In this document: positions 1 through 64,000 of the stretch, in pieces
How the letters are laid out: every line of letters begins with the position of its first letter
Numbering within the stretch: the first letter of the stretch is position 1
NCBI GenBank assembly: GCA_038380435.1
Contig: JAWZYU010000004.1
Coordinates: 24,526,001 to 24,590,000 of the forward strand
Source of the DNA: Ryuthela nishihirai
Taxonomy: Eukaryota; Arthropoda; Arachnida; Araneae; Heptathelidae
Direction of reading: 5' to 3'
DNA length: 64,000 nucleotides
Translations under genes and position numbers: made by a program
The notes under the pieces: generated by a model
The model's input: the letters and a program-made list of their open reading frames with translations, nothing else
What the model was told of the DNA's origin: nothing
The model's database searches: none

Positions 1-94
1 ATAACACATTTGATGCTAAAGCCACTGTTGACAAACGAAACGAAAAACGTTTCGTTACAGCCAAAAATTTAGTATCGTTTTATCAAAATCAGCC

Positions 95-302
95 GTCCTG
101 TGGCCGAGTGGTTTAGCGCGCTTGGCTACTGATCAAAGGGACTTGGGTTCGAACCCCGGATAAGGCATGGATGTATGTGTCGTTTTTTCTGCTGAGGTCC
201 TGCCATCCTCTCATACCTTCTACTCTGGCATATAAACTGACAGGTTCCTGTCAGACCTCTGTGGCAAGCAGCTGCTTGAGGAGGTATTTATTTATTTTTT
301 TA
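95..302 (+). mobile_element. SINE-A copy 1 (tRNA-derived SINE, near full length)
   Basis: The head looks like a tRNA gene: an A-box-like TGGCCGAGTGG at 101-111 and a B box GGGTTCGAACCCC at 145-157, the internal RNA polymerase III promoter layout. A non-tRNA body follows with the family signature (CTGAGGTCCTGCC, then TGACAGGTTCCTGTCAGACC, then GCAGCTGCTTGA) and an AT-rich tail. The same body recurs at 604-735, 20405-20520, 46644-46825 and 53727-53930, so it is a dispersed family (called SINE-A here). This is the best-preserved head in the window. Mobilisation would need a partner LINE; none with a matching tail was identified. Confidence 0.8.
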
Positions 303-603
303 TATTATTATCAAAATCTAAATTTCTTTATAACATTACGTTATTTTGAAATAGTTTTATTTCAAATGCAAAATAATGAAATGTATGTTATCATTTTTAT
401 TATATATGCATGCAGTAGCTTCGTCCAGCGGTTTGCATCAATTCAATCAAGCCACTTGTTAAAAAACAAATAAAAAGCTGGAAAAAGGAAACTTATCAAT
501 ATTAATAACAATTATTAATAATGAAACTAATACATGTGTTTAAATAGAATTGATACGATCACTTTTTCTGCCACTGATTTTTAAAAGTTGTGGTTTAAGA
601 ATA

Positions 604-735
604 ATAATAATAATAAAAAAATAAAATAAATACCCCCTCAAGCAGCTGCTTGCCACAGAGGTCTGACAGGAGCCTGTCAGTTTATATGCCACAGTAGAGG
701 ATCTGAGAGGATGGCAGGACCTCAGCAGAAAACAA
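604..735 (-). mobile_element. SINE-A copy 2, lacking the tRNA head
   Basis: Reverse-complement match to the body and tail of the copy at 95-302 (TCAAGCAGCTGCTTGCCACA through CCTCAGCAGAAA). It ends before the tRNA-like head, as expected for 5' truncation during reverse transcription. The AT-rich tail at 604-635 is an ATA/AAT microsatellite. It lies in opposite orientation to copy 1, about 300 bp away. Confidence 0.75.
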
Positions 736-855
736 CAATGAAATATAAATTTCAATTAGGAGACCCTATTTATGAATAAATAGGATGGCGCCACTGCATG
801 TATTCTAATAACGTAATATGTAAGCCATAGAATCGAAATTACTGAAGACAGACAC

Positions 856-1222
856 GTACCAGGATTTAGTTTCGGAGAAGTGGGGGGGGGGGGGGGTCCG
901 AAATTTCAATTTGGTGGGAGGTGGGAAGTTAGTTTGGGGGATAAGTCTGAGAATGAGACTTGAGTAGAGTTTCCCAATTGCTAAAATATTCCACCGGACA
1001 GGAAAGGTTAAAACGATATTTTATGTGGGATAAAATTTTATAGTTTTTTATCTTTTATATATACTTTTAGTGTCGGGCATAAAGTATGGGGCTAAAATAA
1101 AAAATTATACAAAGACACCAGATTTGGATTTCAAAGCAAGTAGAGAAGTTTGAGATTTCCCATAAGACGACTGGATTTTCGAGTGGGGGGCGAACCCTTC
1201 ATCTCCTAGATACGTCCCTGAC
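856..1222. repeat. MITE-like repeat with poly-G tract; shares an internal segment with 6030-6150
   Basis: A run of about 14 G at 884-897 lies near one end, and the other end reads TCTCCTAGATACGTCCCTG. The segment from about 1064 to 1175 (TTTTAGTGTCGGGCATAAAG, then GGATTTCAAAGCAAGTAGA) recurs diverged at about 6035-6145. Similar CAGGG...TAG ends occur at 3668-4283 and 56371-56612. Boundaries are approximate and no target-site duplication was seen. Confidence 0.45.
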
Positions 1223-1494
1223 TGAAGAAATTTACACTAAATTTCTAGGAATTGTTCAGAATAAAATGGAACATTTTTAATAAAAATTTCTGAGCATAAG
1301 TATGCAATCATAATGCTTAGTACTATAATGATTTTTGTTCAGAGATTAATGTTTTTAAAACAAGTTACTAAAATGATTCGAGGAAATCAAAAAAAAAAGT
1401 GAAAATCCCTTCAGAAATATTAACCACAATAAACATATAGTCGACGAAAGTAAAAAAAAACGAAATTCATTGAAAAATATTGACGCAATCAATG

Positions 1495-1710
1495 TTATTC
1501 TACTATTTTATTCATCGTTATAAGCAAAATGTCTTCTAATAATTTTGAATCCAAATTATTTCTTTTGTTAGAGAGAATCCATTTAAGCATAGAAAAAACT
1601 CTCTCTGGAGATTCCTGAGTTGCAGGTACTATTAGAATAATTCTTTGCAATGCTTTGTCTCGATTTTTCCAGTAGTGGAAAATATTTTCTTTTGTAGAAA
1701 TTCTCATCAC
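1495..1710 (-). pseudogene. hAT transposase C-terminal fragment (dimerisation domain)
   Basis: An open 71-codon stretch contains VPATQESPERVFSML followed by LSNKRNNL and LLEDILLITMNK. This matches the layout of the hAT C-terminal dimerisation region (PF05699 type): the (P)ATQ..SER.FS motif, then KR..L, then a terminal helix. In intact hAT transposases this region mediates oligomerisation and contributes the last catalytic acidic residue. The N-terminal BED finger and the RNase-H-like core were not found between 1711 and 3660, so this is a remnant. The start is simply the first ATG of the open stretch. Confidence 0.7.
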
Positions 1711-3660
1711 TCTCCCAAATTCATTTTATAAAATTGAAATTTTATTTTATTTCGCCTCCTGTTTCTCGGTTTCATCAAAATAGATTTCCAACAAATCATT
1801 TGTTCAGTAGTTTGATGACATTGAACTATTTTTGTCAATGCTTTCTAATAGAAGAGCTCATGCAAAATAATTAAAAGAGTTTTCTCCGAAATAAACTTCA
1901 AATAATATAAAAATAATCTAATGAATAAATATAAGTAAAGAAATTGAAATCATTACCTATTTACTTTATGTGTCTCATCTTAAAGGAGCTGCAGAGAAGT
2001 ACAAGGTCACTGCTAGATTGAAGCGTTAGAATTACCTAGTTTAAATTTCTCAACTTATTGTTACGACAGATGAACGAGCAACAGTGACTTCACGAGTTAA
2101 CGTGACTGGAGCCCTCGTGTGTGCTTCTACGTGAGATTCAATTAGCAACGATTTGGAACTTAGAACAGTTCTGAAGAAGAAGAATGAAAATATAGCAGTG
2201 CAGTGTGTTAAAGTTGTGAGATCTGAAAGGACATTCAGATGGTCTGAGTCAGTGCGCTTTAAGTAAAAGTAAGTATATTTATTGGTGTGTACACGGGCGG
2301 TCGTTTTGTTTTGCTAGTGTGATAAGTATAGTGAACTAGCACAGGACGAGAATTTGTTTACGTCTGAAGATGTTCAAGTGACATGGTAAACAAAGTGAAA
2401 GGGTAGTATTTAGTAGAATAGACAGAGCTGATGTTGTGTACTCTGTGCAGGAAGGTTAATGACTTTTGCATGTTAGTAGTTAATTTGTTTATAAGGTACT
2501 TCATCCATATTTTCTTTGTAACGATTTGCATTGTATTACAATTGGTTTTAAAATATAGTTATTAATACTCACGCCCAGTGCTGTCCATATTTTGTAATTC
2601 GCAACATTATGTACAAGGTGAGGTTGATTGTTAACGGATTTGCAAATACATAATTGAAATGTTTTTGGGGGAGGGAAGCCGAGGTTTGATGGGAAGATCA
2701 AAACCGAAGTTTTCGACTATTGTCAATAAGTTAATGGCCCTTGCTCCAATTCTCTCTCTCCTATCCCCAAATTATCCCACCTTCATAGTTCCTTTTCTAA
2801 ATGTCTAAGCCAATCACAGGGAATTGTAATACACCTGGGATTTTCTCCTAATTGTAATGGCCCATTTTTCTTCTGCATGAATGGAGACTCACCCTTTATT
2901 TCGCACTGCATCTCTTACCTGGCTATCAGAAATTCCTTTCTCTGAGCTCCAGTTACGACGAAGGTGACTTAAGACATGTGCTTCCCAAATTCTCTTGGAA
3001 TGGGACAATGAAGGGATCACTGATCATAAAAGTAAATGGTACATCTGTCTCACACAAGTTTCTAAGTGTATCTTATAAGGAAAATAATTCTGAAACGTAT
3101 CAATACAAAATAAGTGAAAATGAAATAACGAAATTACTTTTTCCTTTATTTGTTGCAATTTATCATTATAAATATTTTGAAATTCCGTTAACGTTATTCA
3201 GAAATCATTTCGTTGTTCCTTTATTTCTTTATGTTGCAATAACGTTTTTCCAATACTGGCTAAAACTATAGAGTATTAAATTGAATTTATGCATACTTAT
3301 ATTACTGAATTCGATAATAAACGAGATATAGAATTCTTAATAAGCAAATTGGTAAAAGAGAAAAATCAACCAGAGGAATAAGAAGTCCACGATTCTTTCA
3401 ACTCCTTCAGAATGCAAATATAGCACATAGGATATACAAAGGAATGAACACCAGGTGGACAACATTAAAAACGAAAAGTTATCAAAGGTTGTTAAAAAAG
3501 TTCTTTGCCAAATATTTTTCATAGAAGAAATCTTCTCTTGAATAATGTTTAACTTTACCAAAAAAAAAAGCGAGGTTTTTCTTTTAATTCGATCGATAGG
3601 GAATTTAAAGATTTAATAATCATTAATTCATTTTTAGCAGCTTAATTCTCAATCGTATAG
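1711..3660. other. Unassigned AT-rich DNA
   Basis: I see no supported gene, repeat family or RNA here. 2030-2480 is less AT-rich and less repetitive and includes a donor-like AAAAGTAAGTA near 2264-2274. Open frames are under 100 codons and show no recognisable motif. Confidence 0.4.
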
Positions 3661-3667
3661 AACATAT

Positions 3668-4283
3668 CAGGCCCTGATCTAGAAAATATAAGGAGGGGGG
3701 TGGGGGGTGGGGAGGGTCAAGAGACTCAATCAAGGCGGAGAAAGATAAAGTAAGGTTGGGTTGTTTTACCTCTGAGCGGCACTCTTTGCACACCAGGGAC
3801 TAAATGGCCAGGTGACAAGGACCCACTGGACAGATGTTAGCCTTCCCGTCAAGGCCGTCCAGTGTGTTCTTTAATGTGCACAGAATATGAATCTCTCGCA
3901 ACACGGCTTAACTGCCATTCGAGGGAGGGCGGCATTTCCAAGCTTATCGGTGTCCCCTTACTGACCGAAGGCAGGGCGAAGAGTTTTGTAGAGATAAATC
4001 TCAACGCTGACCCAGCTGGGACTCGAACCTGGGAGCTACAGATTACGAGCCTGGCGCGCTACCGACTGAGCCACCCTCGTCCCAGGCAAAGTAAGGTGAA
4101 AAGATTGGATTTCCATTGCAGTGTAATATTGTCTCCCCCATTTTCGATTTCGAAGTATTTTGAAAATCCTTAAAAAATATTCATAAAATATATGTAAGTT
4201 TAATCAGTTTTTGCCTCTGTTCACCTCACTATCATTCTCGGGGGAGGGTATGAGCCTCCCCCCTCCTCCTAGATCCGGCCCTG
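3668..4283. mobile_element. MITE with imperfect CAGG(G)CC ends, split by a SINE
   Basis: The left end reads CAGGCCCTGATCTAGAAAAT and the right end CTAGATCCGGCCCTG, which are imperfect inverted repeats. The interior is G-rich next to the left end and GGGGGAGGG-rich next to the right end. A relative of about 240 bp lies at 56371-56612 with the same ends and internal order. Removing the SINE at 3757-4087 leaves a unit of roughly 280 bp. No clear target-site duplication of the MITE itself was found. Confidence 0.6.
3757..4087 (-). mobile_element. SINE-B copy 1, inserted in the MITE
   Basis: On the minus strand it begins with a tRNA-like head (GGCTCAGTCGGTAGCGCGCC, then GGTTCGAGTCCCAGCTGGGT), passes the central GTTAAAGAACAC-type core, and ends in GGTAAAACAACCCAA. 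A 10-bp direct repeat AAAGTAAGGT at 3747-3756 and 4088-4097 brackets it, a target-site duplication. The body is shortened and diverged relative to the copies at 15959 and 19728. Confidence 0.85.
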
Positions 4284-4479
4284 TGTTTTTTTGTTTTTTT
4301 TTAAATGTACCAAGTTGGATTTATTTTGAAACAGGTCTGTCTTTAAAAATATGAAAAACAATATTTCCTTTCAGGAGATTTTATTTTAAAAAATTCATTA
4401 GTTCATTAATTTAAAATAACCAAAATATTAACATTTTGCACACATTTTCCCTCTTTTTGTCAGGGGCGGAGTGGTGCTT

Positions 4480-4560
4480 TTTTTTTCAGGGACGCAGCTG
4501 TAGCTGGAAGGGGGGGAGGGCGATAAAAAATTCGGTTTCTTTTTCAAGATTTCAATACTT
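4480..4560. repeat. Possible MITE end
   Basis: CAGGGACGCAGCTGTAGCTG followed by a G-rich run resembles the CAGGG...TAG ends of the MITEs at 3668-4283 and 856-1222. The opposite end was not located. Confidence 0.3.
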
Positions 4561-4678
4561 ATTCTTTTGAGAGTTCGTACGTGAAGCATAAATTACACTT
4601 TTCCCAATTCTGCGGAATTTCTGTAACACTATAATTATTATTGTTAAAAAAATCTTGCTCCTGTGAGGTCCCAGGGGT

Positions 4679-4736
4679 CCGGGACGGTACAACGCTCAGC
4701 GCCCTCTATTACCGGGACGGTACAACGCTCCGCGCC
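4679..4736. repeat. Two-copy 25-bp direct repeat
   Basis: CCGGGACGGTACAACGCTCA at 4679 is repeated with one change from 4712, giving two 25-bp units at a 33-bp period. It is GC-rich in an AT-rich setting. Function unknown. Confidence 0.7.
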
Positions 4737-4984
4737 TGGCCACTGTAATTAGGACCATAAATGTTAACGTTGCTCTTGTTTCATCAGCACAGCAGCGGTT
4801 GTTATTCCTAATACCAATGATGCAGATAGATATTGTCAATAAAAGAACCAAATGGCTACATCGTCAAGCAGCAATTTTCTGTTCCCTAAATTGTTTTCCA
4901 CTCGTAAATTGAGGTTTTTAAACAGCATCCTGTGTAAACGAAGCCAATTTGCTTTTGCATCCCTAATTAATAACCCCGTATATT

Positions 4985-5307
4985 TTCATATATTCATACG
5001 TACCGTGTTGGAATCTGTATCCTTGTCGTCATTCGTCCCACGTGTCTCCGCAGCTGCAGCAGGTAGCCCCATTCTGTTGCACTGAGATTCGAAGCGAGCT
5101 ACGTGGCGCTCGAGTCGAATGCGGTCTGTCTGGCTTTTAGGTTGTCGTCCCACTTGCAGGCATACGCACGACTCGCTTCAATCACGTGGTCCTTAGGTGA
5201 CTCCACCTGTCAGCAATCCACGCACTTGACTTCAGTGAATTTCCCCGTTCTGCTGCTAGTGAGCAGTTCTTGCTCTGTGGTGCAATACAGGGGAGCCAGT
5301 CTCAAGG
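4985..5307 (-). pseudogene. Unrecognised decayed reading frame
   Basis: One minus-strand frame reads with protein-like composition for about 105 codons. Recognisable stretches include TEQELLTSSRTGKF, EASRAYACKWDDNLKARQT and ATEWGYLLQLRRH. Two internal stops interrupt it: a TGA in the first third and a TAG in the second. The composition is charged and mixed rather than low-complexity, which suggests a once-real coding stretch, either an old gene fragment or an unrecognised transposon. The family is not recognised. Ends are approximate. Confidence 0.35.
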
Positions 5308-5714
5308 ACTCCTGGCCAATCATCGTTCAGTGGAACGAGCATTAATGCACCAGGTGCGCACACATTTCCTCTCGTGACCTGTTGGACACTCTATTCAGAT
5401 AACTATCATTACTAACAGTGCACAGGCAAAATGCATGAAATTAGGAGGAAGTCTCTTCACCCTTCCCATTCCCACTCTTTTCCTGTAAAGGGCGAAGAGT
5501 TAATTTTATATTCATAGTTTTACGAAGTGCAGTATACATTAACCGATGTAATTGGGAAAAACCGGTATGAAATCGTGTTGGAATTACCAAACTGTAATGA
5601 AATATTCGAGAAACTAAACGAGGATATGTTTCGTGAAAGCACGTAGCGTTTTCATTGCTTTAAAGGAATTCCTCTGCTTTTCAGAATAAAGCAAAATTCC
5701 GATAGTGTCGTACC

Positions 5715-5990
5715 ACTGAGACTTGAGTGGTGCTCGATGATTGGACATCCGGGACTATCGGATGATGCTTCAGTTCCCAGGTTCGAGTCCCAGCTGTGCT
5801 TGCGTTTCGATTTCTCTCCAGTAACAGGTGAGGAAGGGCACACCAAAGGGCTTGGAAAGGCAGCCGTCCTACAGATAGGTCGTTAAGCCGTGACTCATGT
5901 GCAGGAGAACCATTTCTTGTGTACGCTAAAGAACCCGATGGACGGCCTTGACGGGAGACTTCCCTCTGTCTCAAACTGCCCAATGTGCAT
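5715..5990 (+). mobile_element. SINE-B relative with a different head
   Basis: The body matches the SINE-B core: GGTTCGAGTCCCAGCT at the B box, GGGCTTGGAAAGGCAGCCGT, CGTTAAGCCGTGACTC, CGCTAAAGAACCCGATGGAC and GGCCTTGACGGGAGAC. The sequence upstream of the B box lacks the TGGCTCAGTCGGTAGCGC head of the other copies, and the 3' third is missing. This suggests a subfamily or an old diverged copy. Confidence 0.7.
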
Positions 5991-6029
5991 TCTTCTATAT
6001 GGAATGAAATTTAATAATTGTTTTTTAAA

Positions 6030-6150
6030 ACTATCTTTAGTGTCGGACATATACTATGAACTATGAGGTTAAAATAAAATTATACAAAGATAACTGTTTT
6101 GGATTTCAAAGCAGGTAGACAAGTTTGAAGGTTTGCATAACATGATCAGG
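6030..6150. repeat. Diverged copy of the 1064-1175 repeat segment
   Basis: TTTAGTGTCGGACATA, then TTATACAAAGATAACTG, then GGATTTCAAAGCAGGTAGAC align in order with 1064-1175 in the same orientation. Confidence 0.55.
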
Positions 6151-6980
6151 TTTCGTGGTTGAAACCTGATCATCTTATCGAAGCGACTTCTCGTCGAAAA
6201 CGATGTTTTTCAAGTGACGATGAATTCAAAGGTTCTATCTCAGGTCGATCCAAAAACCAAGATCAAGATTTGGGGATTTCCTCTCTGCGCAAAAAATGGT
6301 AAAAGTGCATTGAACTTAACACTACGCTGAGAAATAATATGAAAATAAAGTTCATCCATCTGAATGTTTTCACATTTGAATATATTATTTTTCCAGTGCC
6401 CCTCGTGCATACAACACGGTTAGGAAATTAAACAATCATTGCCCATCTCATGATTTTTAATAGCTTAACGTGGAGACTCAGTTTTGTGCTCATTTGCGAG
6501 AAGATGAAGTTTTCCCTCGCATGCGGATCTCTTAAAATTGTTCTGTAATCCTCTGTAATCCACTGTAATCTTCTGTAACTTTAATCTCTCTCAGTTCTGT
6601 AACCCCAGCTAAGAGGAAATTTTTCCGAATTATAAATCTACTTGAGGAGTAATTTATTTATTATTTTATTTCTACAAAGGCGCCAAGAGGGATTATCGAG
6701 TCGATTTTAAATCACCTTTTCTCGATAGGCCTTCTTGTCGCCGCCCCTCGTCACACAATGACAGATCATTAGTTCATTAAAAATGGATTAGAATTTAAAA
6801 TATACATTTAGCACTTAATGAGTAACGTCTCAGTATGATTTGTACAACGTTTTCTAAATAAATGTGCACAGAGTTTAATTTTCTATGAAGTAAATGTTGA
6901 TAAAATAAAATTGGTAATATATATGTCGCATTTTCTCTATTACTTCTTTCGTCTTTTGTGAAACATTTTTAGCGAGATAA
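6151..6980. other. Unassigned DNA
   Basis: No gene or repeat family recognised. A tiny tandem CTGTAATC(C/T) array sits at about 6543-6580. Confidence 0.4.
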
Positions 6981-6989
6981 CTACGGGAA

Positions 6990-7545
6990 TAAAATATCGC
7001 CTCTGGCGAATATGAAATGATCATTTTCGAAGAGAATGAAATTCTTCATTTTTCGACTTTTTCACATTCTGAAAGCGACATATCGGACTAATGGATGATT
7101 GAGAAAATGGAAATAGTAATGTTTTATCCGTACTTGTAGGACATAAAAAACGAAATTCTCATTAATCCCTTTAAATGATGCGTTTTCCCATCGGCTGTGA
7201 AAAGAGGGAAATTCGTTAGCCAATGTAAACCCCTTGGCCAGAAAATAGAAATTTAAATTCCTAACATAAACAGATTGTTTGCAATATCCGTTTAAAGTTT
7301 TTGCCTTTTGAACATTTAGTGCTTTCTAATGATCAGAATTAAAACATTCTACAGGATTTGAAAAATGTGAATCATAACATTTCATTAGTACTTATACAAC
7401 TCAAAAAATTTCAATTATCTCTTAAATACAAAAATTGCGTTAACCTCCCCTCTCCCCCCCCTGAGGTTAAGGTGTACTCATTGTTGCCAGTAAAAACTTT
7501 ATGACCTTCACATTCCATCACCAAAATTTCAAATTTGTAGCATAA
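6990..7545. repeat. Two diverged tandem units of about 265 bp, related to 21080-21330
   Basis: Landmarks recur in order: AATAGTAATGTTTTATC near 7107 and AATCATAACATTTCATTAG near 7368, each followed downstream by a short C-rich or coding-poor tract and an AAATTT-rich segment. 21100-21330 carries the same landmarks (ATAGTAATATTTCATTAAT, AATCGTAATATTTCATC). This fits an old tandem repeat or a duplicated transposon interior. Alignment was by eye. Confidence 0.4.
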
Positions 7546-7548
7546 ATA

Positions 7549-7650
7549 CAGTCGTACCTCGTTTTAAGGCGCTTCGTTTTAGAGCGCTTCACCAATACGG
7601 CGCTTTTCAATTATATTAATGTTTATTATTTTCGGCGCTTGCCTTGCTCT
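7549..7650. repeat. Pogo/Tigger-like transposon end
   Basis: CAGTCGTACCTCGTTTTAAG directly follows a TA dinucleotide (7547-7548). This resembles the terminal inverted repeat consensus of pogo/Tigger elements, which insert at TA. The opposite terminus was not found before 8480, so the copy is truncated or very diverged. Confidence 0.4.
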
Positions 7651-8470
7651 TAAGAGGGTTTTCGGCGGTGACGTGCACATCAGCTGACTCCGAGCCCAAT
7701 CGGGCGAATCGATCGGCGCTATTTTGTAACCTGCTCTCAGTCTGTTTGCAGCAATTGTGCATTTATGTCTCACTAGAGTCACTATAAGCAAAGGACGACA
7801 ATAATTTAAGGTTAGTAGTGCTGTAGCATTATTTTTTTCATTTATTATATTTACTTTTGCATCGTTTCTTTAGGCCCAGCGCTATTACGCACTTAATACA
7901 GTAAATGATAGTGTAAATGAAAATGAACATGAACTCTCTTTTAAAAAAACGAAGACCATGCGTCAACAACAGCTGCAACCTCTGCGAATGACAGATTGCA
8001 TGACAAACAAAACTTATCGAGAAACATCATGACATTGAATGGTGATTATTCTTCGAATATTTAAAGAGACAATGGTTTTATCGTTCTTATCTGTTTCTGC
8101 TGCCCAGAATATGCTTTATGAACCCGGTTTCAGCAATTATTTCAAAATCCTTCCCTATCTAAACGCAAGCAGTGTTATCGAATTGGAGAAAATTAAGCCA
8201 CCGCACTTTGACGCATTTTATTATTTTATCGCTGTCAAACACGTGGAAGCGACACTTTAGATAACATACTGAGAAGAAGAACAAAAAAAAAAATATCAAA
8301 TCGGAGCATATCTTCCTGCCTCGTGATCTAACTTCTGCGGTGTCCAAGAGTCGATGCTGAAATCAAAAATGCGTTGGGAATGTGATTCTGATCAATTGTT
8401 ATCAGCCCACCGGGAGCGGTGAGCTTTTCCACTGGCGAGACATTTTCCAATAGCGGAAGAAACAAGCCGG
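7651..8470. other. Unassigned DNA
   Basis: No recognisable gene or repeat. It may contain the interior of the truncated Tigger-like element starting at 7549. Confidence 0.35.
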
Positions 8471-8482
8471 ACATTTTTCAGT

Positions 8483-8584
8483 AATGGACCAGGATATTAA
8501 TGGATTGGACCAGGATATTAATGGAATGGACCAGGATATTAATGGATTGGATATTAATTAGTATTGGACCAGGATATTAATGTA
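8483..8584. repeat. Short tandem array, ~24-bp unit
   Basis: GGACCAGGATATTAATG recurs four times, with a shortened GGATATTAATTAG unit between copies three and four. This is a minisatellite of about 100 bp. Confidence 0.9.
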
Positions 8585-9134
8585 CCACATGATTAAGCAG
8601 CATAACACATTTCGAAATAGCAGCGCAACTTCGTTTTTTGCCGCAATTGTAATGAACCTCGACCAATGCCGTTTTTATCTACAACGTGCTGACTAAATCC
8701 AAAACTTTTCTACAGTTTCTCTGTAAGAATAAAATAACCTACTTTAAATGCCTGCGTACGAAAAAGATCGTAGCCATTTATATTGATGGGCAGTTCAGTT
8801 TTTCCCTGCTTTGCGGGCCTAATTCAGTCCTTAAGCTAGACTTTTTTCGACCTTTGTGAGAAGTCTACATCTTGTACAAAATCCCTTCCCCATCAATTCA
8901 ATAGTACTCAGCTTAGACCGTGTTTTAGATTCATTAGTTCTCAGCTCGCTTTAGAATCAGTAGTATTCAGATTAGACCTTTCGTGTCAGCATCCCACGCC
9001 CTGCCATGCGCACACCCTAATTGCTGCTATGGTTCGGATGCAGAGTTCAGTTTTATGAGAGTTAGTTTGTCATGAAGAGTTAGTTTAAATATTCTTGTAA
9101 AAAATTGTTCACTAAAATGCGGAAAAAAGACATA

Positions 9135-9717
9135 CAGGGTGTCTCAAAAATATAGGTACAAACGTTTAGGGGAGATAGATAACATCTAAAGGAATGAGAA
9201 TTGCGTAGGAACCCATAACCGGAAACGTCATGGGAAAGTGGTAGCAGAGGTACAAGATCTGAAAGGACACAAGACAGTGATTAATGGGAAAACATTTATT
9301 GGACATAATTATTACAAATGGCGTACTAGATGGCCTGCCCTCACTTCTGCTACCTCTTAATGATCCATAATCGCGCAAATTTTGATGCGCACGTGCAAAC
9401 AAACGGTGGCCCGGTACATGTCTGTGTGGGAAGCGTTCTTGATACATTCGTTGAGCGGCTCGTCCGTTGCCCTCAGCTATTCCATACACTAAGTGCATGT
9501 CTGCCAGCTCCCTGTTCGAATACCTTTGCATGCTCTTCGTCAGCCGACTACCGCTCGAATGAGGAAATCAGAAATTTCCCCTCTAGCGCACTGATGAACA
9601 GCGCCGCCTATTGACTTACGGTGACGTTTCCGGTTATGGGTTCCTATGCAATTCTCATTCCTCTAGATGTTATCTACCTCCCCTAAAAGTTTGTATCTAT
9701 ATTCTTGAGACACCCTG
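9135..9717. mobile_element. 583-bp TA-flanked TIR transposon, non-autonomous
   Basis: The ends CAGGGTGTCTCAAAA and its complement are flanked by TA (9133-9134 and 9718-9719), as expected for the Tc1/mariner superfamily. The inverted repeats extend for about 95 bp with few mismatches: 9135-9230 pairs with 9622-9717 through the shared GTTTCCGGTTATGGGTTCCTA. Between them lies only the N-terminal part of a DUF4817-like protein, so the copy is an internal-deletion derivative. Confidence 0.85.
9300..9531 (-). pseudogene. DUF4817-like N-terminal fragment of a transposase
   Basis: The open frame starts MQRYSNRELADMHLVYGIAE and continues with RFPHRHVPGHRLFARAHQNL and YGSLR. This is the helix-turn-helix layout of DUF4817 domains, known to me from transposon proteins widespread in arthropods. 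After about 75 residues the frame runs into the element's own terminal repeat and loses domain character. No catalytic DDE domain is present. It lies wholly inside the TIR element at 9135-9717. Confidence 0.65.
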
Positions 9718-9719
9718 TA

Positions 9720-10256
9720 TATATTCGTATAGTACAATTATATTAGTGATTGTTTAGTCTTGTCCATTCTGAAATAATTTATTAAATGCAATCAATGACA
9801 CAATAAACGAGAGCATAAGAAATTCTTCGGAAGTTTAATAAAATATCAAATTAATATATATACCAGTGAGAGTTTGATATTATGCTTAACTTTACAGCGA
9901 TTAAAAGAAAACAGATAATTATTGTTTTAAAAATCAGTTTTTCATAACATGCCAAATTGCTGAGCTTCATAAAATCAAACTTCAAAAGAAAAACGATAAC
10001 GTAATTTTTGTGCATGATTTCAAAAAAAAAAAAGCAACAACCAAAAACAGCAAACATTTAAATCTGTGAAAAATTATTAAAAACATTCACGCGAAATTCT
10101 TAGCATTTGTATGAATGTCTAAAAACGTTTTACTGACATTTACAAATATTTGAAACTTTACATCCCTCATTCCAACGCTCTTTTGATTTGCCCCGCTAAA
10201 AGATGAGGTATATAGGTAACGAAAAAAAAAAAAACGGAAACAACAAAGTAAAATCA
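9720..10256. other. Unassigned AT-rich spacer
   Basis: No supported feature. It probably includes the unrecognised flank or end of the Tc1 element that follows. Confidence 0.35.
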
Positions 10257-11676
10257 TTAATACTGTGTTGGACTGCCATTTGAGTCCAGCATACCCTGTA
10301 TACATCGTGGCATAGCGTCTACCAGTGTCTTAAAGTCCCCAGGAGGGATACGACACCATTCGTCCACAAGAAACGTAATCAATTCTTGCTTGTTCAATGG
10401 ATCTCGAAAGCGCTGCCTGAGAATTGTTCCAGAAGTTCTTTCAGATTTTCCAGCAGGTTGATATTTGGTGATTGTGGTAGCCATGGTATATGAAAATAGT
10501 TCAGTTTCATGCTCCTCAAACTACTGGATGACCACGTGTGCTCTGTGGATGGGAGCATTGTCATCCTGAAAGACAGTTCTCTCTTCATGAAAGAAATGAT
10601 GTACCACTAAATGAAAATGATCATTCAGGACCTTCAAATAGCGATTGGCATTAATCTTGTCTTCCAAAGGAACGAGTGCAGCCAAACCATGCCAGAGGAA
10701 GCATCCCACATCATTACAGAACCGCCAGAACCCTTAACAGTAGGAAACAAGCAATCAGCGTTGTAAGCCACACGTGCACTCGTCCATTTGTTGGAAACAA
10801 AGTGTAGGATGATTCGTCAGACCACATCTCATTCCTCCACTGCTCAAATGTCCTTTGCTTGTGCTCTTTGCACCACTGGACACGACGATGTACGTTGAGA
10901 GGTGTGATGGGGCTCGTGAAGTGCAACTCGATCGTGGACTCTCGCGTGATATCCAGCTCTATGGAGTTCTGGACGTTCTGTTTATGATGAAACTGATCTC
11001 TCGTGTTTTACTTTGAAATCCATGTGCAACTGATCAGTTGTAGCTGGCCGGTTTCACTTTGCATATCGCACTAACGCTCTATTCTGGAGTATGCTCTTTT
11101 TCGCACGTCGTTGCCTTTTGCAGATGATGTCTTCCCTTTAGATTTCCATGCAGACATGACCTTGGAAACACTTCCGCATGAAACGTTAACGAGTTCAGTA
11201 GTCCCTGTTCAGCTGTCTTAGTGACCGACGCTCCGTTGAGTTGGGTTGTTTTACCTCTGAGCGGCACTTTTTTGCACACCATGGGCTAAATGGCCAGGTC
11301 ACATGGACCCCGAAGGCTCAGAGAAGATTGAGGGAGGGGACTCACTGGAACAGCTATTGGGAGACAGATGGTAGCCTCCCGTCAAGGCCATCCAGCGTGT
11401 TCTTTAACGTGCACAGGGTATGGCTCTCCCGCACACGGGGCCACGGCTTAACGTTCCATCCGACGGACGGCGGCATTTTCAAGCCCATCGGTGTCCCCTA
11501 CTGACCGTGGGCAGGGCGGGGGAATATTTGCGGAGATAAATCTCAACGCTGACCCAGCTGGGACTCGAACCTGAGAACTACAGATTACGAGCCTGGCACG
11601 CTACCGACTGAGCCACCCCCGCCCCCTGACAAACGGGCCCTCCTTCGAAATCTCTATGGTCTTTTCTCGACGACAT
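10257..11676 (-). pseudogene. Tc1-like transposase, frameshifted and split by a SINE
   Basis: Read on the minus strand from ATG at 11676 (MSSRKDH). A helix-turn-helix portion (NGASVTKTAEQ, then KGNDVRK in a shifted frame) is followed by ELHRAGYHARV, then the DDE core. The first Asp lies in WSDESSYTLF (within 10714-10926), the second in VFQDDNAPIHRA (within 10521-10709), and the last acidic residue in LPQSPNINLLEN (within 10394-10588). The C-terminus ends GSPTQY at 10258. The spacing fits DD34E Tc1 enzymes of about 340 residues, which cut and paste at TA sites. At least three frameshifts separate these pieces, and SINE-B occupies 11241-11626 near the N-terminus, so it cannot make an enzyme. 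Confidence 0.85.
11241..11626 (-). mobile_element. SINE-B copy 2, inserted in the Tc1 pseudogene
   Basis: Near full length on the minus strand: tRNA-like head with GGCTCAGTCGGTAGCG and B box GGTTCGAGTCCCAGCTGGGT, central core with CACGTTAAAGAACACGCTGG, and 3' end AGAGGTAAAACAACCCAA. It interrupts the Tc1 reading frame between its first 17 codons and the helix-turn-helix, so it is younger than that transposon. A clean target-site duplication was not resolved. Confidence 0.85.
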
Positions 11677-11679
11677 GGT

Positions 11680-12750
11680 ACTGATAATTACACGCAATTA
11701 CGCTGGGTTCGCCTCTATAGAAATAACGCTAAGCATGCTGAGATGTCATTTGCATGTTTCATGCTTTCGTCAGTAGCACTTAGACGCCCGCTGTTTAACA
11801 TAAACCGAAGACTTTCCGCAAACCTTGGTGTTTCCATTTTTCTCTCCCTTAACTGTAGCTGTGGTGGTGTAATATAAAGTGATGCATTAAGCGAAAAGGA
11901 AAGATCGATAGCCGACATTTATAAAAATCGAAATGAAATATTTGAGCGGAGATGACGCGTCTCGAATTTCTTTTGTGATTCACTTTGTGATCACTTTTGA
12001 AAGGAATTTCTCTCCCAACTCTATCCCCGAAAGAAAAGCGAATTCTTGGATAGAAGGTTTTGGGAGATAGAGGTGGGGGCGAGAGTTGGAATTCCTGAAA
12101 GAGATTACTTCAGGGTTCGAGTTGAGAGTAAGAGTGACGATATTAAGATCTTCGATTTCATCAGTCAACAGGTTTATGTTTTTAATCATCATACAACTCG
12201 GAAATGAAACAGGAAATGCCAGCTTTTTTGGGAGCAGAACTTTTACAATAAACGAACGTGTCGCCGATACATTTTATTTTAGTGGTCATTTCCGAATCTG
12301 TAAGCTTCAAGTGTCTCATATCCTTTATGAAGTTGCCGTCGCTCAGTGGAAGAGACTATTTAATCCTCTATTGCAATGGGTACATTGAAGCTCACATTTG
12401 AGTTCAGCATCTCGCCTCTTGTGAAATGCATTCTCTTCATGGGCCTCAAGCGAAATTGAAGGAATAAAAGAAATAATAATAAAAACATTGACATGTAGTA
12501 AAACTATTTAAAATTTCAAGACATAATACTGTACCAATAAAATTTACAATATGAGCGTATAAGTGAAAGAATTCACTCTTTAAGGCATGCCTTTTGCCAT
12601 ACAGGTCTGACAACTGCTGATTAGTAAAATAAGTATCATTCGTCATAGAAATGCACTTGGGAGTAGGTTACACTTCACTGGTAAGAAAATTTGCAAAATA
12701 AGGCAACCATAGCTTCTCTGGGATTTGAACCCGGGTCCCTTTTTTTTTCC
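11680..12750. other. Unassigned DNA
   Basis: No gene recognised. Short open frames on both strands lack motifs. Confidence 0.35.
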
Positions 12751-13112
12751 TGGAGCGGGATTGGCTCAGTCGGTAATGTGTCAGACTCGTTACCTGTTCC
12801 AGATTCCATGATGTTTTCAGGTTTGAGTCCCACCTTGGCCTGCAATATTTTCTACGCTAAAGCACACTCTGTTGTCGGTGAGAAAGAGGGCGCTGATGGG
12901 GTTGGAGAAAGCGTCGTCCATCGAATCAGATGACGCTCTGTCCACGTGGAGAGGAGAGCCAGATCCTGTACGACAGTGTGGATGGGAAACCTGGACTTCC
13001 CTTTGTCTCCTGAGAACTGCCCAATGAATCCCCTTTCCTTACCCAGCTCTCAGTCCTTGGGGTCCTTGTGACCTGGCCATTTACCTCGTACTGCTTGAAG
13101 GTAAAACAACTG
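12751..13112 (+). mobile_element. SINE-B-related, strongly diverged
   Basis: The head reads ATTGGCTCAGTCGGTAATG, with a B-box-like CAGGTTTGAGTCCCACC placed further away than usual. The 3' end (GGGGTCCTTGTGACCTGGCC, then GGTAAAACAACTGA) matches SINE-B. The central part differs (AAAGAGGGCGCTGATGGGG). It is either a subfamily with a different core or an old copy. Confidence 0.6.
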
Positions 13113-13297
13113 AACAAAATCATTTCCCCTTTAACCAAATACATTGGCATTCTGTAGCTGGGATGGCAATATAGAAAGGAAAGTTTGTAAAATAATAATA
13201 CATGATATTTTAGAACAAATTCAGGGCACTTACAAAGTGGTAATTAAGAAAGTATGAAAAAAATCCACCAATATGCCTCCCGGATTTGAACTTGGTG

Positions 13298-13646
13298 TGC
13301 TATGCCTCTGATCGGCACTTTTTTGCATAGACATGGCCTAAATGGCGAAGTCACAAGGACTCCAAGGGCTCAGAAAAGTTTTGGGGGAGGGGAGACAGAT
13401 AATAGCCTCCCGTGAAGTCCATCCAGCGTATTCTTTAATGTACACAGGTATTGGCTCTCACACGGAGCCACGGCTTAACGCCCCATCCAACGGACGGCGG
13501 GCTTTCCAAGCCCATTGGTGTCTCCTACTGACTGTGAGCAGGGAGTTTTGCGGAAATAAATATCAACGCTGACTCATGTGGGGCTCGAACCTGTGAACTA
13601 CAGATTACGATCCGGGCGCGCTACCGACTGAGCCATCCCCTCCCCA
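13298..13646 (-). mobile_element. SINE-B copy 3
   Basis: Minus-strand copy with a recognisable head (GGCTCAGTCGGTAGCGCGCC), B box (GGTTCGAGCCCC), core (TACATTAAAGAATACGCTGG) and 3' end (GTGCCGATCAGAGGCATAGC). More diverged than the copies at 15959 and 19728. Confidence 0.8.
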
Positions 13647-13929
13647 TCGAACTCGGGATCTCTGGTTAAGCGGTTAGTTGAGCTAAGGCTGGGCAGTTCA
13701 TCCTTGCTTAAGGAAGGTTATGATAGCTGTGCTATGAAGCTTTTACCATGCGATTTTAAGTGTCGGGGGGTGGGAGGGCGGTCATGAGGTATTTGAACCG
13801 ACGAGAGCCAAGCTTTCATAACACGTATCAAATACGTCATGTACTTGGGTTATTCAGATGCTCGGCATCGAAGTTCTGGATGGAGACAACTCATCCACCG
13901 CAGACCGGAAACCAATTTGGTAGAAAGGA

Positions 13930-14886
13930 CGAAGGAATATGGATCGATGAAAATCTGAACTGGTCATTTCACGTAAAGCAGCTGAGAATCACTCTGTCGA
14001 GGAATATTGGTATGATTGGTAAAATACGTCATCTGGTTAACAAACAAATTTTTGACAAATTTATACTACTCTTTTATTTATTCTTATATAACATATGGAA
14101 TCTTAGTCTGGGGTAATACTTTTGACTATAATCTGAATGCTATATATCGTCTTCAGAAAAGAATTGTTAGATATATTGTTGGTAAAAGATATTATGATCC
14201 CGTGGCACATTTATTTTCTGAGGTTAAAATTCTTAATGTCTATAATAATTGCAAACTGATATCAGGAAACTTTGTGTATTCGATTACAATGAGATTGATT
14301 AAATTGGATAGATTTAAAGACTATTTTCAGAGTCTTTCGAATTTTCATAATTATGGAACACGTCATAGGGAGGATCTGAGTATGCCTATGTGTCGATTGT
14401 CAATTGGGTAGAGATCTATCAAATACAATGCAGTAAAAATTTGGTCTGAATTTCCTGATGATGTTAAAAATTGAAAATCTTTAAAATCAAATGTAGAACG
14501 TTTCTTCTTACAAAGCAATGAAACCTTCTTCTATGTATCAGTGTAATATGTCTCATAACCATTTGACCTTTTATACTATTGAATTATTGTACTATTTGAA
14601 TTATTGTATACTTTACTGTTGTCATAATTGAACTAAAGGAAATAGGGAGCATTAACTAAAAATAAGCGTCAGCTTACTATGCTCTCCTTTTTTGTTTCGC
14701 CTTTCCTATTAATCACTAATATTTAATATGATTGTTATTTACCTTTTCTGATGCAATTGATATTTCTCAGCTATTTCACTTCTCAATTTTTCTCATGTAT
14801 ATATTAATTGTTATTAGATAATTATGCTATGTAAATGTATATTGTATTGACTGGGGGAATAAAATAAAGATTATTATTATTATTAA
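13930..14886 (+). pseudogene. LINE 3' end: non-LTR reverse transcriptase C-terminus
   Basis: A first frame carries GIWIDENLNWSFHVKQLR and IGKIRHLVN; a shifted frame from about 14016 carries SYITYGILVWGN, YRLQKRIVRYIVG and NYGTRHREDL; later KYNAVKIWSEFPDDVKN follows. These are the post-catalytic (thumb and C-terminal) motifs of jockey/CR1-like LINE ORF2 proteins. The polymerase YADD core and endonuclease are absent, as expected after 5' truncation. The element ends GGGGGAATAAAATAAAG plus (ATT)n at about 14868-14886, a microsatellite tail typical of several LINE clades. One frameshift and one stop make it non-coding. Confidence 0.75.
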
Positions 14887-14889
14887 ATC

Positions 14890-15945
14890 TCATTACAGTT
14901 ATTTAGACAGAAATGAAAAAATATTTTCCCACTTGACTAATTACTGCAAATGATTATCAGCGGAGTGAGATTCATCGCTTTCTGCTTACAAAGTAGCTTT
15001 ACAACCTCAAACTTATATGACTACATTATTTGTAAGACGGAAGGGAAATAAATGGCATGCCAGTGAAGAGAAATACATTTTTTTTGCCTTTATATATAAT
15101 GGTATCTTGGTTTGAAGAAACAAAATGCAGCCCAAGATCTTTCTGTACAATCCATTACCACAATCCATCAAGGAAAGAATCCAGGATTGTCGCCTGAATA
15201 ACTTCTCGAGATAGCGAAAACAACTTCTGATATACTCCAGAGAATGTGGAAGGAAATTGAATGACGTTGGGATGTCAACCACGTCACTTCCGGTGCCCAC
15301 ATGGGACATTTGTAAATTTGATGAATTTCTCCTCATTATCATGCCACTTGTTTCCTTTTCGTGTGACGAATAAAGTCTTTATGAATGCTAGAAATTGTAA
15401 ATCTACTTTCCAATTACCCTCTACTTCTTAGAGTACGTCATATGGTAAGAAAATGTGTCCAACGTTTAATCTCCCCCCCCCCCCATATAATATCTCTGTA
15501 GATCGATTTCTGAATACAATTAGAGCGATTTTTTCTGTCTTAGCATTGACTTACCTCCGTTTTGAATGCTGACACATTTTATGGCCAATACAAAAAAGGA
15601 GATTTTTCGTCTTCTGATGATTTCTTCTTCATCAGTTAATCCAAAGTTCACCTCTACCTGTAGGATGTCCATATTTCTATTGCTAAAAAATCGAGACACT
15701 TCAATAAATGTTTCGTTTGCGTAAATCTGAAACCGGGAGAGTTTAATTACGGTTCCGATTTCATTTTTCTGAAAGTGGCACACTTCTTCTCGGAAGTGTA
15801 ATCCCTACAGATAACTGAATTTAGCAATAGGCATGACCCAATGCATGATGGATAATTACCAATACGGATGAGGAGCAATAATTCGCCCACTCTAAGCTCG
15901 TCCAGTGCAGATTGCATAGATTGACGGTAAGGCCTATATAGATCT
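14890..15945. other. Unassigned DNA
   Basis: No supported gene. There is a C run at 15474-15484. Confidence 0.35.
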
Positions 15946-15958
15946 CACAGAAGTGTGA

Positions 15959-16342
15959 GGGGCGGGATGGCTCAGTCGGTAGCGCGCCAGGCTCGTAATC
16001 TGTAGTTCCCAGGTTCGAGGCCCAGCTTGGTCAGCGTTGAGATTTATCTCCGCAAAATTCCCCGCCCTGCCCACGGTCAGTAGGGGACACCGATGGGCTT
16101 GAAAAGGCTGCCGGCCATCGGATGGGACGTTAAGCCGTGGCTCCGTGTGCGGGAGAGCCATACCTTGTGCACGTTAAAGAACACGCTGGATGGCCTTGAC
16201 GGGAGACTACCATCTGTCTCCCAACAGCTGTTCCAGTGGGTCCCCTCCTCCAACCTTCTCTGAGCCTTCGGGGTCCATGTGGCTTGGCCATTTAGCCCAT
16301 GGTGTGCAAAAAAGTACCGCTCAGAGGTAAAACAACCCAACC
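15959..16342 (+). mobile_element. SINE-B copy 4, full length with target-site duplication
   Basis: The best reference copy. The tRNA-like head has TGGCTCAGTCGGTAGCGC, an anticodon loop like CTCGTAATC and B box AGGTTCGAGGCCC. The long body has CGTTAAGCCGTGGCTCCGTG and GTGCACGTTAAAGAACACGC. The 3' end is GAGGTAAAACAACCCAACC. An 11-bp perfect duplication CAGAAGTGTGA lies at 15948-15958 and 16343-16353. The 384-bp length and absence of poly-A suggest mobilisation by a LINE that recognises the 3' sequence. Confidence 0.9.
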
Positions 16343-16353
16343 CAGAAGTGTGA

Positions 16354-16798
16354 CTTTTATTTTTGCTGGGAGCGTGTTATAGAGGTGTGACTTTTCACGT
16401 GGCACTGCTAAATCAGATCCAATACGATGCTTGCCGTGAAGTTAATACTTCGCCGACAACACTCAACTACGTCGCCAGCGTTCACGTCGGTGCTCAGTGC
16501 AAACTGCGTTATTTTTTTAAAAAAGTTCACTGAAGTTATAAAAAGGTGTACGCATATTGGCCAAGTTATTCCAAAAACTCGTTAATTAAATCTACATGAA
16601 TCGAGAGCCGACCGCATATCGTCATAAAAACCGGAACATTTGGATGTCTCGAAAAATTTCAGGATACCAGGACAGTTCTCTAAAAACCGGGACATTGGAC
16701 ATCCTACCTAGCTGGATGATTATTCCGTTGGAGAGGCAACACTTCAGACAAAACTGTTTTCATATTGAAGAATTCTGTCCGCAACGAAATTGACTCTG
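16354..16798. other. Unassigned DNA with a small imperfect repeat
   Basis: AAAACCGGAACATTTGGA and AAAACCGGGACATTGGACA lie about 60 bp apart near 16628 and 16683. No gene recognised. Confidence 0.35.
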
Positions 16799-16812
16799 CT
16801 TGTTGGCAATTG

Positions 16813-17289
16813 GGGGGGGGGGGGGCTCAGTCGATAGCACGATAGGCTCGTAATCTGTAGTTCCCAGGTTCGAGTCCCAGCTGGGTCAGCATTGATATTT
16901 ATCTTCCCAAAATTCCCTGCCCTACCCACGGTCAGTAGGGGACACCAATGGGCCCCCTATTGACCGTGGGCTACACACCAATGGCTTGGAAACACCAATG
17001 GGCTTGGAAACACAGCCTTGGAAACAAGCCTACACACCAATGGGCTTGGAAAGGCCGCCGTCCGTCGGATTGGATGTTAAGCCGTGGCTCCGTGTGCGGG
17101 ACCTGTGCACGTTAAAGAACACGCTGGATGGCCTTGACGGGAGCCTACCATCTATCTTCCAACAGCTGTTCCAATGGGTCCCCTCCCCCAAACTCTGAGT
17201 TCTCTCTCTGAGCCTTTGGGGTCCATGTGACCTGGTCATTTAGCCCATGGTGTGCAAAAAGTGCCACTCAGAGGTAAAACAACTCAACT
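16813..17289 (+). mobile_element. SINE-B copy 5, internally rearranged, with 13-bp target-site duplication
   Basis: A poly-G run at the 5' edge is followed by GGCTCAGTCGATAGCACGAT and B box GGTTCGAGTCCCAGCTGGGT. The stretch at 16935-17060 holds several partial copies of ACACCAATGGGCTTGGAAA, so the usual single module is expanded. The core and 3' end are normal. TTGTTGGCAATTG flanks both sides (16800-16812 and 17290-17302). Confidence 0.88.
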
Positions 17290-17302
17290 TTGTTGGCAAT
17301 TG

Positions 17303-18118
17303 AGAAAAGTTTTGCTTTCTATTTTGAAAATCTCATATCAGAGTGCTTCGCTATTTCACAATATGTTGTCGTATATTAAAAGAAGGATTAACAACGATAA
17401 AGATTCTTTCTTTTGCATCATTTCGTCTGATGTGTCTTTTATTATTAATTTTGATTTTTGCTACAAAATATATCAAAGTGAAATGTTTTGTCATATTTTG
17501 TCGCATGGCCTTTTCCTTCACCTCTTCAGCTCCTCTGAGATGGTAATCGGAACAGAATTCCTTTAGAGCTGAATTATTTTAAGAAACATTCAATATTTCC
17601 CATTGCATTTGTACAAGGAGAAAACTGATGCGCCTTGATCAGAAATACTTCTTTCTTTTGTGTTCGAGGGAAAACATTTAAATTGAATGACGTCACTCAA
17701 TAATGAATCACATTCGAAGGCAACAGGACTTCGACTTCATTGAAAAGTAAAATTAAGTCAATTAGTGTTTATAAATATCGGTGAAAAAAAAATAGAAAAG
17801 AGGTATCTTTGATGACTAGCTAAGAATATATTTTGCATTTAAAGAATTTAAGTTTGAATGAAAAGCGAACTTTTGTTATTAATGGCACTGGGGGACTTTG
17901 TTGATATTGATTATGAAGACGTTGATTGTTTTTCAAGAATTAAAAAACTGGAAAAAAATAAAAACTCTAAAGTAGAATATTACATTCAATAACATTTCCT
18001 ATTCTTTGTAGGCAATATCATGTTCGATTGGAGCTCTACTGGCATCTGTTCTCTGGCAATATTTTTCAGTTTTTCACTTTCTTTTATTCTGCTCCGAATG
18101 AAAGAAAAAATATTTTGG
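17303..18118. other. Unassigned AT-rich DNA
   Basis: Two overlapping open frames of 67-104 codons have no recognisable motif. No repeats recognised. Confidence 0.35.
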
Positions 18119-18122
18119 GGTT

Positions 18123-18490
18123 GGGTTGGGTTGTTTTACTTCTGAGCGGCACTTTTTTGCACACCATGGGCTAAATGGCCAAGCCACATGGACCCCGAAG
18201 GCTCAGAGAAGGTTGGGGGAGGGGACCCACTGTAACAGCTGTTGGGAGACAGATGGTAGTCTCCCGTCAAGGCCATCCAGTGTGTTCTTTAACGTGCACA
18301 GGGTATGGCTCTCCCGCACACGGGGCCACGGCTTAACGTCCCATCCGACGGACGGCGGCCTTTCCAAGCCCATCGGTGTCCCCTACTGACCGTGGGCAGG
18401 GCGGGGAATTTTGCGGAGATAAATCTCAACGCTGACCCAGCTGGGACTCGAACCTGGGAACTACAGATTACTACCGACTAAGCCCCCCCC
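18123..18490 (-). mobile_element. SINE-B copy 6
   Basis: Minus-strand copy, near identical to the one at 18579 through body and 3' end. The head is damaged: the A-box segment is replaced by a C run and (AC)n at 18483-18502. Confidence 0.85.
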
Positions 18491-18578
18491 CCACACACAC
18501 ACCTTCGACAGCATCAATTAATTATTAATTAGAAGAAAGGTTATTAATTAGAAGAAAAGACCCCCGAGGACAAGGAGA

Positions 18579-18873
18579 GGGTTGGGTTGTTTTACCTCTG
18601 AGCTGCACTTTTTTGCACACCATGGGCTAAATGGCCAGGTCACATGGACCCCGAAGGCTCAGAGAAGGTTGGGGGAGGGGACCCACTGTAACAGCTGTTG
18701 GGAGACAGATGGTAGTCTCCCGTCAAGGCCATCCAGCGTGTTCTTTAACGTGCACGGGGTATGGCTCTCCCGCACACGGGGCCACGGCTTAACGTCCCAT
18801 CCGACGGACGGCGGCCTTTCCAAGCCCATCGGTGTCCCCTACTGACCGTGGGCAGGGCGAGGAATTTTGCGGA
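18579..18873 (-). mobile_element. SINE-B copy 7, 5' truncated
   Basis: Minus-strand copy carrying the 3' end and core but stopping at GGAATTTTGCGGA, so it lacks the B box and tRNA-like head. It sits about 90 bp from copy 6, has the same orientation and closely matches it. Confidence 0.85.
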
Positions 18874-18874
18874 A

Positions 18875-19712
18875 ATGTTTTGGGGAGATCATCTGTTCCG
18901 GTAGAGTATCTGACCGTAATCGACAGAGTTCTGGTAAAGAGCGGCATGCAGATTTTCTGAATCGTTTAAATGACAGTGAACAAAATATTTTCTTCATTGT
19001 GCATACAGTTTTTTCAATTATCTTCAACCATACTGATATTTACGTAGCTTCTAACGGAAGAGTATGTAGCTAGTCTCCTCTACCTTGAAATCAGTAAACA
19101 CTTCCTTAACGAATCGAGCATTGTAAATTGAATGGGACTTCTCACTTCTTCGTGCATAGAGACGTGAATCCTAAAGAATTTTTAAAGCAACCATGAAGGA
19201 AAGCTACACGATTACACTTTATTTTAAAAGTGGCTAAAATTGCAAAACTTTTATATCGTAGTGACCTCACTCGTACATATGATATCAAATTCACAGGAAA
19301 CATTGTTATGAACCTGTTGATGACAGGGTTAGCTGCTCACAGGAACTCACGGTTCGTCTCCATTCCCTGCTCAAAGTAGTTTTTTTCCCTAAATTCGGTA
19401 TCGCTGTTTGAGAGTAATTTCGTGACCTTTCAATTAAATCCAGAAATTTATTAAATAAACTTAATAACTTTTGAAAATTGTTTTCGTTTTAGTTCTTTCT
19501 GGGTTTACTCTTTTCTTTTACAATTTTTTACCAGGGCCGTCGCCCAGGGTTCCCCGCTTTAACAGTATAGCTTCCGTCAGTCGAATCTTTAAGGATCTAC
19601 ATCAGTGAATACATGTGGAAGTTTATTTTGTTAATTCTGCATGTATGTTCTCTGTACCAATACACATAAGTAAGTATAGTGTGTAGATATATATATATAA
19701 AATTTGTCTGAG
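18875..19712. other. Unassigned DNA
   Basis: No gene or repeat family recognised. There is a short (AT)n at 19688-19699. Confidence 0.35.
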
Positions 19713-19727
19713 ATTCCGCTCATTGCT

Positions 19728-20112
19728 GGGGCGGGGGTGGCTCAGTCGGTAGCGCGTCAGGCTCGTAATCTGTAGTTCCCAGGTTCGAGGCCCAGCTGGG
19801 TCAGCGTTGAGATTTATCTCCGCAAAATTCCCCGCCCTGCCCACGGTCAGTAGGGGACACCGATGGGCTTGAAAAGGCCGCCGTCCATCGGATGGGACGT
19901 TAAGCCGTGGCCCCGTGTGCGGGAGAGCCATACCCTGTGCACGTTAAAGAACACGCTGGATGGCCTTGACGGGAGGCTACCATCTGTCTCCCAACAGTCT
20001 GTTCCAGTGGGTCCCCTCCCCCAACCTTCTCTGAGCCTTCGGGGTCCATGTGACCTGGCCATTTAGCCCATGGTGTGCAAAAAAGTGCCGCTCAGAAGTA
20101 AAACAACCCAAC
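19728..20112 (+). mobile_element. SINE-B copy 8, full length with target-site duplication
   Basis: Very similar to the copy at 15959-16342 throughout. The 12-bp duplication CCGCTCATTGCT is at 19716-19727 and 20113-20124. The high similarity between these two copies suggests comparatively recent activity of the family. Confidence 0.9.
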
Positions 20113-20404
20113 CCGCTCATTGCTTGCTAGGGTCCCGCAAAACACTCCTCAGTCCCTGTTTGTAACGTTTCAAGATACATTGATGCAACTATTTTCTTGA
20201 GTTCAACTCAAAATTAAATGATAATGAATAAAAGTTTATAGAACTCGAAATGGTTCTCAGCAAATACGTGCAACTAACGTGTCATATGGAAACGTAATGC
20301 TGCATGAATGAGTAAGAGCAAGTGCGATTATGAAAATATCGTGTGATTGCATGACCCCTGCATAGGGGAGCATGAGCTCCCCTGGTGGAGGTGCTGAAAT
20401 TAGA

Positions 20405-20520
20405 GGATAAAAAAAAATTACCCCTTAAGCAGCTGCTTGCCACAAAGGTCTGACATGAGCCGATCGATACAATTCGCCATAAAGAAGACCTGTGAGGATG
20501 GCGAAACCTCAGCAGAAAGA
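20405..20520 (-). mobile_element. SINE-A copy 3, lacking the head
   Basis: Reverse-complement match to the SINE-A body: AAGCAGCTGCTTGCCACA, AGGTCTGACATGAGCC and CCTCAGCAGAAAGAAAAC. Diverged in the middle. Confidence 0.7.
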
Positions 20521-20559
20521 AAACAGAAAAAAGGAAACATCCATGCGCTTATACGGAGC

Positions 20560-20620
20560 TTGGATCCTTTGATTTGTAGCAAATTTTAATAAGTCGTATG
20601 ATCATTAGCGACAAAATCCT
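20560..20620 (+). repeat. Copy of a ~100-bp dispersed unit (5' part only)
   Basis: GGATCCTTTGATTTGTAGCA followed by AATAAGTCGTATGATCATTA matches 39236-39290 and 25210-25250, then diverges after about 60 bp. Its nature is unknown. Confidence 0.6.
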
Positions 20621-21079
20621 ACTTATCGCTTCTCCACCGCAGACAATAGTCAATTAACAGATGAAGGAAACCTTCTTTTTGTGTTTTCTATGTACTAATG
20701 AAGTACTTTTTTTATGTCGCCTTTACGGCATCGGGATATCAAATTGCTAACCAAGGTAACGCCAGGCTGACTAGAACAGAAATGAGTTTGCCTTCTCATA
20801 TCGTTGACAAGATCTTTTGCTAATAAAACCGAAACTTCCACAACTGAGCTCATATCTTCACTCTTAAGGAAATCATCGCCACGTCATGAGAACCTTTTGG
20901 CTACGGTCATCATCATCATCATACAGGAAGATGAAATCAAGGCTGAGGACAACTCTTACTCATATCGACTCAGAAGAATATGAAATGCTCGCTTTTAACA
21001 GAACATGAAATAAAAATTTCGTTAAACGTCGTAAGAACGAAATTTTTATTTTACCTCTTTAGCACCCTCAATGGAAATT
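20621..21079. other. Unassigned DNA
   Basis: No gene recognised. A short (ATC)n run sits at about 20908-20920. Confidence 0.35.
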
Positions 21080-21335
21080 GGAATTACTTGATTATCAGGA
21101 AAATGAAAATAGTAATATTTCATTAATACCGATAAAATACAAAACGAAGTTTTCATTTGCGTCTTAAAACAAAAAGTTCCGTTTCTTCCCCCGGGGGAGG
21201 GGTTAAGGGAGAAAAATCATTGTAGCCAATCGCCTTTACCCTCTACCACCAAAAGTTCAAATTTCTACCACAAATAGATCGTTCGGCGTTAAAGCTTTTG
21301 AGAGATTTGGAAATGTGAATCGTAATATTTCATCA
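21080..21335. repeat. Copy of the ~265-bp repeat seen at 6990-7545
   Basis: Shares the ordered landmarks ATAGTAATATTTCATTAAT, a C/G-rich junction (CCCCCGGGGGAGGGG), TTCAAATTTCTACCACAAATA and AATCGTAATATTTCATC with 7100-7545. Alignment was by eye and is diverged. Confidence 0.4.
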
Positions 21336-21632
21336 AGATTTATATAATTATCTCTAAAAACAGTTGAATGTCTACGAATAGACAGAAAATGAAGTGGAAC
21401 TGGAAAGTGGATTTTGAATTGGAACATTTTTTTTCTGAATAGAAATGTTCCAATTCAAAATTTATCTTTGCTGTTCAAAATTGTCCTCTCTTGTATTCTT
21501 CGAACTGAATCTTTTTTGTATAATTTGTTGGTTCATATTCGTTAAAGTTATTTTTTATGAGTCAGTCAGAGAACTGTATAACCCCATAAGTATTGAGGCG
21601 TCAGTTTTGATAATCTGTATTGTTTGTAGCAT

Positions 21633-21945
21633 TTAATCTTTTGAGCAGAAATCACCAAAAAGTGCCATGTAAGCATTTTCCAGTTTTCGCAGCCCTCTTG
21701 CCTCTGTGATGATCTTTCCTGTTAAGTCATCTTCAACTGAAGCGAATGCTTCCAGAATTTTCCACCAAGACTCGTTCACACTTCGGCAAGCGTCAGCTCT
21801 AGCTGGCGATCGAGTTGCTGACAAATGTTTTAATGTTCATTTGGTCTGTAAGATTACTTTGCAACTTGCTGCTACACAAGCTCCTACTAAATGTAATGAA
21901 GGACAACTTATGGAATGCATATTCAACTAACAGATTTAATTTCAG
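21633..21945 (-). pseudogene. hAT-type transposase fragment (zf-MYM1-like subgroup)
   Basis: The minus-strand frame contains CPSLHLVGACVAASCKV followed, after one stop, by LSATRSPARADACRSVNESW and ILEAF. The pattern of a Cys/His...LNLV-like motif, then ...TRW.ARA-like, then a Ser-Trp helix is that of hAT proteins often annotated as zinc-finger MYM-type protein 1-like. The expected W of the TRW motif is replaced, and an in-frame stop lies between the two blocks. Weak hints of the preceding domain extend to about 22300. Non-functional. Confidence 0.5.
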
Positions 21946-21999
21946 TACTGAATATGCATCAGGCATATCATTTGGCGTAATCATCTTAATAATTAGATA

Positions 22000-23149
22000 A
22001 GTCAATTCCAAAGAGATGAGAGTCGTTATGACAGCTTTTGCTGCTGTTTGATGTGATTTATGTCCTATATTTGTGCCACATTCTTAATACATATCATATA
22101 AAAAAAAGACATCTGAATCGACGAGTATTAGACATTGAATCAAAATAATATTACCTTCTTTTATTTCGTCAATAATTATTCCTTTTGACTTGCTGCTCAG
22201 GAACTGAATAAATTCTTCATAAATGATTTACTGATAGATAACGGATATTTCCGCATCCTGGATTGTCATGTCTTCAAATGTGTGCTGGCAAGAATGTATC
22301 GACTTCTGAAACCATTTCTAATGCCATTAGATAATTTCCGTTTCTTCGCAACATCTAAATGGAAATGAGAAGAACTTAAATGTCTCCATATAAGAGCTAC
22401 AAGTTGTTTTAATATCCCCTTGCAATAAGAAATTTCTTTTTCGTAATGGAGCTATTAACCTTCTCTCAATTCTTCCTCTTGTTTCGGAGCTAACACAGAA
22501 GATTTGCGGATGGTGAAATTTCGGGCGATTCTGTGTTTGCGTTTTTCCACTAATTAAAACCTTTCCGTAGCTGATGTCAGAGTGAAATAATTGACATCGC
22601 CAAGACACAGAGAGAATGGAATATCAGAATACTTAAGTTCTCAACCTTTTCTTGCCGTTTAATTAAGTTTAAAAAGATTTCTTGAAAAATAATGTGCTTG
22701 ATTACTATATTCTCGATTGGTCTTACTAAAGTCCGCATCTTGAGCTTGTTGAAAACCATGCACTGAAAAATAAACTCGGCTAATGATTCACATTATAAAT
22801 CAATGATTATATAATCATTATAAATCAATGAGATCATTCACATTTATCAATTTCAATCAATTCACATTTATCAATCAATTTATTTAGGTTCTTTAAAATA
22901 TCGATTGTCGTTGGCGCTTTCTACTTCCTCAACAGTACTTGATGATTGAACAAGCTCTACATAGCCCTTTTCTTTAATGCTACATGTTAATTTATCCGCG
23001 TATCACTGAGTTGACTTACTGAGACATACAAACTTTCAAGGAAAAAAAGAATCCATTTTACCAGTTTTTCCTAACGCAACTCTTTCTTCGATAAAAAAAA
23101 TTCTTTCTCTTGATAAGATATTTATATTGATCTTCACTCAGTCTTTTTT
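22000..23149. other. Unassigned AT-rich DNA
   Basis: It may contain more of the decayed hAT gene on the minus strand (22010-22610), but no frame is convincing. Short direct repeats of TTCACATTTATCAATC lie near 22840-22880. Confidence 0.35.
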
Positions 23150-23520
23150 TTCCCGCCACTCATTGTGGGCGTTGCTCTCTCGCAAACAAGAGCACAAAGT
23201 GAGCAATTAGCAATTGGACGTGTAATGTGGGAGAGATGAGCTCCAGCACAGCACGTGCACCGAAGCCAGATATGCGGCGCACTTCACCAGAAATGGGAGA
23301 AGGGAGACGAGCAGCCGACAGGGGAGAGTGCTAGGGAAGGATGTGGGCGGTGTTATCTTCTCGTCCTTGCAACGTTTTGCTGCCAATCGGAAATTGTCGA
23401 TTGGATCGAATGGTTCTGGTGAGAGAACCCAGTCAGGGATTTTGCAGCCATCCGGGTCTAGGAGTCAGGGAGAGTGGGTTCTTCATTTGCAGTAACTAGG
23501 AAGCTGGTTCCGAAGTTGGC
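23150..23520. other. GC-richer, non-repetitive island
   Basis: Base composition shifts to about half G+C for roughly 350 bp, with several CpG-containing words (GCACGTGCACCGAAG, ATGCGGCGCACTTC). No long open frame and no resemblance to the repeats elsewhere in the window. It could be a host exon or promoter, or an unrecognised element. Confidence 0.3.
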
Positions 23521-24929
23521 ATATTTTGCATTGTATTTCATTATCTCATTGGTTAAATGTTCTTCTTTATTTATATCAGTGTTTGATTGATTCACCCATT
23601 TATCCTGACACGTGCTGTTATGTTCGAACCCGGTTAAGTTGAATTTGAAATGCTCTCCATTAAGATCATCTTGGCATTATCTAAAAATTTCCGCATTCTT
23701 TTAACAAAAAACGTTTTTCAATATTTATCCTTGTTAATTTGTTTAAAAAAAATTCTGCTTCTAAAAAATTTCAGCTCTAGACATGAGGTTTCATAGTTTA
23801 GAGGCAAATGAGCCACTGGATCCTCTTCCGTTCTAGGAATCTCTCTCCACTGTACAAAATCATCCATGGGTCGTCTTTGTTCGAAATCAAATTTCTGTCT
23901 AAGGAACGCCAGACTGGCTGCAACAGAAATGAGTAGCGACCGCAGCCACACGCTTTTTTTTATATCACAATCCTAATTTGCATGCTTGTGGTAGCATCGG
24001 TTAAATGTTGACGCATTTTTGAATTTCGCATTGGGAAATTGTTCACCACATTTCATGCCATTTCCTTTAAGTCTTTTTGAGATAGGAACATTATCCTTTA
24101 ATTCTGTGCACTGGCATCTATTATTTCATTCTGCAATTGAAACTTCAATGTTAAAGACGATAGAAAAAAAGATTAATAAATAATTGATGGATTTAATAAA
24201 TATAATAGTAAGTTGCTGATGACTTTTTAATGGTTTTACTTAGAGCCTTACTTAAAATAAGAAAGAAATTTAAACAGAAATTGTCGAAATCTTTTCGCTT
24301 CCCTCCATCTCTTTCGAATCAAATTTTTGTTTACGCCTTGTCTTTGTGAATCAGAAAACCTTTTTCAAATATTATATTTTCGTCATCGACGGCGAAATGA
24401 GAAATATTGTCGAAACACCTAAAATAACATTAAATGTGAGGGGGAAAACGATTCAGTAAAAAACTAGAAGATTTAAAAAAAAAAGTTATTTATAATGCAG
24501 TGAAAAAAAAACGTGTGAAGTATTTAGAAACCATTAATTTTATCTATCATTATTTGGTATAATATTGTAGAAAATATTAATAGAATTAATACGCATTTTT
24601 AACATTCAGAAATGACTAGATTATGAAAGTAATTTAGTAGATGGCATTTAGTTGGTTTCTGAAATGAATTTCTCCGCAAAAGATTCAGCCAAAGAAATAG
24701 TTACGGATGGCGTTTCAAGTTCTTGGCATGTGTCTGAAGGTTTGCACTCGTTCTTCCGAAGTTAACGAGCTACTTGTTCGAAAGCTTCTCTAAAATTGTC
24801 ATTACGTGTTAAAAACGAAGGCCTCATCGTCATTTCTCTCTTCGCTGGCGCATCAAGTTCGGTCTGCGAAACCTGTACGTTGTTGCTATGGAGCCTCTAA
24901 AGACGGCGAAAGATTTTACATTTTCACCA
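23521..24929. other. Unassigned AT-rich DNA
   Basis: No supported feature. About 30 bp near 23905 (CGCCAGACTGGCTGCAACAG) resembles 20760-20785. Confidence 0.3.
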
Positions 24930-25200
24930 GGTGCAGCATGGATACGAGACGAAAAAAATTCATGCCGATTTATCAGAAGTGAGTGGAGTTAATGTGGAAT
25001 ACTGTTAATAATTAATATTAATACCTGTTAATATGGTACTGTTACGGGATGGATGCGCAAATTCAGAGAAGGACGACAGAGCTTCGAAGACCTCTCTCGT
25101 GCAGGAAGACAGAAGGAGGTCGTGAACGAGAGAACCATCGCTGCTGTTCGTGAACTCATTAAGTAGATAGATTGTAATAAAGATATTTGTAATCTGCATA
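24930..25200 (+). pseudogene. Mariner transposase, N-terminal part (left of the palindrome)
   Basis: KKIHADLSEVSGVNVE, then GTVTGWMRKFREGRQSFEDL and SRAGRQKEVVNERTIAAVRE, fit the mariner N-terminal helix-turn-helix (HTH_48-type W..(R/K)F..GR.S..D..R.GR pattern). The residual second helix-turn-helix DICNLHKIL follows after a stop. The frame breaks around 24990-25030 and at 25163. The rest of the same transposase is found only on the far side of the palindrome (38770-39550). Confidence 0.75.
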
Positions 25201-25278
25201 AGATACTTATAATCTGTAGCAAATTTTAATAAGCCGTATGATCATTAGCAACAAAAAAACCTGACATGTTACGGCCTA
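25201..25278 (+). repeat. ~100-bp dispersed unit, left part (palindrome target)
   Basis: AATCTGTAGCAAATTTTAAT through GTTACGGCCTA matches 39246-39315. It is cut at 25278/25279 by the palindrome. Its continuation (TTTGGAGCAGGAAAAAAAAT) resumes after 38688. Confidence 0.8.
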
Positions 25279-25915
25279 AGTAGGGGGAAAGTGGGGGTTC
25301 TGGAACAGAGGCGGAGCTATGTTAATCCTATGGGCTCCGCCTCCCGTGTGTTTCAAGCTGGAGGCGGAGCACATTGGTCAGAATTCTCACTGTTTTTAAG
25401 ACTGAAATCAGACAATGGTGAATAAAATACCTCCCTCCAGTAATGTATTAATCTGAAATTATTCAGTTAAATTGCAGATAATCCACTCGTAATTTTCACC
25501 GACATTCATCTTGGTTTCCACCATTTAGAAACCTGACATCACCACAAACTCCCACGATTTTACCGTTAGTCCACCATCTTGGTTTCTAACCTCATCCGAA
25601 ATTACTAAGTCCAGACTCCGTCATCTTGATTCCTGACATATTAATTAAATGCTTATCAGAAGTTCCACTCCCCTTTATTAAACCTCCCCTATCAAAAACT
25701 GTCACCCCCTCATTAATTAACCCATTATCGAAAGTCCCCTTTTATTAAAAAATAAGAACCCCCCCCCCCCCCCTCTTTTCCACTGATTCCATTATTTTGA
25801 CATCCCCTGTGATTGCGTCATCCTCCTATAGCGTGAATTAAGTCCGCCATTTTGAAATCTGATGTCGCCAATTAGAGGAGCTTCTTTTCATTTACTGCGG
25901 GACAGTCTTTTAAAT

Positions 25916-26190
25916 CAGTTTCTGCGGGATAGTCCTCCTTCCAGTATAAATACGACATCCATCAGTCAGAATCCTCATTCTGTTGCCAGACGTTGACAGT
26001 GACAGTTCTCTGCTGCTGCGTCTCAGTGATTTTTTTCAACTACAACAGTATTAGTTCTCGACGTCCTCCAGTTTCTGCGGAATAGTTCTCCTTCCAGTAT
26101 AAATACAACATCCATCAGTCAGAATCTTCATTCTGTTCTCAGACGTTGACCAGTGACAGTTCTCTGCGTCTCCGTGATTTTTTTCAACTG
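25916..26190 (+). promoter_or_regulatory. Tandemly duplicated TATA/initiator core promoter, left arm
   Basis: Two units at a 153-bp period each contain CCTTCCAGTATAAATAC (TATAAA at 25945 and 26098). Each is followed, with the initiator A 32 bp downstream of the TATA box, by TCATTC (A at 25977 and 26130), which fits the arthropod initiator TCAKTY at the usual spacing. The zinc-finger ATG at 26338 lies about 200 bp downstream of the second start. Further tandem duplication (GCAGAAGCCAATAGTGATAG at 26194 and 26267) lengthens the leader in this arm only. Confidence 0.65.
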
Positions 26191-26337
26191 CTAGCAGAAG
26201 CCAATAGTGATAGTTCTCAACCTCCTCGTGTAGCAGAACACGAGGAACCTTCTGCAGCTCTTTGCTGCAGAAGCCAATAGTGATAGTTCTCAACCTCCTC
26301 GTGTAGTATCAGTTATTTTACAACTCACTGCTACATA

Positions 26338-26784
26338 ATGCATCCATGTGATATATGTGAGAAGGCTTTCACGGTCCAGAAAAATCTCATTCGCCATATG
26401 AGAAATCATGATGGGAATAACCTGTTTAAGTGCTCTGAGTGCGAATCGACATTCTCAAGGAGATATGACGTTCGACGTCATGAGTTAACCCACACCTCTA
26501 GAAAAACCTACAAATGTGAAGAATGTGCCATGGAGTTTGGAAGAAAAGACAATCTTTTACGGCATCAAAGAAAGCCACACAATAATAAGCGAAAACGTTC
26601 TGAAGATGAAAGGATTCCCCAAAAGAAACAAAAACCAGACCCTGAAGACCCCTGTCAGTTTACAGAAGAAATGAAAAGAACCCTATCAGCACATAAACTG
26701 ATGGCAACGGAAGAAACATCTGTTGACCTCACCTTTTTCCTCGAGTCCTCACGGCAGTCACTCCTAACTCACCTGAAAGAATAA
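26338..26784 (+). CDS. C2H2 zinc-finger protein, left arm (upstream part of the polymerase frame)
   Basis: 148 residues with three classical C2H2 fingers: C4-C7-H20-H24, C32-C35-H48-H52 and C60-C63-H76-H81. A basic nuclear-localisation-like stretch (KRKRSEDERIPQKKQK, 85-100) and an acidic or mixed tail follow. The start is the first ATG after the promoter (26338), directly before the first finger. The frame ends in TAA at 26782-26784 and continues in the same frame into the polymerase ORF with no gap. Many related arthropod and cnidarian elements, as I recall, carry such fingers fused to the N-terminus of the polymerase. This may therefore be the N-terminal part of one split protein rather than a separate factor. 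Likely role: DNA binding at element ends. Confidence 0.8.
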   Translation: MHPCDICEKAFTVQKNLIRHMRNHDGNNLFKCSECESTFSRRYDVRRHELTHTSRKTYKCEECAMEFGRKDNLLRHQRKPHNNKRKRSEDERIPQKKQKPDPEDPCQFTEEMKRTLSAHKLMATEETSVDLTFFLESSRQSLLTHLKE

Positions 26785-29700
26785 TTGGCCTCGAAAGGTA
26801 GCATTAAATGGTACCTTGTCGTGCAAGTGCACTTCAGGCGAAAAGTCTCCCCTTCTACCTTCGAACACTGTACCCCGTTTTTCCGAAGTAACTGTGTCAC
26901 AAGTCTTCCTACATCATCCCTAAACAGAGAACTGGATTCAGCGTGTAAGAAGATAAAGATCTCATTTGAAGAATTTGAAGGAGCACATAGTGGATGGACA
27001 CTGGATGCCGTACTCCACGCAGAAATGAACATTGGAAAATATATCCCTCTTGCAGGATCTAGTTATATCCCTACTCCAAGAGAATTACTGTTAAAACACG
27101 CTATTGTCAATGTATGTAATTCCGACCAAAAATGTTTTGTCTGGTCTGTTTTAGCCTCTTTGTATCCTGCCACAGATAATCCGCAGCGCCTTAACAACTA
27201 CATACATTTAGAAGAAAAATTAAACACATCTGGCTTAATTTTCCCTGTTACAATAAATCAAATATCTAAATTCGAAAAAATGAACAACATTTCTGTCAAT
27301 GTTTTTGGATATGAGAAAGAGGTGTCCCCACTTTACATCACACCATTCAGATTTAAAGCTCATGCAAATCTCCTTCTGTTATCGGATGGTGAAAAGCAGC
27401 ATTATTGTGCCATTAAAAATATGAGTAGACTTCTCAGTCCTCTCACTAAACATAAATGTCAGGCTTTCTATTGTGATTACTGCCTTCACCGTTTCAAAAA
27501 TGAATCACTCTTGAAGGATCATATCCCCTATTGTCAAGAACATGGGCCCCAGAGAGTAGAATTTCCAACTGAAGAAGAAAAATGGCTGAAATTCACTAAT
27601 TTCAAGTTTCAGCAGCCCGTTCCATACGTGATTTATGCCGACTTTGAATCATTCCTAGTGAAAGTGAACACTTGTATGCCTAACCCTGAAAAATCTCACA
27701 CCACTATCACAGCAAATCATGAACCCTGTGGATTTGCATATCTTGTTGTTGGACCTGATGACTGCAGCTATAAACCTCCAGTAGTTTATAGAGGTCCTAA
27801 TGCAGTAGAAGAATTTTTAGAACGTCTGCTTAAAGAAGAAGAAAACATCAAAAATTTACTATCGATGATAAAGCCAATGCAACTCTCGAATCATGAAGAG
27901 AAACTGTTTCACGACACTACTGACTGTCATATTTGTAAGCGTGCCCTAGGAGCAGATCGTGTGAGAGATCACGATCATATAACAGGTAAATTCCGAGGAG
28001 CTGCCCATAATTCCTGTAATCTGAACTTTAAGTTAACCACTAGGATTCCAGTTATCTTTCACAACCTAAAGGGATATGACAGCCACCTTATTATGCAGGG
28101 AATCGGCAGAATTAAAAATAAGAAGATTAATTGCATTCCCAATAACATGGAAACATACATAGCCTTCTCCCTGGGGACATTACATTTTATAGACTCCTAT
28201 CAATTTTTAAGCACATCTCTTGAGAAGCTAGTAAATAATTTATCAACAGATGAGTTCCATATTTTAAAGGACTACGTTGAACCCGAAAGGCTACACTTGG
28301 TTCTGACAAAAGGAGTTTACCCCTATGATTATATCGACAACAGTCAAAAGTTTCAAGAAACAGTATTACCACCACGTGAAGCATTTTACAACCAACTCAC
28401 AGAAGAAGCGTTAGGGGAAGAAGACTACACCCATGCAATAAGAGTGTGGAATACATTCAACATAAAAAATCAAGGCCAGTATCATGACTTGTACCTGAAG
28501 ACAGACGTGCTCCTCTTAGCAGATGTTTTCGAAAGTTTCAGAAAAATATGCTTTAGACACTATGAAATCGATCCCTGTCATGTTTACACAGCTCCTGGAT
28601 TAGCCTGGCAATCATGCTTAAAAATGACAAATGAAAATCTTGAGTTGATAACTGACATTACAATGTACCTTTTCCTGGAAAAAGGCATACGAGGGGGATT
28701 TTCTGTGATATGTAATCGTCTTAGTACTGCAAACAACAAGTATTTGGACGCCTATAATCCTCAGTTACCCTCTAAATACATTATGTACTATGATGCTAAC
28801 AATCTTTATGGATGGGCAATGTCACAATGCCTCCCTCAAAGCGATTTTCGATGGCTTAATAAAGAAGAAATAGCAGATCTAAATATTACGACAATTGCTG
28901 ATGATTCGAATAAAGGATACATATTGGAAGTTGATTTAGATTATCCAGTTTCTCTGCACGACAAGCATAATGATTATCCACTAGCCCATGAGAAACTTCA
29001 GATTACCAGCAGCATGCTATCCCCATATTGTCAAAAGGTTGCCCAAAGCCTTGGAATAAATACAAGCCAATCAGTTGTGAAATTAGCCCCAAATCTAAAT
29101 TCTAAGGAAAAATATGTCCTTCATTATCGAAATCTCAAACAATATTTAGCCTTCGGTATGCAGCTGAAGGAAATACATCGCGTTTTAGAATTTAATCAGT
29201 CTTGCTGGCCAAAACCATATATAGAATTTAATACAGATCAGCGGAAGAAAGCTAGAAACGACTTCGAGAAGGACTTCTTCAAACTGATGAATAATGCTGT
29301 GTTTGGAAAAACGATGGAAAATTTGAGAAATCGAGTGAAAATTGAATTGACTCAGAGCCCGAAGAGAGTATGTAAGCTCGTAGCATCCCCTGCTTTTCAC
29401 GCTTTTCGTGTTTTTGACAACGACCTTGCATGTGTGCAATCAAAGCTAACTAAATTGAAACTCAACAGGCCTATTTATGCTGGTTTCAGTATTCTAGATA
29501 TTAGTAAACTATTGATGTATAGCTTTCATTATGACTATATTAGTCCGAAATATGGAGAAAAAGCTAAATTATTGTTCACTGATACAGATTCATTGTGCTA
29601 CGAGCTTCAAACCGAGGACGTGTATGCTGATATGAAAGCTGATATAGATCGTTTTGACACATCCAATTATCACATTGACCATGTTTTGCATAGTACATAT

Positions 29701-30057
29701 AATAAAAAGGTACTAGGTAAAATTAAAGATGAACTTTCAGGAGTACCTATCAAACAATTTGCAGGCCTTCTTTCTAAACTGTATTCCCTTCAGAGTTTAC
29801 ATGAGGAGAAGAAAACAGGGAAAGGAGTCCCCAAATACGTCGTAAAAAGAACCCTTCGTCACAAGGATTACAGAGACTGCTTAATAAACAAATCACCTTG
29901 TCGAGTAGATTTGACAAGGATTCAAAGTAGCAACCACCATCTTCATACAGTGAAAGGTGTAAAACTTGGTCTGTCACCATTTGACGATAAAAGATATATT
30001 TTAGAAAATGGTTATGACACCCTTTCGTACGGTCACTACAAAACAATGAAAAAATAA
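26785..30057 (+). CDS. Protein-primed family-B DNA polymerase (Polinton/Maverick type), left arm
   Basis: Open for 1090 codons (numbered from 26785). The first in-frame ATG is at 27025, which would give 1010 residues. An N-terminal domain carries a C2HC finger (C230, C233, H246, C250). The 3'-5' exonuclease comes next, with Exo I YADFES (D286, E288), Exo II FHNLKGYDSHL (N427, D432) and Exo III YLKTD (D574). Between Exo I and Exo II sits an endonuclease-VII-like Cys/His motif (C381, C384, DHDH 395-398, H408, C411). The polymerase core has motif A YYDANNLYGWAMSQ (D670), motif B KLMNNAVFGKTMEN (833-846) and motif C FTDTDSL (D933, D935). All catalytic residues are present and the length is normal for the family. 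These enzymes copy linear element DNA from a terminal protein primer. No other Polinton gene accompanies it. Its only visible defect is the TAA separating it from the zinc fingers. Confidence 0.92.
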   Translation: MASKGSIKWYLVVQVHFRRKVSPSTFEHCTPFFRSNCVTSLPTSSLNRELDSACKKIKISFEEFEGAHSGWTLDAVLHAEMNIGKYIPLAGSSYIPTPRELLLKHAIVNVCNSDQKCFVWSVLASLYPATDNPQRLNNYIHLEEKLNTSGLIFPVTINQISKFEKMNNISVNVFGYEKEVSPLYITPFRFKAHANLLLLSDGEKQHYCAIKNMSRLLSPLTKHKCQAFYCDYCLHRFKNESLLKDHIPYCQEHGPQRVEFPTEEEKWLKFTNFKFQQPVPYVIYADFESFLVKVNTCMPNPEKSHTTITANHEPCGFAYLVVGPDDCSYKPPVVYRGPNAVEEFLERLLKEEENIKNLLSMIKPMQLSNHEEKLFHDTTDCHICKRALGADRVRDHDHITGKFRGAAHNSCNLNFKLTTRIPVIFHNLKGYDSHLIMQGIGRIKNKKINCIPNNMETYIAFSLGTLHFIDSYQFLSTSLEKLVNNLSTDEFHILKDYVEPERLHLVLTKGVYPYDYIDNSQKFQETVLPPREAFYNQLTEEALGEEDYTHAIRVWNTFNIKNQGQYHDLYLKTDVLLLADVFESFRKICFRHYEIDPCHVYTAPGLAWQSCLKMTNENLELITDITMYLFLEKGIRGGFSVICNRLSTANNKYLDAYNPQLPSKYIMYYDANNLYGWAMSQCLPQSDFRWLNKEEIADLNITTIADDSNKGYILEVDLDYPVSLHDKHNDYPLAHEKLQITSSMLSPYCQKVAQSLGINTSQSVVKLAPNLNSKEKYVLHYRNLKQYLAFGMQLKEIHRVLEFNQSCWPKPYIEFNTDQRKKARNDFEKDFFKLMNNAVFGKTMENLRNRVKIELTQSPKRVCKLVASPAFHAFRVFDNDLACVQSKLTKLKLNRPIYAGFSILDISKLLMYSFHYDYISPKYGEKAKLLFTDTDSLCYELQTEDVYADMKADIDRFDTSNYHIDHVLHSTYNKKVLGKIKDELSGVPIKQFAGLLSKLYSLQSLHEEKKTGKGVPKYVVKRTLRHKDYRDCLINKSPCRVDLTRIQSSNHHLHTVKGVKLGLSPFDDKRYILENGYDTLSYGHYKTMKK

Positions 30058-31793
30058 CATAACAGAAAAAAACCAGAATATTTCACTGTTATTTTTAATA
30101 TGTTTGAGCTATTTATGTATAAAAAATATGATAATTTTATCCAAATGTTAGCATATAACCCCCTATATATGTAAAAATATTACATGTCATCATTATTATA
30201 TGTAGATAGCTGTATGTAAAAACCATTTCCTCTGTTAACCTGCATTTTTTTTTTGTAAGCAGGCTGTAAAGTATAATCAATGTGAAAAAGCATCATTGTG
30301 AAATGTATAAAATTGTAAACCAATGGAAATCATTACATGTGCACGCATTGTCATTGTTTCACCTAATACTTTGAAATCAATAAAAATATTTAAATGAAAT
30401 ATATGTTTCGTCTGAGTTTTATCTCTAGCAAGCGAGGAGGTAAACAAGTGGGACTCACGTGACTTACTCCACGTGCACTCGTGATGCTGACTCACTTCCA
30501 CCCGCTCACATCCTGTTGGAACGTCAGACCTCGCTCACTGCGAGAAAGCTCTTCTAGGATCCATTTCTGGGATTACACTTATAACAAAAGGTGGGTAATT
30601 CTCTAAATTTTCATGGTTTATCAAACATTACTTATAATTTCGTGATGTAGTGACGTTCTCAAGTATTAAGAAGTGATGAAAACATAAGATTTCCTTTCAA
30701 AGTTATCGTAACTCGCTTGCTTGCTTGTTACCGGAACGAGCCTCCTAGAAATCAACGTCTTTTTTTTTTAAAGCAATCACCTCTCAAAAGCACCGGGACT
30801 TCAATAAATGCGCTGAGTGCTGTGTTTATGAAAAATTTATCAGTACAGGATGAAATTCTAATTTTTACTTTGCAGAGACGAGAACTTTGCGTAGATTTTT
30901 ACAGAGAAACAATTGAAATTATTGCATCAGCTATTTAGCGATAAATTATTTTAGAGCAGATTTTTACTGAATATTAATACTTTAGAATAAAGGATAATTT
31001 CCGGTATATAATACAGAGGTGTACAGACGAATTATTTTTCCTATGAATAAAAAAAAAATAGGATTTTCATACTGTTATTCGAATTACTCAGTTAATTCAC
31101 CACTTATTACAACTGTTTAGTAAAAAAAAATGCATTTAATCCCTAGATTTTTGACGACTGAGATAAAAAAAAATAATGTGCCTACCTACATTAAATACAA
31201 TATAAAATAGCGAAAATTCACCACTAATTTCAGCTGCTTAATATCAAGAAATACAGACGATTTCCTGTATTTTTTTTTAGCATTGCATATAAGAAAAAAA
31301 AAAGACTAGCGAACGTATCAACATGTACCTCTGATACTTAAATACGACATGCTCTGTGTTTCAATATTACACATTTTTCAGTAGTTTACGCATTAATTAC
31401 TAATTTTTTTTTTCATTCAACAGTTAAGTATACCAATTGGAAGTACTGTGAGCAATATTTCCTGTTTAAATGAATCTCTCTACAAATCTGCTTTAAAATA
31501 TTTTCTTATAATTTAGGGCAAAATAAAGAATTTTAATTAGCTTTCTTTTAACACTCTATACTTAATATATTGTCATCAACGTATTCTATATACAAAACGA
31601 ATTAATACAGCCTAGTTACTGGATATTAACATAATATTGAAGTGCTTTCTACCTAAAGAATAAAAAAAAAATGAATACTTTAATTTTAATTACATTTTCA
31701 GCCACTAGATGGCGACACAGTTACTATTAGACCTTGGGGCAGACGAGAGAAACTTGAAACCTTTGCTCAGAGCGCCACCTAGCGGGATTTTGT
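30058..31793. other. Left-arm non-coding region after the polymerase
   Basis: AATAAA at 30379-30384, about 320 bp after the stop, is a plausible poly-A signal. Short frames of 73-74 codons (30277-30501 minus, 30717-30938 plus) are matched in the other arm, but this follows from arm identity and they have no recognisable domain. The arm ends with AGATGGCGACACAG and GCGCCACCTAGCGGGATTTT, then the loop terminus. Confidence 0.6.
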
Positions 31794-32246
31794 AGTAGTT
31801 TGTTGCCATTTACGGATCCCCACTAGTGCTTTCATGGCCACGCCCACGTGAAATGGGGTTTAGAATTAAAATAGTTTTTTTTTTTGGGGGGGGGGGGAAA
31901 TAGTACTTCTCATTATCAACAGATGGCGCCAGGGGGGGTAATAATGGGGAGGGCTTAAAATATAGGTAGGTCGACCGGGGGGTCTGAAAACGAGAAATTA
32001 GCCTGAAATAAAGGGTTTTTGGGAAAATAGTACTTCTCGCTGTCAACAGATGGTGCCACTGAGGGTGAAAGGGGAGTTTAATAAAGGGGAGGAATTATTA
32101 TTATTAATAAGGGGGCGTGGTCTGTTGCGTAATGATTATGCAATGATTACGCCATGTTACGTAATGTTACGTAATAGGGGGCGTGGCATGTGACGTCATA
32201 GGGGGGAAGCACAAGTGGGGGATCCGTACAATGGCAACAAACTACT
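31794..32246. repeat. Palindrome loop with AGTAGTTTG/CAAACTACT inverted ends
   Basis: The 453-bp centre starts AGTAGTTTGTTGCCATTTAC and ends GGCAACAAACTACT, so the terminal ~30 bp pair, including GGATCCCC. Beyond that the two sides are only partly similar (CCACGCCC and GTGCTT blocks). Inside are two direct repeats, 127 bp apart, of AAATAGTACTTCTC followed by CAACAGATGG(C/T)GCC (near 31898 and 32025), and GGGGGCGTGG blocks. Sequence at 60031-60660 is related. AGTAG also starts the outer ends, so the loop looks like a mini-element with its own termini, though no separate target-site duplication brackets it. Confidence 0.7.
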
Positions 32247-33657
32247 ACAAAATCCAGCTAGGTGGCGCTCTGAGCAAAGGCTTCAAGTTTCTCTCGTCTG
32301 CCCCAAGGTCTAATAGTAACTGTGTCGCCATCTAGTGGCTGAAAATGTAATTAAAATTAAAGTATTCAGTTTTTTTTTTTTATTCTTTAGGTAGAAAGCA
32401 CTTCAATATTATGTTAATTTCCAGTAACTAGGCTGTATTAATTCGTTTTGTATATAGAATATGTTGATGACAATATATTAAGTATATAGTGTTAAAAGAA
32501 ATCTAATTAAAATTCTTTATTTTGCCCTAAATTATAAGAAAATGTTTTAAAGCGGATTTGTAGAGAGATGCATTTAAACAGGAAATATTGCTCACATTAC
32601 TTCCAATTGGGATACTTAACTGTTGAATGAAAAAAAAAATTAGTAATTAATGCGTAAACTACTGAAAAATGTGTAATATTGAAACACGAGCATGTCGTAT
32701 TTAAGTATCAGAGGTACATGTTGATACGTTCGCTAGTCTTTTTTTTTTTCTTATATGCAATGCTAAAAAAAAAAACAGGAAATCGTCTGTATTTCTTGAT
32801 ATTAAGCAGCTGAAATTAGTGGTGAATTTTCGCTATTTTACATTGTATTTAATGTAGGTAGGCACATTATTTTTTTTTATCTCAGTCGTTAAAAATCTGG
32901 GGATTAAATGCATTTTTTTTTTACTAAACAGTTGTAATAAGTGGTGAATTAACTGAGTAATTCGAATAACAGTATGAAAATCCTATTTTTTTTTTATTCA
33001 TAGGAAATAAAATTCGTCTGTACACCTCTATATTATATACCGGAAATTATCCTTTATTCTAAAGTATTAATATTCAGTAAAAATCTGCTCTAAAATACTT
33101 TATCGCTAAATGGCTGATGGAATAATTTCAATTATTTCTCTGTAAAAATCTACGCAATGTTCTCGTCTCTGCAAAGTAAAAATTAGAATTTCATCGTGTA
33201 CTGATAAATTTTTCATAAACACAGCACTCAGCGCATTTATTGAAGTCCCGGTGCTTTTGAGAGGTGATTGCTTTAAAAAAAAGACGTTGATTTCTAGGAG
33301 GCTTGTTCCGGTAACAAGCAAACAAGCGAGTAACGATAACTTTGAAAGGAAATCTTATGTTTTCATCACTTCTTAATACTTGAGAACGTCACTACATCAC
33401 GAAATTATAAGTAATGTTTGATAAACCATGAAAATTTAGAGAATTACCCACCTTTTATTATAAGTGTAATCCCAGAAATGGATCCTAGAAGAGCTTTCTC
33501 GCAGTGAGCGAGGTCTGACGTTCCAACAGGATGTGAGCGGGTGGAAGTGAGTCAGCATCACGAGTGCACGTGGAGTAAGTCACGTGAGTCCCACTTGTTT
33601 ACCTCCTCGCTTGCTAGAGATAAAACTCAGACGAAACATATATTTCATTTTAAAATT

Positions 33658-33663
33658 TTTATT
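33658..33663 (-). terminator. Right-arm poly-A signal (AATAAA on minus strand)
   Basis: TTTATT on the plus strand, about 320 bp beyond the right-arm polymerase stop. It is the mirror of 30379-30384. Confidence 0.5.
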
Positions 33664-33983
33664 GATTTCAAAGTATTAGGTGAAACAATGACAATGCGTG
33701 CACATGTAATGATTTCCATTGGTTTACAATTTTATACATTTCACAATGATGCTTTTTCACATTGATTATACTTTACAGCCTGCTTACAAAAAAAATGCAG
33801 GTTAACAGAGGAAATGGTTTTTACATACAGCTATCTACATATAATAATGATGACATGTAATATTTTTACATATATAGGGGGTTATATGCACACATTTGGA
33901 TAAAATTATCATATTTTTTATACATAAATAGCTCAAACATATTAAAAATCACAGTGAAATATTCGGGGTTTTTTTCTGTTATG

Positions 33984-36900
33984 TTATTTTTTCATTGTTT
34001 TGTAGTGACCGTACGAAAGGGTGTTATAACCATTTTCTAAAATATATCTTTTATCGTCAAATGGTGACAGACCAAGTTTTACACCTATCACTGTATGAAG
34101 ATGGTGGTTGCTACTTTGAATCCTTGTCAAATCTACTCGACAAAGTGATTTGTTTATTAAGCAGTCTCTGTAATCCTTGTGACGAAGGGTTCTTTTTACG
34201 ATGTATTTGGGGACTCCTTTCCCTGTCTTCATCTCCTCATGTAAACTCTGAAGGGAATACAGTTTAGAACGAAGGCCTGCAATTGTTTGATAGGTACTCC
34301 TGAAAGTTCATCTTTAATTTTACCTAGTACCTTTTTATTACGTGTACTATGCAAAACATGGTCAATGTGATAATCGGATGTTTCAAAACGATCTATATCA
34401 GCTTTCATATCAGCATACACGTCCTCGGTTTGAAGCTCGTAGCACAATGAATCTGTATCAGTGAACAATAATTTAGCTTTTTCTCCATATTTCGGACTAA
34501 TATAGTCATAATGAAAGCTATACATCAATAGTTTACTAATATCTAGAATACTGAAACCAGCATAAATAGGCCTGTTGAGTTTCAATTTAGTTAGCTTTGA
34601 TTGCACACATACGAGGTCGTTGTGAAAAACACGAAAAGCGTGAAAAGCAGGGGATGCTACGAGTTTACATATTCTCTTCGGGCTCTGAGTCAATTCAATT
34701 TTCACTCGATTTCTCAAATTTTCCATCGTTTTTCCAAACACAGCATTATTCATCAGTTTGAAGAAGTCCTTCTCGAAGTCGTTTCTAGCTTTCTTCCGCT
34801 GATCTGTATTAAATTCTATATATGGTTTTAGCCAGCAAGACTGATTAAATTCTAAAACGCGATGTATTTCCTTCAACTGCATACCGAAGGCTAAATATTG
34901 TTTGAGATTTCGATAATGAAGGACATATTTTTCCTTAGAATTTAGATTTGGGGCTAATTTCACGACTGATTGGCTTGTATTTATTCCAAGGCTTTGGGCA
35001 ACCTTTTGACAATATGGGGATAGCATGCTGCTGGTAATCTGAAGTTTCTCAGGGGCTAGTGGATAATCATTATGCTTGTCGTGCAGAGAAACTGGATAAT
35101 CTAAATCAACTTCCAATATGTATCCTTTATTCGAATCATCAGCAATTGTCGTAATATTTAGATCCGCTATTGCTTCTTTATTAAGCCATCGAAAATCGCT
35201 TTGAGGGAGGCATTGTGACATTGCCCATCCATAAAGATTGTTAGCATCATAGTACATAATGTATTTAGAGGGTAACTGAGGATTATAGGCGTCCAAATAC
35301 TTGTTGTTTGCAGTACTAAGACGATTACATATCACAGAAAATCCCCCTCGTATGCCTTTTTCCAGAAAAAGGTACATTGTAGGGTCAGTTATCAACTCAA
35401 GATTTACATTTGTCATTTTTAAGCATGATTACCAGGCTAATCCAGGAGCTGTGTAAACATGACAGGGATCGATTTCATAGTACCTGAAGCATATTTTTCT
35501 GAAACTTTCGAAAACATCTGCTAAGAGGAGCACGTCTGTCTTCAGGTACAAGTCATGATACTGGCCTAGATTTTTTATGTTGAATGTATTCCACACTCTT
35601 ATTGCATGGGTGTAGTCTTCTTCCCCTAACGCTTCTTCTGTGAGTTGGTTGTAAAATGCTTCACGTGGTGGTAATACTGTTTCTTCAAACTTTAGACTGT
35701 TGTCGATATAATCATAGGGGTAAACTCCTTTTCTCAGAACCAAGTGTAGCCTTTCGGGTTCAACGTAGTCCTTTAAAATATGGAACTCATCTGTTGATAA
35801 ATTATTTACTAGCTTCTCAAGAGATGTGCTTAAAAATTGATAGGAGTCTGTAAAATGTAATGTCCCCAGGGAGAAGGCTATGTATGTTTCCATGTTATTG
35901 GGAATGCAATTAATCTTCTTATTTTTAATTCTGCCGATTCCCTGCATAATTAGGTGGCTGTCATATCCCTTTAGGTTGTGAAAGATAACTGGAATCCTAG
36001 TGGTTAACTTAAAGTTCAGATTACAGGAATTATGGGCAGCTCCTCGGAATTTACCTGTTATATGATCGTGATCTCTCACACGATCTGCTCCTAGGGCACG
36101 CTTACAAATATGACAGTCAGTAGTGTCGTGAAACAGTTTCTCTTCATGATTCGAGAGTTGCATTGGCTTTATCATCGATAGTAAATTTTTGATGTTTTCT
36201 TCTTCTTTAAGCAGACGTTCTAAAAATTCTTCTACTGCATTAGGACCTCCATAAACTACTGGAGGTTTATAGCTGCAGTCATCAGGTCCAACAACAAGAT
36301 ATGCAAATCCACAGGGTTCATGATTTGCTGTGATAGTGGTGTGAGATTTTTCAGGGTTAGGCATACAAGTGTTCACTTTCACTAGGAATGATTCAAAGTC
36401 GGCATAAATCACGTATGGAACGGGCTGCTGAAACTTGAAATTAGTGAATTTCAGCCATTTTTCTTCTTCAGTTGGAAATTCTACTCTCTGGGGCCCATGT
36501 TCTTGACAATAGGGGATATGATCCTTCAAGAGTGATTCATTTTTGAAACGGTGAAGGCAGTAATCACAATAGAAAGCCTGACATTTATGTTTAGTGAGAG
36601 GACTGAGAAGTCTACTCATATTTTTAATGGCACAATAATGCTGCTTTTCACCATCCGATAACAGAAGGAGATTTGCATGAGCTTTAAATCTGAATGGTGT
36701 GATGTAAAGTGGGGACACCTCTTTCTCATATCCAAAAACATTGACAGAAATGTTGTTCATTTTTTCGAATTTAGATATTTGATTTATTGTAACAGGGAAA
36801 ATTAAGCCAGATGTGTTTAATTTTTCTTCTAAATGTATGTAGTTGTTAAGGCGCTGCGGATTATCTGTGGCAGGATACAAAGAGGCTAAAACAGACCAGA

Positions 36901-37255
36901 CAAAACATTTTTGGTCGGAATTACATACATTGACAATAGCGTGTTTTAACAGTAATTCTCTTGGAGTAGGGATATAACTAGATCCTGCAAGAGGGATATA
37001 TTTTCCAATGTTCATTTCTGCGTGGAGTACGGCATCCAGTGTCCATCCACTATGTGCTCCTTCAAATTCTTCAAATGAGATCTTTATCTTCTTACACGCT
37101 GAATCCAGTTCTCTGTTTAGGGATGATGTAGGAAGACTTGTGACACAGTTACTTCAGAAAAACGGGGTATAGTGTTCGAAGATAGAAGGGGAGACTTTTC
37201 ACCTGAAGTGCACTTGCACGACAAGGTACCATTTAATGCTACCTTTCGAGGCCAA
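33984..37255 (-). pseudogene. Family-B DNA polymerase, right arm, inactivated
   Basis: Same gene as 26785-30057, inverted. Four lesions relative to the left arm: TGA codons at 37199-37201 and 37154-37156, each where the left arm has CGA (CpG-to-TpG type changes); TAA at 35429-35431 where the left has CAA; and a 1-bp deletion near 34281 causing a stop at 34229. Long open pieces remain (35429-37015, 34229-35416, 33984-34232), and motifs A, B and C are still readable within 34229-35416. The first two stops lie before the first internal ATG, so they would matter only if translation began upstream or by read-through; the later two would truncate any product. Mutations are scattered, as in neutral decay. 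Confidence 0.92.
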
Positions 37256-37702
37256 TTATTCTTTTAGGGGAGTTAGGAGTGACTGCCGTGAGGACTCGAG
37301 GAAAAAGGTGAGGTCAACAGATGTTTCTTCCGTTGCCGTCAGTTTATGTGCTGATAGGGTCCTTTTCATTTCTTCTGTAAACTGACAGGGGTCTTCAGGG
37401 TCTGGTTTTTGTTTCTTTTGGGGAATCCTTTCATCTTCAGAACGTTTTCGCTTATTATTGTGTGGCTTTCTTTGATGCCGTAAAAGATTGTCTTTTCTTC
37501 CAAACTCCATGGCACATTCTTCACATTTGTAGTTTTTTCTAGAGGTGTGGGTTAACTCATGACGTCGGACGTCATCTCTCCTTGAGAATGTCGATTCGCA
37601 CTCAGAGCACTTAAACAGGTTATTCCCATCATGATTTCTCATATGACGAATGAGATTTTTCTGGACCGTGAAAGCCTTCTCACATATATCACATGGATAC
37701 AT
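37256..37702 (-). CDS. C2H2 zinc-finger protein, right arm
   Basis: 148 residues, intact, nearly identical to the left-arm copy. Visible differences include H2Y, Y43D, T57N, M122T and H145P. All twelve zinc ligands of the three fingers are kept. Like the left copy, the frame stops at TAA (37256-37258) and runs on in phase into the polymerase frame, which is broken here. It is driven by the mirrored promoter. Two intact fingers despite the decayed polymerase could mean chance or selection on DNA binding. Confidence 0.75.
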   Translation of the reverse strand: MYPCDICEKAFTVQKNLIRHMRNHDGNNLFKCSECESTFSRRDDVRRHELTHTSRKNYKCEECAMEFGRKDNLLRHQRKPHNNKRKRSEDERIPQKKQKPDPEDPCQFTEEMKRTLSAHKLTATEETSVDLTFFLESSRQSLLTPLKE

Positions 37703-37830
37703 TATGTAGCAGTGAGTTGTAAAATAACTGATACTACACGAGGACGTTGAGAACTATCACTATTGGCTTCTAGCAGTTGAAAAAAATCATGGAGACGCAG
37801 AGAACTGTCACTGGTCAACGTCTGAGAACG

Positions 37831-38050
37831 GAATGAAGATTCTGACTGATGGATGTTGTATTTATACTGGAAGGAGAACTATTCCGCAGAAACTGGAGGA
37901 CGTCGAGAACTAATACTGTTGTAGTTGAAAAAAATCACTGAGACGCAGCAGCAGAGAACTGTCACTGTCAACGTCTGGCAACAGAATGAGGATTCTGACT
38001 GATGGATGTCGTATTTATACTGGAAGGAGGACTATCCCGCAGAAACTGAT
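37831..38050 (-). promoter_or_regulatory. Duplicated TATA/initiator core promoter, right arm
   Basis: Mirror of 25916-26190: TTTATA (TATAAA on the minus strand) at 37861-37866 and 38014-38019, with GAATGA (TCATTC) at 37831-37836 and 37984-37989. The TATA-to-initiator spacing is 32 bp in both. Confidence 0.6.
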
Positions 38051-38682
38051 TTAAAAGACTGTCCCGCAGTAAATGAAAAGAAGCTCCTCTAATTGGCGAC
38101 ATCAGATTTCAAAATGGCGGACTTAATTCACGCTGTAGGAGGATGACGCAATCACAGGGGATGTCAAAATAATGGAATCAGTGGAAAAGAGGGGGGGGGG
38201 GGTTCTTATTTTTTAATAAAAGGGGACTTTCGATAATGGGTTAATTAATGAGGGGGTGACAGTTTTTGATAGGGGAGGTTTAATAAAGGGGAGTGGAACT
38301 TCTGATAAGCATTTAATTAATATGTCAGGAATCAAGATGGCGGAGTCTGGACTTAGTAATTTCGGATGAGGTTAGAAACCAAGATGGTGGACTAACGGTA
38401 AAATCGTGGGAGTTTGTGGTGATGTCAGGTTTCTAAATGGTGGAAACCAAGATGGATGTCGGTGGAAATTACGAGTGGATTATCTGCAATTTAACTGAAT
38501 AATTTCAGATTAATACATTACTGGAGGGAGGTATTTTATTCACCATTGTCTGATTTCAGTCTTAAAAACAGTGAGAATTCTGACCAATGTGCTCCGCCTC
38601 CAGCTTGAAACACACGGGAGGCGGAGCCCATAGGATTAACATAGCTCCGCCTCTGTTCCAGAACCCCCACTTTCCCCCTACT

Positions 38683-38720
38683 GGGCTATTTGGAGCAGGA
38701 AAAAAAATCAAAAAGTCAGG
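38683..38720 (+). repeat. ~100-bp dispersed unit, right part (palindrome target)
   Basis: GGGCTATTTGGAGCAGGAAA resumes the unit interrupted at 25278. It aligns with GGCCTATCTGGAGCAGGAAA at 39310-39329. Confidence 0.8.
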
Positions 38721-38769
38721 CGCGAATATCTGCGTTCAGGTAATACGTTTAAATGTCAGTGAATAGATT

Positions 38770-39550
38770 GACAGTGTAGAAAAAATTATTCATCAAAGTT
38801 TAAAGTTCCTAAATATCTGTGCCAAATGGGTACTCCACAAACTCACAGAAAAGCAAAAAAGGACTAGAGTCACTTCGTGCAAGATGCTGGAAATATTTGA
38901 ACCTAGTGACCTCAAACGATTTACAGACATTGTTGCAGGTGGTGAGACTTTATTTATTATTATATAATTCCCAGAAAGATCGACAACTATATTTGTGTTG
39001 TGGAAGATGAGCTGCGTCGTCAAATCCTCTGACAAGACTTTCGCCCAAGGAAGAGGATGTTCACAATTTTTTTTCGATTCCCAGGAGTGGTAGCCGTGTA
39101 ACTTTACCTGAAAACTAACTACAAATGACCAATACTACACCAACATTATTTTGCGGAAGAGATGAAGGAGCAGCATCCGACAACAGGCATGTCATGGATT
39201 TTCCTTCTTCATGACAATGAACGATGACATGAAGATCGGATCCTTTGATCTGTGGAAAATTTTAATAAGTCGTATGATCATTAGCGACTAAAAAACCCTG
39301 ATACGTTACGGCCTATCTGGAGCAGGAAAAAAAAATCAAACACTGCAGCATGCGATTTTTGGTTGTTTCAAAAATTAAAAACGAACTAGCTGGGAAGCCT
39401 TTTTCAAAGATGTAAGATCTTGCAAAATGCGTTCATTCAGAGTTGCGGAGTATTTCCCAACAGGAGTACCACAAAACTTTCCAGAATTGGCGCAGATGTC
39501 TCTAACTTTGCATAGATACTGGAGCGCGGAGTACTTTGAAGGAGAGTAAA
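38770..39550 (+). pseudogene. Mariner transposase, central and C-terminal part
   Basis: VEKIIHQSLKFLNICAKWV and HKLTEKQKRTRVTSC precede IVAGGET, where the first catalytic Asp of mariner (GDE context) is replaced by Gly. Next come FTIFFRFPGVVAV, a second-Asp region HDNE, then after the inserted repeat unit SKIKNELAGKPF and WRRCL/CIDTG/EYFEGE pieces of the C-terminus. Several frameshifts and stops. Together with 24930-25200 this is one mariner gene into which the palindrome and two copies of the ~100-bp unit have been placed. Confidence 0.75.
39236..39350 (+). repeat. ~100-bp dispersed unit, uninterrupted copy (empty-site paralogue)
   Basis: GGATCCTTTGATCTGTGGAA through GTTACGGCCTATCTGGAGCA plus an A run. 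It matches both flanks of the palindrome as one continuous sequence, with GGCCTA once at 39310-39315, and so shows the sequence expected before insertion. Confidence 0.75.
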
Positions 39551-39559
39551 GTTTTGTTC

Positions 39560-40965
39560 AGGTAAGTGCAGTGATTTTTGTTCTGCAGATGCATGGCAAG
39601 AACTTTTTGAACGCCCATCGCAAAGAGAAACTTTTTGAATGAATTTATTAATTCAAATATTAATTTGAATTTAATTTATTTTGAGAAACCAAATTGAATG
39701 ATCGAGTCTGGCCGGAGGATCGCGGAGAAAAACATAAATGTCGAACAAAGAGTAAACATAATTTTCAATCATTTTATTCTGATGAAAGGAGAAATTCAAG
39801 TTTAATACTGAACAACAAATGAGAATATGAACATGGGTGAAAATATCACAAATATAGCTCATGCAGTTAGAATGCAAATAAACATTTAAAGAAATTTAAC
39901 ATACTTTTTTATAATAAAAGATTAAAAGAAATGTATAAATTTTCAATTTTTTTGCAAAAAAATTTCGACAGAAGAAATGTGCAGCATGCACAAAAAGCCA
40001 TCGCTGCCAGCATCGTTTGAGTTTTGCAAGTCATGCGCGAAAAGCAATAAAAGAGATTTTATTGGTTTTCGTCAGAACCTCTGTATGTTAATTAGCTGTT
40101 TAAAAGCACTTACGGAGCAATGTCAAAATTCACAGAGCATTTATGTGTAAATCCGTCCTCTTTTCTGTTCGTACGCATTTGTTCGAAATACTGTATAGAA
40201 ATTTACAGAGAATAAAAAATTGTTCTTGATTCAAAGTTCTCTGTTCTATTTTTTTTTCATTCTCGATCTTTTCAATCCTTATTTATTTGTAATATTCTTT
40301 TCAATATAATTTTATACATCCGAATAATATATTTTATATTTTGCATTGCTATCAGTTTGTTGGATGAAAGGGGCTGAGGGTCGCACAAAATCACCCTTTG
40401 GCCCACTCAGATCTTTGAATATATTCGCTGAGGACCACTGAGCCAGAAGATATCGCCAATTTTTGTAGAAAAACGGGACAGAAAAAAATAAGAATGTTCA
40501 ATGATATATGTTAGTTTTTGAGTTAGGATTTTTCTTTCTTTGATGAATACCGTCATGATTCTGCGCAATGAGCAGTTTGAAGCCTTGCCGAAAATATTAG
40601 ACAATTTTTTAGACAATAGATGTCTGCTCCACTTAAAAGTTCTTTTGCGTGTTTAATGAATTTTCCAGTGTCATTGAAGAAAAAAATTAAGGAATCGACA
40701 GAGACGACTAAAATTCCACATTGGGCATTAAACATCTAACGAGTAAAAAACAAAATTCATCTGAATGACAGAAATAATTTGAAATTGGAAATTCGATCTT
40801 AAAGGTCTGAAACGCTATTTAGAGCAGATAATGTAAATTTTCTGTTGGAAGTTCTTAAGTAAGCAATCGAACTTATCAGTCAGCAAACTCTCAGCGACAG
40901 AGTCTTTTATCAAGCCTGCGACTAAATGATTCAGAAATGATTCAGTAATCAATGATATCGATTAT
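39560..40965. other. Unassigned AT-rich DNA
   Basis: No gene, repeat family or RNA recognised. Confidence 0.35.
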
Positions 40966-40972
40966 TCTCCAG

Positions 40973-41175
40973 GGAAGTGATAACTGTCTCGCAAGGCGTT
41001 TGCTCCTTTCTTGTAGATGAAGAAATATCTGAGTTTCGAAAACCAAATCCATATCTTGTTGACGTCAGCACAGTCCACGAAAGAGATGAGGAATATGTTA
41101 CTGTCCAAGATTCCACTTCAACTGACATCGCAAGCTGTGGGTCGTTGAAGAATACGGAGCTCATGGGGCCATCTA
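40973..41175 (+). other. Possible host protein-coding exon
   Basis: An acceptor-like ATTATTCTCCAG ends at 40972. After it one frame (phase 1) reads EVITVSQGVCSF, EISEFRKPNPYLVDV, VHERDEEYVTVQDSTSTDI, CGSLKNTELMGPSSG, then degenerates into a T-rich tract. The composition is charged and Ser/Thr-rich, without low complexity, and unlike the transposon debris around it. It could encode part of a cytoplasmic tail or linker. The donor side (near GTGGGTATC at about 41177) is weak. The protein family is not recognised and no neighbouring exon was identified. Confidence 0.35.
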
Positions 41176-41430
41176 GTGGGTATCATTCGATGATTTTTTT
41201 TTTCCGTTTTTTCAATCAGGAATACGAAAGCCTCTGCTTTCACCAAATCTCTTTAATTTTTAAACATGTAATCATCAGAACAATCCGAAACGAGCAAATT
41301 GCAGGGGTGCACTAATTGTACATGTTAAAGTTTTTCAGATCAGTCATCGAACTGTTTTAAAGCAAATTTAATTCCAATAGTAGTTATAAAAAAGATCAGT
41401 TGGGAAGAACTCCAATTTTTCTTTGGAATA

Positions 41431-41643
41431 CACCTATCCCTCGATTTACACGGTACTCAGTTCACAAAATTTTGGCTTTGCACGGTCAAAAAATGCAACC
41501 AGTTTCGATTTACACGGTACTGAGAGATTTCCTTTCTATGTACGTCTCAGTCAGTACCGTGTAAATCGAAACTGGTTACATTTTTTGACCGTGCAAAGCC
41601 AAAATTGTGTGAACTGAGTACCGTGTAAATCGAGGGATAGGTG
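41431..41643. mobile_element. Hairpin MITE, 213 bp, pogo/Tigger-like ends
   Basis: Nearly the whole element is an inverted repeat: 41431-41525 (CACCTATCCCTCGATTTACA onward) pairs with 41548-41643 around a ~20-bp loop. TA flanks both ends (41429-41430, 41644-41645). CCCTCGATTTAC at the termini resembles pogo/Tigger ends. No coding capacity. A transcript would fold into a ~95-bp stem. Confidence 0.85.
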
Positions 41644-41649
41644 TATTTT

Positions 41650-44015
41650 TCAAACTTAAAAAACCAATATTTATCTAGTGTTCACTTGACTTAAAATATC
41701 TCTTTGAATAAATTGGTTTTTGATGTGTTGCATTTATTTTAGAAGACTAACACAGAATTTCATTTTAAAATTTTGTATCGCTTTCATCGAAATGATGTAA
41801 CCCAAGAGAATCAAGAGTTGATTCCATCAACCCCTTAAGGAGGGAATAGCACTGGCCTGGAATTTTTACAACATCCCTCATGATGATCAACTACAATAAT
41901 TTCAACTTAGCGCTTTACAGAGCTTATTTTAAGAAAATTTTAAAGCTGCATAAACACAAAGTAAATATATATTTTGTAATTGCAAAAAATACTTCATACA
42001 GAAAAATATTACAATACAAATTGCATTGTTTTGATTACAGGAAAACAATGAATTGTAACTTATATAACAGACGCAGATATTATCCTACACATAAAATTGA
42101 ATAACAAGTGGAATTATATAAATTAAAAGAAATATTCTACCGCAAAAATATTTTAATTTTTTTCTTTGGCAATATATATTATTGTCGTCTGTTTTTTTTT
42201 TTCGTAAGTCGTTAGGTTCAGAAAAGACGCCTTTAGAATAATATTGCTGAGATGCTGCTCTGCTATTACGATTTGGATTTGTAAAATAACCATAACGCAT
42301 AAATTAAATTCCCAGTTGGCACTGCTAAATTTGGATATGCTTTCAAAAATAGATTGTTACTAATGACCTAAGATAGATAGACAATGTCAAACAGCGCTAT
42401 GTTATTAGCCTGAAGTGGCCTAATGTACATCTGTAGCTTAGGATATATGTGTTTGGAGAAATAAATCATACAATCTGGTTGGACCTCCATAGCCGATGAC
42501 TGCTTGATGATTATTTCATGTATAGAATGGGTGAGATCAGTTTATATTATATAGCAGGATTTTATCTAATTTAATACAAATATAATTCACTCTTAAGCAG
42601 GCCTGGCATTAGAAAACGGAGGACCCTATTGCAAATGCGATACGATTAAAAACAAACAACAATTAAACAAAAACTAAACTGCTAAAAAATTTTACACTGC
42701 ACACAATGTTGCTAACTCTAAAATCTGTCATTCTCACAAAATAGACAACAATTTCCTCTTTAGAATGAAAATTCCCTATCTATCTATCATCCAATATGAG
42801 AAGGAAAATTTGGGCGTGTGAAACCCTCTGTATCCCTAATAAAATAAAGATATTACAGAAAGAGAAAATTTAAAGAAACGGCGAAACGATCTTCATGTCT
42901 TTTCAAAATCAAAATTGTTTGGAGGTGGGGCCGAAGTGTTCTCTCAGAATAATTTTCTTTTTGGATGCTTCTTTTTTTTTGTTGCTGTATTTTTTTTAAG
43001 AGCTTACAATTTCATCTTTTTTTCTTGAGAGAACTATGTATTCTTGTTGCTGGAAGCGCTTTTCTTGCCACAATAATTTGATTTAGTGGGGTTTTTAATT
43101 ATTAATTTAGCTTGAGTCTACTTTGTTATGTGATCTCTTTCTATGTATCTGTCTTGAAAACATATATTGTGAGGCTTCTATTTTTTACTGCCATTTGTGT
43201 GCATTTATTTTCTTCATTCCAATTTTTGCATTTTTTTTAAAAATGAATCTGTTGTATTTACTTTTCTGCATTTTCCTTTATAATTTTAATTATTTCTTTA
43301 ATTTTTTTAATTATTCTTATTAAAACATTCTTTCTTTGGGAGATAAGATTGAGTACGAGGTTCAATAAGTCTTTTTCCAGTTGTAATTTTTACTTTAATC
43401 TTATGCTAAATTCGTAGTGCAGAGGGTTACAATGTCCGTATTTATCTTAGACTTTGTTAGTGTAGCCAAATAGGTTCTTCATTGTCTGAGATTTTGTACA
43501 CATTCCGTAATGTCGTCTGTTGTTTCCTGATTTCAGTTCTTTTGTGGGGCTGAGGCTTTCTTATCTCTGCTGTAGTTGAATATAGTGCCAAAGTCATTCT
43601 TCTTCCTCGAGTCCTCTGTGTTCATGACCTTTGCTGCAGTAGCTAGTTCAAATTCCTTCTTTGTTAGACGTTTTAATGCCACCTTCCCACACTTTCTATG
43701 CTGCCGTTGTGGCTGCACCTAGGCTGTTTAGCTATTGTGTATGCAATAGCGAGAACTGTACGTGAGAGTTGAATGATTTTGCCTTTCAAATTGAGCTAGC
43801 TGATTAGAAATACAAAAATAAAATTTAAGGAAAGAATTCTTATCAACATCAGGGTTAAAGTCTATTTAGCTATCATATTTTTCCCTATTTTGCACAGATC
43901 ACGTGCTATTTTGATACAAACTTTACATTATATTTTTCAAAATGTCGCAATGCGAACGTTCATAATAAGAGTAAATTTCCTTTACCAAAAATTAAATTCT
44001 TTGATATTGATTGCT
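41650..44015. other. Unassigned AT-rich DNA
   Basis: No supported gene. 43123-43323 encodes only a low-complexity hydrophobic Phe/Leu/Ile frame from T-rich sequence. Confidence 0.35.
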
Positions 44016-44019
44016 GTCT

Positions 44020-44390
44020 TTAAAGAATTGTAGTAATAAATGCCAGCATTTAATTCTTTACGATTCTTTGCTCTGGTTGAGCAGTGATATTAGAGTTAAT
44101 TCCTATTTCGTTGAGGCTATTATTCAGTGCCTGTCTTTGATTATTATATTTGGGACATTTCAGCAGAATATGCTCAACTGTTTCAATCTCCTGACAGTCT
44201 AAACAGTTAGAAGAGTGTGTTTTTTTAAGAGAAACAAAATTTTATTTGATAGAATATGCCCATATATCAGTCTTGTAATTTTGGTCTGCTTTTCTTTGGT
44301 CGTATCCAATGTAATTTTCCATGATCAGTTGCCAGTGGTTTTCTTTGTTAAATGTAGTTTCACCAAAACAGAGAAAAAAATTCTTATATT
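44020..44390 (-). pseudogene. LINE ORF2 C-terminal fragment (Cys/His tail)
   Basis: The minus-strand frame reads TKITRLIYGHILSNKILF, then NCLDCQEIETVEHILLKCP with YNNQRQALNN. The C..C....T..H.LL.C pattern following a TRL..GH motif is the C-terminal zinc-knuckle region of jockey/I-type LINE ORF2 proteins. One upstream stop is visible. The reverse transcriptase core is absent. A run of 18 C at 44415-44432 adjoins it. Confidence 0.65.
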
Positions 44391-44984
44391 GCAATTGAAA
44401 TCTATTCTCTAGCCCCCCCCCCCCCCCCCCCAACCTTTATATTTTTTCCCAGATCGGGGTCAGCACTAAATACGTAAATTGGGTAGACAAAAAAAATTAA
44501 TTTCCTTGTTATGTCACTGAAAAGCTAAATTCGACAATCCGTAACTTTTTAAATAAGTTTCTTATTCAAATATTAATGAAGATAGATTTAAAATCAGCAT
44601 CAAATTTAGTTAAATCCTGAGTTTTTGAAACATTCAGTCAATATTTTATGAATAATGAATTCTGAAATACAGTATTTAAAGCCAGAGGAATTATATTAAT
44701 AAATTACTCAAACCTCTAAAATATCCACTTGTTTAATGGCTTAAATTAATACTTATTGAGTTTTAATTTTAATATAAATTGAATTCAAATTCCCGTAATG
44801 ATTTTGATACAAATTGAATATTGTAAAAAATTTGGATGCAGATAAATTTGATTCCGAATTTTATTTTATCTTCAATCGTCAGTTTCCTTAGAAATCTTAT
44901 TTTGGAAGTTACAACACAACAATCGAATCTCTTTCACTGCCTTATCATGGGAATTCCCCCAACTTCTTGTTGTTTCTCAAGTGG

Positions 44985-45092
44985 GTCCTCTCCCCCCCCC
45001 GACCTTCTCTGAACCCTCGGGGTCCTTGTCACCTGGCCATTTAGCCCATTGTGTGCAAAAAAGTGACGCTCATAGATAAAACAACCCAACTT
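44985..45092 (+). mobile_element. SINE-B 3' fragment
   Basis: GGGTCCTCTCCCCCCC through GACCTTCTCTGAACCCTCGG, CACCTGGCCATTTAGCCCAT and AAAACAACCCAACT equal the last ~105 bp of SINE-B. 5' truncated. Confidence 0.85.
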
Positions 45093-45379
45093 TTTGTCTA
45101 GGTAGTATATTTCAGAATCGAAATAAAACGTGTTAGATTAATTTCAAATGTGTAATAACTTTTCAACAAATAGGGAGGTTTTTTCTTGGCAATAGACAAT
45201 AATATAAACAATAGACAATAATAATACAAATATAGTACTTTTTGTCTTCGGTTTAATAACGAAATCAAATGGTGATTCTTTAGTTTCATCCAATCCAAAT
45301 TTAAATTAAGAAAACAATCGGCATTTGTCGACAAAGAACTGCTTTGATCGACTTTTGTATTCAGAAATGTACATCGGAG

Positions 45380-45860
45380 ACTGCGGCTCATCGTCAACTT
45401 TAGTGTCACGAGGCTTACGAAAAAACAAATGGAAAAAAGTTTGCGATCGGGGGAAAAAGTCGTCTCTCGAGCGTCAGCAGGCGAGGTAGTGAAGTGCATC
45501 CTCCAGTTGGTACGGGCCATTGCACGGACTTCTCTCACGCGACGAGGCTGTGGCCGACACTCCTCCTCGAAGGGAAAAAGATCCAGTTCTGGGAAGTGGT
45601 CGGTCGCTCTGCAGAGCCAAGGACCAGATGCGGACGACGGCCAATGCCAATGCTCGCGTGACCCCCAAGAGAAGAAAAAGGAAAAAAAAACATTGGCGGG
45701 AAACTCTCTGAAGATCATGCTTGGGATGCAGGAAACGGAGCCAGAAGCAGAAGTAAGACGTCACATCTTGTGGCTCGTGCAAAAGAGAATTCTTTCATCG
45801 GAGACGGGTGAGGTGAGAGCAGAATTTTTCAGCTCTCATTCTCGTGAATTCAACATTGAT
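45380..45860. other. GC-rich, CpG-containing island with overlapping open frames
   Basis: G+C rises clearly above the flanks. Frames of 175 codons (45429-45956, plus), 206 codons (45098-45718, minus) and 102 codons (45474-45782, minus; hydrophobic FFFLFLLLGVTRALALAVV near its start) overlap, so at most one is real. No domain recognised. It could be a first exon or promoter of a host gene. Confidence 0.35.
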
Positions 45861-45956
45861 GGGGAAATAAAATATAAATATGCTAACCGAAAAGTATTCT
45901 TTGTTCTTAGCATATTTATTTTTTATACATATACAAAAACAGTAATTATATTTTGA

Positions 45957-46640
45957 AAAAAAAAACATTTTTTAAAACAATTTTTTGGCTTGTGATGGCA
46001 GTCATGCGCAGCAACTGATTCCTGTTTTAAGAGCTCACTAATATTTTCAGTCTTAAATTTTGCCAAGGTGAACCGTTACGTTTTAAAGTACGTATTAAGG
46101 CTGACACTTTTTTGGTGACAAAAGGTTTCGCATTCCATCTACAAAAAAAAAAAAAAAAAAAACTGTGATGTAGGAGCCCCTCAAATCCAAAATATTTTCA
46201 GGCATTTCAAGATCATTTCTGTTATCAGGAAAACATTTCTGTTATCAGGAAAACATTTCTCTTTTTACGAGCAGCTTACTAGAAGACAGCTACAAAAGGA
46301 AGCTTGCCATTAGAGTTTCCATCCTCCAGAATTATTCTAATAATTATCAAGAATTCTTCAACCTTGACAAACGAACTACCAGAAATCCTTTTCAGGGGAA
46401 TTGCTTCTAATGAGCAGATAATTGAAATAGACAAAAAAAAAAACATTTATTTTACCCAAGCATACAGGTACTGGACAGAAAAATGGGAACAGTTCCATGT
46501 TATCTGAATTGAAAAACGCATTTAGAGTTCAATAACTTCTTAAATATGATTTTTAATGAAAAATATGTAAATATGTCTAAAGATAAATTAAAGATCTTAA
46601 TCAAATCTATCTAAATCTTGCTCTTAAACAATATTTATTC
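45957..46640. other. Unassigned AT-rich DNA
   Basis: A20 run at 46142-46161 and a short direct repeat GGAAAACATTTCTGTTATCA at 46210-46255. No gene. Confidence 0.4.
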
Positions 46641-46643
46641 AGT

Positions 46644-46825
46644 AAATGGTTAGAAAGCTTGTCAACGGGACCTGGGTTGGAGCCCCAGGTAACGCATGGA
46701 TGTTTGTACTGTCTTCCTGCTGAGGTCTCGCCTTCCTCACAGATCTTCTATGTGACGTATTCAACTGACAGGTTCCTGTCCGACCTTTGTGGCAAGTAGC
46801 TGCTTGAAAGGGTATTTACATTTTA
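46644..46825 (+). mobile_element. SINE-A copy 4, left flank of the satellite
   Basis: The B-box-like segment and CGCATGGATGTTTGTACTG are followed by the SINE-A body (GACAGGTTCCTGTCCGACC, AAGTAGCTGCTTGA). The A-box half of the head is eroded. Confidence 0.75.
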
Positions 46826-46930
46826 TCCAAAGAGTTATGAACGCTGGAATATTAAATAGATTACAAAAAAAGGACCCAAAATTTAATTAAAACATTGACA
46901 CAGGTAAAAAGATCAGAGATCATAGTGGAC

Positions 46931-49900
46931 TCTACTAGTCCACTAAGATCAAGTATTTATTCTACTAGTCTACTAAGATCCAGTGATGCTCTACTAGTCT
47001 ACTAAGATCCAGTAGATACTCTACTAGTGTACTGAGGTCCAGTAGATACTCTACTAGTCTACTAAGATCAAGTAGATGCTCTACTAGTCTACTAAGATCC
47101 AGTAGATGCTCTACTAGTCTTCTAAGATCCAGTAGATACTTTACTAGTGTACTGAGGTCCAGTAGATACTCTACTAGTCTACTAAGATCAAGTAGATGCT
47201 CTACTAGTCTACTAAGATCAAGCAGATGCTCTACTAGTCTACTAAGATCCAGTAGATCGCTACTAGTCTACTAAGATCCAGTAGATACTCTAATAGTGTA
47301 CTGAGGTCCAGTAGATACTCTACAGTCTACTAAGATCAAGTAGATGCTCTACTAGTCTTCTAAGATCCAGCAGATACTCTACTAGTGTACTGAGGTCCAG
47401 TAGATACTCTACTAGTCTACTAAGATCAAGTAGATGCTCTACTAGTCTACTAAGATCAAGCAGATGCTCTACTAGTCTACTAAGATCCAGTAGATGCTCT
47501 ACTAGTCTACTAAGATCCAGTAGATACTCTAATAGTGTACTGAGGTCCAGTAGATACTCTACAGTCTACTAAGATCAAGTAGATGCTCTACTAGTCTTCT
47601 AAGATCCAGTAGATACTCTACTAGTGTACTGAGGTCCAGTAGATACTCTACTAGTCTACTAAGATCAAGTAGATGCTCTACTAGTCTACTAAGATCAAAC
47701 AGATGCTCTACTAGTCTACTAAGATCAAGCAGATGCTCTACTAGTCTACGAAGATCCAGTAGATACTCTACTAGTGTACTGAGCTCCAGTAGATACTCTA
47801 CAGTCTACTAAGATCAAGTAGATGCTCTACTAGTCTTCTAAGATCCAGTAGATACTCTACTAGTATACTGAGGTCCAGTAGATACTCTACTAGTCTACTA
47901 AGATCAAGTAGATGCTCTACTAGTCTACTAAGATCAAGCAGATGCTCTACTAGTCTACTAAGATCAAGCAGATGCTCTACTAGTCGACTAAGATCCAGTA
48001 GATACTCTACTAGTGTACTGAGGTCCAGTAGATAGTTTACTAGTCTACTAAGATCCAGTAGATACTCTACTAGTCTACTAAGATCTGGTAGATACTCTAC
48101 TAGTGTACTGAGGTCCAGTAGATATTCTACTAGTCTACTAAGATCAAGCAGATGCTCTACTAGTCTACTAAGATCAAGTAGATGCACTACTAGTCTACTA
48201 AGATCCAGTAGATACTCTACTAGTGTACTGAGGTCCAGTAGATAGTCTACTAGTCTACTAAGATCCAGTAGATGCTCTACTAGTCTACTAAGATCTAGTA
48301 GATACTCTACTAGTGTACTGAGGTCCAGTAGATACTCTACTAGTCTACTAAGATCAAGTAGATGCTCTACTAGTCTACTAAGATCAAGCAGATGCTCTAC
48401 TACTCTACTAAGATCAAGCAGATACTCTACTAGTCTACTAAGATCAAGTAGATGCTCTACTAGTCTACTAAGATCCAGTAGATAGTCTACTAGTCTACTA
48501 AGATCAAGTAGATGCTCTACTAGTCTACTAAGATCAAGTAGATGCTCTACTAGTGTACTGAGGTCCAGTAGATACTCTACTAGTCTACTAAGATCAAGTA
48601 GATGCTCTACTAGTCTACTAAGATCCAGTAGATAGTCTACTAGTCTGCTAAGATCAAGTAGATACTCTACTAGTCTACTAAGATCAAGTAGATGCTCTAC
48701 TAATCTACTAAGATCCAGTAGATACTCTACTAGTGTACTGAGGTCCAGTAGATACTCTACTAGTCTACTAAGATCCAGTAGATGCTCTACTAGTCTACTA
48801 AGATCAAGTAGATGCTCTACTAGTCTACTAAGATCCATTAGATACTCTACTAGTGTACTGAGGTCCAGTAGATACTCTACTAGTCTACTAAGATCCAGTA
48901 GATGCTCTACTAGTCTTCTAAGATACAGTAGATAATCTACTAGTGTACTGAGGTCCAGTAGATACTCTACTAGTCTACTAAGATCAAGTAGATGCTCTAC
49001 TAGTCTACTAAGATCAAGCAGATGCTCTACTAGTCTACTGAGATCCAGTAGATGCTCTACTAGTCTACTAAGATCCAGTAGATACTCTACTAGTGTACTG
49101 AGGTCCAGTAGATAGTCTACTAGTCTACTAAGATCAAGTAGATGCTCTACTAGTCTTCTAAGATCCAGTAGATACTCTACTAGTGTACTGAGGTCCAGTA
49201 GATACTCTACTAGTCTATTAAGATCCAGTAGATGCTCTACTAGTCATCTAAGATCCAGTAGATACTCTACTAGTGTACTGAGGTCCAGTAGATACTCTAC
49301 TAGTCTACTAAGATCAAGTAGATGCTCTACTAGTCTACTAAGATATAGTAGATAGTCTACTAGTCTACTAAGATCAAGTAGATGCTCTACTAGTCTACTA
49401 AGATCAAGTAGATGCTCTACTAGTGTACTGAGGTCCAGTAGATACTCTACTACTCTACTAAGATCCAGTAGATGCTCTACTAGTCTACTAAGATCCAGTA
49501 GATACTCTACTAGTGTACTGAGGTCCAGTAGATAGTCTACTAGTCTACTAAGATCAAGTAGATGCTCTACTAGTCTTCTAAGATCCAGTAGATACTCTAC
49601 TAGTGTACTGAGGTCCAGTAGATACTCTACTAGTCTATTAAGATCCAGTAGATGCTCTACTAGTCATCTAAGATCCAGTAGATACTCTACTAGTGTACTG
49701 AGGTCCAGTAGATACTCTACTAGTCTACTAAGATCAAGTAGATGCTCTACTAGTCTTCTAAGATCCAGTAGATACTCTACTAGTGTACTGAGGTCCAGTA
49801 GATACTCTACTAGTCTACTAAGATCAAGTAGATGCTCTACTAGTCTACTAAGATCAAGCAGATGCTGTACTTCTTCTAAGATCCAGTAGATGCTCTGCTA

Positions 49901-52900
49901 GTCTACTAAGATCCAGTAGATACTCTACTAGTGTACTGAGGTCCAGTAGATACTCTACTAGTCTACTAAGATCCAGTAGATACTCTACTAGTGTACTGAG
50001 GTCCAGTAGATGCTCTACTAGTCTACTAAGATCAAGTAGATGCTCTACTAGTCTACTAAGATCCATTAGATACTCTACTAGTGTACTGAGGTCCAGTAGA
50101 TACTCTACTAGTCTACTAAGATCCAGTAGATGCTCTACTAGTCTTCTAAGATACAGTAGATACTCTACTAGTGTACTGAGGTCCAGTAGATACTCTACTA
50201 GTCTACTAAGATCAAGTAGATGCTATACTAGTCTACTAAGATCAAGCAGATGCTCTACTAGTCTACTGAGATCCAGTAGATGCTCTACTAGTCTACTAAG
50301 ATCCAGTAGATACTCTACTAGTGTACTGAGGTCCAGTAGATAGTCTACTAAGATCAAGTAGATGCTCTACTAGTCTTCTAAGATCCAGTAGATACTCTAC
50401 TAGTGTACTGAGGTCCAGTAGATACTCTACTAGTCTATTAAGATCCAGTAGATGCTCTACTAGTCATCTAAGATCCAGTAGATACTCTACTAGTGTACTG
50501 AGGTCCAGTAGATACTCTACTAGTCTACTAAGATCAAGTAGATGCTCTACTAGTCTACTAAGATCCAGTAGATAGTCTATTAGTCTACTAAGATCGAGCA
50601 GATGCTCTACTAGTCTACTAAGATCAAGTAGATGCTCTACTAGTGTACTGAGGTCCAGTAGATACTCTACTAGTCTACTAAGATCCAGTAGATGCTCTAC
50701 TAGTCTACTAAGATCCAGTAGATACTCTACTAGTGTACTGAGGTCCAGTAGATGCTCTACTAGTCTACTAAGATCAAGTAGATGCTCTACTAGTCTTCTA
50801 AGACCCAGTAGATACTCTACTAGTGTACTGAGGTCCAGTAGATACTCTACTAGTCTACTAAGATCAAGTAGATGCTCTACTAGTCTACTAAGATCAAGCA
50901 GATGCTGTACTAGTCTACTAAGATCCAGTAGATGCTCTGCTAGTCTACTAAGATCCAGTAGATACTCTACTAGTGTACTGAGGTCCAGTAGATACTCTAG
51001 AGTCTACTAAGATCAAGTAGATGCTCTACTAGTCTTCTAAGATCCAGTAGATACTCTACTAGTGTACTGAGGTCCAGTAGATACTCTACTAGTCTACTAA
51101 GATCAAGCAGATGCTCTACTAGTCTACTAAGATCCAGTAGATGCTCTGCTAGTCTACTAAGATCGAGTAGATACTCTACTAGTATACTGAGGTCCAGTAG
51201 ATACTCTACAGTCTACTAAGATCAAGTAGATGCTCTACTAGTCTTCAAAGATCCAGTAGATACTCTACTAGTGTACTGAGGTCCAGTAGATACTCTACTA
51301 GTCTACTATGATCAAGTAGATGCTCTACTAGTCTACTAAGATCAAGCAGATGCTCTACTACTCTACTAAGATCAAGCAGATGCTCTACTAGTCTACTAAG
51401 ATCCAGTAGATACTCTACTAGTGTACTGAGGTCCAGTAGATAGTCTACTGTCTACTAAGATCCAGTAGATGCTCTACTAGTCTACTAAGATCTGGTAGAT
51501 GCTCTACTAGTGTACTGAGGTCCAGTAGATATTCTATTAAGATCAAGCAGATGCTCTACTAGTCTACTAAGATCAAGTAGATGCACTACTAGTCTACTAA
51601 GATCAAGTAGATGCACTACTAGTCTACTAAGATCCAGTAGATGCTCTACTAGTGTACTGAGGTCCAGTAGATACTCTACTAGTCTATTAAGATCCAGTAG
51701 ATGCTCTACTAGGCTTCTAAGATCCAGTAGATACTACTGGATCTTAGAAGACTAGTAGAGCAACTACTAGTGTACTGAGGTCCAGTAGATACTCTACTAG
51801 TCTACTAAGATCAAGTAGATGCTCTACTAGTCTACTAAGATCCAGTAGATAGTCTACTAGTCTACTAAGATCAAGTAGATGCTCTACTAGTCTACTAAGA
51901 TCCAGTAGATAGTCTACTAGTCTACTAAGATCAAGTAGATGCTCTACTAGTGTACTGAGGTCCAGTAGATATTCTACTAGTCTACTAAGATCAAGTAGAT
52001 GCTCTACTAGTCTACTAAGATCCAGTAGATAGTCTACTAGTCTACTAAGATCAAGTAGATACTCTACTAGTCTACTAAGATCAAGTATATGCTCTACTAG
52101 TCTACTACGATCCAGTAGATACTCTACTAGTGTAATGAGGTCCAGTAGATACTCTACTAGTCTACTAAGATCAAGGAGATGCTCTACTAGTCTACTAAGA
52201 TCAAGTAGATGCTCTACTAGTCTACTAAGATCAAGCAGATGCTCTACTAGTCTACTAAGATCCAGTAGGTACTCTACTAGTGTACTGAGGTCCAGTAGAT
52301 ACTCTACTAGTCTACTAAGATCCAGTAGATGCTCTACTAGTCTTCTAAGATCCAGTAGATACTCTACTAGTGTACTGAGTTCCAGTAGATACTCTACTAG
52401 TCTACTAAGATCAAGTAGATGCTCTACTAGTCTACTAAGATCAAGCAGACGCTCTACTAGTCTACTAAGATCCAGCAGATGCTCTACTAGTCTACTAAGA
52501 TCCAGTAGATACTCTACTAGTGTACTGAGGTCCAGTAGATAGTCTACTAGTCTACTAAGATCAAGTAGATGCTCTACTAGTCTACTAAGATCTGGTAGAT
52601 ACTCTACCAGTGTACTGAGGTCCAGTAGATACTCTACTAGTCTACTAAGATCAAGTAGATGCTCTACTAGTCTACTAAGATCAAGTAGATGCTCTACTAG
52701 TCTACTAAGATCCAGTAGATACTCTATTAGTGTACCGAGGTCCAGTAGATACTCTGCTAGTCTACTAAGATCAAGTAGATGCTCTACTAGTCTACTAAGA
52801 TCCAGTAGATGCTGTACTAGTCTACTAAGATCTAGTAGATACTCTGCTAGTGTATTGAGGTCCAGTAGATACTCTACTAGTCTACTAAGATCAAGTAGAT

Positions 52901-52945
52901 GCTCTACTAGTCTACTAAGATCAAGTAGATACTCTACTAGTCCTC
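46931..52945. repeat. 30-bp satellite array, about 200 units, ~6 kb
   Basis: The unit is TCTACTAGTCTACTAAGATC plus (C/A)AGTAGATAC-like sequence, 30 bp, nearly every copy carrying the palindrome ACTAGT. Three variant classes alternate: AAGATCC, AAGATCA, and GTGTACTGAGGTCC. Higher-order repeats are visible: 49051-49336 and 49471-49756 match base for base (420-bp offset, 14 units), a third partial copy starts near 50309, and 48841-49080 recurs about 1.23 kb later at 50069. Because 30 is divisible by 3, long open frames of decapeptide repeats appear on both strands (346 codons at 47798-48838); these are not taken as genes. Confidence 0.95.
51704..51760. repeat. Inverted satellite unit forming a 27-bp-stem hairpin
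   Basis: 51704-51730 and 51734-51760 are reverse complements with one mismatch around a 3-bp loop (ATA). It is the only place noticed in the array where a unit lies in the opposite orientation. Confidence 0.9.
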
Positions 52946-53725
52946 TATTTCAGTACGGAATGCATTGTACTCGGTATTGATATGGAACTTATTTTAAAGT
53001 TTCTATTAAGTTTTGGGTTCATTTTTTTATCCTCTTAAATATTTCAACGTTCATAACTTTTTGAATACTGAACATATATTGTTTAAAACTGAGATTTAGA
53101 TAGATTGGTTTGAGATCTTTAATTTATCTTTAGACATATTTTCATTAAAATCACATTAAAGATATTGAACTCTGAATGTGATTTTCTATTGAGATAACAT
53201 GGAACTCAGTGCCTGTATATATTAAAACATAAAGATAAGCTAACAAATAAAAAATTCCTGCGCCAAATGCATTTATTTTTTTCAAAGTTTCATTTTATGT
53301 AACTCAACATTTATAATTCTTCAATTACTAAAATTTACACTCGGCGTTCTCTTATCTATTTATCTCTATTTCCTATCCTATAACTAAAGCTGATATCATC
53401 ATCTCCATAGCGTTGGCAATTCTATTTATCGGCAAAGAAGTATCATCCATTTGCAAATAAGGAATTGCTACAATTTCAACTTTTTCTACAATTATCTTCT
53501 TCAAGTTCATTAATTCTATTTGTCAAGTCCCCTACTTCTAATTCTATTTCCGTAACATTTGATTTTTAAAATTTCATTTCCTTTTTCGTATTCTGATAGC
53601 TTATTTAATTTATATCATAACCATTTTCAGCATATCCATTTTTATAACGGTGACATCATACTTTTTCCTTAAAAACTCTCATCAATGCTGCATCTTTTTT
53701 TTTATATCAGCTGCACCAAGTATAC
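52946..53725. other. Unassigned AT-rich DNA
   Basis: Nothing recognised. 53080-53130 and 46580-46625 share a run of words (AGATAGATT/AAATCTATCT-like) in opposite orientation, noted below. Confidence 0.35.
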
Positions 53726-53726
53726 A

Positions 53727-53930
53727 ATCCCGGTGACTGAGTGATTAGTGCGTTTGGCTATTGAACAAAGGGAACTGGATTCGATCCCCGGATAAGGCAT
53801 AGGAATTTCTTTTCTGTGTTGTCCTTTTGCTGAGGTGTTGCCTTCCTCGCAGATCATCTGTACGGCGTGTTCAAATGACAGCTCCTGTCAGACCTCTGTA
53901 GTAAGCTGCTGCTTGATGGGTAAATTTAAA
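53727..53930 (+). mobile_element. SINE-A copy 5, right flank of the satellite
   Basis: Full-length copy: CCGGTGACTGAGTGATTAGTG (A-box region), GGATTCGATCCCCGG (B box), then TGCTGAGGTGTTGCCTTCCT, GACAGCTCCTGTCAGACCTC and CTGCTGCTTGATGGG. Same orientation as the left-flank copy at 46644. Confidence 0.8.
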
Positions 53931-53999
53931 ACTAGCTGAACTCTTACGGCGCTTCTTGGGTCTCACTTGTAAGATGCGATCTGTATATGTTGACTTTCA

Positions 54000-54808
54000 C
54001 TGCACTAAAGGTTAGTTTGTGAGTACCACTTCTTGCCCCGACCACAACCATTTACGACAAATTCAGCACGTATAGAGTATGTTGGTGTTGTGATCATGAA
54101 GGTAACAGCAGAATGGAGATGCCCTAGGCCCGAAAGATTGTGTCACGATTTCTTAGGGACACACCTCCATTGGGGTTACAAAACACACTGATAATATGAT
54201 TGTATGATGGCTTAAAATAACATGTGAAAGTGATGGTGCAACGGGCAATGCATATGTCACTCAAAATGGTATGTGCAGTTTGAACACGAAATTTTCGATC
54301 TGTTGCTAAATCGTATATTTCACAAGATAGCCCTGTACTGCAAGAGGATGAAATGATCAGAAAAGAGTGAAATATGTAAGAGAGAAAATCGTTTTCAAAT
54401 ATCTGCGCTGGTTTAGCATTTAGAGTTATATTACGAATTATGTATTTTATTTAGACGATTACAGTTGTCATTTTTGTTCTAATCAACGGATCGAATTCAT
54501 CCTCGAACATGATGTGTACTTTTATACGAGGAATCAGTGTATCAAATGCCAAGATAATCAAGGCAACGGTTCCAGAGCAATTCGGGAATAAACTCACACA
54601 AACTCATAGCGTCAATGTTCTTTTACTCATAGCGTGTCCCAAAGAAATCTTGACAAAAATCCTTTGAGCTTAGAGCATCTCCATTCTGCTCTTACCTCCG
54701 TGATTGCAACATCAACATACTCTGTACGTGTTAATATCTGTTCTAAGGGGTTAGGTGGGTAGCAGGGGTGGGGGTGGGGTGGAACTCAGAACCTAACCTT
54801 TAGTGCAG
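54000..54808. mobile_element. Long-TIR transposon-like element, ~809 bp
   Basis: CTGCACTAAAGGTTAG at the left and CTAACCTTTAGTGCAG at the right are perfect complements. The inverted repeats extend inward with gaps for about 190 bp (CAGAATGGAGATGC pairs with GCATCTCCATTCTG). The interior (54240-54610) has a homologue at 55615-55985. No transposase frame. No clear target-site duplication. Confidence 0.75.
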
Positions 54809-55600
54809 GAAAACTCAGAATATAGAGATTGATATATACACAGAATGAAACAAAGAAAGAAAGAATAAATGTAAATTGATGGCTTAACAGGGCAATTCAT
54901 ATTCTTACAAAGCTTCATTAGCGTTTACTAGACCAAACTGTATAGTGAGTTTGAATGAACCAAACTGATAAAATAAGTAAACTTATTTATTACGTAAAAT
55001 AAGTGTTTTACGAGAAATGTCAAAGAAATTGAATAATACAATTAACACACAAATAAACAATTTACTGGTGTCTAATTACAAATTAAAAACTAAAAATTAA
55101 ATCTTTTACCAACAATGCAAATAGAACTTTCGAAATTTCCGTTACGCGACATTCTAATTAACAAGTTATAGATCGCAAACATCTCAATTAAGGTCATGAA
55201 CTATTCAATATAAGAGTTTAATCAGTCAATTCTTACCAAATAACTACTTTACATTATTTAAAGCATACAAAAATACCCTTTTTATCTATTTCACGTACGA
55301 CACAACTTTATAGCTTAACTGTACCTTTTAGTGTCTGCCGATCTGCTGTTTACACCACTTGTATCAAGGATTGCACCTAACACTCTGTACACTTCATAAA
55401 AGCAATATGTTGACTGGAAACCATCTCTCCTTCAAACCCACAGACACATATGAAGTCACCACTACTATATCGCTCTTATATAAAAACTAGTAATTGACCA
55501 CTATTCAAACTCTGTCACTTCTCTTATTCAGATATCACGTGTTCTTCACATCACGTAGAGCCCCTCGTGAAAATACGTGTTTCCACTAGTAATGTGAATT
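54809..55600. other. Unassigned AT-rich DNA
   Basis: No supported gene or RNA. Confidence 0.35.
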
Positions 55601-55614
55601 AGCACGTAGTTTCA

Positions 55615-55985
55615 ATGTGAAACGCAAAACGTGTGCGCAGTTAGAACACAAAATTTTCGACCTGTTGCTAAGTGACATATTTGATAGCTCTGTACTATGA
55701 TGAGGTGATCAGAAAAGACCGAAAAGGTAACGATAGAGAAAACCATTTTCAAATTTGTGTACTGGTTTAGAATTTAGAGTTAAACTTATCATGTTGCGAA
55801 TTTTATATTTCGCTCAGATGATTGCGTTGCAATTTTTTTTTAATCAGCGGATCTATTTCATCTTTGAAAATGATGCGTAATTTCCCATGAGAAATCAGTG
55901 TACCGAATATCAAGATGTTCAAGGGTACAGTTCCAGACAAATTGCCGAAATAACGCTCTCGCAAACGCATAACGGCAATAGCAAA
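55615..55985 (+). repeat. Second copy of the interior of the 54000-54808 element
   Basis: AACACAAAATTTTCGACCTG, TGATCAGAAAAGACCGAAAA, ACTGGTTTAGAATTTAGAGT and AATCAGTGTACCGAATATCA align in order and orientation with 54275-54610. The terminal repeats were not found around this copy. Confidence 0.8.
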
Positions 55986-56370
55986 CAATGACGATTGCCG
56001 TTTCCTATAGGAATGGCATGGGAAATATTTTTGCTTCTAGCAAGTTCCCCTTTTGGAATTACGACTTAAAATTTGCCGCTGCAATTTGGATGACAATCTA
56101 AAACACTCTGTCAGATTTTAAGCTCTACCATGAATTCCCTATGAATTATGACCGCGAGAGACATTGCCTTTTATTATTATAGATTTATACTATGCATAAA
56201 TATTTCGATATCTCTAAATACCTCAGAATTATCCATTTTTTTTGTCTTATCAAAGAAGATGCATTCTCATTAAGCTACTAGGCTTAGAACACTTGTGTCA
56301 GTCCAAAAACTCTCTCTTACTAAGGTTTTTACCTTTTATTGTTTCTATGTATTTGATATATTCCCACTGG

Positions 56371-56612
56371 TGCCCGGATCTAGAAAATAATAAAGAGAGG
56401 GGGACAAGTGATGCAATCGAGCAGGAAAAGAAATAAAAATTGGGGGGGGGGGCAACAGACGGATTCCATTGCATTGTAACTTTTCCTCCTCCAATTCAAT
56501 AATTTCAATAAAAAATGCACAAGTTTAATAATTTTATGCTTCCATTGCCCTTACTAGCATTTTCGGGGGGGGGGGGGCATGCCTCCCTTGTCCCCTCGTA
56601 GAGCTGGCCCTG
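56371..56612. mobile_element. MITE, relative of 3668-4283
   Basis: Ends GCCCGGATCTAGAAAATAA and GAGCTGGCCCTG. Interior with a G run after the left end, CATTGCATTGTAACTTTTCC, and a second G run before the right end, as in the copy at 3668-4283. Confidence 0.6.
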
Positions 56613-56614
56613 TT

Positions 56615-58555
56615 TCCACTTATTTACTGTTTCCGAGGATACTTTCTAAAATCAGTCCCTCTAACAGAAGCATCATGAACTTCTTTATTGAAATCAACAG
56701 CACATTTTATTTCACGTACAGGTAGCATCCGATTATTACTTTTTCCACACACGCCAGCCATCTTGGATTGGTAATGAACGTGACAAGAGAGTAATTGCAA
56801 AAACAATGATTAGACAGTTCTAACTTTAGACTGATCGAATCCCTTCTTTATCTGCTCTTTGGATTGAGAAGCACTTTTGCTTGTCATCAAGAGTTTTCTG
56901 TTGCTTAATGAAGTCCTGAAACGAAATATGATGCATTAAGAATGGAACTCTAGACCAACCTAGGCAAACGAATTTCAAGCTTTCTCTTTTCTTTGGTATG
57001 CCACAGGGTCAGGATGGTCTTGACCACTATCACAACACGATGATTAAATATAAACACTAAAAATATAATTTTACACAGAAATTAAGTTATTAAACCATAT
57101 TTCAAATGCTACTAGAAGCGTAATAAAGATAAATTATATGATTAGGAGTATCCGAATTATCCTTGATTTGACCTTCTGTGGGCTCACTTCTTTTAATCCG
57201 TCACTTCGTGTAAGGTTGTTGCTCCTCATGAGAGCACACACGAATTGTCGTATCCATTGGTTATCAGACTCTGAAGAGTCATTTCACCTCTCTTAGTCTT
57301 TTTGTCTCATCAATAGGAGAGGCCTGGTTTACAGAGGTGTGTGGGGGGGGGGGAACCGCCATTACCCATAGCCCTGTGCTTTGAGGGCCCCGGAGACCAG
57401 ATCGGATGATAAAGACAATCATTTCTAACAGATGCCATCAACGTGGACTTGGCAGCTGCAGTAATAATCACTAATCATTGTGATAGCACTCAGCCAACGC
57501 GATCTTTGCAATGAACTGCGCTTGCTAAATATTAAAATCGGCCAAAGGAACCTGATCTTTACTGATCAAATAGAGGAAAATCTGTCACTTTAATGATAAA
57601 ACATTCGCAAAATCGAGTGGATTAGGATTACGATATCTACGAGAATATGTAAACGATTGCGAGTCATGCTGGGTTTTTTTTCCATCGGAGAATTGATACA
57701 ATTCTACATAATTAGACGATCTTGAATCCTTCGTGACTCGAGTAGAAGACTCGTGAAACATTTGTTGTGAGGTAGATAGAAATCTCCAAATGATAAAACT
57801 TCTTTTTTTACTGCGTACGAAGGTATAATTGTTCTGTACTTGGGATGTGGACTTCGAACATCACCTTCCCAATCCCAACTTCATCCCCTTTCTATCCCAG
57901 AACAGGAAATTTGGGCACTTAATGGGGGGGGGGGGGCAGAATTGACGAATTTCAAGTTCTGAATAGGATCACTGAGAATTTTATGTTTTAGTATCGTTTA
58001 GTATCCATTTATATTAGGCAACAAGCACCCAATTTTATGGTGGCTTCATTTTGAATCGCCATTAAGTGTCAGATGATTCATTAGGATGAACTTAATGTGC
58101 GATGAGATAAAAACTGCTCTAACAGCGTATCCAAAAGAGGGACTCTTCGCTGAGAAGAAATATTAATTAATGAGTGGATTTAATCAGAATTAAAAATTCT
58201 TTTGCTCTAAAGAAAATGGAACAGAAGATATTTGTGAGTGACCTCAAACCAACATGAGGAAAAAATCTAGATGTTCAAAGTAAGTGAAATTGCAAATGTG
58301 AAAGAGTTCTTTTATTTCTCCCAAGCCATCACTCCTACAACGAGCTTATCTGCAGCTTATGACTTATATTAAGATGATTTTTTGCACGTTGCGCTCATAA
58401 GCAAAAGTTAAGTTGCACATCGATTTTCTTTAATATTACGAAAATTATATGGAATTGAAAATCGAAAATTAATTGCTTCTGCGATATTATGTTGTGAATA
58501 ATGTAAATCAGCAGTAAAATCATTCAGACTCCATATATGCAAATGAACCATCATT
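56615..58555. other. Unassigned DNA
   Basis: No gene recognised. G runs at 57343-57352 and 57925-57936. Confidence 0.35.
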
Positions 58556-58565
58556 ATATATAATT

Positions 58566-59147
58566 AGGTGTACACTTCGATAAAACACTTAGGTCTACAC
58601 TTCGATAGCATATTACGCTGGAAGACACATACGAAAAAAAATCTGCGGAAGTTTAAGATTCCGCGCTTTGAAACTGCATATATTAAGATATACTTTAAAA
58701 ACCGAAACATGTTTAATAGTCTATAAAGCTATCTGTGAATCGATCATAAACTATGGTATAACAATTTACGGCACAACAAACTCAACAAACGTTAAAAAGA
58801 TTGAAGTAATTCCATCCTCAATCGCCAAAATCTCAATACCTGTCAATTACCGCACACATCTAACCGCAGCTAAAGAAAGGTTTCAATATTCAGATATCTT
58901 ATCCTTTCGAAATTTATACAAATACAACATAATAGTAAATAATATTTTTTATGATAAACATAAAGTAAAAATCCAACACGAAAAAAATACAAGACTGAAA
59001 CAAAAAAATTATTTTCTGTTACCAACTTTCAGAAACAACTATGGAAAATATAAAAGCAATTACAAAATAACATATACTTTTAACCTCTTACGAAGAGAAA
59101 TACTTTATATGAAATCTTTCTACTTTATTGATACACAAAATTAAAAG
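58566..59147 (+). pseudogene. LINE reverse-transcriptase C-terminal fragment
   Basis: A 158-codon frame (58668-59144) carries CESIINYGITIYG, the counterpart of the (L/I)TYG...WG motif of LINE ORF2 thumb regions. It is preceded in another frame by LRWKTHTKKNLRKFKIPRF, the usual segment just after the polymerase palm. Unlike 13930-14886, it has a long Lys/Asn-rich tail, so it is a different family. 5' truncated and frameshifted near 58665. Confidence 0.55.
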
Positions 59148-59149
59148 AT

Positions 59150-59975
59150 GTCCTAAAAAATAGATTCAAAGAAACAAACAAAACAAACAAAAACAATCAC
59201 TATAACCAACTGCTCAACTCAAAGAAACCGTACATAACTGAAGTAAAAAAAAAGAGATTTATTGTGTTTTACCTGGAAAAGATTTTCTATAGCGTAAAAT
59301 AGATTATTGTTAAGCGAGAAACCCGTAAATGTGAAATACCCTATACATAAATATATATATCACGAAATTCGCTTTTGAATTAGAAATTGTATTTTCTTAT
59401 CAATGTTTTATGTCATTAATTTCATTATTAAATATTATAATGTCCCATTTTCAATGTCAATATTAAATTCATCACATGCCAATGTCAAACAATATTAATG
59501 TCACATCAAATGAAAGAAGGCTAAACATACTGTTCTAACAAATTATAAATGTAAATATTCCATATTCTGCAGATAAGAATTAAGCTTTGCGAGTCACCTG
59601 TAACGATTGAATTTCCTTATACTATGATCAAAGAAGAATAAACAAAAATTAATAATTACAAACGGTGCTTACTCGTGTGTGCCTTAAATATCAAGAACTG
59701 CAAATTGCAGATTATTATTTCCTTACAATTGTCTGAAAGGCATCGTTTAAATGACTGATTCAGGTGGATGTCATTGGGAGACTGGCTAGTCTGAAACTAA
59801 CCTAGCCAGATGATTAAATGTGTCTCGAATGATGGTTTCCAGGCTATGGAGACAATTTCAAGATGCAGGTGATGTCGCTGGATAAAGAGTAAAAAATCAC
59901 GCCAGAGTCTTAACATCTCAGAATGACGGTATCTGTTAAATTCTAGGCCTCACAGAGTGCGAGCGACAGCTTCCA
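59150..59975. other. Unassigned AT-rich DNA
   Basis: Probably includes the 3' UTR of the LINE fragment. Nothing else recognised. Confidence 0.35.
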
Positions 59976-59977
59976 AA

Positions 59978-60025
59978 TTGGGGGCGGGGTTCGATCAGTC
60001 GGTAGCGCACCAGGCTCGTAATCTG
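59978..60025 (+). mobile_element. SINE-B head fragment
   Basis: GGGGGCGGGGTTCGATCAGT, CGGTAGCGCACCAGGCTCGT and AATCTG equal the SINE-B tRNA-like head up to the anticodon arm. It then stops at the AGTAGTTTG terminus of the next element. Confidence 0.75.
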
Positions 60026-60030
60026 CTGTT

Positions 60031-61260
60031 AGTAGTTTGTTCCCACCATACAGTATCCCCATTAATGCTTTCCCCCTATGACGTCACCTCCGGCCACGCA
60101 CCCTTATTAATATTCATAATTAATAATTAATTAAAAATTTCTCCCCCCTTATTAGGAAAACCTTTCCTTCCCCTTTTAACCGTGGCGCCATCTGGTGACT
60201 ATGAGGAGTACTATTTTCAGAAAAACCCCTATTTTAGTTCTAATTTCCCGATTTTTGACTCCCCTTTATTAAAACTTTCTCCCCTTATTAAAACCCCCTT
60301 CCTCCCCCCCTTTAACCCCTGGCGCCATTTGTGACTATGAAGAGTACTATTTTCGGAAAAACCCCTATTTAAGCTCTAATTTCCCGAATTTTGACTCCCC
60401 CTTATTAAAACCCTTTCCTCCCCCCCCCCTTTTAACCACTGGCGCCATCTGGTGACTATGAGGAGTACTATTTTCGGAAAAAACCCTATTTTAACTCTAA
60501 TTTCCCAATTTTTCAAGCCAACCCGTCATTAAAGACCTCTGGTTGACCCACCTATATTTTAAGCCCTCCTTCTCGAATAGTCCCGATTTTTCTTTATTTC
60601 AGACCCCCTGGTTGACCCCCCTATATTTTAAGCCCCCTTAATCTCCGAATAAGTCCCTTACCAACTAAACTTCGGGTGGCAACGATCAGTATATTGCATG
60701 GGTGGCAACCTCATGCAGAAAGGGATGATGCAAATCTCTAAATAATTGCAAAACTTTCGATAGCAGTCACTCACAGAAAATCAACTCCCAAAGTTGTATT
60801 ACCCATTTTTATTCCTTATTAATGAAACACTCATTAAAACCCCCTCCCCTTTATTAACCCCCCTTATCAGAAGTTCACTCTTATAAAACTTCACTGATCG
60901 CAAACTTCCATCCTTTTTACAAGTCCACTAAACTTAGAAAATCAACTCCCAAAGTTGTATTACCCATTTTTATTCCTTATTAATTAAACACTCATTAAAC
61001 CCTCCCCCTTCCCTTTATTAAACCCCCTTATCAAAAGTTCACTCTATTAAAACTTCACCAAACTCCTTTCGTGTCCACGTTCATCTGAAATTTGCCAAGT
61101 TCCGCTAAACTTTGGGTGGTAACCCCTCGCTGGATGGTTGATGCAATCCTTGAACAAGGTCCCCATATTTTGCGACTTTGACCTTCACTAGAAGAAGGAC
61201 TATCCCGCAGTAACTGTTTTAAAAGACTGTCCTGCAGAAAATATCATTGGGTAAAAAAAT
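60031..61260. mobile_element. Polinton-like relic sharing loop and outer-end sequences with the palindrome
   Basis: It starts AGTAGTTTGTTCCC, then ATCCCCATTAATGCTTTCCC and TATGACGTCACC, which parallel the palindrome loop. Three tandem units at 60184, 60321 and 60441 (GGCGCCAT, then GTGACTATGA, then AGTACTATTTTC) correspond to the loop's direct repeats. 60836-61060 repeats CCCTTTATTAA and CTTATCAGAAGTTC blocks of the outer arm. 61194-61240 (GGACTATCCCGCAG, AAAAGACTGTCCTGCAG) matches the promoter-proximal segment at 38026-38070. The polymerase is missing, so it is a deleted or scrambled relative. Confidence 0.65.
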
Positions 61261-61940
61261 TAATAAAAGGAGAAAAATCTGATTTAAAAATAAATTATTC
61301 GTATTTATGAAATGATATTGAGGTGTAAAATGGTCCATAGGGGTGACATATAAGACCACGCAACAGACGTTCGGTACCTCACCCAGGATCATGTTTTATT
61401 GATGGATCACTCTCAGCAGTGAAAAAATTTTCGAAGTCTCTAATATTTCATCTGTGGGAACAATCGCGCGGTACGATTTGACCTTCCATCAAATCATACA
61501 ACGGGGTTGCTTATCGATGGGTACAATCGGACTTTCATCATATCATGCGACACATAGATCTGGTGCAATCACTTATTAGTATGGGTTCAAGAGGACGAGT
61601 GCAGATGATGCCACAGTGTTTACATTTGGTGCCGATAAGAATGCACATTTAAATATTTACAACTCGGCAGTGGTCATTTATCGATGTCAGCAATCTCACA
61701 ATATAAATTTGATCTTACAACTTATCAGTCTGGGGGGTCAAGAGGACGGGTGCAGAGCGCGATGGTTTTTAACAAAAGTTATACGAAATAAAAAACTCCC
61801 CCGTTATGTGACATGGTTTAAAAATACTTATTACGGATGTATCCTCAGTACATGATGCAAACTCTTTCCTAGGAAGTAACGCTACTCGAAGAAAAATCAG
61901 CTATGGGAATAATCATTAATCAACAAGCGCTCGCACAGTT

Positions 61941-61976
61941 TATAAAAATCGGCTCTTTCACCGTTTATCGTCAGTT
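61941..61976 (+). promoter_or_regulatory. Candidate TATA/initiator promoter
   Basis: TATAAA at 61941-61946 and TCAGTT at 61971-61976 with the initiator A at 61973, 32 bp downstream. This is the same spacing as the palindrome promoters. It lies upstream of a small frame at 62094. Confidence 0.4.
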
Positions 61977-62093
61977 ACATGATTTTACAGGGTAAAGACT
62001 GCACAGCAGAATGCTATAGAAAGTAAGAATGCTAAAAGTAGAATTCATACGTTTCCATAAAAAAACTTTAGTTCCAACATGAGTTAAAGGAGT

Positions 62094-62321
62094 ATGGTTC
62101 GACTCACTTTGAGAAGAGCAGTCGCTCCGTCCAAAAGCCTAATGAGAAAGTTAAATAATGACATGACGAAATGTTCAGGACAACAGAAATCCCTTGTAGG
62201 GGACCTTCGGATCTTAAGTTATCGCGTTCTCCAAGGGATAACTGCTGATTTTACAAGGTCGTCATTGCAATTAAAGAATGTAGCGGTTACAGGGAGAATG
62301 GGATTTGAACTCGTACATTAG
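62094..62321 (+). other. Small basic open frame, unrecognised
   Basis: 75 codons beginning MVRLTLRRAVAPSKSLMRK, Arg/Lys-rich at the N-terminus, about 120 bp after a TATA/initiator pair and about 830 bp beyond the Polinton-like relic. It could be a remnant gene of that relic or chance. No family recognised. Confidence 0.25.
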
Positions 62322-62324
62322 TAA

Positions 62325-64000
62325 AGGGAACAATTGTTAATGTCATAAGAAATGTGTGACATACAATTCAGTGGAAAAACTTAATACGAAAATCTTTAGC
62401 ATTCTTCCCGGCGTCCTTTGTTAGGTGATAGTATTAACATCCTTATACGTTCTCACTTCAAATTTTCATATGACATTCGGGAGTTATCACTTAAGTTTCA
62501 ACTTTTATTTTTTCCAACCGCAATAATGCGCAGTTTCTGTGGAACACTGGAGACTTTGATGCAAAGGACGATCTTTCTCACACTAACGATACAACCATGC
62601 ACTAAAAAACAAACCTGGAACCCCATAGACAATAAAGATTTGAACTAAAAAGTCATTAAAACCGTGAATGGACTTATGTAAAACGTAATGTACTGAGCTT
62701 GACAACATTAATATAGATAGGGATCCTCGCTTGTTTTCTCTATACTATCATAAATTTAGAAACCTCGATGCTTGAGAAATTATCAAAGATGAATAGAGCT
62801 GTGTAAAGTTCTGACCACACAATCTTCTGAGTTCATTCTGCTGTAGATGTCTAATTCTGTCAGGATCACAAGGGATGTTTTACACATTCAAGGACTTTTT
62901 CTTACATTCGTTAATCAGAGTGTCTATCTACGCATCAGACTCATCATTACACTGACAAACTACCTATCCATAGGTTGTGTAAGCATTTAGGATGAAAAAT
63001 TGAATTCGCTTCTCTGTCATACAATCTCATAACTTAATTTTCAGATGCACGTTTCTTCATAGAATCGAAAACTCTCAATATCTATGCATTTCCTCACACA
63101 CATCTCGCAAGATAATTAAAGTTCAGTCACTGATTCATCTTCCCTATGTGTATATTTACTTTCTAATAAGCCATACTTTAACACCAAAGTAGGTAAATCG
63201 CAAGCATCATCAGAATATTACAGCTTACGTTGAAACTCTCACAACACCCTTTCAGTACTTTACTCCAACCGATACAGCTACAAGTTATGATAGCCAACAT
63301 CTATCTCATAGACAGTAGGTTAGTTACTTCTAACAAAGTGAAGGTTTGAAATCCATAGTAAGACATGAACGTTGTTTACCTGCCAAGATCCCGACATCCT
63401 CTCATCCCTTCTTCAGGGTTGTGTGAAAGGTAACTCTTAAGATAATTAGCTGCGTGAAGTCGTATTTATTTTTAAAGCAAAGATACACTGATTTCGAACT
63501 GACTCTTACATGCACGAACCTTCCATTTCCCAATGTATGAAAAGGGAAGTAGCACGAACAGTCATAGCGATTATAGTATGTTGACTGCATTAAATATGCT
63601 TCGAACGGAAAACAACAATATTTCCATGAAAGGTTGGGCCCCAGAATCGAGACCTAGCTTTGCATTCACTGACTTCAACCGCCGATGAAACGTAATGTAA
63701 GCTCTCTCGATGGTTATTTCAAGGTGCTATCTCTTTTCAGAGTTCCCGGCTCCCTTGTTACGTTTGAATAAGTGCATAAGTGTGGGTGAAGGTGGTTAGC
63801 TGCAGATACAAGTTTTTCGACAAAGAGAGGGTGTTTCACTACAATCTAACACGGAGATGTCTGTTTAGTTATTTTTCCCTATTTCTATACTAGTGTGGAA
63901 TTCTTAGAACAAGTAATACTATGTTCGTGTGAAAGTGGTTAGGGCAAACACAAGTTTTTTGATAATGTAATGTATCTTGTTTGGAAATAACACTGTCTAT
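62325..64000. other. Unassigned DNA
   Basis: Nothing recognised except a weak duplication of GTGAA.GTGGTTAG...ACAAGTTTTT near 63785-63820 and 63928-63962. Confidence 0.35.

Follow-up and report, generated by a model that had tools for sequence, protein, structure and literature searches.

The window, by which we mean the whole 64-kb stretch of DNA analyzed, contains a 13.4-kb palindrome at positions 25279–38682. With about even confidence, we read this palindrome as an integrated and decayed derivative of one Polinton/adintovirus-type end that was made by fold-back on replicating DNA before integration. An inner inverted repeat that starts with AGTAGTTTGTT seems to be the seed of the fold-back and to be still readable near the axis of the palindrome.

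Extent and termini of the palindrome

The palindrome was first described in an initial annotation and is confirmed by in-register inverted pieces that run from 25279/38682 to 31810/32230 and are 97–100% complementary. A full alignment of the arms, in which 25279–31835 was paired with 32203–38682, has 95 substitutions in 6472 ungapped columns (1.47%), and the arms differ in length by 76 bp. The termini, claimed to be Polinton-like, are present as described: AGTAGGGGG is read inward at both ends of the element, and the outermost 60 bases are identical between the ends (60/60). The 60-bp flanks outside the element are alike at 6 of 60 positions, that is, they are unrelated. Because the outermost 60 bases are identical and the flanks are unlike, the palindrome ends at the element's own termini.

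The outer left arm (25279–26197, forward strand), which begins with the Polinton-like terminus, is the least diverged part, with 6 substitutions in 916 columns. The outer right arm (37734–38682, reverse strand) has the terminus CCCCCTACT and is 98.6% identical to the left arm over 955 bp. Both arms have, upstream of their zinc finger, a tandem duplication of 153 bp with TATAAATA-like promoter sequence (25916–26189). The inner left arm (30058–31793, forward strand) is without recognized coding sequence, and the inner right arm (32247–33982, reverse strand) was placed by its complementarity to the left arm.

The hexamers flanking the element are GGCCTA on the left (25273–25278, forward strand) and GGGCTA on the right (38683–38688, forward strand), which match at five of six positions. 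Duplication lengths of 2–12 were tried, with a good match at 6 only, and random pairs of 6-mers from the window reach 5/6 with P = 0.0066. A 6-bp target-site duplication is therefore likely present, though imperfect; the length given in the initial annotation is the only one that fits, and its two copies are not identical. Identical ends, unlike flanks, and near-matching hexamers together indicate that these boundaries are those of one element.

Zinc-finger and polymerase genes

Each arm contains a C2H2 zinc-finger open reading frame (ORF) of 148 amino acids (aa). The left copy (26338–26784, forward strand) matches PF00096 in three stretches (E = 1.6e-16), and the right copy lies at 37256–37702 (reverse strand). 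Family-B DNA polymerase (PolB) sequence, recognized by its relatives and motifs, follows in the left arm, in frame with the zinc finger (26785–30057, forward strand), and is open over 1090 codons. In the right-arm PolB (33983–37255, reverse strand), three additional premature stops and a 1-bp frameshift interrupt the frame, and the open pieces include 34229–35428 and 35429–37153. An in-frame stop at 26782–26784, common to both arms, divides the zinc finger from PolB. The proposal that each arm encodes a zinc finger and a Polinton-type polymerase thus needs two amendments. Both genes are recognizable in both arms, but they are separated by the shared stop, and only the left polymerase is open.

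A search for relatives of PolB scored 7992 candidates, and 3391 had E ≤ 0.001. The best full-length relatives are 55–56% identical, and among the 120 relatives listed, all those with an organism name are from invertebrate animals (corals, molluscs, and spiders). Identity to the PolB of Parasteatoda house spider adintovirus is 53%. Exonuclease and polymerase motifs are conserved. A 528-aa ORF of the right arm (35429–37015) matches PF03175 (DNA_pol_B_2, E = 9.3e-10); the left 1090-aa ORF has no PF03175 match at E ≤ 0.001, and just Endonuclease_7 was returned, below the cut-off. This Endonuclease VII-like stretch (PF02945) lies between the exonuclease motifs within 26785–27789 and scores just under the cut-off in the left ORF and above it in the right piece. 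A PHROGs search gave matches to endonuclease VII families only, and in a search of solved structures (alignment A1, 132 sequences) the 60 matches listed all fall on the zinc-finger part.

A C2H2 pattern occurs within the first 250 residues, in one protein with the polymerase, in 39 of the 120 listed relatives. An OTU-like Cys motif, found by regular expression and without an HMM match, is present in the window PolB and in 71 of the 120; by this motif, the N-terminus of PolB may be OTU-like. On virus contig L001, a PolB relative adjoins an rve integrase and a Pox_A32-type ATPase, and this type of PolB therefore belongs to Polinton-like genomes. Judged by its sequence, the polymerase of both arms is a Polinton/adintovirus-type, protein-primed-type family-B DNA polymerase.

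Other Polinton genes were searched for with tests of limited sensitivity, and no hexon, rve integrase, capsid, packaging ATPase, or protease gene was detected in the window. When 25 ORFs of two related virus contigs from IMG/VR scans were searched against the window, the only matches, at limited sensitivity, came from the two PolBs. The inner arms, the loop, and their surroundings have 49 listed ORFs with a length of 35 aa or more, and the 7 of these that were scanned with Pfam gave no match at E up to 1. The earlier statement that the element has no capsid or integrase gene holds as far as these two tests reach. Because integrase, capsid, ATPase, and protease were not found at this limited sensitivity, the element is regarded as a derivative and not as a complete Polinton. 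Rfam gave no match at gathering score across the whole window.

Inner inverted repeat and loop

The arm junction had been placed at 31794–32246. A loop with a flanking repeat is indeed located there, but high identity between the arms runs to 31809, and the symmetry continues inward, more diverged, to about 31857. At the change point there are 13 changes in 510 bp outside versus 10 in 48 bp inside, a contrast reached by 1 of 5000 random placements and one whose indel part needs care because the short repeats and homopolymer runs there make indels frequent. Substitutions alone number 11 in 510 bp versus 5 in 48 bp (P = 0.009).

The left copy of the inner inverted repeat (31794–31857, forward strand) starts with AGTAGTTTGTT; it is arm-like over 31794–31809 and diverged over 31810–31857. 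The right copy (32177–32246, reverse strand) ends with AACAAACTACT. Between them is an unpaired loop (31858–32176) of related units, 79% alike, with CAGATGG(C/T)GCC and TTACGTAA repeats. The starting sequence AGTAGTTTGTT is found at 31794, at 32246 on the other strand, and in a third exact copy at 60031. This third copy begins a separate, degraded relic (60031–61250, forward strand, right end approximate) with a loop-like array that matches the loop with E of about 1e-22 (64–66% over 190–329 bp). The relic also contains 56 bp that match the outer arm's promoter stretch in reversed orientation (89%, E = 4e-13), and the sequence upstream of AGTAGTTTGTT in the relic differs from the palindrome arm.

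From these matches, we infer that AGTAGTTTGTT is the end of a related element and that a small copy was present in the progenitor, its two ends providing the fold-back repeat. The loop is flanked by TTTTGT and ACAAAA, which are reverse complements and show no direct duplication. These flanks fit fold-back through a nested element and not a later insertion. Insertion of a nested element after the palindrome had formed was ruled out on the same grounds, since a duplication would be expected in place of reverse complements.

The pattern AG[AG]TGGCGC has five matches in the 64 kb (31772, 31921, 32260, 60185, and 60442), all of them in the arm ends, the loop, or the relic. The pattern resembles the CTCF core, and because of this resemblance the loop may be an insulator-like array.

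Divergence and decay of the arms

Between the arms, PolB has 29 amino-acid or stop differences, of which 11 arose in the right arm and 8 in the left, while 10 are ambiguous; both arms have therefore decayed. Over both ORFs, with codons containing stops left out, 33 differences are non-synonymous and 15 are synonymous, which gives a dN/dS of 0.57 (P = 0.075 against neutrality), and weak constraint on the arms after the duplication is possible. At 195 positions that are invariant in 17 relatives, the window PolB deviates at three, two of which are common to both arms; the relatives themselves deviate at 0–11. The progenitor PolB thus looks to have been under constraint until recently before the palindrome arose. 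The stop common to both arms means that this PolB already carried a lesion or had an unusual layout. Some decay may have preceded the palindrome, and the shared stop speaks slightly for it.

The differences are not evenly spread. Of the 95 substitutions, 6 fall in the outer 916 columns and 89 in the remaining 5556 (binomial test against an even distribution, P = 0.014). A stretch that is identical in both arms (26885–27789 in the left arm, forward strand) corresponds to a gap of 906 columns between substitutions, and 0 of 20000 random placements gave a gap so long. Gene conversion probably accounts for the uneven spread, including this stretch and the low divergence of the outer arm.

Origin of the palindrome

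In the reading we favor, the progenitor had a short inverted repeat inside its PolB half, probably the ends of the small nested AGTAGTTTGTT element. During protein-primed strand-displacement replication, the displaced single strand would fold back at this repeat, and its 3' end would be extended on its own strand through PolB, the zinc finger, and the terminal repeat to the end of the molecule. The product would be a palindrome with the left end at both of its ends. Because both ends are the left end, those needed for replication and integration would be kept and the other genes lost. An integrase supplied in trans could then insert the palindrome, after which the arms would decay with some gene conversion between them. 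Of the head-to-head molecule proposed in the initial annotation, the fold-back is supported by the abrupt loss of arm identity at 31809, where an inverted repeat already existed, whereas a helper integrase and a defective-interfering role of the element are presumptive.

Fold-back at the inner repeat explains the anatomy of the element on free and on integrated DNA alike. It is possible, though we give it less than an even chance, that an ordinary Polinton was inserted and that its right half was later broken and then mended by fold-back at the inner repeat, with the left half copied outward until it annealed to the right terminal repeat. Such repair of an integrated copy would yield a nearly identical structure, which counts against fold-back before integration. 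It would keep both termini and the duplication, make a second insertion unnecessary, produce the same change point at 31809, and account for the stop common to both arms as decay before the repair. For this reason, the argument that the duplication shows insertion as one unit does not hold. The duplication matches at 5/6 only, and fold-back repair that anneals to the other terminal repeat keeps it; gap repair in an integrated copy, if it ran through the terminal repeats, would likewise keep the termini and the duplication, and the argument therefore does not decide between the two. The imperfect duplication, the presence of one copy in the 64-kb window, and the shared stop also count against fold-back before integration.

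Under repair, the outermost arms would date from the insertion and should be no less diverged than the inner ones, but the reverse was observed (6/916 versus 89/5556 columns, P = 0.014), although gene conversion could hide the expected signal. The decay shared from before the palindrome is also small for an old insertion repaired late, amounting to 2 of 195 invariant positions and one stop. Fold-back on free replicating DNA, at about even confidence, is therefore favored over repair in an integrated copy, which we regard as a tentative second choice. Several arguments favor free DNA. Copying to the end of a linear molecule stops exactly at the terminus, while in an integrated copy the new strand must locate the terminal repeat at the other end. 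Divergence is lower in the outer arms than in the inner arms, as described above. Protein-primed strand displacement exposes long single strands, which is established for phi29 and adenovirus and would apply to Polintons by inference. In a study on yeast, inverted repeats in single-stranded DNA that were up to 30 kb apart and up to ~25% diverged folded back efficiently (PMC10164571).

An established palindromic family with many transpositions, in which conversion keeps the arms alike and stops at the loop flanks, is improbable. The conversion-like tract at 26885–27789 agrees with such a family, as does the relic at 60031, in which the loop and the promoter stretch recur in opposite orientation. 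However, a second complete copy was not found in the 64 kb, and the relic begins at AGTAGTTTGTT with no arm sequence beyond it. Long inverted arms were not seen in the examined parts of the two related virus contigs (15.4 or 16.1 of 17.4 kb and 13.6 of 15.1 kb), although two contigs allow little to be concluded.

Assembly and library artifacts are known to include long palindromes, but a fold-back read is very unlikely here, given that the palindrome ends exactly at transposon termini with unlike flanks and that the arms have decayed independently at conserved codons, differ unevenly, and differ in length by 76 bp. Two insertions of one element in opposite orientation, joined later by a deletion, would give inverted arms with independent decay, but this is the least probable explanation in view of the outer duplication (5/6, P = 0.0066) and the constantly high arm identity up to a single point.

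How Polintons replicate has so far been deduced from their genes and hardly observed. If the favored origin is correct, an integrated fold-back product with its seed would be physical evidence for single-stranded, strand-displaced linear Polinton DNA, and a count of palindromic copies in animal genomes would offer a test for palindromic defective genomes like those known from other protein-primed or hairpin-primed viruses. Transcription across the loop, should it occur, would also make the element a natural hairpin directed at its own family.

Other repeats in the window

A tRNA-like fragment (59980–60025) abuts the left end of the relic at 60031. Heads resembling tRNA-Thr(CGT) occur at 4008–4083, 11550–11626, 13570–13646, 15959–16033, 16812–16888, and 19728–19803. 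Several belong to repeats of ~390 bp with up to 96% similarity; these form a tRNA-derived SINE family that is concentrated in the first 20 kb. A 30-bp minisatellite of ~201 units (46929–52942) lies between inverted repeats (46491–46869 and 53022–53206) that are 80–88% alike, and no target-site duplication of 2–10 bp was found for these repeats. A hairpin at 41427–41647 has 97-nt arms, 98% complementary, and a 27-nt loop. Searches with a 183-aa ORF (58593–59144) gave no match.

Comparison with known systems

The element resembles Polintons/Mavericks in its protein-primed-type PolB, AGT-type terminus, and terminal inverted repeats, and the likely 6-bp duplication, imperfect here, would be a further likeness. 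For vertebrate Mavericks, one survey gives terminal repeats of 46–1,447 bp (mean 402) in intact copies, ends of (AG)3 or (AGT)2, and 6-bp duplications (PMC8097293). Unlike these, the element is palindromic and its capsid, ATPase, protease, and integrase were not detected; its terminal repeats of ~6.5 kb are, as the initial annotation held, far above the usual length. Adintoviruses are defined, in another source, by a PolB with an N-terminal OTU-like domain, a hexon, and an rve integrase (PMC11071296). The similarity to the PolB of the house spider adintovirus is the point of likeness. The element differs in having PolB with zinc fingers only, hexon and an rve integrase with chromodomain not having been detected at limited sensitivity.

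Palindromic deletion forms are known from adenoviruses and yeast linear killer plasmids as derivatives of protein-primed linear DNA. Those forms are extrachromosomal, whereas the element is integrated, and we know of no integrated counterpart. The nearest described product is the snap-back genome of AAV, a defective-interfering form that is self-complementary, contains one genome end, may be symmetric or asymmetric, and needs helper functions (PMC8235507). Like it, the element is self-complementary and has one genome end twice. AAV, however, is a parvovirus with hairpin priming and packaged molecules, while the element is Polinton-type, integrated, and 13.4 kb long.

The nearest described genomic locus is Mu killer of maize, in which part of a transposon, with its own gene and terminal repeat, is duplicated in inverted orientation and which was proposed to give a hairpin RNA that silences the family (PMC3440606). 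Mu killer is a rearranged MuDR transposon, whereas the element is derived from a Polinton. By analogy, fold-back forms might be a regular by-product of Polintons/adintoviruses that integrates, yielding palindromic satellites with PolB and both replication ends, and hairpin transcripts across the loop, with stems of several kb that match the polymerase of the live virus, could act as an RNA-interference locus against the parent, as Mu killer does against MuDR; we consider this doubtful. No report of a palindromic Polinton/Maverick was found in the literature searched, the coverage of which mostly excludes subscription papers. Among these systems, we would classify the element as a non-autonomous, palindromic derivative of a Polinton.
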